This document shows positions 1 through 64,000 of a DNA stretch of 64,000 nt, piece by piece. Source of the DNA: Enchytraeus crypticus (taxonomy: Eukaryota; Annelida; Clitellata; Enchytraeida; Enchytraeidae). Each line of letters starts with the position of its first letter. Position 1 is the first letter of the stretch. Location of the stretch: assembly GCA_905160935.1 (NCBI GenBank), contig CAJHZI010000414.1, positions 2,481,001-2,545,000 of the forward strand, in the 5' to 3' direction. The notes under the pieces were generated by a model. The model saw nothing but the letters and a program-made list of their open reading frames with translations, did no database searches and was not told where the DNA came from. The position numbers were made by a program, and so were the translations under genes.

Positions 1-4
1 CCAC

Positions 5-3000
5 CTGTCGGCTCATCAGCTGCTCTATGCGCGAAAGCATCACCGGCAACAAAACCTGCCGACAAGCTGCTCACAAACAATCAGCCACAGCTACAGTCAG
101 TCTTTGAATGTCTCAGCGGCTCAGTGCTTAACCGTGCTACGTAACAGTATGAAGTTTCAGTTTGACTTTTTTGAAAAAAAAAACAGTTGGTTGGTGAGCG
201 CCTAAGCTTCAGAAATAGCTACAAAATATTCTATACCCAACCCTACTACAAAAAATTGAATTCAAATGAAAATGATGACGATAAATAAATTTCTAACCAG
301 GAAGTAGAAAGAGATGACTATGCACTAGGTTACTGAAGTAAAGCAGTTTCTGCTTGTTCACTTTATCCCGAGGTATACTGTTGATGAATTCCACCATCAG
401 CTTACTGAAACAGTAACAAAAACACACGTGCTGCCAATCTACTAACACTAACACACAGTTATTCTTGCGATGTAGCACATAGATCGGGGAAGGCTATTGT
501 GAGGTAATTCTCCGTCTTGTACTAGATCTCTCTCTCTCTCTTAGTGCACTGCCTACTGGCAGGTCCATGGTATATAACGCCTCGACTCTTCCCTGTCTTC
601 CGCTTTCATCTTCATTTCCACATATGCGTGGGTCTTTAAATCATCTAGCATACATTTTACTAGGTAAGAAGCAAAAACTTACAAAAGCAGATTATGTTTT
701 CATTTTACGACCAAATCAGCTACATGTAGAAACCTTAAAAACTTTGTAAATTAAGTTTTTTTAATTTTTAGAATTTCCTTTATATTTTTGACATAATTTA
801 GGCTAGGATATGACATCCGGCAAAGCACAAGAAATATTTTCTATCTCTAGATAATGCCTATTACAACAACAACAATCACAACAATTAGAGTGCTACTATC
901 ACCAGTGACAAAATCGAGCACTGCTGAATCAAATCCACGCCGACGAACAAAAAAATTCAAAAACGATGCAAAATCAAAAATCAAGTCCAAAGACCAGAGC
1001 AGTCATGCTCAGCTGATGGTTTTATCTATAATATACACTGTGTTTTTTATAACTGATACCCCAAATTGTTTTAACAATAAAGTCGTAAGAAGTTGACCGA
1101 TGTCCATGAAATTTACAAAACTTGACCAGCAGCCAATTCTACGAAACATAGAGGAATTTCGTTTGAATATCTTTAATAACGTGAAAGTTATAGTTTCGCG
1201 AATATGAGTGGGGTCAGATAAGAAATTTCCAATACAGGATTACGGGCGTGTTATATTTAGCGTAGATTATCTCTATAAAAATACTAGCTAACACGCAATA
1301 TAAAATTTCTGCTATTTGCTATTTTGAAGAGTAATCATTTCTTTTTAAAACGACGTAAAATACGTGTTGATATGTTCTTAATTGACAAAGTTATCGAACT
1401 TTTTATGCATGCATTGCATGAACAGAATAAACGAAGAAGAGGACGCCGCTGCAGTGGCTGCGGTGATAGCAGTTGTACCCAGAACTGCAATGCATGCATT
1501 ACAAGTTCAATAACTTTGTCAATTAAGAACATATCAGCACGTATTTTAAGTTGTTTTAAAAAGAAATGATTGCTCTTCAAATAGCATTAGCAGATACTTT
1601 ATATTGCGTGTTAGCTAGTTTTTTTATAGAGATAATCTATGCTCAAAATAACACGCCCGTAATCCTGTATTGGAAATTTCTTATCTGACCCCACTCATAT
1701 TCGTGAAACTATAACTTTCACGTTATTAAAGATATTCAAATGAAATTTCTCTACGTTTTGTAGAATTGTCTGCTGGTCAAGTGCTGTAAATTTCATGAAC
1801 ATCGGTCAACTTCTTTCGACTTTATTTTTAAAACAATTTGGGGTATCAGTTATAAAAAAACGCAGTGTATATTTAAATAAAACTGTAATAGACAACAAAA
1901 GGCTCGAAATTTACTCTTAACACGTTCTTTTACATGAAAAAAAACAGATAACAGCAACTCATAGGCATAGACGTAAGTACGGACTAAGCCCGTAGCATGT
2001 TGACTAACTTGCCTGACTCAGTAGGTACTAGGTTCTAACGCGCTCACTGCGTCACTGACATGTTTTCGAGAAATGAAACTGACGTTAAACATGATTTTAA
2101 CTCTTATCTGCTATATACAAATTAATACTAAAAACAACAGAATTAGAGTGCTAGTGTCGTCCATGACATCACTGAGTACTATGGCCCCAAATCCAATCCG
2201 ATGAGCAGAGTGTGGGGTTCAAACCACACAAGGAATTCAACCTTAATTAATATTTAATGAGCAGAGGAGTACCTGAAGTCTAGAGGACTATAGACGGTTA
2301 TAATGTCCTCGACTATAGTGGACATGTACTGCAGGCAAGCCTCCTGACAAATAGCTACGTGCTCTCTGGGGTCCCTCATCAGCTGACTGATTGAAACAAA
2401 CAGCTGCTGCAGCGACAGCTCAAACTGCTGCTTACCTCGACTCTCATTCAGTCTGTCAATCAATCATTCAATTAATTGGTCAATCAAGCAATCAATCAAT
2501 CAAATGATCAATAAATCAATCTATCAAATCAATCAATCTATGCAATCAATCGGTCACTCGCTCACTGACTCACTCACTCAAGCACTGACTGACTGATTGA
2601 CTGACTCGTTTGCTCACTCACTCATTCACGCAATCAATAACTTACAAACTCACTGACTCACTCATTCACTCAATCACTCACTCACTAACTCATTCACTCA
2701 CACTCTAACTTACTCACTCAGACCTACTTTATACTTTAACGGACCGCAGTCACTCACTCGGCAAAGAGAATTCTAGATCTGACGATGAACTTGAAGATGT
2801 ATTCGAGAGAGCGAAATGTGAGATGACAGCGAGAAAAGTCTGATGACGTGGCAGGATGCGTGACTGATTTGTCGTCCTTTACGTTGTCCACATAGTGCTT
2901 CAGAGACTCAATTAGTTTGCTGCAAGAAATCAATCAATCAAATATATCGATCATCAAAATTTAGTTCATTTTAATAAGCTGCAAAACTAACTAGATAGGA

Positions 3001-6000
3001 AGTCAAAGAATAAATAAAACTCGCTCATAATAATTTAAATATTGATCGTGAAAATGCAATGCACGTTGTATTGTACAAAATAATAAATAGTATACCACAT
3101 AAACACAAAAATGCTTAGGGTTATATTTATCTAGATGAGCAAAGAGCAGCTATTGATGTCATTAAATGTTAACGTGCCACAAAAGAATATTAAGACTAAA
3201 GAAGTCTAATCTTATATGGTCTTATAGCATTATATACCTGACAAATATAAATGGGCTATTTAAAGTAAAACCTCCGTGAACAATTTTATCATCAACATCA
3301 CCATATTTTTTCCCTTCAATCCCAGTTCCGTTAGGGTCGGGAAGTTTCACTAGGATCTGGATATTCTAGGGTCAGATACTATTTTATACACTTAAACCTA
3401 GGTGCTAAATATATCGTATACAAATGTGTAGAAACCAAGTACAGTAAAATATACATGAAATTGTCAGTTTTTTTTTTTTTTTCATGAATAAATGCTGTAT
3501 TCAAGGATGAGATGAAATAGATGAAAATCACTTCGAGTAGATTAGATCTGAACCACGTTAAAAGGGCGTACAATCTCAGACAGCGGGCGGTACTGAAGAA
3601 CGACTTCGTCAAAGATATCCAACTCAAGTTATTAGTAAGACATATAACAAAACATGCTAAGAATTCTAATAAAATATTTTAAAAGTACATCAACTGATGC
3701 TCGATTCACAGAGTGACGTAAAAATATAAATAAATACTAAGTTTACTAAGTTTAATAAAAAAATAACAAAATTTAATACACAAATTTACTAATTTTAATA
3801 GGCTTCCATAGTATTAGTTCTAGAATTAATCAGTTAGTTGCAGACGAAGTATAGACGCAATCATAACACTAAATCAAACGATGTAAAGATAATAAATAAT
3901 AGCCCCTTAAATACGTATTTAAAAGCAGAAGGCACAACGCCACGTTTATAACGACTAACTTGTAGGCTAATGTAGCACTGAAGTTTTCTTTAATGTAAAC
4001 ATCCAGAACTGGTTTAAACTGGCAGTACTTCTTGTCAGCGATCAAGCCTAGTATAAATATCTGCCGACAAAATATTAACAACATCAAATAAAACCAAACC
4101 TCAACAAAATGTCGATGTCTCAGCAGACATAGTGAGGGAGATTCCACCAGAAAAATCAAATAATTACTTTAATATATGATTAACACTTTTAACAAATTCC
4201 AATTTAAGTAAATAGTACAGATCGATAATACCTAATAAATTTTAATCAGATCAGTAACAAGTCCATAGACTCTCTCTCCCTTAGTGCACTGCTTACTGGC
4301 AGGTCCATGGTATAAAACGCTTCGATTCTGTCTTTCGCGTTCTTCTTCATGACCACATATGAGTGGATCTTTAAACAGTTAAGTCCATAGGCTAGTGATA
4401 GATAAACAGGCATAGAAGTTTCTAATAGTCTTCCCGTGCCGGTAACCTCCGCGAGTTGAAGATGATATGGCATTATTCCTCTATCGCAATGAAATGATAT
4501 CCACATTTAAATCTAGAAAGATTTGACTCATTCACATCTAGAGAGATTGTATAAAATTGGCTCACTATCATATACAGAGATTTATGCTATAAATCCCAAG
4601 AGATCGGAATAATGTCATAATAGAAATGTAACAACATTTTTTCATCTGCTATGGTTGCTATGTGTTTACTTGATATTTACAGCTATGTTAACTGTATTTG
4701 GTATTTGATGTTATGGCTGCTATGTTCGCTAATTGCTGTTATGGTTGCTATGCTAATCAATTGATGAATTGATGTTACTGTGTTTGTCTAGAATAATAAA
4801 AAATTGAATAAAGAAAATGTCAGCATCACGGACGGTGAACTGGGCGAGCAACAGCAACAAGTGTAGTCTTACCACAGCATCAAACACCAGCCCGTCATAG
4901 AGGTCAGACTGTGAGTTCTCCATCAGTATGTTAAACAATGCGTCCAGTGTGTCCTGTAGAAACTATTACGTCAATCAATCAAACAAACAATCGATCAATC
5001 TATGAAACAATCGATCAATTAATCAATCAATCAATCAGTCCATCAGTCAATCAATCAACCAACCAATCAATCAATCAATCAATCAGTCAATCTATTAATG
5101 AATCTCTTAGAAATTCAATTAATGAACCTCTTCGCCAAGATGTTTTTATAGAAACACAAGACATAAAAAAGTCTAATTACGAAATTTAAATATAAACAAA
5201 ATACCACTAAAGGACCATCAATCTGGACTATTTAATTATATAGACAACAACTTACACCAAAGGACTATCAACCTTGACTATTTAAATATAAACAACAACA
5301 TACAATAAAGGTACATCAACCACTATTTAAATATAAACAACAACATACAATAAAGGTACATCAACCACTATTTAAATATAAACAACAATATAGCATTAAA
5401 GGTCCATCAACCTTGACTATTTCCTCTCCATCGACCGAAAGAAAATTTCGCAGATGTTTCTCAAGATTCTGAGGATTATCCCTCCACTTTAATAGACTCA
5501 TCAGATTTACTGTCAACACATCGATCAATCAATTCATCACTGAATCACTAGAAAAATTCATAAATAAATTAGTCAATCATAAATCAATCATCATCATCAT
5601 CTTCTCTTGAATCCCTGCTTTTCTAGGGTCTGGATAAGAAAATTTTGTAGCAATATCTGCAGCCAAGGCGCTCACAAACCGAATGCCCTTTCTGATGTTG
5701 GCTTGGATCTTAGTGCTTTGTCGCCTTCTACGACACGTGCGATCCTCGACTGATTCTTTAGCAACCCGGACACAACAACACGGGTAGTGCAATATTGATT
5801 GAGTCAATCAATCATTAAATAGGTATATCAGAGAGTCAATTAAACAGTCAACCAGTCTATGACAGAATATGTTCTTAATCAGTAAATAAAAAAACAAGTC
5901 GATAAATATCTGAAATGAGGAAAATACTGAAAGCATTACACTATTTTATTTAACATTTTGCAATTCTGCCACATGCCACTAACATACCGCTCATTAATTC

Positions 6001-8229
6001 ATGAATTGTGGTTAATGTCCTAAATCACGTCGACATAGAACAAAACAATAATAGCATAGAACTACACCCCTAGTTCAATATCTGACTGAAGTTGGTCAAC
6101 ACCAACAGTCTAGAATTGAACGACATTAAATAAATAGCAATCGACTGACACTGCAGTAAAGAGTCAGATACCAAATTGGTAAAGTCTTGAAAAATAAATG
6201 AAATTTACATTCCTATTTCTTCATACTCCGCTATTCCACTAATTAATTGATTCATTTAATGTTTAATATTTAATAGAGCATATCATGCTAAGGCATCTCT
6301 ATACTTTAGAACAGTTACGGTAAACAAGCAATATACAATAAAATGCACACAGTAAACATCACTACATTATCAAATAACTATCATATGTAACATTGCTTAG
6401 ATATCGTAATCTGAGAGATTTATCAGTGAGCAGAATTTATATGGAATTTACACTTATACATATCGGTTATTAAGTTAGAATTTCTGGCTAATATCGATAA
6501 ACCTTAGAGTAATGAATCATATGGCACAACTCAGGTAGATACCATTGTGCGTCAGTTTCGTTGAACAGACGAGTGTATGCATCTGGAACATGTCGTTCGT
6601 GTTGAGTTGAAATGGGCCGTTAGCTCCCAGCTGAAGCTGCTTCAACGGGGTGCCTACTGGATGACCGAACTTGGGCAGTTCAGACTGGGAGGATGGTAGA
6701 GACAGGTAGCCGCGTGATGACTCGTCAGCTTTCTTCCAGTCAATCTGAGCACAGCATCCGTTTAATCTGTGTATGCTATTAATTTGTTTTGATTCAGTTG
6801 ATTTAACCTATTATTACTCTTATTTATAATAATAATAATAATAATAATTATTATTATTATTATTATTGCCCTGTAGGCCTTATATTAATTCCCTTTGAAT
6901 GGGTGATGAATTGTTGGCTAGAAAGAATTCAGTGTGGCCTCCTGACTTCAAGATATGTTTGTTATTGTATTTTGTAGACGTACTATATGGCTGTTACTGA
7001 TAGTAATAAATATTATATTAAATCATATAATATTATTATAAATCATCGTCGTCGTCGTCGTCATCATCATCAGCTCTTGAATCCAACTTAAATGAGGGCT
7101 AGGATACGAAAGACCTTTTTTCAATTCTCCTTAGCAATTTAGAAGCAATTTCTGGAGCCTACGCGTTCACAAACCGAATGTCCATTCTGGTATTGGTTTC
7201 GATCTAGTGCTTTGTCGCTTTCAACGATACTTGAAATCATTTATAAATGAATAAGAAAACTGCTTAATCAGATGCTCATACAATTCGATGCCTGAAGCAA
7301 CACTAAAAAGAAAAATAAGAAAAAGGAGGACATTTTGTCTACAACGACACAAATGCAAATAAATACACTTAAAAGGAATTCAATTCAATTCAGTTTGATA
7401 AGTAAAAGTAAAATATATATATCACTTTTCAATACCACATGTTTACACCGCTAGGCAATTTAGTCCATTTTCCATATAACCTGTCCAGTGAATGTCCGAG
7501 ATTTTACTCTCAGATCAACGCGGCTGGGATTCGAACCCACGAGGGTTCAATTCACCTCAGGTTCTGTCATTTAAAGCTTCATGACGTTACCCCTACGATA
7601 TTAAGACATTCAAAGCTTTTGCAAGAACAAAGGGGTCATTCAACCCTGTAGAGTTCACATATAAGACATACAAACAAGAGGATGAATAAGGAATGAAGAG
7701 AAGAGTACCTTATAAACAAAGAGGTCGTGCATAGTATCATCCAGGGTTGTTCCGTCATCATTCATCAGCTTTATAAAACTCATCGCAAAAGCTTTCTCAA
7801 CCTTATCCTTAGCTGATATCAATCAATCAATCCAGCGATCAATCAATTAATCAATCAATTAATCGATCAATCAGTCAATCAAACGATCGTTCATTAAATA
7901 TATTATTCATTAAATCAAAAATTCAATCAATCAATTAATTAATCAATCAATCAATCCGCAAATCAGTCAATCAATCTATCGGTCAGTAAATAATAGACAA
8001 TATTGATATGAAGAAGATAATAATTTTAGAAAGATATGATATGAGGAAGTCAACAGGAAACCACTCAGAAGCCGTACTTTTCCCAAGCTATAGGCTACAT
8101 AAGGTGATGGATAAAGCATAGACTTTGTGAAGGGATTAACTTGTTGATCTAAGAAGTGCTCTTATGGAGCATGAAACCAGACTGTGAGTATGATATGTAC
8201 CTTGAACCTGCCATTTGGCAGTGCATTGA

Positions 8230-8286
<57 letters not shown>

Positions 8287-11200
8287 TGATTAAATACCTT
8301 CAGAAGATGGTCGATGCCTCATCATAAACTTGAGATGACAGCCATGGAACTCGTGTATAGGTATGTCGAGCTGTGCATATCAATCAATTATTTAACCTAA
8401 AGCATCCACTATACGTATACAGTTCATACTTATCTGTATCAGCTGTTTATCTGCATTAGTTTATCTGTATAGCTGTTTATCTGTATCAGCTGTTCATCTG
8501 TAGCAGTTGTTTATCTGTATCAGCTGTTTATCTGTAGCAGTTGTTTATCTGCATCAGCTGTTTATCTGTATCAGTTGTTTATCTGTATCAGCTGTTTATA
8601 TGTATCAGCTGTTTATCTGTATTAGTTTATCTGTATAGCTGTTTATCTGTATCACCTGTTTATCTGTATCAGCTGTTTATCTGTATAACTGTTTATCTGT
8701 ATCAGCTGTTTATCTGTATTAGTTTATCTGTATAGCTGTTTATCTGTAGCAGTTGTTTATCTGCATCAGCTGTTTATCTGTATCAGTTGTTTATCTGTAT
8801 CAGCTGTTTATATGTATCAGCTGTTTATCTGTATTAGTTTATCTGTATCAGCTGTTTATATGTATCAGCTGTTTATCTGCATCAGCTGTTTATCTGTATC
8901 GGCTGTTTATCTGTATCAGCTGTTTATCTGTATTAGTTTATCTGTATAGCTGTTTATCTGTATCAGCTGTTCATCTGTAGCAGTTGTTTATCTGCATCAG
9001 CTGTTTATCTGTATCAGTTGTTTATCTGTATCAGCTGTTTATATGTATCAGCTGTTTATCTGTATTAGTTTATCTGTATCAGCTGTTTATATGTATCAGC
9101 TGTTTATCTGCATCAGCTGTTTATCTGTATCGGCTGTTTATCTGTATCAGCTGTTTATCTGTATTAGTTTATCTGTACAGCTGATTATCTGTATCAGCTG
9201 TTCATCTGTAGCAGTTGTTTATCTGTATCAGCTGTTTATCTGTAGCAGTTATTTATCTGTATCAGCTGTTTATATGTATCAGCTGTTTATCTGCATCAGC
9301 TGTTTATCTGTATCAGCTGTTTATCTGTATCAGCTGTTTATCTGTATCACCTGTTTATCTGTATCAGCTGTTTATCTGTATCAGCTGTTTATCTGTATCA
9401 GCTGTTTATCTGCATCAGCTGTTTATCTGTATCAGCTGTTTATATGTATCAGCTGTTTATCTGCATCAGCTGTTTATCTGTATCAGCTGTTTATCTGCAT
9501 CAGCTGTTTATCTGTATCAGCTGTTTATCTGTATCAGCTGTTTATCTGTATACAGCATTAGACAAGAGAGTAGATTCCCAGTTCATGATCAGGAACCAGC
9601 AAAAAATAAAGTATCATTCTGACGGTAGAATATTTACACCTTTACAGCACAAAAAAGACCTATAAAGTAACTTAATATATTTAACTTTACAATATTCTGA
9701 AGCAGTCACGCAATAGATTAACGTAGTTTCGTCTCTTTACCAAGATTAAGCTACGTATTACAATCAGAAGCTTACTATGTTTTACTTAAGTTTTCTTAAC
9801 ATTTAATAATTAGTAGGCCTACTAATATTATAAATATTATATTGCTACAATATATTCCAATCCCCGACCCTAGTTAAACTGAAAGGAAAATGACTAACAT
9901 TATTATAACAGTATTAAAATGTGGAATTTAAATTTTTCATTGCTTCAGAATTTAAATTTTAATATTGATAATAATAATAATAATGAACCTATTACAGAGC
10001 AAACCGGCGATAATAGAGAGACCTCTTTTCTTTGGCAAAGGCTTTCCATGACTTTGCAAAGAAATTAATACAGTCTGCTTCAGCAATTCTTTTAAGCCGA
10101 CTGATGGCCTCGAGTAGCCGGGCGGCGATTCAGTACGTATTGCTCGAATCGTTTTTATCAAACTTTGCATTCTTTATATGAGAAGTAAATAAAATAATAA
10201 ATAACACTAATAATAATAATAAGTGTAAGTATATTTAAAAAACGTATGATATACTTATATGTATACTTATAAGTGTATTTCCAATGCCTTTGCTATACGG
10301 ATAAATAGGCAAATGGCTTACCTTAATGGTCTCGTTCCACTTAGGTTTATCCTCGTGATAGTATATAATGCACTTGTACTCGCTCACTTTCTCACTTCCA
10401 GCTCCCTCGCTGATCACGTTCTGTAAACGATTAGATACAATAAAATCCTAGAGCGTTATAAAATTCTGACGAATTACAAAATTCAACAGAATTCTCAAAT
10501 TCTGACGAATTATAAAATTAGCAGTAGTATAGAATATAAAGAGCTGAATAAATTAAATTAATCGTTTGAATTGTATTTTAGAATAACATAACTCGAAAAC
10601 AGTAACCTCCTCTAAGGATCTATACCAAGGGTCACTCGTTCTCTAATAGGTCGAGAATATAAAAGACTATTGTATATAATGATAAAGTAGTAATATATTT
10701 TATATATTACAAAATTCTGCAAAATCATAAAATTCTATAGAAATTTCGTTAAGTTGGTTTTTGTGAGCTTGGATACACATACAACAAACAACCGAACGAA
10801 AATTCAATTATGATTCAGTTATTTAAATTCAGTTAATAGGAAACGTTACACGTTAGTTTTCGCATCACAAGCGTACATAGACAGATGATGCAAGAGGGTT
10901 TGGAACACGTGGATTCTTGATAATAATACCTACGTATGTTTATACGCATATTTATATTTTATTTTTATACGTATATCTGTACCTACGATTGTAAGTGTTG
11001 CTTGCTCACATCGGTGTGCAGAAGAGCATACTATTTGATAGAGACAAAAAATAGAGATCGACAAGAGACAGATCACTCTCTTAGTGCACTGCTTACTGGC
11101 AGGTCCATGGCATCTAACGACTCTTCTCTGTCTACACTATATACCTTAAGAAACAGACAGTGAACTAATAATTTAATTTTCTTCCTTAGGAGAAATTCTC

Positions 11201-11944
11201 TTGATTTACGCGTGAATTCGTCATGGGCAAATTAGGAAGACTTCAAATAATTCTAACCTGAATTATTTCGCCATCTTTGTTGCATACCACTACAGATATT
11301 TCTATGTTCTTGTCGGCAACCTTTCCGCCCTTGCGAAATTCACCCTGCAGTATGGTCACGTAGAAGTCGTTTCGAACATCACCTGAAACATTATTAACAT
11401 CAGCATCATCTTCCCTTGAATCTCAATCCACCTAGAGTCGTGATACGAATGGACTGTCTCAAATCCTCTCTGTCCTAAATCATATCATCAGTTAATCACC
11501 TATTTGAGACTTTTTCAATTCGTTTAAATTTTTGTAGCAATTTCTGGAGCCTAGGCGCTCACCAACCGAATGCCCTTTCTGACGTTGGCATAGATCCTAG
11601 TGCTTTAGTCGCCGGTCGATCAATTCTTCAAACATCCCGTACGTAACACGGGGAAGAAACATTATTAACATTATAAACAAAACTACATTAACTCCACTCA
11701 TAGTTATTTAACTAGTTAGTGTCACCGTCTTTATCAACAATGGCCATAAAGAACATTCTATAACGTGCTTTGTCACAATTGAACAAGATAAACATTTTTA
11801 CAAGATTAATATATGAGGGAGGGGGTATTTTTATAGATATAGTTTATCAGACGTGATTCACTTATTGATCGATGGAGTGCTCTTCATGGAGCGCGACGGC
11901 AGACAGAGAAGGAATATGTACTTTGGACCTGCCACTAGACAGAA

Positions 11945-12043
<99 letters not shown>

Positions 12044-12635
12044 GAGAGAGAGAGAGAGTGAGAGAGAGAGAGATGACAGATGGTAATGATTATTATAATT
12101 ATATCTAGAACATAATAACAATAATAACAACATTTCAAGTGCTACTGGCATCACTGACAACATCGAGCACTATTGAGACAAATCCAAGCCAGTGAGCAAA
12201 AACAAGGTAAAAAAGGTGGAAATTACAAAATCCAAAATATCACTCCAAAGTTAGAACCTGGCATTATGACGTCAGGAAAGCCCATCTTTCTTGCAACTGC
12301 AGTAGAATTCGCTACCAAATGAGGATACTCCTGCTTTACCTAAATAAATACGAAGACAATACAGTAGAGCGACGTTCATGATTGCATCCAGTACTGCTAC
12401 AAGATAATCCCTCAGTGAGGCTGAACGATTACCAAGCTAAACACCATCATGCTCCCTTAGAAAAATGATCAGCTCGTTTTAAAGATCTTCAAAGAATTGA
12501 AATATTAATTATAAAAGTAAAAATATTTATTTGCCACTCAATTAATAACGATGCTTCTGGTCATTAACATCAAAGTCAACTGCCGTTGCTGAATCTTTAT
12601 TGGAAAGCTAATTAATTAATTAGCTAATTTAATTT

Positions 12636-12720
<85 letters not shown>

Positions 12721-15377
12721 GTGTGGAAGTATGCGAGTTTGTGCGGATTTGTACCAGATTCAAAAATAAGAATAACTTTACAATCTACAACACAATAAAA
12801 TTAAAGTAAAATAAAATAAAGAGTTCAATAAAATCAAAATTACATCTGAAATCCCTACAAAAACTGTTATTTATCATAAACCTTAACCTTTATTCGCATC
12901 TATTCGGTCTACTCGTATCCCTACCCTAGTTACACTGGGATTTAAGGGAAGATGACGATGATGATTTTGATCATAAACTTTGACTGGAATTAAGAAGAAA
13001 GAAGACGCACCAGATAACATAGCAATCAACAGTAACAGAATAGCGGAGTAAAGAACACCGTACAACAGTGATACTGAATGGAGTTAGTTTCGAATTTCGG
13101 TTAAAACTATATATACAGTAGAATATAATTTAACTTTTCTACGAAGAACTTCGGATGAAGAAAATACAGGCCACAAACTGACGTTAAACTTGGCTTTGGC
13201 ATTTTTGGCGTTGTATTTACAATATAATCATTTTAATAACGAAAATATTATACATAAATTATTACAATGAACATAAAAATAGTTATTTTCAGAGTTTCTA
13301 TAACGCAAGATATTAAATTAAAACATTTTATAGAAACCATGAAGACCGGACACCGGCCATGACACCGCTATAGAAATTGTCGAAGGTTATTATTATTATT
13401 ATTTTTTTATTATATTTTTTTACCCCGGTAGTAAAGAACCCGAGGTGTGATAAAAACGATTCGAGCAATACATGCTGAATCGCCGCCCGGCTACTCGAGG
13501 TTATCTAGCTGCTTTAAAGAGTTGCTGAAGCAGACTGCATTAAGTCTTGGCAAAGTTATGGAAAGCCTTTGCCAAAGAAAAGAGGTTTCTTTGTTATTAT
13601 TGTCATTATTATTATTATTATTATTATTATAATTATTATTCACCTGCGCTGGATCACCCATAAGTTTTCTCATCGTTACCCACAAGCCCTGACCCTTGTG
13701 ATTGATGTCTTTGGCAGTGATAGCTCTTCTAATGATGGCATCCATGAAGTCTTTGTCCCCACATCTACGATAACAGACTTCTCAAGTAGTAATAGGTGAC
13801 TTAGTCAAAATTGAGAAAAGCAAGTGCACCACCGGGTTTGTGCTATTTCCCCAGCTGGCAGGGTTTTATTCCCAACTAATTATTCTTAACTAATTATTCC
13901 TACGAAATTAACTATTCCTAACCCTAACCTCCAACCCCTTACCCTAACCCTAACCAAATTCACATGAAACTAATAAATTGAGTTAAACTTTAACAAACAA
14001 AAGTGGCTCGATCCAGAATTGAACCCCGAACCCATGATCTAAAGCCTAGCACCTATACCACTGAACCACTGAGCCTTCCCGTAGAAAGCAGTTGAATAGA
14101 TAATGTCAACATATCGCACTAGAAAATCGTAATCGTCTGTAACTATAATCAACATAAACCCTGACTTGGGGTAATGGCATACAGTTTTGATGCAGATTTA
14201 GCCACAAATGTACAGCCATTAATACTGCATATAACTTACTGAAGAAAAGGTATGAAGTATTGCTTTTCTTCATCAGCATCTTGGGTTCCCTTCAGCACGT
14301 CAGTGACCTCGATGGCCGCCACGCCAAATGGTCTGCGCATGCCCTTAGCCTGTTTCTTGCTCTCAGGCTCCTTCAAATCCATTCTTCCTATCAATCAATC
14401 AATCAATCAATCAATTAATCAATTAATAAATCAATCAATTAATCAATCAATCAATTAATCAATCAATCAATCAATAAAATATTAATACAGCAAATCAACC
14501 TCCAATGAATATTATAAATATTGCTTATGATAAATATTAAACAAATTAATAATACATTATAAAACTCAGGCTCCTTCAAATTCATTCCTCCTTTAGGATT
14601 ACATACAAATTATTATGAAGGACATAGGAATAAATATATTCACAAAAAATATTTTTTTGTATAGACCTAAAAAACATTAATAAAAGGTGTTTACTTTGAA
14701 AAATCGCCTAATGTATTATTTCATTCGTAGAAGCGGCGCCACTGTGCATCATAAAATTGATTGCTTTGCGGAAGACAACTGCAATGTAATATATGCTTAA
14801 AATGTAATATATCCTCTCTCGATATTCTATCTACACGTACATTATCTGTAAATTAAGACATATGTTTATCATCATTTGACAATAAATTGAAATATAATAT
14901 TTTCTGTAATTAATTAAAATACCATTATTTTAATAAATGAAGAATTGCATAATAAATAATTTCTGTAACACAAGTTATTAAAGTACAGCAATCTAAAGAG
15001 ACCAAGAGGTAAGACATTAGCCTGAGCCGGATCACCATAAGTTTTCTCATAGTAACCCACATGCCAGATCATACAAGCATCCAGTAAAGCACACTTAGCA
15101 CACTTGCGCCAATACAGCGTCCAAATGCCACTCTGACTTATTACTGTTATTATTAAAACCGTAAATCTTTGTCGGATGTCTTACCAACTTCGCCACAGGC
15201 TCCAACCAGTAACGACTGCTAAATAATTATTGTTAAATAATAGCATCATTACTAATTATTACTATTAATATTATTTTACAATGCTATAAGATATTGACAA
15301 CAGTGTTAAATCCACATATTACATTTCGCTGTATCACAAATGCTGAGCAGCTATTCAAGCAATATCACTGCATCAAA

Positions 15378-15415
<38 letters not shown>

Positions 15416-17396
15416 ATAATAATAATAATAATAATAACAATAGCTTATTAATCTTAGCACTAAACGTCTACTGATGCTCCATTCAGTTTACGATACAGAC
15501 ATTAAGCTTTCGAGTGACGACACTAAGGTTAACATTAGCTTTTTACCAGCTTAGTACGAATGATTAAGACAATACAAACCAATCCTAATTATCTGACAGA
15601 CAAGATAGACTTTATCCCTTGAGGAGTCTCTCACGCTCAGATCCTAGACATAAAAAGATGAATAGATGATAACTATTCCATATTTCATCATCATCATCAT
15701 CAGCCCTTAAATCCCAGTTTAACTAGGGTCGGGATAAGAATAGACTGTCTCAAATCCTCTCTGTCCTACGTCATATCATCCATCAGTCAATCCCCTATTA
15801 CAACTATTCCGTATTTTAAATTCCTTAATTAAATTAAGATATCCCCAAGAAAATAATGGTATAAAACTTTGGTTTGGACCACGCTATTGTATGGATGTGA
15901 AACTTGGACCTTAAGGAAGGAAGATATTAGGAAACTGGAGGCATTAGAAATGTGTATTTGGAGACGAATGAAGAGGATTAGCTGGACTCAAAAGGTTACA
16001 AATGAGGAAGTCCTGGAGAGAGTTGGTACAGATAGACAGTTGATAAATGTATTAAGAAATAGGAAGAAGAGATGGATAGGACACATTTTAAGGGGGGAAG
16101 ATCTATTAAAAGAGGTCATAGAAGGTAGAATGAAAGGAAAAAGAGGCAGGGGCAGGCCAAGATTAGATATGTTAGATGATTTAAGGACCCACTCATATGT
16201 GGAAATGAAGAGGAAGGCAGAAGACAGAGAAGAGTGGAGGCGTTATGTACCATGGACCTGCCAGTAGGCAGTGCACTAAGAGAGAGAATTAAATTAAGAT
16301 TAAAACGTGACATGTAATATTAAATGTATTATTTGCACTATTGAATGTACTAAATGTATTAATATAATTTGAGGTTCCTTAAGTTGTTATCAACAATGAC
16401 TGCATAATGAATATTAGAGTCAGAACTTACTGAGAAGAGAACCCTTAAATTATTGAGCATGTCCAAATCCTTCGGCATTCCTTGATTACCCCATTTCATC
16501 ACATAACTCTCACTGAAAGAAAGTAGATAATCCATCTTGCATGATTTCACAGTTTACACTATAGCTGTTTTATGGGTAACCAACACAAATATTTGGAAAT
16601 ATTCGTATATATTATTATTAATTAATATTGAATAATTAAAGCATTTCTTTAATAAATAAAAATAAATATTTCATAAGCTGGTAAAGCTAATGTCATTCGA
16701 AAGCGACGTCAGTGACGGGCGAGCCCAGGATTTGAATCCCACACTTACTGATCCGCTGTCGAGTATCTTACCAACACCCCCAATGGCTCCAGCCAATTTT
16801 ATTTATTTTATTTGATTAATCAAATATGAATTAATTCACAAATATTATTCTGCACTCATTACCACTTCAAATACACTGGTAATACACTTTATCACTGGTA
16901 AGAAAAATAATCCAAATAACACTAATACTGGCATACTCAGATCGTCTAAAAGATTAAAAATTGCAAAAATTAACGTGAAATGAAACATAATTGAAACATA
17001 AACACTTTATCTTCATTATTAATTTATTATTTTATTACTTTATTTATTGTTGAACAAGTCTTGGTTGAAACAGCAAACAGCTGTTGTCATAAACTTGAGA
17101 CCAAAAAAACTTGTCAACGTCAAATTGACAAGTTTTTTGGTCTCAATGTCTTCACTGTCCATTCAGCGCTACTGTGGCATTTAGCATAGAGCAGGGCTTT
17201 ATAAATTTATAAATATACGTGTTATTATTATTATTATACGACACCTAATGAAGCTGCCGTCCTTTGAGTCATATAGGGCCAGCACAATGTCGGCATTCTC
17301 TCCAATCCTGCAGACAAAGTTCTTTACGTTCACGTACAGGTTGAAGCACGCCACTTTCTTCGACTGTGGAGCTCTGTCGAACTGCTGCTTCAACCG

Positions 17397-17427
<31 letters not shown>

Positions 17428-18273
17428 CATTAACTAATCATAGCCAAATCATGGGTAAACAAGACAGTTTTCTCAGGAAATGACGCCCCTCCCCAGTAAA
17501 TGTTAGACAAAACTGAGGAAGGCATGGGGGCCAACCTCGTCATAAGCAGAATCCCCCCAAGAAAATGTTATATAACAACAAGAATGAGTATGCATATATT
17601 GATCAAATAATCAGTACACGAAAAACCCTATCGTGGAAAAAATAAAAAAATAATATATATGTTACATTTTGTAAACAATCGATTCGCTAATTACTAAACC
17701 TTGAGGCAACAAGAAATTGCAATTAATTATTAATCGTTCTAAAAAAGATAGTCTTTCTACAAATGAAGTTAATTTCTATGCGTAAAAAGTTTTTATTCTA
17801 TGACATAAGCCGTCATTGTTTTCACTGACGACAAGAACAAAATTAAACAATTTACAAGTGAAATTCTAGATACTAATGTTAGGTAGAAAACTAAAATGAC
17901 TAATGAAAATCAAACCAATTCTCGCTCCTGCTCAATTCGTTTGGTAGAGAGTTGATGCTAAAACATATAAAATAATAACAATTTCTTGCATTTAATCTGA
18001 CGAAGAAAAGTCTCACTGAGGCAACCATGACTGTATTTACCCTTAGACATCTCATTAAAAGCAGAATTTGGTCAACAAAGTATTTAGCGTATCATTTTAA
18101 ACAAGCAAATAAGCAAATCATTTACATAAAATCATTCAATCAATGAGTTAAACAATCATTCTATCAGTCAATGCTTCATCAATAATACATAGGACAATAA
18201 ACAGTGGGTCTTAAACAAGCATTCCGTGCATTTTGACCCAGTATGCCGTAATGTTATGCTGTTATGTTATTTG

Positions 18274-18344
<71 letters not shown>

Positions 18345-21300
18345 ATAAATTAGTCCATTATTTTTTTCAACATACCTATATATGCAATGCAGCATAAGCC
18401 AACCATTTCACATATTTTGACGCCACATCGCAGCCTCAAACATGCCTACGCAGTCCCAATGTAGGCACATCAGGGACTGGTTAAATACAAAATAAATAGG
18501 AATATAAATAACTACATAAATATGATGGCAAACTGTTGCATTACCTGTCTAAAGAGGTTGATGGTGCTGGTCTTTAGAGGGTCCACAATGTTACCTCTCT
18601 CGTCTCTCACTACTAAGTCAAGTCCCAATCGACTAAAAACAATTAAATTACAAATTAGAAAAATACATGTTACAAATATTATATATTATGACATATTAGG
18701 ACAGAGAGGATTTGCGACAGTCCATTCGTATCCCGACCCTAGTTAAACTGGGATTCAAGGGAAGATGATGATGATGAAGATTCATCATCATCATCATCCA
18801 CCCTTGAATCCCAGTGATGATGATTACATATTACAAATATTACTTATTAAGAAATTACATATTACAAACAATGAAATTACAATAAAATCAGCGAGTAGCG
18901 AATAAAAATCATGGTCTTCAGCTTGACAGGCTAGCAAGTAGACTATTTTACTAGAAAATCTGAAACACATTTGCAATGCATGGCATAAACTTGCTTGCAA
19001 CGGCTAATCTAAACTAAGTTAGAAACTAGGAAATAATTTACACAAATTTAAAGAAGAGCCCAATTTTTAAAACATATTTAATGGACAAAATACATTCAAA
19101 TCTACGGCGCTCTCTGGCAACATACATGAAAGAGATTCATCCTAATTTTAGGCAAATTGGTCAATGAACATTGTAAAATTCTTAATACCAAAATTTTGCA
19201 AATTAATATTAGTCAAGATGAAATTTGGAGCATCATAATTTTCACAAAACTTAGTATATTCAAGGGACTCACGCATTTCCAGCATCAATCTTACTCGTTA
19301 CTTTCTGCTGTATATCTCGCAATTTATCCTGAAAAATAAAATTGTTTGACTATACTGTATAATTTGATGAGTTAACTACTATTAAATATGAAATTGGGAC
19401 TGACTTTCTGGATTTTGGAATTTCCACTGTTTTGGACCATTCATTTTTCTCGCCGGCTTGATTTTGACTCAATAGTGCTCGATGTTGTCATTGATGACTG
19501 TGGCACTCTAATTGTTGTTATTGCGGTTATTCTGGTTATCAACTTTTACGATCATATTGCTAAAGACAAATTCAGCGTTAAAAGGCTTCAGCTTTAGTAA
19601 AAATTAACTCTGACAATTTTTTAATTATTGGAAGTTCACTTCTTCAATAATGGCTCAAAGAAGCCATATAATAATATGATAAAATTAGAGAGAGTAGTAA
19701 GAGTTAAGACCTATTTAAAAGCATTGATAAGTGAGACAGAGATCACCCCTTGAATTAAATTTTTACTCCAATTATCTGCAAAGAACGATCTAATTCAATA
19801 AGTATGTAGACAAGTTTTCCGATTAACTTAAATATCGAATGAAGTCATCAATTATTATATTAGTTATTATTGAAGTTATTTAGACCCTAGTTAAACTGGG
19901 ATTCAAGAGAAGAAGATGATGATGACGGTATACACAGAATTAAGCAAAAAACCATTGGAATCTGTAGAACGCGATATCCTTAGATAAATAAATATGCTAG
20001 AATAAGAAAAAAAATTCATTTCTTTTTAAAAGTATAAAATAAACGCTTTTAATTTAGTGGATTAACATAACATAATATAACGACACTACGTCAGAAAGCA
20101 CAACTGCTCGTTTGAGACCCACACAAAATAAAATAAAAACTTACCTACACATCTTGCATAGCATAACATATTAAACACATTTTACTTAATAACCAGTACT
20201 AATACAGGAAACCAGCACACCTGTACTATTAACCTGTACACTAACAGGTACAAATACTACTCAATATGCTAACACTTGTCAAATTACAATATACCTAGGC
20301 CTACACATCCTCAAAACCACACATACCAAACATTACAGCAAGAGACAATAGCCATTTTATACAAAAAAAAGCTAAATAAACTATATAAACTCTACTTAAC
20401 TATCAAAACTTATACACTTTAATAGGACTGGGCAACCCCACAACTCAGCCTATTACTTTCTATTAATACTTCACACCTTTCCCTACAACACCTTATATAC
20501 TTATCATATCTATTCTTAAATTGATTGACAGATTCGACCTCAACGACCTCCTCTGGCAGTCTGTTCCAAACATGAAAAAAAAAGAATTCATTTTGATTCC
20601 CGCACTCTTTTCTAGTCTTATGGTTACCTAAATGACCTAAATGACCATGTGAGTTTACAAAGTTTCCTTTCTTAGGTGCTGTTTTTTATACTTAAAAACG
20701 CCCACCATGAAACTGCTGCTGCAGATAAAGTTAACAAACTTTACACAATTATTCTGGAAATTTTATGCAAATATTCAAATCATAGCCAAGGCTCCTGGGA
20801 AACAAAATAGAACTAAATATTTCTAAAATAATATTTTAAATGTTAATTTTACTGGTTACAGAACCAGAACACACATAATTGAACACATTAGCAACAAAAA
20901 GAGAGGGGGGAAGCATGAAAAAGGAAGAAAGAGATGACATACGACGGTGAGCTGCCGAGATTTAACGAGAGATCTATAGTCAATCAACTCAAGCATTGTT
21001 GCATATATAACTTTGAAGTCCGAGCTACGCAGATCTCCCTTAGACATCTGCAACGTTACGCAACATAAAAACTTACAGCACAGTATCTAGTAAATAATGC
21101 CTCCCATATACAACTATAATAAAATATTACACAACATGAAGACCTCTCGGCTGGAGCCAGTGGCGAAGTCGGTAAGATATTCGACCGCGGATCAGTAGGT
21201 GTGAGTTCAAATCCTGAGCTCGCCCATCACTGACATCGCTTTCGAGTGAGGAAACTGACGTTAACCTTAGCTTTTTTCTTTTTTTACATGGAAATACACA

Positions 21301-24300
21301 GACCAAGATCAAGTACATACTGTTTCCCTTATGCAACTACAATATTACACAACAGGAAACATTACAGCACAAAATAAAGTAAATTTGTCTACCTTAGACT
21401 ACTGTAATATTACACATAAATTGCATTGGAGTATAAGGTCTTCATTAGACAACCGTAGTAAAAGAACCTCTCTTTAGTTCTCTGTCAAGTGGCAGGTCCA
21501 AAGTACATCTTCCTAATAACATTCAGCATTCATGCTCCATAACGAGCACTCAATCCATTAGTAAGATATTCCTTTCACAAAAGGCTAAGCCTTTTCCATA
21601 CTTAATGCAACCCACCGCTTGAAAATAATGCTTTTGAGGTGGTTTCTCTTTTCCTTCCTCAGTTCTTGCTCAGTCACCTCTTACGACATGTGCAGTTTAT
21701 AGTTGTCCACTCTTCAGTGGTCCAGACACAATGCAGAGAAAAATACACAATATCATGTTATTATTAATTTTTTGTACTACTATTGCTATCGCGGTATTTG
21801 TACTACTATTTGGTATTTGTACTACTATTTGGTATTTGTACTACTATTTGGTATTTGTACTACTATTTGTACTACTATTGTACTATTGTACTATTTGTAC
21901 TACTATTTGTGCTACTATTTGTATACTATTTGGTATTTGTACTACGCGGTATTTGTACTACTGTGGTATTTGTACTACTATTTGTGCTACTATTTGTATA
22001 CTATTTGGTATTTGTACTACGCGGTATTTGTACTACTGTGGTATTTGTACTACTATTTGTGCTGCTATTTGTATACTATTTGGTATTTGTACTACGCGGT
22101 ATTTGTACTACTGTGGTATTTGTACTACTATTTGTGCTACTATTTGTATACTATTTGGTATTTGTACTACGCGGTATTTGTACTACTGCGGTATTTGTAC
22201 TACTATTGCTATCGCTATTATTAAACGAGGTATTTGAGTACTATTGAATTTTATCATTAACTTATTATTATCCCGACCCTGGTTAAATTTGGATTTAAGG
22301 GAAGATGATGATGATGATGATTTGAGTACTATTGAAGTCTAAGATCATTATCTTCATCATCATTTTCCTTTTAACTCCAGTTTAACTAGGGTCGGGATAT
22401 GGAATAGACCTTCTCCAATCCTCTCTGTCCCAATTACAGTGCAAGATACTTTTAAGAAATAACACATAATATCAGGAACAATTTCATAGGCCTGAGTATC
22501 TTGCATATTATACCAGAAGTATTCCAATACCTCGTTTGAATAGCAATAGCAATAATAATAATATTAGTAAAAATCATATTTATAGTACTAGATATAAATT
22601 CTAAAAACAATTCGTTTAAAAAAATTAAAATAAAGATATTTATATCTATATTAGTGAAAAACAGAGATCATATTAGCAATAATAATAATAATAATAATAA
22701 TAGTATCAAGAAATAGTAATAATAAATTTAAAATAATTAAAAATAACAATACTATAACAACAACAACAACAGTAATAGTAGCAATATTTGTACGCTCAAG
22801 AAATCCATTCTTCAATTCAACGATGGTGTCCTTGTTTAACTTGCTATATAGGCTACTAATGAGGTTAAATCTCTTCCATAGCACAAACCATTGTTCACTA
22901 CCTCAGTTTATTGTCGATTGTTTTGCTATTTTGTAAAGTGTAGTGGGTTAAAGCTGGTAAAGCTAAGGTTAACGTCAGTTTCCTCCCTCGAAAGCGATGT
23001 CAGTGACAGGCGAGCCCAGGATTTGAACCCCGCACATACTGATCCACGGTTGAGTATCTTACCGACTTCGTCACTGGCTCAGGCCAGTGAAATAAATAAT
23101 TAAATAGTACTAACAAGGTAAAGTTTCTTCCACAGTACATCCCATTCTCTCAGCACGGCTGTGATCTCCTGCACTATAGGAAGCTCTTTAGGAATCACTG
23201 TCTCGTACGAGCTATAAAATAACAAAATAAAATAATATCTGCACAAAACAAACAAGAATAATTAGAGCTTTAAAGTTATACGCTGCCCACTTTCCGAAAA
23301 TTCATGAAATTCTACGAAGGTAAGCAAATAAAATTTACTTTGTCAACAATCGATAGATTTAACAAAAAACAGAAGAAACTAAAAATGACTAAATGATGCA
23401 TTGCTATAAGTTCTACATTTAAAAAATCAAGCAATAATTATGCTAAAAACTTAAAAAAATCACTGCTAAGAAAAAAAATTAAAATACAGATATTCACCAT
23501 AGAATGTCTATGCAATACGTAAGGAAAATGTTACATACCCTGTCTTATCAATGATAGCTTCCTTAACACACACATAGCTCTTGGGAAATATCCCTTGCAA
23601 TGTCCGTTTCTTTAAAGCATATCCACAATACCAACCTGCACATATTAATGACAATCATCTTCATCATCATCATCATCTTCCCTTCAAGCCTAATTTAACA
23701 AGGGTCGGGATACGAATATACTGTCTCAAATCCTCTCTGTCCTACATCATATCATCAGTCAATCCCCATTTGAGACTTTTCCATTCGCTTATATATCACA
23801 TATTAATGACAATGCTAACAGAATTACCCTAGGAATTTACATACCAACTTTCTTATTAAAATAAGAAATATGTGATTCTTTTGATCGTAAGAAATCTGTT
23901 GGCCAGTAAACAGTATTGCATTTGATAAATTCAGCGGTTCAGCCAACATTTAGATTAAACAAAAGAATAAGAAAAAACATTTAATTTATGCATTGTTCAC
24001 TCTAATATAAGTGGAACAAGATACTGTTTATAACTACAATGTGTCTCTTGCATTAAATGATCTCGACCAGAAATGGATATTTTGAAACATGAGAGAAACA
24101 GAAACAGAGAAAGACAGAAAAATGTTAATATTTTAACCTTCACACTGCTGAGCAATACGAACGGCATCTCCAACATTCAAGTCCAGAGTATTGGGCCACG
24201 AGGATTTAAAGTTGTATATGGCTGAAACGAATAAAGACAAAATAGAGAATAAATTCTTGAGTCACTATCAACACCAGGATTTCCATATAACATGATCTCT

Positions 24301-25515
24301 GAATGTAACACAAATATAAATATTAACGCCTGAGCAAAGTATAAAGTATTCCTTTAAGTAGTAATATGCGCAGTCTATAAGCTTCAAGATTTACATGTCT
24401 TCAAATGATTTTTTTTCATCATATGAAGCCAACAAAGCCTGTAACTCAATTTTTAGAATGAGCGGTACTCTGTAGCATACACTCAATACAAACAGCAAAA
24501 AAGGCTTAGGTTGTCCGTCTTAAATCTCTAACCATCTCAGCTGTGTCCAAGTGGCAAATAAACAAATATAAGAATAGCTTTATTAGTGAAAAATAACATT
24601 TGTGAAAAGTTATATTTTTGAGCATGACACAATTCGAAATTATTTTGGAGAAAATGATCAGATTCAATGATTCCAGTTATATAACTGTATGTGTTCAAAT
24701 GCAGAGAGGGTGACTTTCGTTTATCCTGAACTTGATCAATTTAATGCTCAGAAAAAGGTTCACACAAGCAAGTATTTGCTTTTCACTACTAAAACTAACC
24801 CTAAACTATAAAAGTTTATAAGTTTAGAAGTATTAAGTTTTGATAAGTTTAGAGCTAAAAGAAAATGGATATTACAAGAAAAGGATTAAACATTAAATAA
24901 AATATTTTATGGAAGATTGATATGGCTAGGTACTAACTTTCACTTTTAAGGTACAATCGATACAAGTGGGCTTAATGGCGAAATGTATATCTAGGAACTT
25001 AGAGTGGTAGATTATGATCACAACACTGCATATAGTAACTTAAAGTATATAGAAAGAAAGATCTAAGCACTTAGGAAAATAATTTCAATTTGATAGTCAG
25101 TTCTTCCATAAAATTGTGCATTTCTTTTGACTGCATGTAATAATTTTTCTTAAATATTATAACTGAGATTTTTCAGTTAATTTAATTAAACTTAGGATGA
25201 TCATCCTGCTAATAACATATAAATATATTATAAATATATGCACCATTAGTCTAGTACTTAACTTAATTACAGTGATTCAGGAAGTCATGAAGACTTGCAC
25301 CATCAGTCTTAAAACGACCCAAAATGTAAATTTCCAGAAAAATCACGAGAAAGTAAATACAAAGAAACAGCGGAACCTAAAGTGAAGAATTGCAATTTAT
25401 ACTATTTTATTTAAAGATGCAACATATAATCCAAATTTTCTTGGAAAATCAAAGCGGACATACCGACTCCGTATTTAGTGGCAGTATCCGTATCGATCCA
25501 TTCGGAACCAGCCAT
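5..25515 (-). CDS. DOCK1: DOCK-A family guanine nucleotide exchange factor (DOCK1/2/5-like), 5' 25 exons, 3' truncated by window
   Basis: Rac activator that with ELMO controls actin, engulfment and myoblast fusion (family knowledge). Exons in transcript order: 25464-25515, 24138-24221, 23539-23635, 23115-23211, 20943-21047, 19273-19328, 18545-18632, 17245-17384, 16431-16512, 15580-15643, 14240-14387, 13644-13764, 12258-12339, 11258-11382, 10322-10420, 8298-8370, 7709-7812, 6543-6744, 5412-5509, 4873-4962, 3960-4060, 2758-2919, 2273-2452, 298-404, 5-66. All phases join, giving 873 codons. It starts [17 protein letters not shown]. An SH3 domain spans about residues 13-73 ([16 protein letters not shown]). 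The C2-like DHR-1 spans about 398-575 (GFPDVIMPG, then [15 protein letters not shown], then [12 protein letters not shown]). The helical region follows ([39 protein letters not shown]). DOCK-A is preferred over DOCK-B because of [18 protein letters not shown] and FSATLAYK. Catalytic DHR-2 lies outside the window. DOCK1, DOCK2 and DOCK5 cannot be told apart here. Confidence 0.95.
524..650 (-). mobile_element. LINE tail fragment (family of 15860-16288)
   Basis: Antisense copy of the last ~120 bp of that LINE: CTCTCT, then TTAGTGCACTGCCTACTGGC, then CCATGGTATATAACGCCTC. Confidence 0.8.
850..960 (-). mobile_element. CR1/L2-like LINE 3' tail
   Basis: Antisense of the 3'UTR seen at 27540-27600: ACAATTAGAGTGCTACTATC, AGTGACAAAATCGAGCACTG. 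Further antisense stubs lie at 2140-2235 and 12118-12225, and a sense stub at 19400-19540. Confidence 0.7.
1018..1884. mobile_element. 0.87-kb near-perfect palindrome (foldback or MITE-like element)
   Basis: Two arms of roughly 410 bp, about 1018-1430 and 1475-1884, are reverse complements with scattered mismatches around a short GC-rich centre near 1452. Outer ends begin near GTTTTAT/AATATACACTG. Both strands can be read as near-identical 81-codon frames (starting MKSNHFFLK), a consequence of the symmetry and not genes. It sits in DOCK intron 23. Family unknown; no clear target duplication was made out. Confidence 0.85.
2455..2712 (-). repeat. TTGA/GATT tract at acceptor of DOCK exon 23
   Basis: AATC/CACT-type degenerate tetranucleotide tract on the plus strand. 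In transcript sense it reads GATTGATTGACAG directly into exon 23 at 2452. Confidence 0.9.
2924..2943 (-). repeat. Short TTGA tract at acceptor of DOCK exon 22
   Basis: In transcript sense TTGATTGATTGATTTCTTGCAG leads into exon 22 at 2919 (shown here as adjoining segments TTGATTGATTGATT and TCTTGCAG). Confidence 0.85.
4269..4385 (-). mobile_element. LINE tail fragment (family of 15860-16288)
   Basis: Antisense copy containing TTAGTGCACTGCTTACTGGC followed by the CATGGTATAAAACGC segment, through TGAGTGGATCTTTAAAC. Confidence 0.8.
4965..5098 (-). repeat. TTGA/GATT tract at acceptor of DOCK exon 20
   Basis: Plus-strand (AATC)n with variants. In transcript sense GATTGATTGACGTAATAG precedes exon 20 at 4962. 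Confidence 0.9.
5180..5412 (-). repeat. 45-50-bp minisatellite repeating the DOCK exon 19 donor region
   Basis: At least four degenerate units follow exon 19 in transcript direction. Each holds a version of AATAGTCAAG|GTTGAT, the end of the exon plus its donor, and AACAAC/TTTAAATATAA filler. The copy whose exon-like end is at 5273 matches the real junction (5412) almost exactly; others have lost the CAAG. Confidence 0.85.
5519..5605 (-). repeat. Broken TTGA tract upstream of DOCK exon 19
   Basis: Short (AATC)n runs at 5521-5536 and 5573-5600 lie 10-90 bp upstream, in transcript sense, of the exon 19 acceptor at 5509. Confidence 0.75.
5587..5790 (-). mobile_element. SINE family 2 with (GAT)n tail
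   Basis: Antisense: tail CATCATCATCATCTTCTCTT, TCTAGGGTCTGGATAAG, AAACCGAATGCCCTTTCTGA, TTGTCGCCTTCTACGACACG, ends ACACAACAACACGGG. In DOCK intron 18. Confidence 0.8.
7044..7235 (-). mobile_element. SINE family 2 with (GAT)n tail
   Basis: Antisense: GTCGTCGTCGTCATCATCAT tail, TTTCTGGAGCCTACGCGTTC, AACCGAATGTCCATTCTGG. In DOCK intron 17. Confidence 0.78.
7380..7625 (-). mobile_element. tRNA-derived SINE, family 3
   Basis: The minus strand has the B-box GGGTTCGAATCCCAG (7528-7545 region). The plus strand reads ACCGCTAGGCAATTTAGTCC, CTGTCCAGTGAATGTCCGAG and TGACGTTACCCCTACGATAT. A second copy lies at 50030-50225. In DOCK intron 17. Confidence 0.75.
7815..7985 (-). repeat. TTGA/GATT tract at acceptor of DOCK exon 17
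   Basis: Long degenerate (AATC)n. In transcript sense GATTGATTGATATCAG joins exon 17 at 7812. Confidence 0.9.
8042..8290 (+). mobile_element. Interspersed repeat C
   Basis: GTCAACAGGAAACCACTCAG, GGATAAAGCATAGACTTTGT, TTAACTTGTTGATCTAAGAA, CCTGCCATTTGGCAGTGCAT, ends in (GA)n that almost touches DOCK exon 16 at 8298. Confidence 0.72.
8430..9553 (-). repeat. 17-bp minisatellite, about 66 copies, upstream of DOCK exon 16
   Basis: Plus-strand unit CTGTATCAGCTGTTTAT with frequent single-base variants and a few 9-bp shortened units. In transcript sense each unit holds CTGAT (matches YTRAY) and ACAG. The array starts about 60 bp upstream of the exon 16 acceptor (8370). Long open frames across it are repeat artefacts. 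Confidence 0.95.
9950..10165 (-). mobile_element. Interspersed repeat D with (TTA)n tail
   Basis: Antisense of the 13440-13640 copy: CGAGTAGCCGGGCGGCGATT, GCTTCAGCAATTCTTTTAAG, TTCTTTGGCAAAGGCTTTCC, tail of AAT units. In DOCK intron 15. Confidence 0.75.
11076..11140 (-). mobile_element. Very short LINE tail fragment (family of 15860-16288)
   Basis: Antisense: CTCTTAGTGCACTGCTTACT, GGCAGGTCCATGGC. Confidence 0.75.
11403..11660 (-). mobile_element. SINE family 2 with (GAT)n tail
   Basis: Antisense copy with CTCAAATCCTCTCTGTCCTA, TTTCTGGAGCCTAGGCGCTC, CCGAATGCCCTTTCTGACGT and ACGTAACACGGGG. Nearly full length. In DOCK intron 13. Confidence 0.82.
11840..12075 (+). mobile_element. Interspersed repeat C, 3' part, with long (GA)n tail
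   Basis: TTATTGATCGATGGAGTGCT, GACCTGCCACTAGACAGAAC, then about 125 bp of GA repeat. The open frames on both strands here are only the dinucleotide tract. Confidence 0.7.
12636..12717. repeat. (CT)n microsatellite, about 80 bp
   Basis: Pure CT run in DOCK intron 12. Other long dinucleotide runs: 28085-28159 (CT) joined to 28159-28190 (TA); 52530-52680 (GA, interrupted); 18280-18332, 33567-33632, 34421-34480 and 53374-53418 (TA); trinucleotide CTA at 15376-15414. Confidence 0.95.
13440..13640 (+). mobile_element. Interspersed repeat D with (TTA)n tail, ending at a splice donor
   Basis: ATCGCCGCCCGGCTACTCGA, GAGTTGCTGAAGCAGACTGC, GAAAGCCTTTGCCAAAGAAA, then (ATT)n. The tail reaches to within a few bases of the exon 12 donor (exon end 13644). 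Confidence 0.78.
13985..14090 (-). mobile_element. tRNA-like SINE head (other family)
   Basis: The minus strand reads CTCAGTGGTTCAGTGGTATA (A-box-like) and GGGTTCGGGGTTCAATTC (B-box-like), tRNA promoter spacing without a convincing cloverleaf. In DOCK intron 11. Confidence 0.6.
14389..14477 (-). repeat. TTGA/GATT tract abutting acceptor of DOCK exon 11
   Basis: Nearly pure (AATC)n on the plus strand. In transcript sense TTGATTGATTGATAG runs straight into exon 11 at 14387 with no separate polypyrimidine tract. Confidence 0.95.
15015..15063 (-). pseudogene. Decayed partial duplicate of DOCK exon 12 (3' end)
   Basis: AGCCGGATCACC-ATAAGTTT + TCTCATAGTAACCCACATGC matches the exon 12 segment at 13645-13690 with few changes. 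A 1-bp deletion breaks its frame. It lies between exons 10 and 11, upstream of the true exon 12. Confidence 0.72.
15155..15210 (-). mobile_element. Truncated SINE family 1 head
   Basis: ATGTCTTACCAACTTCGCCA followed by CAGGCTCCAACCAG matches the antisense head only. In DOCK intron 10. Confidence 0.6.
15687..15800 (-). mobile_element. SINE family 2, 3' part
   Basis: Antisense: TCATCATCATCATCATCAGC tail, AACTAGGGTCGGGATAAGAA, CTCAAATCCTCTCTGTCCTA. Confidence 0.75.
15860..16288 (+). pseudogene. 3' end of an endonuclease/reverse-transcriptase LINE
   Basis: A 132-codon frame (15869-16267) reads [72 protein letters not shown] and ends near VPWTCQ, the usual C-terminal region of invertebrate LINEs of this kind. 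It ends in a short tail ACCTGCCAGTAGGCAGTGCA plus AGAGAG. It is in DOCK intron 9, antisense to the gene, and is the master sequence for several short tail copies in the window. Confidence 0.88.
16677..16797 (-). mobile_element. tRNA-derived SINE, family 1
   Basis: Minus-strand head GGCTGGAGCCA-TGG and a B-box-like GATTCAAATCCTGGGC, followed by the TCACTGACGTCGCTTTCGAA body; ends at TTACCAGCTT. Confidence 0.78.
17394..17426 (-). repeat. TTGA/GATT tract at acceptor of DOCK exon 8
   Basis: About seven AATC units. In transcript sense TTGATTGATCGGTTGAAG is followed by CAGCAG at exon 8 (NAGNAG acceptor cluster, 17384-17390). Confidence 0.95.
17452..17570 (+). mobile_element. Body-only copy of the chimeric SINE-like family
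   Basis: GACGCCCCTCCCCAGTAAAT, GAGGAAGGCATGGGGGCCAA and CCTCGTCATAAGCAGAATCC without the LINE tail. In DOCK intron 7. Confidence 0.7.
18695..18815. mobile_element. Two SINE family 2 ends, tail-to-tail
   Basis: Plus copy ending GACCCTAGTTAAACTGGGAT + AGATGATGATGATG is followed by a minus copy starting TCATCATCATCATC + CCCTTGAATCCCAG. Confidence 0.75.
19400..19540 (+). mobile_element. CR1/L2-like LINE 3' tail, sense
   Basis: CTTTCTGGATTTTGGAATTT, ATAGTGCTCGATGTTGTCAT, TGTGGCACTCTAATTGTTGT match the 3'UTR after 27460. Confidence 0.72.
21147..21275 (+). mobile_element. tRNA-derived SINE, family 1 (well preserved)
   Basis: Reads GGCTGGAGCCAGTGGCGAAG, TCGGTAAGAT (A-box-like TGGCGAAGTCGG), B-box GAGTTCAAATCCTGAGC, then CATCGCTTTCGAGTGAGG and GACGTTAACCTTAGC. 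Polymerase III promoter layout as in tRNA genes, but it does not fold as a functional tRNA. Confidence 0.85.
21470..21735 (-). mobile_element. Interspersed repeat C, antisense
   Basis: TCTCTGTCAAGTGGCAGGTC, CCATAACGAGCACTCAATCC, GAGGTGGTTTCTCTTTTCCT, ACTCTTCAGTGGTCCAGACA. Confidence 0.68.
21783..22230. repeat. Higher-order tandem array, about 75-bp units built from TATTTGTACTAC
   Basis: Basic words TTTGTACTAC, GCGGTATTTGTACTAC and TTTGTATACTATTTGG combine into a ~75-bp superunit seen three times. All three plus frames stay open by chance. In DOCK intron 4. Confidence 0.92.
22268..22440. mobile_element. Two SINE family 2 ends, tail-to-tail
   Basis: Plus copy TCCCGACCCTGGTTAAATTT + GATGATGATGATGATG, then about 45 bp later a minus copy TTCATCATCATTTTCC + AACTAGGGTCGGGATATGG + AATCCTCTCTGTCCC. 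Confidence 0.75.
22849..22900 (-). pseudogene. Decayed partial duplicate of DOCK exon 4 (3' end plus donor)
   Basis: TACTAATGAGGTTAAATCTC + TTCCATAGCACA aligns with TACTAACAAGGTAAAGTTTC + TTCCACAGTACA of exon 4 (23109-23140) at 25 of 32 bases. It would read VLWKRFNL against the real VLWKKLYL. It has no good acceptor and is skipped in the phase-consistent model. Confidence 0.65.
22951..23085 (-). mobile_element. tRNA-derived SINE, family 1
   Basis: Antisense copy with GGTTAACGTCAGTTTCCTC, GCCCAGGATTTGAACCCCGC and ATCTTACCGACTTCGTCACT; in DOCK intron 4 between exon 4 and its decayed partial duplicate. Confidence 0.83.
23655..23795 (-). mobile_element. SINE family 2, 3' part
   Basis: Antisense: CATCATCATCATCATCTTCC tail, ACAAGGGTCGGGATACGAAT, AATCCTCTCTGTCCTACATC. 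In DOCK intron 2, about 20 bp beyond exon 3. Confidence 0.75.
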
Positions 25516-25984
25516 TTGTTCCGTCTAAATTGACGTTTTGACAGCAAAATTCCGTTAATTAAGGTTAATGGAGATTAGATGAAATAAATAGAAATCCGTC
25601 AAGTTATTGGACAAATGTTCTCAATTTCGCTCAATGTAAACATCCGCATTTAATTCAGGTAAATAAACCAGTGCAAGAACTGCCATTCCAATGCTATCAA
25701 CGCAATTATTAGTCCGTTACTAATCGTGAACTATTAAAAAATAGGAGGTATTCTTTAAATGTGTGAATTTTAAAAACTGTTTATTTCAATTTCGATCAAG
25801 ATGAAGAATAGAGACTCTTTTACGCCAGTGACAGAAATTAAGTAATTATATATTTAAGCGGATACAGGTACTCTAGCTACTTTACTCTAGATACTCTAAT
25901 CAGGACTAGTTAATCTGAAATTAACTAATATAATTGCCTAGAGGTTTAAACATGTGGTACTAATATAAGTGATAGATATCAACA

Positions 25985-26430
25985 TGGTTGAATATTTCAT
26001 TATACTACTACTTCTACGTAACGTCGCTCGGTGGACACCAGAGCAGCCTCCTCAACCCTCTGTCTCCACCTATCACGATCCTGCGCCAAGTCATAAACAT
26101 CACCCGGTGTAAGACTGAATTCAGTAGGCCTATCTAATTTACGTATATCATTATTATATAGTTTTATTAATGTGTATTTGTTTCCCATTCCTACCGTCAT
26201 TTTATTTTTAGACAAGTCTCCTTGAGGTACCACTGTGCTGGTAGTGAATTCTTTACCAAGACAGTTATTATTCAAAGCCTTTATCTAGAAATTGCTTTAA
26301 ATCATCTCTCAATAGCTTTCTATTTACGTAAGCAAAAGCCCTACTCATATTTAGAAGTACTAGTATACTAATGTTAACATTTTGTTCAAGTATTTCATTA
26401 TAATGCGTGCACATAGTAATAAATTGGTCC
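25985..26430 (-). pseudogene. Degenerate LINE fragment, antisense, head-to-head with the CR1/L2-like copy
   Basis: Minus-strand frames read MSRAFAYVNRKLLRDDLKQF, like the reverse transcriptase block around AFD-VNR, and further on LAQDRDRWRQRVEEA, like the LINE C-terminal AQDR-RWR block. The sequence between them is deleted and stops interrupt it. Clade uncertain. Confidence 0.5.
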
Positions 26431-27605
26431 ATTGGTCCAATCCTGTTCAACCTCTACACTACACCTTTTAGCTCATTGAATTCCTCTCATTCATTTGACC
26501 ACCAACTTTTTGCTGACGACACTCAGCTATACACATGCTTCACCCTCCACTCCTATCCCGATGCCAAAGTATGCCTACAGCAATCCTTCCAGTCGATTTC
26601 TTCATGGATGTCTGCCAATTTCTTAGCGCTCAATCCATCCAAGGCTGAGTATGTGCTATTTGGGACACCTCAACAACTGTCAAAACTAAATGAGGCTTCC
26701 CTCTCTCTCACCTCTGACCTGGCCATCACACCTGTTTCTTCTGTCAAGAGCCTCGGTGTCATCCTCGACCATCATCTCACATTCCACGATCACATCACCA
26801 AAACTTCACAGGCTTGCTTCTTCCACATCAGAGATCTGCGTCGAATACGACCATATCTTACCGTTGAGACCGCTTCCACCTTCGGTGCGGCTCTCGTGCA
26901 ATCCAAACTGGACTACTGTAACTCCTTGATTGTTTCTGAATCTCCCAAGCTGTGAGATCGACAGATTGCAGTTCATCCTGAATTCTCTTGCACGTGCAGT
27001 CTTCCGCCGCTCCAAGCACTCCCACGTGACTCCTCTCTTGAAGTCTCTGCACTGGCTTACACTCATAGAACGCATTAATTGTTTACTTTTGTTTACAAGG
27101 CAGCTTCTCTGACATACAAGTCTATTACTACCACAGACAAAGGTTACATGTCCCACTTAATACAAATGAGACAGCCTTTCTCCATGCAGTCATCCACTAG
27201 GTCCTCTAAGCTAATCACTTTAGAGCGACCTAGCATCCCTTCTCGCAGTAAGCTCTCCAAGCGCTCCTTCCAGCATACTGCTCCTCAGATCTGGAATTCT
27301 CTTCCTTCCACTTTACGCACCCCCTCATCTTCTGCTGACCATCCTTTCCTTTCATATGAACAGTTTCATAGACGGTTGAAGGCTTTTCTTTTTGACCACT
27401 TATATTCAACCTTTGCACATAAACTGAGACCTACACGTAAACCTCCATTCCACTAGTACCCTTCCTCGGACCGAACTCCCGGATTTTGGATCGCACCGTT
27501 TTTGGACCCCACACTCTGCTCAGCGGATTTGATTCGGTACCATAGTGCTCAATGTTGTCATTGACGACAGTAGCACTCTAATTTTTTGTTTTGTTGTTGT
27601 TAAAT
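26431..27605 (+). pseudogene. 5'-truncated CR1/L2-like LINE reverse transcriptase with 3'UTR
   Basis: Starts inside the reverse transcriptase at GPILFNLYTTPF and contains the catalytic FADDTQLY, then SMSANFLALNPSKAEY-like thumb sequence (here SWMSANFLALNPSKAEYVLF), VKSLGVILDHHLTF and KLDYCNSLIV. The frame shifts near 26940 and is broken again near 27075, then continues to a C-terminus with APQIWNSLPSTLR and LFDHLYSTF up to 27456. A 3'UTR with GTTGTCATTGACGAC and AGTAGCACTCTAATT follows. Dead copy. Confidence 0.88.
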
Positions 27606-28094
27606 TAATAATTACTATTTTAGTCTATTTTATATTACGTTCGGGAGCTTGGTCGAAAGATAATGATGCCTATTACCTAAAAGCAAAAGTGTTGTTTTGG
27701 TATTTTTATAGCAGTTTTTAATCTTAAATTACTTAACTTAGCTTAACCTAGTCTAACTTAATTTAACTTTAATATACTGGTTTGTCTCTTATGCCTTTCT
27801 TGAATAAAGTAGACACCCTGACATCTTCTCAAACTTGAGCTGCAATCGCAGTTTCGGGCATGATACTGAGCAATTTATTAAATGGACCTACTATGCCTAA
27901 TTGATGTCTCAGCTAAAATATTTATATTTGATGATGATCATCATCTAAACCTAGTGTTTTGTTTCTCTAAAACTAACTCATTATCAGTGAGTAATTCACT
28001 TTTAAGATTTGCCGGAAAGTTAATTTAAATGATTGACAACATAATAGTCGTTATATGTTCTCACTCCTCTCCCTCCATATCTTTCTTTCTTTCT

Positions 28095-28194
<100 letters not shown>

Positions 28195-28415
28195 TGAACT
28201 TCACTGGTGTATATAATAACTAATATTTATTATGAATTGATGACTAGATTGACTCATGGGTTTGACTTTTAATTTAAGTAATGTAATATATTAATAATAA
28301 TATTAATTATAATACTAATATATAATATAATTAAGCGCATGTAATATATTTTAAGGAAAAGCTGGAGAACTATGATATCAAATTAGAATCATTATTGTAC
28401 TATAAACGTATTGAA

Positions 28416-31400
28416 ATGAGTAACAAAGGGCTGAGGAGTGTATCTGGAAGCAGTGATGCCAATCCTGGTAATTCAGATGAATTATCGAGTTTGACAGTAA
28501 CAGATTCATTTAAGATCTTGCATGCCAATGATGTAAGTGCAAGTTGCAACATGATATACACCACTAATCAGGCTTTATTTATTTTGTATTTATAAGTGAA
28601 GGGTGAGGGATGTGACTTCTCATGTAGAATATTTACATGTAACATTTTTTACTATATTAAATTATCCGATATTTCACAATCTAGTGTAGTTTTTTGCAAC
28701 AGGCTGCAACCCTGTCTTTTCACATAACTCATTGGTTAGAGCATCATGACTGCACCTCCTGGGTTCCTTTAAGGATTCTTGACATTCTCGTTATTTTAGG
28801 TACGTTGGATCGCACGCATGCATTATATGCACGTCTTCGGCTGTTTTTAAAAATTCATTTCTGGGTACAAACACATCTTATGTCTTTTCATGTAAGTTTC
28901 TCTGATACATTTCTTAAGGTATTACATTTCAGGCATATATTTCAGAAGGCTGATATTTAAAGTACTTGTACTTTAAAAGAGTGGCTGCTCAAACTATCAA
29001 ATTCTTTTCAAATATATTTAATGGACTAAAAGTTAACTTTACCTAATATTTTCTATAGTATTAATTCTCATGCCATTATACTTCTGTTTAAATTATCATC
29101 AATGATATTATTGTACTATTGTTTAGCAGAAGAATGTGTTAAATGACGATTATCTCAATTGCACTGTCTTTGACAGTATTGGATGTTAAGCCATTAATAT
29201 TTGAAGCGAGGTGCTGGTATATACTTTTTTATTTCTGATTGGAACACAAAGGACTGTTTAACTTTGCTCTGCATTGCAAAACTATGTTAATCTTAATTCT
29301 TAATGTTAGTAATTATTATTCAATTGTCTATTTTACGTAATATTTATGCTGCAGGAGCAATTCACAGAGCAGATTGCCGATAGGTCAGGGGTGTTGCAAA
29401 AGTGTAGGACTGGGAAGAATGGAGGGGATGGAAGGAAGGGAGTCAAGAGAAAGTTGAATGGTAAGAAAACCAAGCTGGAGGCAGCTCAACAAAACATGGA
29501 TAGCTATATAACTAATGAATCGCCAGAGGAGAAGTCGGATATGGACGCTCTGAGAAGTGAGTTAATTACAAAATGTTTCGTTTCTGAGATTTTTGAAATG
29601 CTGTTTCTTTATATAACTAACAAAGTCATTTAACATATAAACTGAAATTATTCTAAGGGGCATTAAAATTTAAATGAGCTACTATGTATTTTTGTTTACA
29701 AATTAAAACACTCACTAGGTATCACTTAACAACTAATAACTTGGAAATACACATGTATACCATAATTTGAAGAGTTCGTATACGTGCTTTTAATTTCTTT
29801 GTGTTTACAAATTATAAAAATAAGTGTATAGTATGTAGCAAAATTTCAGTAATTATTTAAAGGTTTTTTGGCATACACGGTGTGGATTTATTATGTTGTT
29901 TTGTGGATTAATTCTGTACACTTGGAATGTTTTATGTCTTCTAGTTTGGACTTAATTAGCAACAGATTCATTATTACTATCAAGCCCATATCAGCAACAG
30001 AGACCTAGTTAGCAACAGTGTCCTGATTACCAGATGTTTATGTAGTATTGTCTGGTGATTTGATTTAGCTGTATCAGATGTTTATAGTATTGTCTGTTGA
30101 TGTGGTTTGGATGTATCAGATGTTTATAGTATTGTCTGTTGATGTGGTTTGGATGTATCAGATGTTTATAGTATTGTGTGGTGATTTGGTTTGGCTGTAT
30201 CAGATATTTATTGTAGTGTCTGGTGATTTGGTTTAGCTGTATCAGATGTTTATAGTATTGTCTGGTGATTTGGTTTGGCTGTAGCAGATGTTTATAGTAC
30301 TGTCTGGTGGTTTGGTTTGGCTGTATCAGATGTTTATAGTATTGTGTGGTGATTTGGTTTTAGCTGTAGCAGATGATTTATAGCGATAAATTTTATTAGG
30401 TGTTGTATTTTTAATCATGATACGAGCTGTAGTATTCTATTCACAGTTTTGATTTTTGTTTAGATTTAGGTTTATCAGATGATGAAATTGCTAGATTGGG
30501 TATTGAAGATAGACAGTGTTTGGTATGTTGACAATTTATTCTCGTAAAGTGATGAAATTGCTGCGAAATAGACTTGTTATGGCTGATTTTAGGCCTATTT
30601 TGAACTTGACTTCATTTCTACTGTCATCGTCAGCATCATCATCATCTTTCAGCATCATCATCATCTTTCGTCAAACCCAGTATAACTAAAGACGGGATAC
30701 GAATAGACCTTTTTGTCCATTCTTTTAGAAAATCATGTAGCACTTTCTGGAGCCTAGGCACTTACCAATTGAATTGCCGTTCTGACGTTGGTTTAGATCG
30801 TAGTGCTTTTCGCCTTTTATGGCATGTGCAGCCCTCGGTTTTTCTATTCTTCAGCAACTCGGACCCAACAAGGACAAAATCTGCTCTTAATCTTCTAAAT
30901 TCTCGTTCTGAGTAATTGTTGCATTTTAAAATGCCTCTTAACTGCTATATAATAATAAAGTTCTGTGATTATATATAAAATGATTATATTTTAAAATACT
31001 TTAATTGATTGTTCATAATGCGAAGTACTGTATTTTGCAGATTAAAGTGTACAAGGAGTCATTAACTGGTAATTGTGAAGTCAATTCTTCTGTTGATTTT
31101 AAATCTGGTGCGCCCGCTGGGTCTGATATAGGAGCAAGTTTTGAGCTGAACTTGAATCAGAGCAATCAGAACCATCATAGCAAACAGTCCTGTTCAAAGT
31201 CACAGCCAAAAAAAATTGGCCATTTTGAAGCCCAAAAGAATAATGAAAGACAGTGCAATAGGTCTTCTGTAGCATTTAAGTCACTATCTTCTAATTCTTC
31301 GTCATTCAGTAATGCTGCTAGAAAGAATGATAAACACATTGCAACCGGAAAGTCGTGCAAGGAACGATATGGTGTCATATCGGACTATTCTGGAATCAGC

Positions 31401-33561
31401 AGATCTGTAAAGAACAAGGGTTCTGTTAGTTGCAGTAGCGGGGTGCTGGCTGATGGTTCTATGCTTTCAACAGATGATGATGCCGGTAATTTAGTGATGG
31501 AAGCTTCGCAAAGTGAAAATCGTAACAGTCAGGATATTTTCTATGACAATGATAGCGAATCTAGAAATGCTTGTAGTAGTAGACAGCAAGTTACCAATAA
31601 AATCTATTCCAGTCAATCCATTGCTCTAGAATCAGACGTAAGAGTTTTGAATATCAGTAAGAAAACATCCAACTGTAAAGCCACTTCAGAGCCTGTAAAT
31701 CATCAAAATTGTCAGGTTTTGATTGACAAATCATTATGCAATTCACTTGGCAATCCAATTATCCCGTCTTGCTCTGCGCATTCTAACAATTTGAGGGCAT
31801 CTATGGTAAAGCTTGTGCCTCTTGAGATTTTCATGCACTCTGCACGTTCACATAACGATACTAGAGGAAAACGGCTTCTGCTGACAGACAAAGTTCAACC
31901 ATCGGCCTCTCACACTCCAGTCGCGGCTAATTCTGACTCAAATAGAAATAACATCATTGATCTTATTAGATCCCAGGGCAGTCCTACTGGAAATTCTCTA
32001 TCTTGTAGTTATGTAACAGATGACTGTTTTGTTTCTAATAGTACCACTAGAAAATCTATAGTTCTGTTATCGGCAGAAGAAGCATCTAACGAGAGCGTCG
32101 CTTATTCTAACTTTTCTCAGAACCGTGGCAATTCGCCTGATGCAGTATTGGCGAAGAACGCAAATACAAAACATAGCGACAATGCTGGTAGTGAGAAGAA
32201 CCATACTAGTAACGACTTCGGAAATAATTACTTTGCCTGTTCTAAAAATCGCGGGAGTAAATCTGCTGCGTTAAAGCAAAAATCCGGATTGAAGTCTGGT
32301 ACTGGTAAAACAGTTGATACTAATAATGACGTGGATACCAGTAAAGTGACTGATACCAACAAATCTGAAATATTGGATAATATTGGTTGCAAACAATTCC
32401 ATGATATCATTACGAAGGACGATGGTGGAAAAGAGGTCAGTAGTTTTAAATAATTCCAAGGAGTAGTTTTGCTATGACGAATGTATTCACATTGCCTCTG
32501 CACTTCCTTATTTGTTGAATTCATGAATCGATAATAACTTATTCATTAATACTAAAATTAATGAATTAGTGTTGATGAATTGATTCGCAAAGAATGAAAA
32601 GAAATTAATTAGTATGAATGAATACTAAGAGAAGAAAAAACAAAAGTTTAACTTTAACTGTAGTGTGTTACTACATTGTTTAAATTTAAAGGTTAACGCT
32701 CATAGGCAATAGCGATGTTGGAGAAACTTTTGTTAAAAGATTAAATACATCGAATTTAGTTATCAACTGGTAAAAGGGCAGATATTCCTATAGATTACGT
32801 CCGCAGTTATTATATACGGTAAAAATTTGCTTAGTTTAACTGAGAAATGGTAAAAGTAGGATTTTGGGATTTGAGGTTTATTTCGATAAATGCTACAAAT
32901 TAATAGTTAAGCTACCAATTGGCCTAAAGGCATAGTCAAGCCAGTGGTAGGGGCTTACAATATAGGCTACGTTATTCATTTCTGGTTATGATTTAAGAGA
33001 TTTCAGGATTTCTAGTTTTATAACTGTGAAAAATCTCAAATTTTTTTTAAAAACCTTAAAAAATTGACAACTTATTATTTTAAAAAGCATGCGTTTCCAT
33101 ACCTGTAAATAGATTAAAGAAATTGCTAGAATCGGAAGTACCTAGTGTTAATTGGACGATGGATAGGCCCACAGCGCCTTTGACAGATTGACACATAGGC
33201 CTATTTCAGTCATTTAATTATTATAAATGAAGACTTGTAAGTTAAAGTGTAAGTAGGCTACATTTTCAAGGGAATAGATCTAGGTCTAAGTTAAACTTAT
33301 ATGTCAAAATATTAATCTTATGGAACTATTGAAACCAAATGAGACAAAGGTGTTGGCTAAATGTATATTCACTTACACTGATTTGCACTACACATGTAAT
33401 ACGATATGAGTCTCACAGTCTCTCTGACTCATTAGTCTATCTTCAGTAATTAAATCCGGAAGTACTATCTGTTACAGAGATCTATCTTGAGCAGCAAATT
33501 CAATCTATTTTTAGAACATCTTACGAACTGAACGGGAAAAAAAATATCGCCACCGGGTCAG

Positions 33562-33602
<41 letters not shown>

Positions 33603-34417
33603 TGTATATATATATAAGTATATATATATATACACTGTGAGTCATAAAAAAACATGTGCGCAGTATTTCATCCACAACTTTGACATTTGTGAACCGATTT
33701 TGAAAATTGTTTTAGAATTATAAAGTAGAAGAAAAGTATCAATCTTAAATCTAGTTTTTGTTACAATTCGGTATATTTTAAACAATAACAGACGATTTTA
33801 CAAACATAGTCTGTCTTTGTTTAAATTTAAAAATGGTGTTTACTAAAGCAGATTAAGAGTTCACAAAAACTTGTACCTTTTAAAGGGTTGTGGCTCACAT
33901 TGGTTGATTGCCGAATTTCCAACAAAAAACTGGATTCTAGGAGGGCCAGATTGCATATTAAAGAAATTACACCGAAAAGAAGAAAATAAATAACGTGGAC
34001 GAGTTGAAGCAACGCCTGGTGGACGTTTGGCAAGACATGAAGCAATCTGTCATTGATAAAGCAATAGATGAGTGGCGCAAGCGTCTCCGAGCTTGTATTC
34101 CAGCTAAAGGAGGGCACTTTGAGCATAATTAAGCTTTGACAGTTGACAGTAGCAGTATAATACTGCTTGTTTCTTTTTTTGTTAAGCCACGGATTTGTAG
34201 ACATTCTGTAGCGATTGATTTACTTAAACTGAATATTTTCAGTCGCGCATATTTTCAAGCACTGCTTCAACGCAAAAATAATAATTGACAGAGTCACTTA
34301 ACGTTATTTTATAGCAACTGTGTTCCTGGTTATACCTATGCAAAAATTTAAAAAATCGGTTGACTAATACCAAAGTTATGGGCAAAAGACTGCGCACATG
34401 TTTTTTTTTGACTCACA

Positions 34418-34467
<50 letters not shown>

Positions 34468-37206
34468 GTATATATATGTTTGCTGGGTATCTCAATATAA
34501 TTAAATTAATATTTAATAACTAACTCAATAATTTAATAATTAATTTTATTATTTTATAATTATTAATTTTATTATAATTTTATAATTATTTTTAATTGTT
34601 AATTAATACTTTTATCATTATTAATTTCATAATTATTTAATAATTAACATTTTACTTTACATTTTGCTTTTCATTTTACTGTTATTTCAAACGAGGTAAT
34701 ATCATAATATCTTTCACTGGTGTTTATATGTAGGGCTTGCCTGCTTTAAATTGAAAATATTCATGACAGCTTTTTATCTACTTATCTGTGGTTAAATTAT
34801 TTGGCTTATTTAATATTCCTTTATATTTCTCCTGTTTTATTATTTTGAGAGTTGAGTGCACTTCTCGTCATAAACTGGTCGTTATCACAACCCTGTGTAT
34901 AATTAGCTAATTATTTTAATAGAAATTTCTTATTATATTTATTAAAAATTACAGTGTTATAATTATAGTTATTTATGGTATTTATGGGTAAACAGGATTG
35001 TCTTCTCAGTTAATGACGCTCCTGCCCAGTAAATGTTACTCGAAGCTGAGGAAGGCATAGGGGCCCACCTCGTTATAGATGATATACATGAGTGGAAGCA
35101 TTATATACCATGGACCTGCCGGTAGGCAGTGCCCTAAGAGAGAGAGAGAGAGATGGTATTGAAATTTATACTTTTAAATATAGCTTGAAAGTCTGATTTT
35201 GTTATTTTTATGGTGTGCAGGAGTCAGTGCCTAAGAATCCTGATAATAATTCTTTGCGGAAGCGACCTCTAAGGACTTCTGATAGAAAGCCACTGCACTT
35301 GTTCCAGTCGTGGGGTCCTCCATACAGCGTAAATGGTCTGTGGAAGACTAGACTTAGAGCCTTCAGTGGAATCACTGTGGAAACCCTGCAGGCTCTTGGT
35401 TATAGAGACGTCGCTCCTCCTTCACCTTTTAAACTTCTTGTTTTTGATGATTGGCCAACTTCTAGCGGATGGCCATTGAAACGTAAGAGAACGCTAAGTA
35501 GCAGTTCTGAAGAGGAAGACGTTCAGAACACTGGTAAAGTCTCTACCTTGCAGTGCACTGAGACAAACGAAAACGTTCATAGTGGCAGAAATCTTAGAAA
35601 TCCCTGCATCAGAAAAGTCAGTCAAAAATCCGACTCTACAGATCAGAAAGAGATGCTTCTCATGGGTCATCTTGTTTCCGTAAGAAATGGCAGTGATACC
35701 TCTAAGGGTGTGAGACCGGTTGTGGAGGAGAAAGCGACTGGGAGAGTTCGCGATAGAGTTGCTCTTGACAAACTTTCCAAGTTAGATGGCAGCTGTGATA
35801 TTGAAGATTACCTGGAGTCTGAAAACTCAAGAATATCCCAGATGAATCAGTCGAACAGGCAACATGACGATATTTTAATGGATCAAGGTCTTTTCAACTC
35901 GCGAGGTTTGCAGGGTTTAAGCCAAACTGACCGTGATATTTTTGAGAAATATCAAAACGATGAGGAATCTCGTAAACGACACGGTTTAAAAAGAGAATGT
36001 AAGGAAAACAAGAAATTCACCGATGTTTATGATATAGATAATGAAGAAGTCAGCGATGAAGATTTTCCTTGCAATCAGAAGAAACGCATTCGTAGCAATC
36101 GAACTTCTAAGAAGAAGAATAATGAGTCTGAATGTAGGAAGTGCAAAGTTGACAAAGCAAATGAGTTGCAACGTGCAGCGAGTAATTCCAGTAACAAATC
36201 GAATCTGCAATTTGCCGTGACTGGAAAGAAATTACAATCAGGTGATAGGAATAAAGTTGATCACGTAGAAAACTTTGCTGAGAGTGGAATGGAAAACTTA
36301 TCTGAGCAGTGCAAAGAGAGTGAGGGAAAACAGGTTGGCGTTCTGAGCGCGCAGTCAAGTAAATCAGTCGTTTTAAGTTCAGACATAGCGACAAGAAGAA
36401 AAACAGCGCCAGCGAATCCTCTGAACAAACTATCGATTAAAGGACGTCAGAGTCAAAATGAAAAGCAAGACTGTACGAGTGGTATAACTTCTGATAAATT
36501 TTATTCATCGTCTCGTGGACTGTGCGTATCTATTCCTCTTAGCGCTATACCTCAGTTGTCTGACAATTCTACTGATGCACGCATGGACAGTAGTTCTGCT
36601 GTTGACGAATCTTCCGTTCATTCAAACTTAAACAGATCTCTCGAAGTATGTATTAGTGCTGATGCTGTCATGGGTGATGATTCAAATGACAGTTATATAG
36701 TCGCTGATGAACCTCAAATTGTATTTAAATCATCGGTTGTCTCATCGAAGGAAGCGAGATTGTCCAATGATCCGTTGAATTCATCTGCTGCGAGTTTCCT
36801 TCCTTCTGACAGTTCTGATCAAATCCTGTCTAGACCACCACTACGTGAGGCATCCAGTACGGCTAGTCATACAGCTAGCACCAGCCGGCGTCAATCTGGC
36901 AACAGTAGGCTAATTCAAAGACATTCTGATCGAGAAACATCTGATACCAAACTACCGCGCCTTAGGAATGTGAAGAACTGTGATAGAAAAGATGTCGTTC
37001 CGGACTCTGCCGGTGATGATGACGATGATGATGATGGCCTGCCAGAGCTTGCTGTGCTAGTGAGTAAGAGATCTGATGTCTCTCGATCAGATGATAACGG
37101 TGCTGATGATGATAAGACGATGAATTGTCTGATCTGTGGCAAGCCTGTAGATGTTAGGTGGTACGAGCGACATGTCAACGACTGTCTGGATAACAACAAC
37201 TCTTAG
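28416..37206 (+). CDS. Unnamed PIP-box / UBZ4 zinc-finger protein, five exons, about 1252 aa
   Basis: Exons 28416-28532, 29355-29556, 30464-30522, 31041-32435 and 35221-37206 join in phase with GT-AG introns (donors GTAAGT, GTGAGT, GTATGT, GTCAGT). ATG 28416 is the first in frame. Residues 84-91, QQNMDSYI, fit a PIP box (Qxx[ILM]xx aromatic) for binding PCNA and follow a Lys/Arg-rich stretch. The last 26 residues hold Cys1227, Cys1230, His1242 and Cys1246 with C-x2-C-x11-H-x3-C spacing, a UBZ4 (RAD18-type) ubiquitin-binding finger; the usual Asp two residues after the His is Asn. A compact aromatic-rich block at about 607-650 (LFQSWGPPYSVNGLW, FDDWPTSSGWP) looks like a conserved ligand motif. 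The rest is Ser/Asn/Lys-rich and probably disordered. A role at ubiquitinated PCNA or in DNA-damage tolerance is inference. I do not recognise an orthologue. Confidence 0.8.
30040..30390 (+). repeat. ~43-bp minisatellite ahead of exon 3 of the PIP/UBZ gene
   Basis: About seven units around TGTATCAGATGTTTATAGTA and TTGTCTGGTGATTTGGTTT. Some units read GATTTGGTTTAGCTG then TATCAGATG, resembling the true exon 3 junction GATTTTTGTTTAG|ATTTAGG then TTTATCAGATG at 30463/30464. Confidence 0.88.
30625..30872 (-). mobile_element. SINE family 2
   Basis: Antisense: CATCATCATCATCTTTCAG tail, TAACTAAAGACGGGATACG, TTTCTGGAGCCTAGGCACTT, CAACTCGGACCCAACAAGGA. In intron 3 of the PIP/UBZ gene. Confidence 0.78.
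33633..34420 (+). mobile_element. Internally deleted mariner/Tc1-like transposon
   Basis: Terminal inverted repeats CACTGTGAGTCA...ACATGTGCGCAGT at both ends, flanked by TA inside TA microsatellites. A plus-strand remnant near 33906 reads LIAEFPTKNWILGGPDCIL, a helix-turn-helix piece. Another near 33994 reads NVDELKQRLVDVWQDMKQSV and on to ...AKGGHFEHN then stop, the transposase C-terminus. The catalytic DDE/D core between them is missing, so the element is non-autonomous. It lies in intron 4 of the PIP/UBZ gene. Confidence 0.88.
34983..35150 (+). mobile_element. Chimeric SINE-like copy with LINE tail
   Basis: Body with GACGCTCCTGCCCAGTAAAT and GAGGAAGGCATAGGGGCCC joined to GAGTGGAAGCATTATATACC and the LINE end CCATGGACCTGCCGGTAGGC. 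It ends in (GA)n, 70 bp before exon 5 of the PIP/UBZ gene. Confidence 0.75.
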
Positions 37207-37254
37207 ATAGTGTCTGCTAATTGAAACAACTCTTAGATACTATCTGCTAATGGC
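37193..37254 (+). repeat. 30-bp tandem duplication spanning the stop codon of the PIP/UBZ gene
   Basis: AACAACTCTTAGATAGTGTC + TGCTAATTGA is followed by AACAACTCTTAGATACTATC + TGCTAATGG. The first copy contains the TAG at 37204-37206. Related GAAACAACTAATAGCTAGTG units occur at 37655-37745. Confidence 0.88.
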
Positions 37255-38424
37255 ACATTTTATGTGTAAGCGATTAAAGTAACTTTTAACTAGTTGTCGA
37301 TTTGGTCTTAATTCCCCTGATAACTTAATATTTGCTTTTTGCTTTTTATGAAACAATCTCAATCACAACTTCAGTCTAACTCGATAACCTCAGATTTTCA
37401 AGATATATAAGCAATTTAAGATAATTGAGCTCTGCTATTGGCTAGTGCGATCTGCGTGCTTAAAATATTCCAGAAAAGTGTTCACAGAGCCATTTGAATT
37501 TAGCGATCAAGCGACAAGCTTAACCGGTAGAATTTGAGATGATAAATCAACTGATAAATTAGCTGATTGAAGAGTTCATAAAATCCAAAAGTTGCTATCC
37601 CCTGGAAAAACTTGTCGATTGCTAGCTATCGGAACGTCATAAAATTGGACATTAATGAAACAATTCTTAGCTAGTGTTTGATAAATGAAACAACTAATAG
37701 CTAGTGTCTGATAAATGAAACAGCTCTAGATAGTGTTTACTAAATGATTGGGTGATAACATTTTAAGTCTACTATAATTAATATAAATGGTAAATAATTA
37801 ATTATTGTAGGCCTATGATTTTTTGTGCTAAGCTACAAATTCCTGGATTAAAAATAGATTAATCAGATTTTATTGAAAATATATAATGAAAACTATAGAG
37901 AAAAGAATAATATATCCCACTTAACTATCAAAGAATGCAAAGATGACCATGGTCATAACCTTGGTTTTTTGTGGGGTAGTTTAACGGTTTACTCGAATTG
38001 ATCAGCGTCATTTATGATCTAATTTGGTTACTTCAGCGTGCTATTTTTCATACCAAATAGAAAATTATAGTTTTAAGCGTAATCACTGCATAAATTTATT
38101 ACTATTAACTGGAGTTGTAAATACACTGCTGGAATTTGTAGACCTGACTTGGGGACTTTCAAAATCTCCACCTTAACTACTCCACTGCTCATTATTTCTA
38201 AGACAATATTTAGTATGTGCTTGATATCATTTGTATTCCTATCTTCTTTACTTTTATAGACTTATCCTTGCTAAATCTTAAGTTGTTAAATATTTTGTTG
38301 GTAAAAGGCATTTTAAAATGCTTTGAATCTTGCCTTAGTCACTCTAGATATTAGTACTATAACTTACCTAGATGTCGTTGCTAATTTTGTTTTTACTGGT
38401 TTAATATGTAACAAATAAATAACC

Positions 38425-38485
38425 GGGACCGTATCCCGACCCTTTTTAAACTGGGATTTAAGGGACGATGATGATGATGATGAAT
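38425..38485 (+). mobile_element. SINE family 2, 3' end only
   Basis: GGGACCGTATCCCGACCCTT followed by GGGATTTAAGGGACGATGAT and (GAT)n. Similar stubs lie at 12893-12972 (+), 9850-9895 (+), 19882-19928 (+), 3290-3390 (-) and 185-285 (+). Confidence 0.7.
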
Positions 38486-39162
38486 ATGTAACAAATAAAT
38501 ATAATTATCAAATGCTGTGATATTCTCTCTTGCGGTGTAGGACCATTGACAGGTCCATTAAATAGGGGCTGTTGACAGTTTCATGGCTGTTTCAAGTTGT
38601 CAAACGTTTTCTGTTTTCAAACACAGTCGATTTGTGACGTTTAATCCAATTTTATAGTCAAATGATTACATTTTCACTTGTAAATTTATTCCTTGTTGAT
38701 TTTCTAATTACTTGATCGTTTGAATTTGATTTCGTTGAAGTTGTTTGATAATTAAAATACGTTTGGTATTTCTGTTATACACGTCTGTACTCTGCAGTAA
38801 GCGAGACCTATGCTAACTTTAGTGAATAGGCCTAATTTGTACTTCCTGCACGTGTAATATATATGCATGTGTAATTGTATATCTGTCTGTACATACACTA
38901 GTAATTTTAGATTGTAACGTAGAAATTTGTACATTTACAAAATAAAATATAATTTTAATCTGTCATGCAGTGAAGGGTTTTTATCTTTTGGATTCAATTT
39001 ATTTCCTGTATGGAAGAGCTTTGTAGTCCTGACTGAACATGTGCCTCAGAACAGTACCCCAGGGCTCAAAGCTCAGGTCAGTCAGATAAGTGAATTAACT
39101 TGTTGTTGGATGATAATAACTATGCTGACTGTAATGTATGCCAAGTGTAATGTATGCTAAAA

Positions 39163-39298
39163 GGCTGGTAAAGCTAAGGTTAACGTCAGTTTCTTCACTC
39201 GAAAGCGATGTCAGTGACGGGAAAGCGCAGAATTTGAACCCCACACATACTGATCCTCGGTCGAATATCTTACCGACTTCGCCACTGGCTCCAGCCAA
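39163..39298 (-). mobile_element. tRNA-derived SINE, family 1
   Basis: Antisense copy with AGGTTAACGTCAGTTTCTTC and CTTACCGACTTCGCCACTGG; inserted within a tandem array of TGTAATGTATGC units. Confidence 0.85.
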
Positions 39299-39394
39299 CT
39301 GTAATGTCTTAATAGCTGTAATGTATGCTGACTGTAATGTACTATAACTGTAATGTATGCCAACTATAATATATTCTATCAGTAATATATGCTC

Positions 39395-39790
39395 TCTTCA
39401 GTGCGCTGCCAAGTGGCAGGTTAAAGAACATATTCATACTCAAATTCTGCTTTCCCGCTCAAGAAGAGCACTCCTTCGATCAACAAGTTAATACCTTCAC
39501 AAAGTCTATGCCTTATCCATACCTTATGTAGTCTATAGAAGAAGAAGAAGATGTAGTCTATAGCTTGGAAAAAGTATGGCTTCTGATGTGGTTTCCCGTT
39601 GCCTTCTTCAGTTAGACGGATTAATTACAATTTAATCCTGGGAGAAAATATTTAATGGTGAGTTGGGTCCCCTCTTGTCATCCTCAGCGACTGCCTTAGT
39701 AGCCTGTTATATACACGCAGCAGATTGTTTGCGGTTGCCTTATTCTGCAGTGGTCTAAACACACCCGAGCACAACACGGGGGAATATAAT
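39395..39790 (-). mobile_element. Interspersed repeat C, antisense, longest copy
   Basis: CAGTGCGCTGCCAAGTGGCA, GAAGAGCACTCCTTCGATCA, CTTCTGATGTGGTTTCCCGT, TCTGCAGTGGTCTAAACACA, AGCACAACACGGGGG. Inserted in the same tandem array as the SINE at 39163-39298. Confidence 0.72.
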
Positions 39791-40779
39791 ATATACAGTA
39801 TGCTACTATATCTAGATATATAATATGCTAACTGTAATGTATTCTAACAGTAATATAATTTGTTTACTGTAAGGTATGCTAACTGTAATGTATTCTAACT
39901 ATAAAGTTTGTTAACTGTTACGTATTCTAACAGTAATGTATGTTAACTGTAAAATATGCTAACTGTGATGTGTGTTTAAATAGCATGAATTATGCGAAAT
40001 CGCTAAGGGACCATAAGGAATGAAAAGTGTTAAGAATCTAAATCAACCAGGGATGAGACTAGCTCCCTAAATTCAATACTCACCTCACCCCCAAACCCCT
40101 CAACCACTTGTCCATATGAATATATTAGAGCTAGAATCAGCCCAGCCCCTCCCCATTTTTAGATTCGAACCATGCACCTGCATGCACGTTCACTTTTGAA
40201 CAACTAAGCCACCGGCTCCATGGACTCTAAGATGTAAGAATATAAGAAGAAGATTGCCGGAAGTCGTGCATGATTCAACTTGTATTGTAAACAAAAATAA
40301 ATTCACGTTACTGCTAACAACCTAAATCATTATAATATATTTAATTTAATTTAAATCATCAGTTCCTAGAGTTCTTCAATTCAGACAAATTTGTGTAAGT
40401 GTTTAAATTATTGTCATTTGAAATTCAAAATAGTTTGTTACAATTAGTTTGGAGAGTTATAAATAGTTGTATTGTGGAGTAATTGTTATTTTAATATTGT
40501 ATAAATTTTCTAACTTCTATTTAGAGTCTCTTCTTTGGCAGATACAGTATGGAATAGACCAAAGGTAATTTGCCTGTATCCTTGAATATGGCGGGGTTTA
40601 TACCGAGTAGTATAATGAAGAACCATTATTGAAGCAAGACTTTACAATCTCGCGACTATTTGAAGGGTTATTTAATGTAATGTGTAGATAGTTCAGAGGC
40701 AGAGTGGTAGGTTTATGTGCAATCCTATAAAGCTTCAATCAGAACGATATCGACGCCGAAAGTCGCTTTTGCATACTAT

Positions 40780-40990
40780 GAACGAGATGTCGCTCGGCAT
40801 CTGAGCTGATTTCAGCTACATGTGACAGAACTATATCTTGTCGAGATCGGGCGGATAATGTCAGCGTTAGATTAAAACAAAAGTCGTCGCCAGGGGCTGA
40901 TACTCAACCGTCACAGGTGGCTCCAGCCAATAGGAGAGCGCAAAATCCATGCAAACGTTTTCAATTCTTGGAAATGTGACATAACAGGCT
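40780..40990 (+). promoter_or_regulatory. Possible TXNDC9 promoter region
   Basis: This 200-bp patch is richer in CG (GTCGCTCGGCATC, GATCGGGCGGATAATG, AGTCGTCGCCAGG) than its AT-rich surroundings, and has a CCAAT box in AGCCAATAGGAGAGCG and an octamer-like ATGCAAAC. It lies about 0.7 kb before the start codon. No TATA box is evident. Assignment rests on position and composition only. Confidence 0.3.
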
Positions 40991-41592
40991 CAAGATAAAG
41001 TTGAGAATAGAAAAGTTTCATAAGATGCAAGAAGCAGATTTGTAGTTATCTCAAGAATAAAGTCGAATGGTAGAGATTGATATCGGCGAGAATATCTTTC
41101 CGTTTATACGAGCGGGTATTAGAGTGGAAGCTGTGAATGAAAGAATGCCAACCCCTCATAACAAAATATGTGAATCATCTAGTATATTGATTTCAAAAGA
41201 ACATGGTTTATGATGCAGGGAGGTCCTTAGCATCTTCCTTAGATTAGGAAATAAACAATATTACAAACTTTACGATACTTCATTCTTTGAGTTATTGATA
41301 ATGATTAAGCTTGTTAATCCTTTTTAAATGATGTGAGAAATGGTATGATTTTATAATCATAAAGCAGTGCAAGCTTTTTTAAACGAATAATAGATATATA
41401 TCTAATTTAGAAATAAATTGCTAATTTTCATTGTGAAATGTTGACTTAATTACATTTTTTAAGTCCTAGGTTATCCAAAGCCTATCTTTGCTCACTCCAG
41501 TACTGGATACCGCTCATGCAGTTGCAGTGCATATTAATGATAATGCCTATTAATTAGGCTAGTTGGAGCAGCTCTGTATGAACAATATTGTC

Positions 41593-44500
41593 ATGGATGG
41601 TGATGACACTGCTGATGTTGTTTTTGTTAACAGAATTATAACACAGATTATGGAGAACGTGATAGAACAGCAATTGCTGGCTGCGACACAGATGATAGAG
41701 GAGCAGGTGGATGCTAAGATCAATCAGTTAGACAACATGAAAGAAGACGATTACGAGGCAGTACGAGCTCGCAGACTGGAGGCTCTGAAAAATGCTGAGA
41801 AACAGAAACAAGAATGGAAGGCTGCTGGACATGGAACGGCAAGTATAGATTTGAATAGTTGACGTGATAATTTATGAAGATTTCGAGTGTTTGTTTTCAG
41901 AGATCCTTTCTTAGTTGCTCTGAATTTATTCTAAAAGGTGGGCCAATTTTTGCCCAGTTTTATATTTCATGAGAAATGCATGAATTTTCTGTCTCTAAAG
42001 GATATTAGTTCTGGATGAGCTCCCTCTTGGATTGATTCTTTCTTGAAACAATGAATGTGTAGAGTACACGACTTGCACTCTCTATATGGCTCCGCCTCCT
42101 GATGTTTCATTGAACAGTAGTTTAGCTTTTATTAAAGTTTACTCAGTTGAGGTGTTCCTTAGGCAGGAATCGGTTGTGCCACTGGTCCAATTGTATCCTT
42201 TAATCCTTATGGAATGTTTTAGTAAGTTAACATAACTAGTGTATTATGTTACTAGTGCCAGTGAATTATTACACACTGCGTAATAATTCAGGTATAGTTT
42301 ATCTGCTGCTTAGACTATGGAGTAAAGTATATTTTATTGTTTGGCTGTCACTGGATCTGATTCTGTATTTTTGACAGTCCTGAGTTTTACAAGTGAACAA
42401 GCTCAACCTGAAGTATAATGCTGTGACAATGAACCGAAATTCTGAGATTTGCAGTACTTAGAGAATCTAGAAATGAGCACTAATTAGTTGTTGTTGTTAG
42501 TGCCCATCTCTAGTGAGATCTACTGAACAGTTTTTAATGCGATGCTGAAGATCTTCCTTTAATGCAGCTCGAGCTGCCTAATCTCAAATTCTGACTGAAA
42601 TGATTTAGTAGGTTCATTGCTCAGCTGGTCTGTCAAATCTCAAATTCATACTGGAATGTATTAGTAATTAGTATGTTCGTTGATGATTACTTCATACTGG
42701 AATGTATTAGTAATTAGTATGTTCGTTGATGATTAATTCATACTGGAATGTATTAGTAATTAGTATGTTCGTTGATGATTAATTCATCGACTTATAAATT
42801 CAAAACTTCAAGTATCCATCCTTACAGTGGCAGATCCAAGGGGGGTCCGGCCCCCCCTTAGGCCCGACGATAAAAAATTACAAACTATATTTTCATTGTT
42901 TCTATGCAATTTCTAGGTGTATATATGTTTTTAGGGGGTTAGGGGGGGGTACAAGAGGGAACTCAAACAGTCTGACTACCTGAAATTTTTTCAAATACGG
43001 GCCCCACTAAGGGCCCATATAACGGAAGGGGGGGCCCAAAAAATGTTGACCGTTTCATTAGCTCTCAATTTTCACTTTAGCCACTGTATAAGAGGAAAAG
43101 GGTGTAAATAAAAAATGTGAACTCTCTCCCGGAACAGTGGTGCAAACCGCCTTGGCTGAGATGGAAGAACTTAAGCCCCCCCTCATCTTCCGCCAAAATT
43201 AGGTCACTTTTGCAATTGGTCCAGATCCGCTGAGTTTCTTCAGAGGTGAAATAAATTAACCTACTTTTTTCCTAAACAAATGTAGGATTTTAGGCATTTT
43301 AGGTTTTCCTCTCACTTTAGTACGGGAATGAGGGGGGTGGGTAAGATACGGGGATATACTCACTCTATGAGCCGAGTGCAGTATGCTGAAAAATTTTGAG
43401 CCCCCCCCCCACAGCATTTTTTCTGGTTGCGTCACGTCCCGAAAAAGGCGGGGCGTAAGCAAAAACGTGTACACTGTCTAAAAAGAATTTTCGGGCCCCC
43501 CTTAAAAAATTCCTGGATCCGCCCCTGCATCCTTATTTCTATTGCATTTCACCATATCTGTATTGCATGGATGTTATTGAATGCAGGGAATTTGCATATG
43601 GCCTCAAAATTATTGACCAAATAAATATAAATTGCTGTTTATATCTGTTTGAAAACAGTACGAAGAGATTGGTGATGAAGCAGAATTCTTTGCAACCTGT
43701 AAGAAGAGTAAGCATGTTATATGCCATTTCTACAGAGATTCCACATTCGCCTGCAAGGTTTAAATTAATTGCAATTTGTCAAGTTGATTCTACTAACTAC
43801 ATCTATTGTAGTTATAGAGAATTGTTATGTTCATAGATAATTATTTTTATAGTGTATTTTTAAAGAATTATTTTCATGAAATTTTTTAAAAGTTTTGACA
43901 ATTATTTTATTCTATTTTCATAGTAATATTATTCGGTTTTTTTGCAGTATACTCCATCAATTAAATCACTAAAATTTGATTAAACACTTTCAAGTACTTT
44001 TTTCCTTCTGAAGAATCGTTTCTATAAGGATTTTACCAGCTATGTCTCTACGCAGGCGCAAGTTATATCATCGGGACTTGTTAATTTTGTTGATCATCAG
44101 GTGATCGCCAAATATTGCGCTGGTTTTGCACAAGGCAGTCAGTCAATCAATTGGCTGGAGCCAGTGGCGATGTCTGTAAGTTATCCCAACGTGGATCAGT
44201 ATGTGCTGGTTCAAATCCTAGACTCACCCATCACTGACATTGCTTTCAAGATATGCAGCTGATGTTAATATCGGCTTTACAGCCTTGTTACAAGCAATAA
44301 GAATTTAATGTCCGGTTCATTACCATAAGGCAATGCAAGGGACGTCTTAAGCAGACTCTGCAACATCTGATCCCAAAACATCCAATGATGACAGCTGAGT
44401 ATTTGAAGACCTCAAAAGAAGAAGTCTGGGTATTGCATTGATTGTAGTATATGGCGCGTTGCCTCTGCCACTTCCCTTATTATTATTATTTTTCTACTTG

Positions 44501-45524
44501 CAGCACTTTTATTAAATTGACACCAAAGATCTCTTTAGTTGGATCTGCCAAATGGCAGATTCAAATCATCCAATATGCTTATTCCCATTCAAAAACTCTT
44601 TTCAGTCTCTGTAAGAAGAGATTATAGACCAACAAGTTGATCAGTAACAAAGAGGTAAGCTGTTTCAATCCTTAATGTAGCCTTTAGGCTTGCACAAATA
44701 TCAAATATGATCGAGTTATACAGTACAAGCTCTATATTACTTTAACTTACTGCTGCTTGTTTCAGGTAGTTGATAATACCACTTGAACTTACTTCTGCTT
44801 GTTTCAGGTAGTTGATAATATCACTTGAACTTACTTCTGCTAGTTTCAGGTAGTTGATAATATCACTTGAACTTACTTCTGCTTGTTTCAGGTAGTTGAT
44901 AATATCACTTGAACTTACTTCTGCTAGTTTCAGGTAGTTGATAATATCACTTGAACTTACTTCTGCTTGTTTCAGGTAGTTGATAATATCACTTGAACTT
45001 ACTTCTGCGTGTTTCAGGTAGTTGATAATATCACTTGAACTTACTTCTGCTTGTTTCAGGTAGTTGATAATATCACTTGAACTTACCTTTGCTTGTTTCA
45101 GGTAGTTGATAATACCACTTGAACTTACGGCTGCTTGTTTCAGGTAGTTGATAAGCATCTCGCGCTGCTTGCTCCCAAACACCTCGAAGCCAGATTTGTA
45201 AAGATAAACGCAGAGAAGAGCAAATTCCTCGTAGAACGTCTGCGCATCAAGATGCTGCCGACGATTTGCCTGGCGAGGGAGGGCAAAACAGTTGACTACG
45301 TCGTGGGGTTGGACGATGTGGGAGGTACGGAGGATTTTCCCACTGAAATGCTCGAGTGGAGGATTGCTCGTGCTAGGGTTATAGAGTACAGCGGAGATCT
45401 TTTAACTCCGCCCATTGTGGGCGGACCTAAGACATCTCTCAGTTCATTGGCCGCCGGTAGAGGCCACGCGAAGAAGACAATTAGAGGCGGTGATGACGAT
45501 AGTAGTGATGACGATTGGAACTGA
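41593..45524 (+). CDS. TXNDC9: Thioredoxin domain-containing protein 9 (TXNDC9 / APACD-like)
   Basis: Exons 41593-41838, 43659-43757 and 45144-45524, all phase 0, give 241 residues (human is 226). TXNDC9 is a phosducin-like thioredoxin-fold protein that binds the CCT chaperonin and modulates actin/tubulin folding (family knowledge). The N-terminal helix has EQQLLAATQMIEEQVD and AEKQKQEWKAAGHG. Exon 2 carries KHVICHFYRDSTFACK, the degenerate redox site with a single Cys. Exon 3 carries KHLEARFVKINAEKSKFL, TVDYVVGLDDVGG and the acidic tail KKTIRGGDDDSSDDDWN. An upstream in-frame ATG at 41578 would add five residues; 41593 is preferred because MDGDDTADV resembles the family start and has G at +4. 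Intron 1 has a GC donor (ACG|GCAAGT). Intron 2 ends in a minisatellite that repeats the acceptor. A hAT-like element lies in intron 1. Confidence 0.93.
41839..41840 (+). other. Non-canonical GC 5' splice site of TXNDC9 intron 1
   Basis: Exon 1 must end in phase 0 after GHGT to join YEEIGDEAEFF of exon 2. The only fitting junction is ACG|GCAAGT, a GC-AG intron with an otherwise strong donor. The nearby GT (GCAA|GTATAG) would be out of phase with the sole good acceptor at 43658. Confidence 0.75.
42628..42790 (+). repeat. ~48-bp tandem repeat, three copies
   Basis: TTCATACTGGAATGTATTAG, TAATTAGTATGTTCGTTGAT, GATTAA repeated at 42645, 42690 and 42738. In TXNDC9 intron 1. Confidence 0.88.
42835..43527. 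mobile_element. Non-autonomous hAT-like element, 693 bp, with 8-bp target duplication
   Basis: Ends CAGTGGCAGATCC (left) and the complement of CAGGGGCGGATCC (right) form imperfect terminal inverted repeats. The 8-bp sequence CATCCTTA flanks both sides exactly (42827-42834 and 43528-43535), as expected for hAT insertion. The inside is rich in G and C runs and has no transposase frame. It lies in TXNDC9 intron 1, 131 bp before exon 2. Confidence 0.85.
44153..44285 (+). mobile_element. tRNA-derived SINE, family 1
   Basis: Sense copy GGCTGGAGCCAGTGGCGATG ... GGTTCAAATCCTAGACTC ... GCTTTACAGCC. In TXNDC9 intron 2. Confidence 0.83.
44520..44695 (-). mobile_element. Interspersed repeat C, diverged antisense copy
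   Basis: TGGATCTGCCAAATGGCAGA, GACCAACAAGTTGATCAGTA, CAATCCTTAATGTAGCC. Just before the acceptor minisatellite of TXNDC9. Confidence 0.6.
44747..45155 (+). repeat. 42-bp minisatellite carrying ten copies of the TXNDC9 exon 3 acceptor
   Basis: The core GTTTCAG|GTAGTTGATAA recurs exactly every 42 bp, with AG ends at 44765, 44807 and so on to 45143. The last is the true splice site and the previous nine are decoys. Units differ by a few bases (for example CTTGTTTC versus CTAGTTTC). In exon frame each decoy reads VVDNIT followed by TGA. A 146-codon open frame on the minus strand is only the repeat read backwards. Confidence 0.95.
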
Positions 45525-46309
45525 GAAGATAGCGATACTGTCTTTGGTGTGTTAGAATAATAGAATTGTATCAGAATGATATTTATTCGTTTCCATTTTA
45601 ATAGAATTTATCAATCCATTGTGCAATTAATTGCACAAGTTAAGTCTACTTGTACTGTATTCTTATTCAGTTAGATAATTAATCAAATACAAATCAACTA
45701 GTTCTCATTCGCTAATGGTTAAATTAAATCCATTCAGTTCAAAATTTCAAAGTAAGGATTTTCTATAATCTACTGTTCTCTAATTTATTCTGTAACGGCA
45801 TCATGAGCTCTTGGCTACTTTCTGTGAAAGAATTTCATTGGCTAAGCGAATCATCGTGAAGCTCAAGTTATGCCTTTTCAGTGATTTGATATTTGTGTAA
45901 CTCCTTCATTGATTTTTAATACTACTGAGAATAAGTATATGTATGAACTAAATTAACGAGTTACACAGAAAAATTGTATATAATGCTAATTTTACTAATT
46001 TAAATTTATTATTAATTTGATGCACAATTACACCGGAAACCGGGATCCAGTCTACTGTTCAGAAGTCAATTATCTCCTGAAGCCAAATTATAGTTTGTAT
46101 TGCTTATAATATTGTTTGTATTCGTAAAAGTGTGCCGGTGGTGTAATGTAAAGAATCTTACTATAATGTGAGCTTGATATTTACGAAAATATTATAAATA
46201 TAACACATAGGTATAATTAATTAGTAATAGAATTATAATAGTAAGCATTTCCTATTAAGAATATTTCTGATTATCAAGATATTGGCGGCATTATGATACA
46301 ATAATTAAA

Positions 46310-46340
46310 AAAGTCCACAATGTGTTTGTCACAGATTTAT
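46310..46340 (-). terminator. Candidate polyadenylation signal of the KLF transcript
   Basis: The minus strand reads AATAAATCTGTG then ACATTGTGGACTTTTTT, a hexamer followed by a GT/T-rich element. If used, the KLF 3'UTR would be about 3.9 kb. Confidence 0.3.
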
Positions 46341-47717
46341 TCAACGTAGTTAATATATCAATATTTACATCAACTTTCTGATGAATCACAGTGTATATCA
46401 GCTAGACTGTCGTCTGTATATACAATTAGAAATGTACAGTAAAACCGCAGATTTTATAAGTTTTGCACAACAAGCAAGAAGCACAGAAGCTGTTTAGTCA
46501 AACAGAAAAGTTAAACATCTAGAATTAGATAACTATAGTGAAGCTGTTTAATGAAACATCCCTGAAAATCAAACAATGCAAAGGTTGTAAATGAATCTAT
46601 GAGAAAATCTAATACACTTGCACCTCCTGGTAGTTAAGTCAGTTTGAATTAGTCTAGAGCAGGAGTTCTGGTTTTCAAGGCTCGGCTGAAATCGAGCAAA
46701 GAGTAAGATCTAGATTTAAACTGAACTGATTTTATTATTCATATTCACGCAAAAATGTTATTCTTCACGTATGTGTGAAATGACAGCAAATAGCATGCAG
46801 TGTAATAGATTCAGAATATTGCAAATTTGTGGGAAATTCCCGTGTTCATTGAATATATTTAATTATATAACAAAATCATTATAAATAAACATTTAAACCG
46901 TTTAATGTCAAATTTAATGATTTTATGACCTTGTGAACAATTGAAAGTATTACCTAATATATAGTATGTATCAATTCATTATAGATATTACCATTGGTCA
47001 CTTACGTGGATACAAATGTAACAAAATTCTACTATGATTGTACAGACGGCTATACCGAAGTCATAAAAAAACAACGCATATACTGATTAAAATATCGTTA
47101 GTCAATCTACAAAATATATCAATTCATGTTAGTAATCACAACAAGCGTATCAGCAAAGTGAAAAATCTGTGTAAAGATTACATAGAGAGTTACCGTATGA
47201 GCACAAATAAGAATCTTCTTGTAATGACAAGTTCAAGGCACACAACAACAACAACCAGGTAGTGGCGCTGAAACACAAAATGGTGTTCATGCAGACATTT
47301 AATTTCTTCCAGTCAACATTGTTACTATTTATCAGACAGCCATGGTATTCTATAATGTAGGTTATGATGTTCAAGCTTTCAAAATATGGAGCTGAAAATT
47401 TGATACAGTTTACAGTGGGGATTCAATTTAGTATAACAAAAACAACAACAACATTTATCAAGTATTTTACGCACGTTCCTAACAAGCTGGGATTCGAAAA
47501 TTGAGCTCCTATTTCGTGTGGCGAGCGTGCTACTAACTTGACCACCTAACCGACATAAAACGGTAAGCCAATCCAACAGGCACCATGAAGTGTATATTAC
47601 ACCGATAACTTGGGACAGAAAGCCAGTCCATTAACTATAGGACTGGATTTTTGAACTATAGCAACCTACATGTAGTTGCTCCTATTCTACTGAAATTAAA
47701 ATGATTACAGTACATGC

Positions 47718-47850
47718 TAAAGACAGTGTCGTTGTCGGTAAGGTATCCGATCGCGGATCAGTGTGCTGAAATCTTGGTCTCGCCCGTCACTGATATAGCT
47801 TTCGAGAGATGAAGCTGACATTAACATCGGCTTTACGGCTTTTTACATAT
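47718..47850 (+). mobile_element. tRNA-derived SINE, family 1 (diverged)
   Basis: GTCGTTGTCGGTAAGGTATC, GATCGCGGATCAGTG, CTCGCCCGTCACTGATATAG and AACATCGGCTTTACGGC. Confidence 0.75.
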
Positions 47851-48542
47851 TGTATATTTTATAAGATAGTGTCACTCAATCGCTAGCATAATATACAGTC
47901 ACAGCGCAATATCGATGTATAACTCATTTGTCAACGGTACCGTACTACCATAAGTAAAACTTATCAAAGCGTACAGTAAAACATTAAAAAGCCAGGCTGC
48001 TTTAGAATGTTCAGAGGAACAGTTCAGTAACACCCAGACCTCACACAACCTCCTACATCAATTACGATTTATACTTGTAAAATAGTCATTTCACATATTT
48101 TATAAGTCACAAGGGCTTTAGATATAATTGAAGATAAGAGGAACACAAACACGTGTCTAAATTATATATTTTTTGAGCCCTTGAAATTACTTCTTCAGAA
48201 AGATTTCTACATGAGAAATCTCTTTGATGAGATTTAGAATAATAAAATTAATAATTTAACGCAACAACCGATGAGAGCAAAATAATTAAATGTATATAAT
48301 TATTATATAATTAATTACCTTTACATAAGGATACGTAAATAATAAGATAACTTTCGAATAAACTTTATTTAGTTAAAAGTTTTACTACAGTAGAATGTCA
48401 TGTCACGTGATCATCCTAGGACTGGTTCTAGCCAAAGATTTTTCTATGATGTTCCTCCACAAAACACAATTCTCCTGAGGAACATCTTTGATCTACGGTA
48501 GAAATATTGCAATTTCAAATTCACTGACGACACCAGAATTAC

Positions 48543-48582
48543 CCAGTCAATCAATCAACCAATTAATCAATCAATCAATCCA
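48543..48582 (-). repeat. (AATC)n tract in the 45.5-50.2 kb interval
   Basis: CAATCAATCAACCAATTAAT and following units, same strand orientation as the tracts in the DOCK gene, but no exon is visible next to it. Confidence 0.8.
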
Positions 48583-49869
48583 CAGATCAAACTAAACTAC
48601 TCTCTCGAAAGACTCACGTTCTCAAAGAACAAATAAAATTAGATTTATAAATCAGTCGTTCCGCATAATTGTGCCGCTAAAAATATCAACAACATCCTAA
48701 ATTATCACTGACAGAAGAAATTTAAAGCGTTTATTATAGACAGCTAGAAACAAGAATGCACAACCTGAAGGCAGCATGTCAACATAGAATCACACATACA
48801 GCAGTGACAATGGCAAGGCTACCGGCTGCACAATGTACAGAACAATTGTAAACAACTAAATGACAAGGCTACAAGCCAAAGTTGCAGTTTTTGAACTTCT
48901 CTATTTTCTTCAAACTTAATAGGATTACTAATAGTTTTTCTCTTTTAGCAGCACTCATTGCAGTTACAATGATTTTAAAAATATTTCATCAATACGGGCT
49001 ATCTTAATTTCTGACTGATCTGAGAATGATCCAAGGCCTTACGATTCTGAAACGCACCGCTACACCAAAAAGCTAAACACTGCCCTATGCTACTATATTT
49101 GGAAATTGTTTCTTCCTGCAATTGTTACTCGAGGAGTGCCCAACACTGCATCCTGGTGACGAAACGGGGGTTGAAACTTCACCGATTGTGTCAATATTCT
49201 ATTGATTCAATCTACATATCAAGCTATTTAGAAATATAATTATTTTAAATACAGTTCACCCTTATACCGCTAGATTGCTGCTAGTTAGTACGTGTAAACA
49301 AATAGCTGTAAACAAATAAACTTCAGTTGTTTACAAACATCATTAAAACACCTTATATCAAAATAGAAATATCTACATAATCAACAGTAGGCCTATTACA
49401 ACAGCAACGCAAATAAAACAAAATTATACAATATTTCTATAAACTGCAGTTTTTTATCAAATGCTAAAAAAACAAAATTGAAATTGTTCATCATTTAAAG
49501 GCTAAAGATTGTAATACTTCTATTCAAAGCTGCATTGTAAATCAATAATTTCATCATGCTCTTGTAAAAAAGGAATTTAACTAACCAGCAGTGTCAATAA
49601 TATAAATTTTACGAGAAGTTTATACAAGGTGAACAGTCATTATTATTATCATTATTATTTCCATCGAAAACTTATCTAGTAGTGTCATGACCGAGATCGG
49701 TCTCTGAGACTACTTTACAGGATAACTGGTAATACAAATAAAGTTACTCTAAAGCACACTATGGTACAAGACACAACTTTAAGCTGACCTGAAGCAAATC
49801 ATTGACTGTTACGTTCAAATCTGTTACGTGAAATCAAGTGATCATGTTAATGTTTGATTGTACCAGTGA

Positions 49870-49990
49870 TGTGTTGAGTGATCTCGATTATGTTATAACA
49901 TATCAGTGGCACATTGCTCAAGCGGTCATGTTATAACATCAGCGGCACATCAAATGATCATGTTATAACATATCAGTGGCACATTAAAAA
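49870..49990 (+). repeat. ~45-bp imperfect tandem repeat
   Basis: Three units of ATGTTATAACATATCAGTGG + CACATT with variable linkers (GATCATGTT, CGGTCATGTT). Confidence 0.75.
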
Positions 49991-50029
49991 AAGTAAACAC
50001 GTATTATAGTGAAATGATCTACTTTGTTG

Positions 50030-50225
50030 ATATCTATCACTTTTTAATACTACATGTTTAAACCGTTAGGCATTTTATTCCATTTTCCGTATAACCAGTC
50101 CAGTGAATCTCCGAGATTTTACTCTCAGATCAGCGCGACCTGGATTCGAACCCCCGAGGGTTCAATTCACCGCAGAATCTGTCATTTAAAACTTAATGAC
50201 GTTACCCCTACGCTATTTAGACATC
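50030..50225 (-). mobile_element. tRNA-derived SINE, family 3
   Basis: Same layout as 7380-7625: AAACCGTTAGGCATTTTATT, CCAGTCCAGTGAATCTCCGA, CTGGATTCGAACCCCCGAGG, GACGTTACCCCTACGCTATT. About 30 bp beyond the KLF stop codon. Confidence 0.78.
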
Positions 50226-50255
50226 ACATAGCTCAAGTGATCAAGCTGGAATAGA

Positions 50256-53200
50256 TCAGTGGCGCTTCATGTGTAGCGACAGATGATCAGAGCGGCTGAA
50301 GGTTCGTGGACAGAGTCTGCAGTGGAAGGGTCGATCACCAGAGTGCTTGCGACCATGTCTCGTCAGCTCATCAGATCTCGCAAACCTCCACGTACAGCCT
50401 GCGAATGTGCAGGCGTACGGTTTCTCACCTACGAACAAAGCATATCACTTGTTATTACTGCCAGATGAGGATACTTCGAATTCAATGTGACTTGTTGATT
50501 TGTTGTTGACTTTCCTAACATCATCCTTGTATGATAAAACGGACGTTAAACCTTTGGCGCTTAAGATACTTCATTTGAACATAGCTCGAGGGTAGATAGG
50601 ATTGTTTTCTCCGGGAAAGACGCCCCTGCCCAGTAAATGTTAGTCGAAGTTGAGGAAGGCATAGGGGGCCACCTCGTCATAAGCAGAATCCCCCTAGAAT
50701 AATGGTTTATCGAAAGAAATGTTAGATGATTTAAAGATTCACGCGTCTGTGGGCATTAATAGGAAATCGGAAGATAGTAGGGGAGTGGAGGCGTTATATA
50801 CCATGAACCTGCCAGTAAGCAGTGTATTAAGAGAGAGAGAAAATACTTCAATTTAAAAGTGGTTATTGTTGATTTGTACTTATCATTGTCTAACAATGAG
50901 TTGGTGAAATAAATAAATAAATAAATCAATTAAATATGGGACATAATGATAAACAATTTAGACAAAAACACAATCGTTTATCTAATGTTGTACTTTTCTT
51001 CATCACTGGTAACCATAAACTAAATCAAAAGATTCTTGAAATATTAAGCGAGATTAAGTGTAAGATTTTAAAATATTACTTTAAGTAAGAACCAATAAAG
51101 CTTGTTTCACAACTTACGATATGCATTAAAGGTATATTAAAAGTGAAGCAAAACTTGACATGCATAACTTAAAGTTAGATTCATAGTGAAACAAATCCTT
51201 TCAAGATTACTTACAGATATCTTAACAGATAAACATGACTAGTGTATACAAAGCTCACCCAATTCAAATGTAGGTTTCAAATGAAATGCTTTAATGAAGC
51301 AATAATGCATTTATACCATTTAAAGAAACTAAGAGTAAACACATCTCCTATCACTCACCGGTATGTATTCTACTATGAGCCTTCAGATGGGAGCTCTTTG
51401 TGTACATCTTGTTACAGCCTGATACGGCACAAACATGAATCCTCTTCTTGGATGCGTCCCCTCCACTCAGGTCATCCAGCACCAGCATTCCACTTCCGGT
51501 CTCAGCTATTCGCCGTCCATCGTCGCTACTGCCGACAACTCCAGCGTCCGGAGAGGCACTGGAGGGTTGGCTGCTCGTCCAGCTCTCGGCGAACACGCTG
51601 ATGGGAGGATTGTTGCTGACAGCCCAGGCTGAAGGTAAAGAGCCGGCAGTCTGGTTGTCCATCCAGCCAGTAGGCTGAGAACCGGAGATTGTATTGAGGT
51701 GGTTCATTTTACCAGCAGACACTGACGTGACGTCAGCATGCTGAGGATTGAACTTCCTGCCTTTCTCTGAGCCTGAACCTGCAGAAGAAAACTTCTGATT
51801 GCCAACCCATCCAACAGGAACTGCTTTATGATCCAGCTGATTGAACGTATTCTGGTTGTTCATCCAACCAGTCTGGACTAAGCTGATCGAATTGTTCTGA
51901 CTATTTAATCCGTCCCCTGACACCGCGGTGGAAGGCAGGGATGTGAGAGGATGAACAGACGGCGGAACCACAAATCTGGACACGTCTGCCCGGTCTCTGG
52001 CAGACCTGAGAACCTGAGGGCTCAGCCCACGGGTGGGATCCACGTGAATCACCTGGGGAGGGGTGAGATTCGCGGGGGAGGAGGGGTAGATTTTAGATGG
52101 AAGAGGTGGGGTGCGGTAAAATTGATCGTCACCTGGTGGTGAGATGGGTAGAGTATAGGTTGAGATGTTCACAGCTCGCGGCGGTGTAGTTAGATAGTGA
52201 GGTGAATATGAGGCGGTAGTGAGATTAAAAACTTGAACCGGTGGTTCAGATTTAACATGTGATACCGTTGTGTTACGCATAGCATAGCATATAGGTTGAT
52301 CCATAGCGTATGAAGAGAGGTCATCACCTAATAGAAAAAACGCAGCAGACTGACATTTAAACTTGGCTTTTGCCTTTCGATTGAAATTAATCAATTGGCA
52401 TTTATCCGGAAAGTTTATTAAGAATTACAATAATAGCTTTAGTTAATTTTTATTACATTTTACTTTTCTTCCTAAATTAATGCCCAAATTAAAATAGGTT
52501 TAATTTACAAAAATATTCAATCGTCAGCTTGAGAGAGAAAGAAAGAGACAGAGAGAGAAAGAGAGAGAGAGAGAGCAAGAGAGATAGAGGAGTGGAGTAA
52601 GAGTGAGAAATAGAGTGAGAGTGAGCCAGATCAAAAGAGTGAGAGAGAGAGCGAGAGAGAGAGAGAGACAGAGAGAGAGCAGTGGGCGTAATTCAAGCAC
52701 TTGTGTTTTAAGATGTGAGATTATGCCTGACGCTAGTTTAATATATTCTAGAACCGCAGAACACGCCCATGACCTAACAAGGGGCGTGGCAACTAGAGCT
52801 ACGATAGCCCACTTAAAGTTCATACGAGAAAAGATTTATCATCAACAAGGTCAATTAATCAAATTATCTAATTACTGCACTACTTGTGGTAGTCACATTA
52901 AAGTTAAAAGTATGGTTAACCTCTCTCAAAAGAGGATCAGTATTACTAATACTGGGTCTTTTTAATACGGGGCTGGGTAAGCCTAGGATTTAACCCTGTA
53001 CCTACTACTCAGCAGCATGAACTCTTAACTGATTAGGGTCATTAGATAGAAAATAACTAACTAGCAATAGTTACTCAGAATCTTATATTCAAACCAAACA
53101 AAAGCTCACAGACAAACACTCACAGGCACATACAAGCATACATACATCTACACAAACAGAACCGCGAAAATTAGTCCAATGCCAATTAAAGATCTTCAGA

Positions 53201-53371
53201 ACAGAGGAATAGGTTAATAATCAATAAAACATTTCCTTGTATACACAGTTATCACGAATTATACAACCAGTAGCCATGATACACAACTGCATGCATGTAT
53301 ATGAAGGCCTATAGAAGAAGCTATATAGAAGATGCATATACATGTAGGAATACAGAACAAGCTATAGAAGA

Positions 53372-53418
<47 letters not shown>

Positions 53419-56400
53419 CTATATGTAGGCCTATAGAAGAAGCACAGTCACATATAAGACGCTGTATCTTATATGAGATCATAAGAGACCTAGGCACACA
53501 TTAGCAGTCATACAGAAGATCACACATTAGCAGCCATACTGAAGCTCACACATTAGCAGCCATACTGAAGCTCAAACATTAGCAGCCATACTGAAGCTCA
53601 TACATTAGCAGCCATACTGAAGCTCAAACATTAGCAGCCATACGGAAGCTCATACATTAGCAGCCATACTGAAGCTCACACATTAGCGTCATACTGAAGC
53701 TCAATTACAAGTCAGTTATTGAAAGATCACATACGTGCTAGTTAACATACGAAGACTCACATTAACAACCGTTAACACATTACGTCACAACACTTGTGAG
53801 TACACACAGTTCACATAAACATTACCAATACAGCTGTAGGAGTCAGAGAGACAATGACTAGACAGCTGTCTCTAATCATGATATTATCACATCATGATAA
53901 CAACTGATAACAAAGTCGATTTGTCTTTAAGTTCAGCAATACATTAATTTTAACACGAGATAACAAGAAGCTCTTCACGAATACTGCTTACCACGCAGTT
54001 TACATAACTATTTATCAGTTACAAAATACAAACATCAGTCCATTCGAATGAATATGTTTTACTCTTATCACAACGTTCTACGATAAGCTATCGTTCTCTC
54101 TCTTACTGCACTGCCTTCTGGCAGGTCCATGGTATATGACCCAAGCTATTGTTAGTCTTTGAAATAGGCAGACGATATTATCAAACAAAAAATTTAACAG
54201 CAAATGCACTGCACAGATTACAGGCTTAAAGTTTAAACACTGCTTACAAGCGCGTTAAAACTCGATAGTTTCCATCAAAACTAATAGCTCAATGCAAAGC
54301 ATATTCAGTGATTATACAACAAAAAGGAATATTGTAAAATATAAACAAAATTGTTATAACCAAATAAAATTAACCAGAAAACTATACAAAGGAAATTCAC
54401 ACGTGAATAGATCTGAACGTACCATCAAGTCGTCGTCGTTTACCATACGACAGATCCAGAGGCTGTTCTTCCGCTGGAACACGGCCTTCAAACGATGTCG
54501 AAAAAGATCCGCCACCGCCCAGAACTTCATCGTCATACTTACGCAGCGGTGCAGCGGCGTCGACGCGATGAGACGTCGTGGAATGTTTGGAGTGATACCC
54601 GCTATGAGCCGCAGGCAGGGAAATACGCGATCCTCGGCGATCAGGCAGATTAGGTAGCGATGACGGCTGGTCAGTCGCAGAACAGCCGTACCCGAGTCGA
54701 AGAGACGACGAGGCGACGTGAATCGAACCACCGACAGCTGCATTGCGAGAGCTAATCACCGGGATGAGATTATTACCGATATCACTTCGATTAGCTTCAA
54801 GTCTTTCTGACTTTAAACATTCAAAATGGAAAGGTTCACCGGTTGATGCTATTGGACGAGTTGATGCTGAAACATCAGTAGCAGGTCTTGCAACGTGGTT
54901 GGTTCTGGACGGACTACTGCGGTTAAGTAAGATAGACGGCACAGTTTCGCGATGAATGATTTCTATTGGTAATTCACTGAGACGATCAGAGCTAAGACGA
55001 TGGTCGTTGTTCAATTTAGTCCATGAGACTGCTGAGCGATCCACGTCGGATAAAGGCACTCGAAGGCTGATATTTGACCCTGACGGAGCAGCATAGCGGT
55101 TAATGTCTGCAGCTGAGGAACCAAAATGGCGATCAGTTCTAGATCCGTTAGAATTCCCGATACGATCTAAACTACACACGGACGGAAATGTATCTCGATG
55201 ACCTCCACGAACAACGGAAGGATCTGTATAACTGCCAGCAATTGATTTAGTTGTTTCTTCATCAACCAATACAACGTTGCCTTGATAGGGGGAGTATCGT
55301 CTGTCATTAGAGAATGTCAAAGATCCATCTAAAGCCTTTGACAACCTCGATCCTGCAGATTCATAAACTACTTTGTCATTTCTTTTGCTATCATAACTCG
55401 GAATATCACTCACGATTTTACTACTGTAAATGTCAACTGCATTTCTGCTACTTGTATAAGTATCGTAATCTCTATGCTCATTCACGGTCCTTTTGGTATC
55501 GCTCGTGAAATTATAATTACGCATATTACTCTCAACTCTATCATTATCACTATGACTGTGATTGATACAGTCACCACCGGTAAGCTTATTCAACTGTTGT
55601 TGTCTACGATGATGATGATGGTTGCTTAGGGCTGAACCATCTCCAGCAACAACTGCTGAACTTCCAAACCATTCGTCATTTTCACGCTTCAGATACATTC
55701 CAATCGTATTATCGATAAAATCATTAGCATCAAGCCTCGGCCGATATCTTACAGGAGAACCGGAAGAAGCCTGGCGCGAGCTATTATCCTCTGTTGATTC
55801 TAGAGAGGTTCTGACCGTTCTGGAGCGTGACTCGTCTATATCGTCAGAACGAACTCCAGATCCAATACAGCCAGCACCACTCGAATGTTGACGCTGATGT
55901 CCAGTAGCTACCAAACCATTATCAGAATAACCTGCTCGGGCGTTTAACTCAAAATCCATGGGATCAGACGTTCTAAAGGAAGTCTCAGCGTCCTGCACTT
56001 GTCGATCCATAGGCTCCGACTTGTAGTACGCTTTCTTCCAGAAGTTCTTCGTTTTACCCGACGTTATCCTATCGTCCACCGGAAGTCCATCGACTGATCG
56101 TTTAACAGCCTGAGATAAACCGGAGCTGTTGATGCTGCCATCTAGAGAGGTTTTATAAATTGTAGTGTCAGTGCGGTTTTCAAATTGATAGTAAATATTA
56201 TTAACATAGCCAGTAGAGGTGCTGCTGTCATTAGTGTCACCACTATAGCTATTCTGAGGATTGTTCTTATTTGAAATACTACTATTACTGCCAGTGTTAC
56301 TGATAATGCTTTGACATACAATTTTCACATCGTCATTGGCTTTGTGTGGAGAACTGAAGTTTCCCCGGGGATTTACGCCATCATTTCTACTGCTGTGGTG

Positions 56401-57765
56401 ACTGTTTCGAACATAGTAGCTGCTCTGGGCATCACCAACATAATCACCGATGTTTTCGACACTGTTGTGTTTTCTGGTTAAGCTGTAATGATAACTGACA
56501 ACATCATTGACAATGCCATCGGTGCAATTTCCGTCATAGAATTCCTTTCTTTCTTGCTTTATCTCCGTTCCATACTCAGCAGCGTCCGGATAAAGATTAT
56601 TGTTGATTTCTGATTTTACTTGTATATCTTCGGATGATAAAATCTGATCACGACTACTACTCTTGTAAACATCATAACTTATATCACGTATCTCACGACA
56701 CCTAGTGACAAGTTTATCATCTAAAAAATCACCGCTCTTCACAGGCTTGATATTATGCTGAAATATATCAGCTTGGTTTCGAGAAGGGTTCAGTTTTGCT
56801 TTACAACTGTTCAAGATATCGTCGCTACTCTTATAACTGAAGGCACGACTATAAGTGTCAATGTACTGGTTGCTTTGCGCTACTCTTGGTAAATCTGATT
56901 TCACGGTATATTGTCCACCCGATAAATCCATCGGCGAATTCGCAAACATCTCATCCAATACCTTCGACTTCACACCAGCTACCACAACCTCCGTTGCCGC
57001 AGAAGATGTCGAAGCCGCAGGTTTATCACAAGCGACCACGAGAGCGCCCTTCTCAGCAGCAGCAGCAATTGCCGAAGTTTCAACAGAGGCAGCACATACA
57101 GCTATGACTTCATCAGCAGGGTCAGTTCTTATAGAGTTTAGTGAACTGATTTCCTGCCCTGACGTGCTTAACTTCTGGCTAAGGATAGAGTCAATTGACC
57201 TAACCTCACTATATTCTGGCTGAGTGACACCCGATAAACCGTCACGCACCGAAGTAGACTTATCCGAATAGTTTACACTATCTACCCCCGCCGTTTCGTA
57301 GGAATATAACGTCACTTCTGCTGCTTCTAACTGAGACGAATTCTTAGGTTTATCGGTTTCTAATTGAGCCGAAAGTTCTGAAGGAACCGAATCCATAGTG
57401 GAAGAATTTCTTGGGCCAGTATAACCTGCGGACCTGATGTCTGCTTTTGTCGTCTCAGTCTCGCAATGATCTGCAGGTACACTAACAACTGAATTAACCG
57501 GATCCATACTTGTTATATTATTGGCTGCTGAATTAACAGGATCCAAACTGATTATATCATTAACAGCTGAATTAGCTGGATCATTAACAACTGAATTTAC
57601 AGGATCCATACTGGTTATATCATTAACAGTTGAATTATTATGACCACCACTGGTTATATCATTAACAGCTGAAGTTACATGACCAATATTTGTTATATCA
57701 TTAACAGCTGAAGTACCATGACCAATAGTTGCTACATCTTTAACAGCAGAATTAACAAGATCCAT
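50256..57765 (-). CDS. Kruppel-like factor (KLF) with three C-terminal C2H2 fingers, unusually long (1494 aa)
   Basis: Exons 54423-57765, 51359-52327 and 50256-50428 join in phase (donors GTACGT and GTGAGT; acceptors TTTCTATTAG and TTCGTAG). The product is a nuclear transcription factor binding GC/CACCC boxes (family knowledge). The fingers are [19 protein letters not shown], then [20 protein letters not shown], then [20 protein letters not shown], and the protein ends at LHMKRH. The second intron splits the HTG|EKPY linker. Two PxDLS motifs, SPMDLSGG and [13 protein letters not shown], are typical CtBP co-repressor docking sites. The N-terminus has about seven copies of a 13-residue repeat around SAVNDIT. 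ATG 57765 is the first Met after an in-frame stop near 57815. The rest is Ser/Asp/Asn-rich. Most KLFs are 250-500 residues. The finger 3 ending suggests the KLF1/2/4/5 side, while PxDLS recalls KLF3/8/12, so the subfamily is left open. Confidence 0.92.
50590..50836 (+). mobile_element. Chimeric SINE-like copy with LINE tail
   Basis: Same body (GACGCCCCTGCCCAGTAAAT, CACCTCGTCATAAGCAGAAT) joined directly to the LINE segment starting GTTAGATGATTTAAAGATTC and ending AGCAGTGTATTAAGAGAGAG. In KLF intron 2, antisense to the gene. Confidence 0.78.
53500..53705 (-). repeat. 26-bp minisatellite in KLF intron 1
   Basis: Plus-strand unit ACATTAGCAGCCATACTGAA + GCTCAC, about eight copies. In transcript sense each unit offers GCTAAT (YTRAY-like) and GCTTCAG (acceptor-like). 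Confidence 0.9.
54093..54142 (-). mobile_element. Very short LINE tail fragment (family of 15860-16288)
   Basis: Antisense: CTCTCTTACTGCACTGCCTT then GGCAGGTCCATGGTATATGA. In KLF intron 1. Confidence 0.7.
57485..57760 (-). repeat. 39-bp coding repeat in KLF exon 1
   Basis: Encodes about seven 13-residue units with consensus near [13 protein letters not shown] (positions about 3-95 of the protein). Units 2-4 have GH instead of DP. Frame is kept throughout. Confidence 0.9.
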
Positions 57766-59149
57766 GATTGTTTTATCAGGGAGCAAATTTGCTCTTAGCG
57801 GCTTTTCTTTTCCTCACAGCAAATAGCTTCAACCAGCTTGCCAACAGCTTCAACAACTGCTGACGTGGTCTCAGAAGAATGCTTCATAAATTCAAGCAAT
57901 TCTTGTCAGCAATCCATTAACACTTGTATACAGTCCAATCTCAAACCCTACTCACTTCAAACACGGGCGATTAGGAAATCGTCTCATACAATTTCTGCAC
58001 CAAAGTCCAATTCTTTTTCCAGCTATCCATCATCGTACATTATACTGTCAATGCTTCTACTGAATACTCAATGCGACCAACTGAAGCGTGGAGAAGAAAC
58101 TGTGGCTTTGTTGTTTATGCTTCAGTGGACTCGGCTATGAAACAAGTTGATTCAGAACGAGGCCAAGTCTCCAACATATTACTAAGCGTCTTAGCACTCA
58201 AACAATACTTCTCTTCAAATGTTCTTTGTAGACCTGAAACAGAAAATTCCAACAATAAATACCTCATTGTTACAGATAAAGAAATTTATTTGTACCCGTC
58301 CGTATGCTCAATGACTTAGAAGACATGCCAGTGTATTATCAGGCACGTAAATAATACTGTAACAACAGTATTATTTACGTCATTACATTATTTTAGGGCA
58401 CATGTCAGCGCTTTCGTGGCCTTTGTGTCCTTTTTCACTTTATCTCATGTATTTCTTGCGTATTATGTAGCCTAAAGTGAAATAAATATTATTCAATTCA
58501 ATTCAAATTCAACAAAATATTACTATTTATTACTAGGACAACATGTTTTCTTTCAGGAAAACTTCACATACACAATTGGCCATGGCTATCTTTGTAAAAT
58601 TATCGGATGAATACGACTACATATAAATAGATTCTCGTTCTTTTTCAAACACTGATGAATAATTTATGAAATAAATCAATTCATAAAAAAATTAATACGC
58701 CACTAAACTATCTCAATCATTTAGTTATGGCAAAAGCAAGGATTTGTTGAAGTCAAGAATTGGTTACCCGAGAGATTTCAGATTGCTTTCTATACACAAA
58801 TAATAATGATAATAATAATAATATACAAAAAATAATAACAGTAGTAGCAGTAAGAGTAATAATAAAAATAGTAATTGTTATAATAACACTAATAATAATT
58901 GAAAGGTTTAACGTCTGTTTCCTTATACAAGCATGCTGTCTGGAACGTCCCCTCATCCTGCTTCACTATGAATCGATTAACCCAGCGACTTTAAAATAAA
59001 TATGTTCAAGTTCAAGAATAAAGACTTCCTAAACGGTGCCTATCCGGTGACCAATACGATATCAACAAATACTGCAGAATAATCGATACAAGAAACAGAC
59101 TGAAAAGAAGATAGAAAACCAAAACCAAATTAAAACTTTATCAGCTCTA

Positions 59150-59265
59150 CTAAAAGTAGATCTATAGATCCATTCGTCATCGTTGTAACAGATTGTCTAA
59201 TTGGCCGAACCATTGGCGGTTAATAGCCGATAAAAAGCGGCTTAAATTCCAGACCAAAGTGCTCT
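59150..59265. promoter_or_regulatory. CCAAT-box pair with TATA-like element
   Basis: AATTGGCCGAACCATTGGCG holds two inverted CCAAT boxes, then GCCGATAAAAAGCGGC. It could be a KLF promoter on the minus strand (1.4 kb upstream of the ATG) or an orphan plus-strand promoter. Confidence 0.25.
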
Positions 59266-60304
59266 TTGGTACCACGGTTCAATAGCAGCAATTATTATTA
59301 GAATTGAACGAATAACTGTCCTACTCACAGCTCATTCAATCAATCACTTTACACCGCAGTTTAGCTAACAACGCATTTTCAGCCAAGTCATAAAAATGTC
59401 TAATGCCGGTTTCGTCGTTCAAGGATGATGTTATATTGACGTGCTGTTAACATACATCACCACATACTGATGTGGTGATATGAATATATGATCACACATA
59501 TATTCGAAGCGATTCTCATGAGCAGAAATTTGATTTAAAATAATACAAAATATAAATATAACTATAAAATATACAAATATAAATTATACAATACTAAATA
59601 AGCTAAATATATCTATCTAAAATATGCAAAATATTTTTCTCGCGATATGCACTTTGTGTCTTTGCTGAAAAATAAACATATTATCTATTCTATTCTATAA
59701 ATATATAAGTATTTCTGCTTTATAAATTTTTACATTATAATTTTTATTTTCTATTTATGCATGTTTTACTCACTTTATAGTTACAGATCACCTCGATTCA
59801 CACTAATGAATGTATGTTTATTGCAAGTACATGGTATATAAAACAAGTAGGAGCGTTGCTAGGTGATATAAGGTACCACTCATGTGTAGAGATTTTTAGA
59901 TATAAATTTAAATTTAATTTTAGCATATTATTATTGTACTCTCTCTGTAAAGTAGTCTCGAAGACAGATTTCGGCCATGACATTGATATATACATTTTCG
60001 TTGTTATTAATAATAACAATAATAATAATAATAATAATAATGATACCGGTTGTATGTATGTTTGTAATTGTGTTTGTACGTATGCGAACTGTGCAGGATT
60101 GCAAGACCTTTTTAGTGTGCTCCAAATAAATAAGTAAAATAAATAAATCAATCAAAATCGAATGCTTGAGGAAAAATAGTTTCCAAAAGTTGGCAGTCCG
60201 GAGATAAAGTCTTATAGACATTATAATTATTCAGCTATATCTCTGATGGGAAACAATTGTCCCAATGCAATCCATTTCGGTGCCGCAAAGACAGCAAACA
60301 TTAT

Positions 60305-60512
60305 CCTCATCATCTTCCCTTGAATCGCACTTTAACTACGGTCGGGACTTAGAACATGTTGTAGCAATTTCTGGAGCCTAAGCGCTCATCAACAGAATTC
60401 CCTTTCTGACGCTGGTTTACATCTATATTAATGCTTTGTCGCCTCTTACGACAGGTGCAGTTTCCAGTTGGTTTATTTTTCAGCATCCCGGACAAAACAC
60501 GGGTAAGACAAC
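60305..60512 (-). mobile_element. SINE family 2
   Basis: Antisense: CATCATCTTCCCTTGAATCG, ACTACGGTCGGGACTTAG, TTTCTGGAGCCTAAGCGCTC, GCATCCCGGACAAAACACGG. Confidence 0.8.
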
Positions 60513-61589
60513 AAACATACAAAATTTAATGACGATAAAAAGAGTTTCAAGCTTGACACATATTCCGTGAAATGAAGAACAGTTCACGAGGCACAGAGTA
60601 CCAGACTGTGACAATTTCTGTATACTTCTCTGTGTATGCTACTTAGTAAGTGAAATGACCATTTTAACGATCGTTTCGTCATTCCAAGGCCACGCTAACT
60701 TCAAGGAATAATGATTAGTAGCCATACTATGATAGTAACAATAATAATAATAATAATAAGACTATTATAATAATAATAACAATATGAAAATAATACTACT
60801 AATAATTATTATAATAAAAAGGATTAACACCCTTACGACATTCATACTGTACGAAGAAACTGTCACGAACTTAAAGCTTAGAAAAGAATAACAACCTCAT
60901 TCGAATATTCGAGAGATAATTTTATACTATTTAATAACTATATTTGACCCTAAGCATACTTTTAGCCTCCCTACCTAGTCAGTGCTGACAGAGGATTATA
61001 TAAATTTATTAGAGTGAGGATTGAAAACAAACACATATATTTATATTTCTTTCCCTCGCTCTCTAATAGAGTCTCTATATATAGGCCTATATCTAGTTCA
61101 ATATCAAAAGTAGCTTTTTACTATTTGCCGCTCATATACACCTCTACCTCTCTCCCTCTTTCTCTTCTTCTTCTTCTTCTACCACCCTACTAGCAATAAC
61201 CTTAAATTGCAATTGGTCACTTAATTATACATCTAAGGTTCGTTGTTAGTGACCACTGCTATTAATATTATTATTACTCTACTATCATCATCATCATCAT
61301 CATAGCATACATAAAAGAACCTAAAACTTCACACACAAGTATGAATATTCTTCTTTATGTTCTCCGCTGTTCTACAAAAGTTGATTATTATTGTTCAATC
61401 CAATCCTCCATACAAGCACTATAACGGTATGAGGCAGGGATATCTCAGTGCAGTGATTAAGAAATGATTAGGATAAACTGTCGTGCCGCAGTATCTATAC
61501 CCTACACGTGGGTCTATCAAAGGACATATCCAAGGCCTCCTTAATCATAACACGTATAACACCTTCACATGTCCGGTATCAGTCACTCT

Positions 61590-61680
61590 GTTGTTATGTT
61601 ATGCATCACTCATTCTGTTATTATGTAGTGCATCACTCATTCTGTTATTATGTAGTGGTGCATCACTCATTATTACTGGT
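61590..61680 (+). repeat. 27-bp tandem repeat, three copies
   Basis: Unit TGTTATTATGTAGTGCATCA + CTCATTC. Confidence 0.85.
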
Positions 61681-61884
61681 TTACTATTATGTTATTAATT
61701 AACAAGGACGACGTCCCTGACATCATCCTTGAATGAAGAAACGGACGTTTAACCTTTATTGTTATTAATTGTTACCATCCTCCACTTTTAGTGCATAAAT
61801 AAATGATGAGCGTTCCTTATGGGTAAAATATCATATTAAACTAATTAAAGATATAATTTTAAAAAATTATAGTAAAATTACTCG

Positions 61885-62072
61885 TGTTGTGTCCGATTAG
61901 CTGAAGAAAAGACCAACAGTAGACTGCAGGACTGCAGGTGTCGCAAAAGGCGACAGTGCACTAAGATCCAAATCAACGTCAGAAAGGGCTGATGAGCCCC
62001 TAGGCTCCAGAAACTGCAATAAATTCTAATCCCGACCCTAGTTATCTGAGATTAAAGGGAAGACGATGATGA
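61885..62072 (+). mobile_element. SINE family 2 (sense, near full length)
   Basis: CGTGTTGTGTCCGATTAGCT, TCGCAAAAGGCGACAGTGCA, ACGTCAGAAAGGGCTGATGA, ATCCCGACCCTAGTTATCTG, then GAAGACGATGATGAC. Confidence 0.82.
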
Positions 62073-62867
62073 CAAAATAATAAAAAATAGTAAATTCAAT
62101 TATAATAAAATATATAATTATAGTCTATATACAATTACAAGTAATAATTATATTATCGTATTGAATATTATATAACAATTACTATTCATTATTTCTCGGT
62201 TATACATTGTACGCTCATCATCTCGTACAATTGACAATACAATATAATGAAGATTTAACGTCCTGCTCCTCACCCGAGACTGATGTCAGGGACGTCTCAA
62301 GCGAAACACACAACAACCACAATTTATGTCCTTAAAAATTATTTACAAAATACATATTTGAAAGTAAATAAAAACAAAATACTTTTTTTATGAAACTTAC
62401 GAAAACAATACTATTTAGAAAAAAGGACAGTTGACACTGCCACAGTTCAATGTAATGCTGCAACTAACCTACGCCTCAGCTACAACTAGACTGAATTAAT
62501 CACAATCACAGTCCTACCTTTCTACCAGTGAGACCTTCCTTCAATACAATACATACCGCAACGAGGCCATGAAACCTTTATAGGCTGGATGATTTAGTTA
62601 TGCTCATTTGGCAGAAGCAAAATTCTCTTTTTAAATTTCTGTTCCTATTATTTCAAACTTTATCAACTGTTATTTCTTTTACTTGTATTGAATGTTTATT
62701 CCTTTTGCCTAGCTATTTTCAATTTGTATGATTGAAGGGTGGTCAATTAGATACGTTACATGTGAGCTCTTTGACGGCCTTGTTTGTGTATGTCAATGTA
62801 TATTTTGAGCATATTGAAATAAATGTAGTTCTCTCTCATTTCCTTTTTTGAAATCAGTTTAAAAGGT

Positions 62868-62985
62868 TTTAACATCAGTCTCCTGCTCGATAGCATGTAA
62901 GTGACGGGAAGAATACTGGAATTTAACCTTGCATCTACTGATCCGTTGTAGAACAGCCTGCCAACAAGTCAAAAACTCAGCCAAA
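62868..62985 (-). mobile_element. Old, diverged SINE family 1 copy
   Basis: Recognisable order only: AACATCAGTCTCCTGCTCGA, GTGACGGG, ACTGATCCGTTGTAGAACAG. Confidence 0.5.
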
Positions 62986-63851
62986 TAGGGGTTTTCTTAA
63001 AACGAATACATATTTCTACACAGCGTTTTCTTTGTCCATTCAACGTAGTTCTTCTGCCTCCCTGGACTAAGAAAACTTTTACTAAAGACGATTAGCAACG
63101 CTTCTAGCACAGATATGCGATTGAGCAGCCATTCGTAATTAGATACTCGTGTATCCTAATCTGACTCTATAACAAGCACTATAATTTTTCACTTGAACAT
63201 TGCTACCAGCAATTTATACAGATTTGTTTTTCATTTTAACTAAATCATACACGATCATTCTAATTGTTAACTTACTAGCTAACTAATTTTATATTTTCAT
63301 ACTCTATATGTTTTAAATGCGTCGTTATGGGTTTACGTTGAGATAATCTTAGTAAAATGTTAAGAACAAGCAACAAGAGTTTTGGGTGTAAACTTCAATT
63401 AGAAATGAATTAATAATGAATTAATAAGTAATAATAATTAAAATTAATAATTAATAATAATTTTAATAATAAGAAATAATAATAATAATAATTTTAATTA
63501 ATAATAATTACAATTAACTAAATTATTAATTAATGCTACTTCAAATAGCGATGAAATCTGGTAAGTTTCAAATATGTCATAAGGGCAGGATCGCTTCGTC
63601 TAGCGAATATAACATCAACGGCAGTGCGCACATACGGGACGACTACAAGGCAGGGCTAGGGACGAGCCTGTGGGTGTGTCAGAGGGGAGAGAGGAGTAGT
63701 TGGGCAGGGAGGACATTCCTCAGTGGGGAGGGGTTACAACGGCTAGTTTGACGACGACTCATATCTAGGCTCAGGAGGTAGGCGCGCTGCTGCACTTTTT
63801 TAGAGGCGAGCTGAAAACTTTATATTACTTTATATAACATTTATATAGAAA

Positions 63852-63990
63852 AGCTAATAAAGCTAATGTTAACGTCAGTTTCCTCACTCGAAAGCGATGT
63901 CTGTGACGGGTAAGCCCAGGATTTGAACCCCGCACAATCACAATCATCCGCTGTCGAATATCTTACCGACATCGCCACTGGCTCCAGCCG
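63852..63990 (-). mobile_element. tRNA-derived SINE, family 1
   Basis: Antisense copy with TAATGTTAACGTCAGTTTCC, GATTTGAACCCCGCAC and CGACATCGCCACTGGCTCCA; near the right edge. Confidence 0.83.
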
Positions 63991-64000
63991 TCGTTTATTT

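Follow-up and report, generated by a model that had tools for sequence, protein, structure and literature searches.

Tandem, minisatellite-like duplications of an intron/exon boundary, called mirages, have been described in the amphioxus gene Adh3 and in the globin genes BflGb6 and BflGb9 (PMC3087553), and further lancelet mirages are found in PGBD5 and troponin C (PMC3902484). Normal splicing is suggested by the Adh3 data and by RT-PCR of the globin genes (PMC3087553), and the mirages of the Adh, TnC, and globin genes reportedly leave splicing undisturbed (PMC3087553; PMC3902484). The same amphioxus authors add that repeats with AG/GT signals could serve as cryptic sites (PMC3087553). Splice sites of a single gene also make up the units of the IFI6 (6-16) minisatellite (Turri et al. 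1995), and minisatellite expansion at exon–intron boundaries, able to alter splicing, has been reported for internal tandem repeats in human segmental duplications (PMC2812944). The available account of earthworm metallothionein genes presents intronic minisatellites and exon 4 duplications that are missing from the final transcript, and no repeated acceptor is described in it. In the open-access literature, judged mostly by title, we found no annelid minisatellite that spans an intron/exon boundary.

Here, we describe an array of this kind at the intron 2 acceptor of the housekeeping gene for thioredoxin domain-containing protein 9 (TXNDC9), which lies on the plus strand of the 64-kb stretch of DNA that was analysed (hereafter, the window). 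As judged from its sequence, the array is a genuine and well-formed acceptor mirage, found outside lancelets in a clitellate annelid: 42-bp units are repeated ten times in tandem at 95 per cent match, and each unit spans an intron/exon boundary that is placed by sequence conservation. Like BflGb6, it is of the acceptor type, combining the 3′ end of an intron with the 5′ part of an exon (PMC3087553). Its unit length of 42 bp compares with 150–160 bp in BflGb6 and 10–72 bp in Adh3, and its ten copies compare with 6 and 3 in two BflGb6 haplotypes (PMC3087553). The border units of BflGb6 are reported to be divergent and its interior homogenized (PMC3087553), whereas border divergence in the TXNDC9 array was judged by eye only, border-adjacent unit 2 and interior unit 7 each carrying one change. 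The repeated sites of IFI6 are donors, and two downstream repeat units are reportedly used (Turri et al. 1995), whereas those of TXNDC9 are acceptors, of which the last alone is expected to be in use. The human repeats can form novel introns, and most of their expansions belong to the primate lineage (PMC2812944); in TXNDC9, by contrast, the additional copies sit within an intron that was already there, and the exon has not changed. RT-PCR and haplotype data accompany the amphioxus mirages, which belong to another phylum, whereas the TXNDC9 array is known from the sequence of one assembly.

The TXNDC9 gene model has three coding exons, all on the plus strand. The coding part of exon 1 (positions 41650–41838; tblastn, sequence, and translation) ends in GGA ACG | gcaagt. 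Exon 2 (43659–43757; tblastn and translation) runs from aacag|TAC to TGC AAG|gtttaa, and intron 2 (43758–45143) is a GT-AG intron of 1,386 bp, the GTTTAA donor of which is weak by a rough matrix of human frequencies. Exon 3 (45144–45524; protein search, tblastn, and translation), which carries the stop codon, is the last of the coding exons. The joined frame has 222 residues. Intron 1 is apparently of the GC-AG type: at 41836–41846, GGA ACG is followed by GCAAGTAT, giving the donor ACG|GCAAGT. Another minisatellite, of 46 bp and 3.2 copies, is located inside this intron (42643–42787, plus strand; TRF).

A protein search with exon 3 returned 278 homologs at E ≤ 0.001 among 297 candidates. Among the best 120 of these 278, the closest is 73 per cent identical, and those with names, from molluscs, annelids, and other groups, are entered as thioredoxin domain-containing protein 9, which bears out the gene identity given in an earlier note on this DNA. 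The thioredoxin Pfam match of exon 3 (E = 1.7e-4, 22 bits) is slightly under the 23.5-bit cut-off. When the same best 120 of 278 homologs were used in tblastn, exons were placed at 41650, 43656, and 45123–45141. The exon 3 boundary was set by the conservation of the residues after the junction, which reads CK|VVDKH in this gene. In 118 of those 120 homologs, the six junction residues are KIVDKH (82), KIIDKH (19), KVVDKH (7), or close variants (10), and the pattern K/Q/R-I/V-V/I/L-D-K/M/R-H is likewise found in 118 of the 120. A short database protein (P0028) that begins just before KIIDKH was set aside as evidence of intron position, its leader being suspect; we take its six leading residues to resemble adapter sequence. 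In a search of the whole protein against its own assembly, none of the eight matches at E up to 10 was a TXNDC9 retrocopy showing the mRNA junction: three are the exons of this locus, one is a relative, and four have E-values of 0.477 to 6.68. The relative, a weaker match (C354:801573–801752; E = 3.2e-8; 44 per cent identity over residues 118–176), is perhaps a phosducin-like gene or a second thioredoxin-domain gene.

The array was reported by TRF at 44734–45154 (period 42, 10.0 copies, 95 per cent match, 0 per cent indels, score 758). Aligned on the AG, it resolves into ten 42-bp units at 44735–45154 on the plus strand, each with 31 bp of intron end followed by the 11 bp of the exon 3 start, and the consensus unit is tatcacttgaacttacttctgcttgtttcag|GTAGTTGATAA. 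The intron part of each unit contains a branch-like CTTAC, a pyrimidine tract, and CAG. A 17-base core, TTTCAGGTAGTTGATAA, has exactly ten copies at 42-bp spacing, with AG ends at 44765 + 42n (n = 0–9), and a search of both strands of the window with up to three mismatches returned the same ten matches alone. In 100 shuffles, the core had, at this tolerance, a mean count of 0.51 and a maximum of 2, and chance is therefore excluded. The claim of the earlier note that an acceptor is present here in tandem copies is thus confirmed by TRF and by the exact-match count; the array starts at 44735, approximately 12 bp before the 44747 that had been given. Its edges are sharp, since the positions matching the unit consensus fall to 13/42 and 5/42 in the flanks. 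Unit 1 runs into unique intron on its intron side, and unit 10 into unique exon on its exon side. A search of the assembly (524,188,772 bases in 802 contigs; best candidates scored, very common words skipped) with the doubled consensus unit gave five matches, all inside the TXNDC9 array, and an origin from a dispersed repeat or transposon was rejected, the unit having been found at this locus only.

Variation among the units is confined to 8 of the 42 columns, all within −29 to −8 of the intronic stretch. None of the ten units has a change in AACTTAC, in the final 7 bases of the intron, or in the 11 exonic bases. Units 3 and 5 are identical, as are units 4, 6, and 8. Unit 1 has three changes from the consensus, unit 9 has two, and unit 10 has three (at −29, −15, and −14), with 0 or 1 in the others. 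The nine upstream units (44735–45112, plus strand; AG ends at 44765, 44807, 44849, 44891, 44933, 44975, 45017, 45059, and 45101) are near-identical full acceptors, as had been proposed; the tract, the CAG, and the 11 exon bases are kept in all nine. Unit 10 (45113–45154, plus strand), with its AG end at 45143, restores the conserved protein, in agreement with the earlier view that the array ends in the functional acceptor, and would be the unit used in the mRNA. Its CTTAC (45124–45128, plus strand), the A of which is 16 nt before the intron end, is a candidate branch point.

The exonic part of the unit encodes V V D K (GTA GTT GAT AA|G). Because these residues are conserved in 118 of the best 120 of 278 homologs, the exonic bases were coding before the repeat existed, and the repeat therefore arose from the splice site. 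By this reasoning, the array is an outgrowth of the TXNDC9 intron 2 acceptor, as the earlier note had suggested. The sequence shows that the 3′ splice site of intron 2, with 31 intronic and 11 exonic bp, was duplicated in tandem, and that the copies spread within the intron as a minisatellite.

As the copy that adjoins the full exon, unit 10 keeps the exonic context, and the conservation of the protein suggests that it would be the acceptor of the main mRNA. On a simple scoring matrix made from human frequencies, unit 10 has the lowest score of the ten (3.76, owing to GG at −15/−14), four decoys score 6.08, and five score 8.41. The matrix is crude, given that the exon 2 acceptor scores even lower (−0.82); if its scores are meaningful, signal strength cannot select the right copy, and context can. 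It is therefore probably the exon context that decides acceptor choice. The upstream copies look complete but have just 11 exonic bases after each, and for this reason they may be mostly ignored; by analogy with the amphioxus mirages, the last unit would be favored by exon definition together with exon 3 enhancers. A candidate exonic enhancer is the purine-rich run AGAGAAGAG (45212–45220, plus strand). Six purine-rich hexamers that were tested occur at six positions of exon 3 (45212–45215, 45470, and 45472), and the same six have no occurrence in 44766–45143. RNA structure that hides the decoys was considered and rejected, as 44735–45204 folds barely better than shuffled sequences (z = −1.30; 10 of 100 shuffles equal or better). 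On the same rough human matrix, the intron 2 donor AAG|GTTTAA scores 0.74, and 88 of the 239 GT sites in 41501–45600 score higher. Such a weak donor could signal a misread exon 2 end; the donor consensus GTYAGK given in the available account of earthworm metallothionein genes tolerates T at +3.

In the exon frame, splicing to any upstream unit runs into a stop after six codons, so that translation ends after codon 102. The earlier note had every upstream copy leading to VVDNIT-stop, which holds for units 2–8 (seven of nine), while units 1 and 9 (two of nine) read VVDNTT-stop. The decoy stops lie 402–738 nt before the true end of the coding sequence. Classical junction-dependent decay requires a later exon junction. 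Since no coding-exon junction follows these premature stops, exon 3 being the last exon with coding sequence, junction-dependent nonsense-mediated decay is not expected, barring an intron in the 3′UTR, and the proposal that decoy transcripts are destroyed by nonsense-mediated decay is weakened in this form; decay through the long 3′UTR is possible. Leaky use of the decoys is the main rival to a neutral, tolerated array. A measurable share of transcripts would use decoys, their mRNAs would stop after CK-VVD-N-I/T-T (102 codons) with most of the thioredoxin fold lost, and TXNDC9 output would be set, as by a dial, by the length of the array, via truncated protein or long-3′UTR decay rather than junction-dependent decay. 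All nine decoys retain the branch-like site, tract, and CAG, all nine have higher scores than the true acceptor on the rough human matrix, and all of their products fall short of the true coding end as described above. However, given the shortness of the exonic sequence after each decoy, the absence from the array of the purine-rich hexamers present in exon 3, and the lancelet mirages that reportedly do not disturb splicing (PMC3087553; PMC3902484), we consider decoy use at a measurable level possible but doubtful.

Recursive splicing offers another view of the same junction, which the earlier note had likened to a ratchet point. Drosophila ratchet points are reported to have conserved motifs, to be predominantly in long introns, and to have recursive exons of approximately 50 nt (PMC8605326). 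In common with them, the TXNDC9 array has AG and GT juxtaposed, with another GT a short distance on, and the AG-to-next-GT spacing of 42 nt is indeed close to that of the fly recursive exons. The rest of the likeness is weakened by the short intron 2 (1,386 bp) and by the donor GTAGTT, which differs from GTAAGT at +4 and +5 and is not a strong one: on the rough human matrix, CAG|GTAGTT scores 6.95 versus 12.78 for CAG|GTAAGT, although it is outscored by only 5 of the 239 GT sites in 41501–45600. Moreover, the GTAGTT sequence is coding in the last copy. A self-correcting variant of recursion would have decoy splicing rebuild a donor, AAG|GTAGTT, that is better than AAG|GTTTAA (6.82 versus 0.74 on the rough human matrix), with an onward splice to the last acceptor repairing the decoy use. 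Because 42 nt is very short for an intron and adjacent units are 42 nt apart, it is plausible only for hops of at least two units. GTAGTT has no G at +5, described ratchet points are mainly in introns longer than the one here (PMC8605326), and a 2021 study, by its title, has the exon junction complex preventing re-splicing; self-correction of this kind thus seems very improbable. Only slightly less so is a functional array in general, in which ten acceptors would form a landing array compensating for the weak intron 2 donor and decoy use would be either a repeat-number dial on TXNDC9 dose or repaired by re-splicing from AAG|GTAGTT.

The copy number could itself be an assembly artifact or vary between haplotypes, so that the true allele has fewer or more units. 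If the source is the Enchytraeus crypticus assembly, it is a PacBio/Illumina hybrid (PMC8460440), in which arrays might be miscounted, and a miscount of two or so units would go undetected because three units are identical and another two are identical. Several units have changes of their own, however, and the borders are clean, which makes this explanation unlikely. On the minus strand, an open frame at 44742–45401 runs for 219 codons through the array and gives a 14-residue repeat protein, for which Pfam reports nine unrelated families, three of them over the curated cut-off and none with a single stretch that passes alone. That the array serves the minus strand as a gene for such a protein is nonetheless extremely unlikely. 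Only this one of the six frames is open, with one stop in ten units, and it is antisense to conserved TXNDC9 coding sequence; its openness follows from a single unit, carried through the array because 42 bp is divisible by three. We therefore rejected the minus-strand protein, and the array can be seen as an annotation trap that yields a spurious-looking repeat protein with Pfam matches.

Minisatellites (20–100 bp units, at least three copies, at least 80 per cent match) number 8 in a 200-kb sample of two other contigs (7 and 1 per 100 kb) and 8 in the window, the G+C content being 35.6 per cent in the sample and 35.3 per cent in the window. The resulting density of 40–61 per Mb, an estimate based on 16 unevenly spread arrays (7, 1, and 8), corresponds to approximately 21,000–32,000 minisatellites genome-wide. 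If first units are placed at random and 60,000–160,000 introns are assumed, 101–407 acceptor-spanning arrays are expected without selection. At this density, a boundary-spanning array is expected as a by-product, and the informative signal would be a deficit of such arrays. None of the 15 other minisatellites in the 264 kb was seen to span a splice junction, as judged by the open frames listed beyond their ends, a survey that gives no count of mirages. A minisatellite at 30031–30383 (42 bp, 8.3 copies; TRF) has the same unit length as the TXNDC9 array and a unit that looks unrelated by eye. On C354 (L033:9512–9659), a 27-bp repeat of 5.5 copies stands beside an open frame of great length (806 codons before and 109 after) and is perhaps a protein repeat. 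The window also contains a reverse transcriptase (RVT_1) fragment (26404–26952; E = 1.1e-7), likely from a retroelement. Five COX1-like fragments on contigs C361, C424, C796, C373, and C166 (four exceed the family cut-off, and TAA or TAG stops interrupt some) are probably nuclear copies of mitochondrial DNA, the mitochondrial contig being another one, C802. The COX1 gene on C802 points to a clitellate annelid: among the best 120 of the 7,999 closest candidates that were scored, it shares 95 per cent identity with a third-party record of Lumbriculus variegatus (90 per cent with other Lumbriculus records), with Mesenchytraeus cf. pedatus, and with Enchytraeidae, and 93 per cent with Amynthas, with no near-identical entry among those 120.

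Within the TXNDC9 array, a circular run of 20 invariant columns, among them those of the AG and the exon, has a probability of approximately 0.04 if the eight variable columns are random. This post hoc value is a weak hint of constraint, against pure neutrality, and we did not rely on it as a sign of selection on the invariant core. Most likely, the array arose as a neutral by-product of the abundance of minisatellites in this genome, and it would be tolerated since the correct product continues to be formed. Taken as a whole, it is probable that a duplicated acceptor expanded as an intronic minisatellite, with the last copy used in the main mRNA and the upstream copies mostly ignored.

The mirage phenomenon, which in the open-access literature surveyed is named for lancelets only, is hereby extended to an annelid. 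The locus is a clean natural experiment: a single intron holds ten almost identical acceptors, and on a rough score the one expected to be used ranks as the weakest. It could show how far exon context alone sets acceptor choice, and what effect copy number has on output. If the functional reading were true, 3′ splice sites arranged as a variable-number tandem repeat would be a heritable splicing regulator in annelids.
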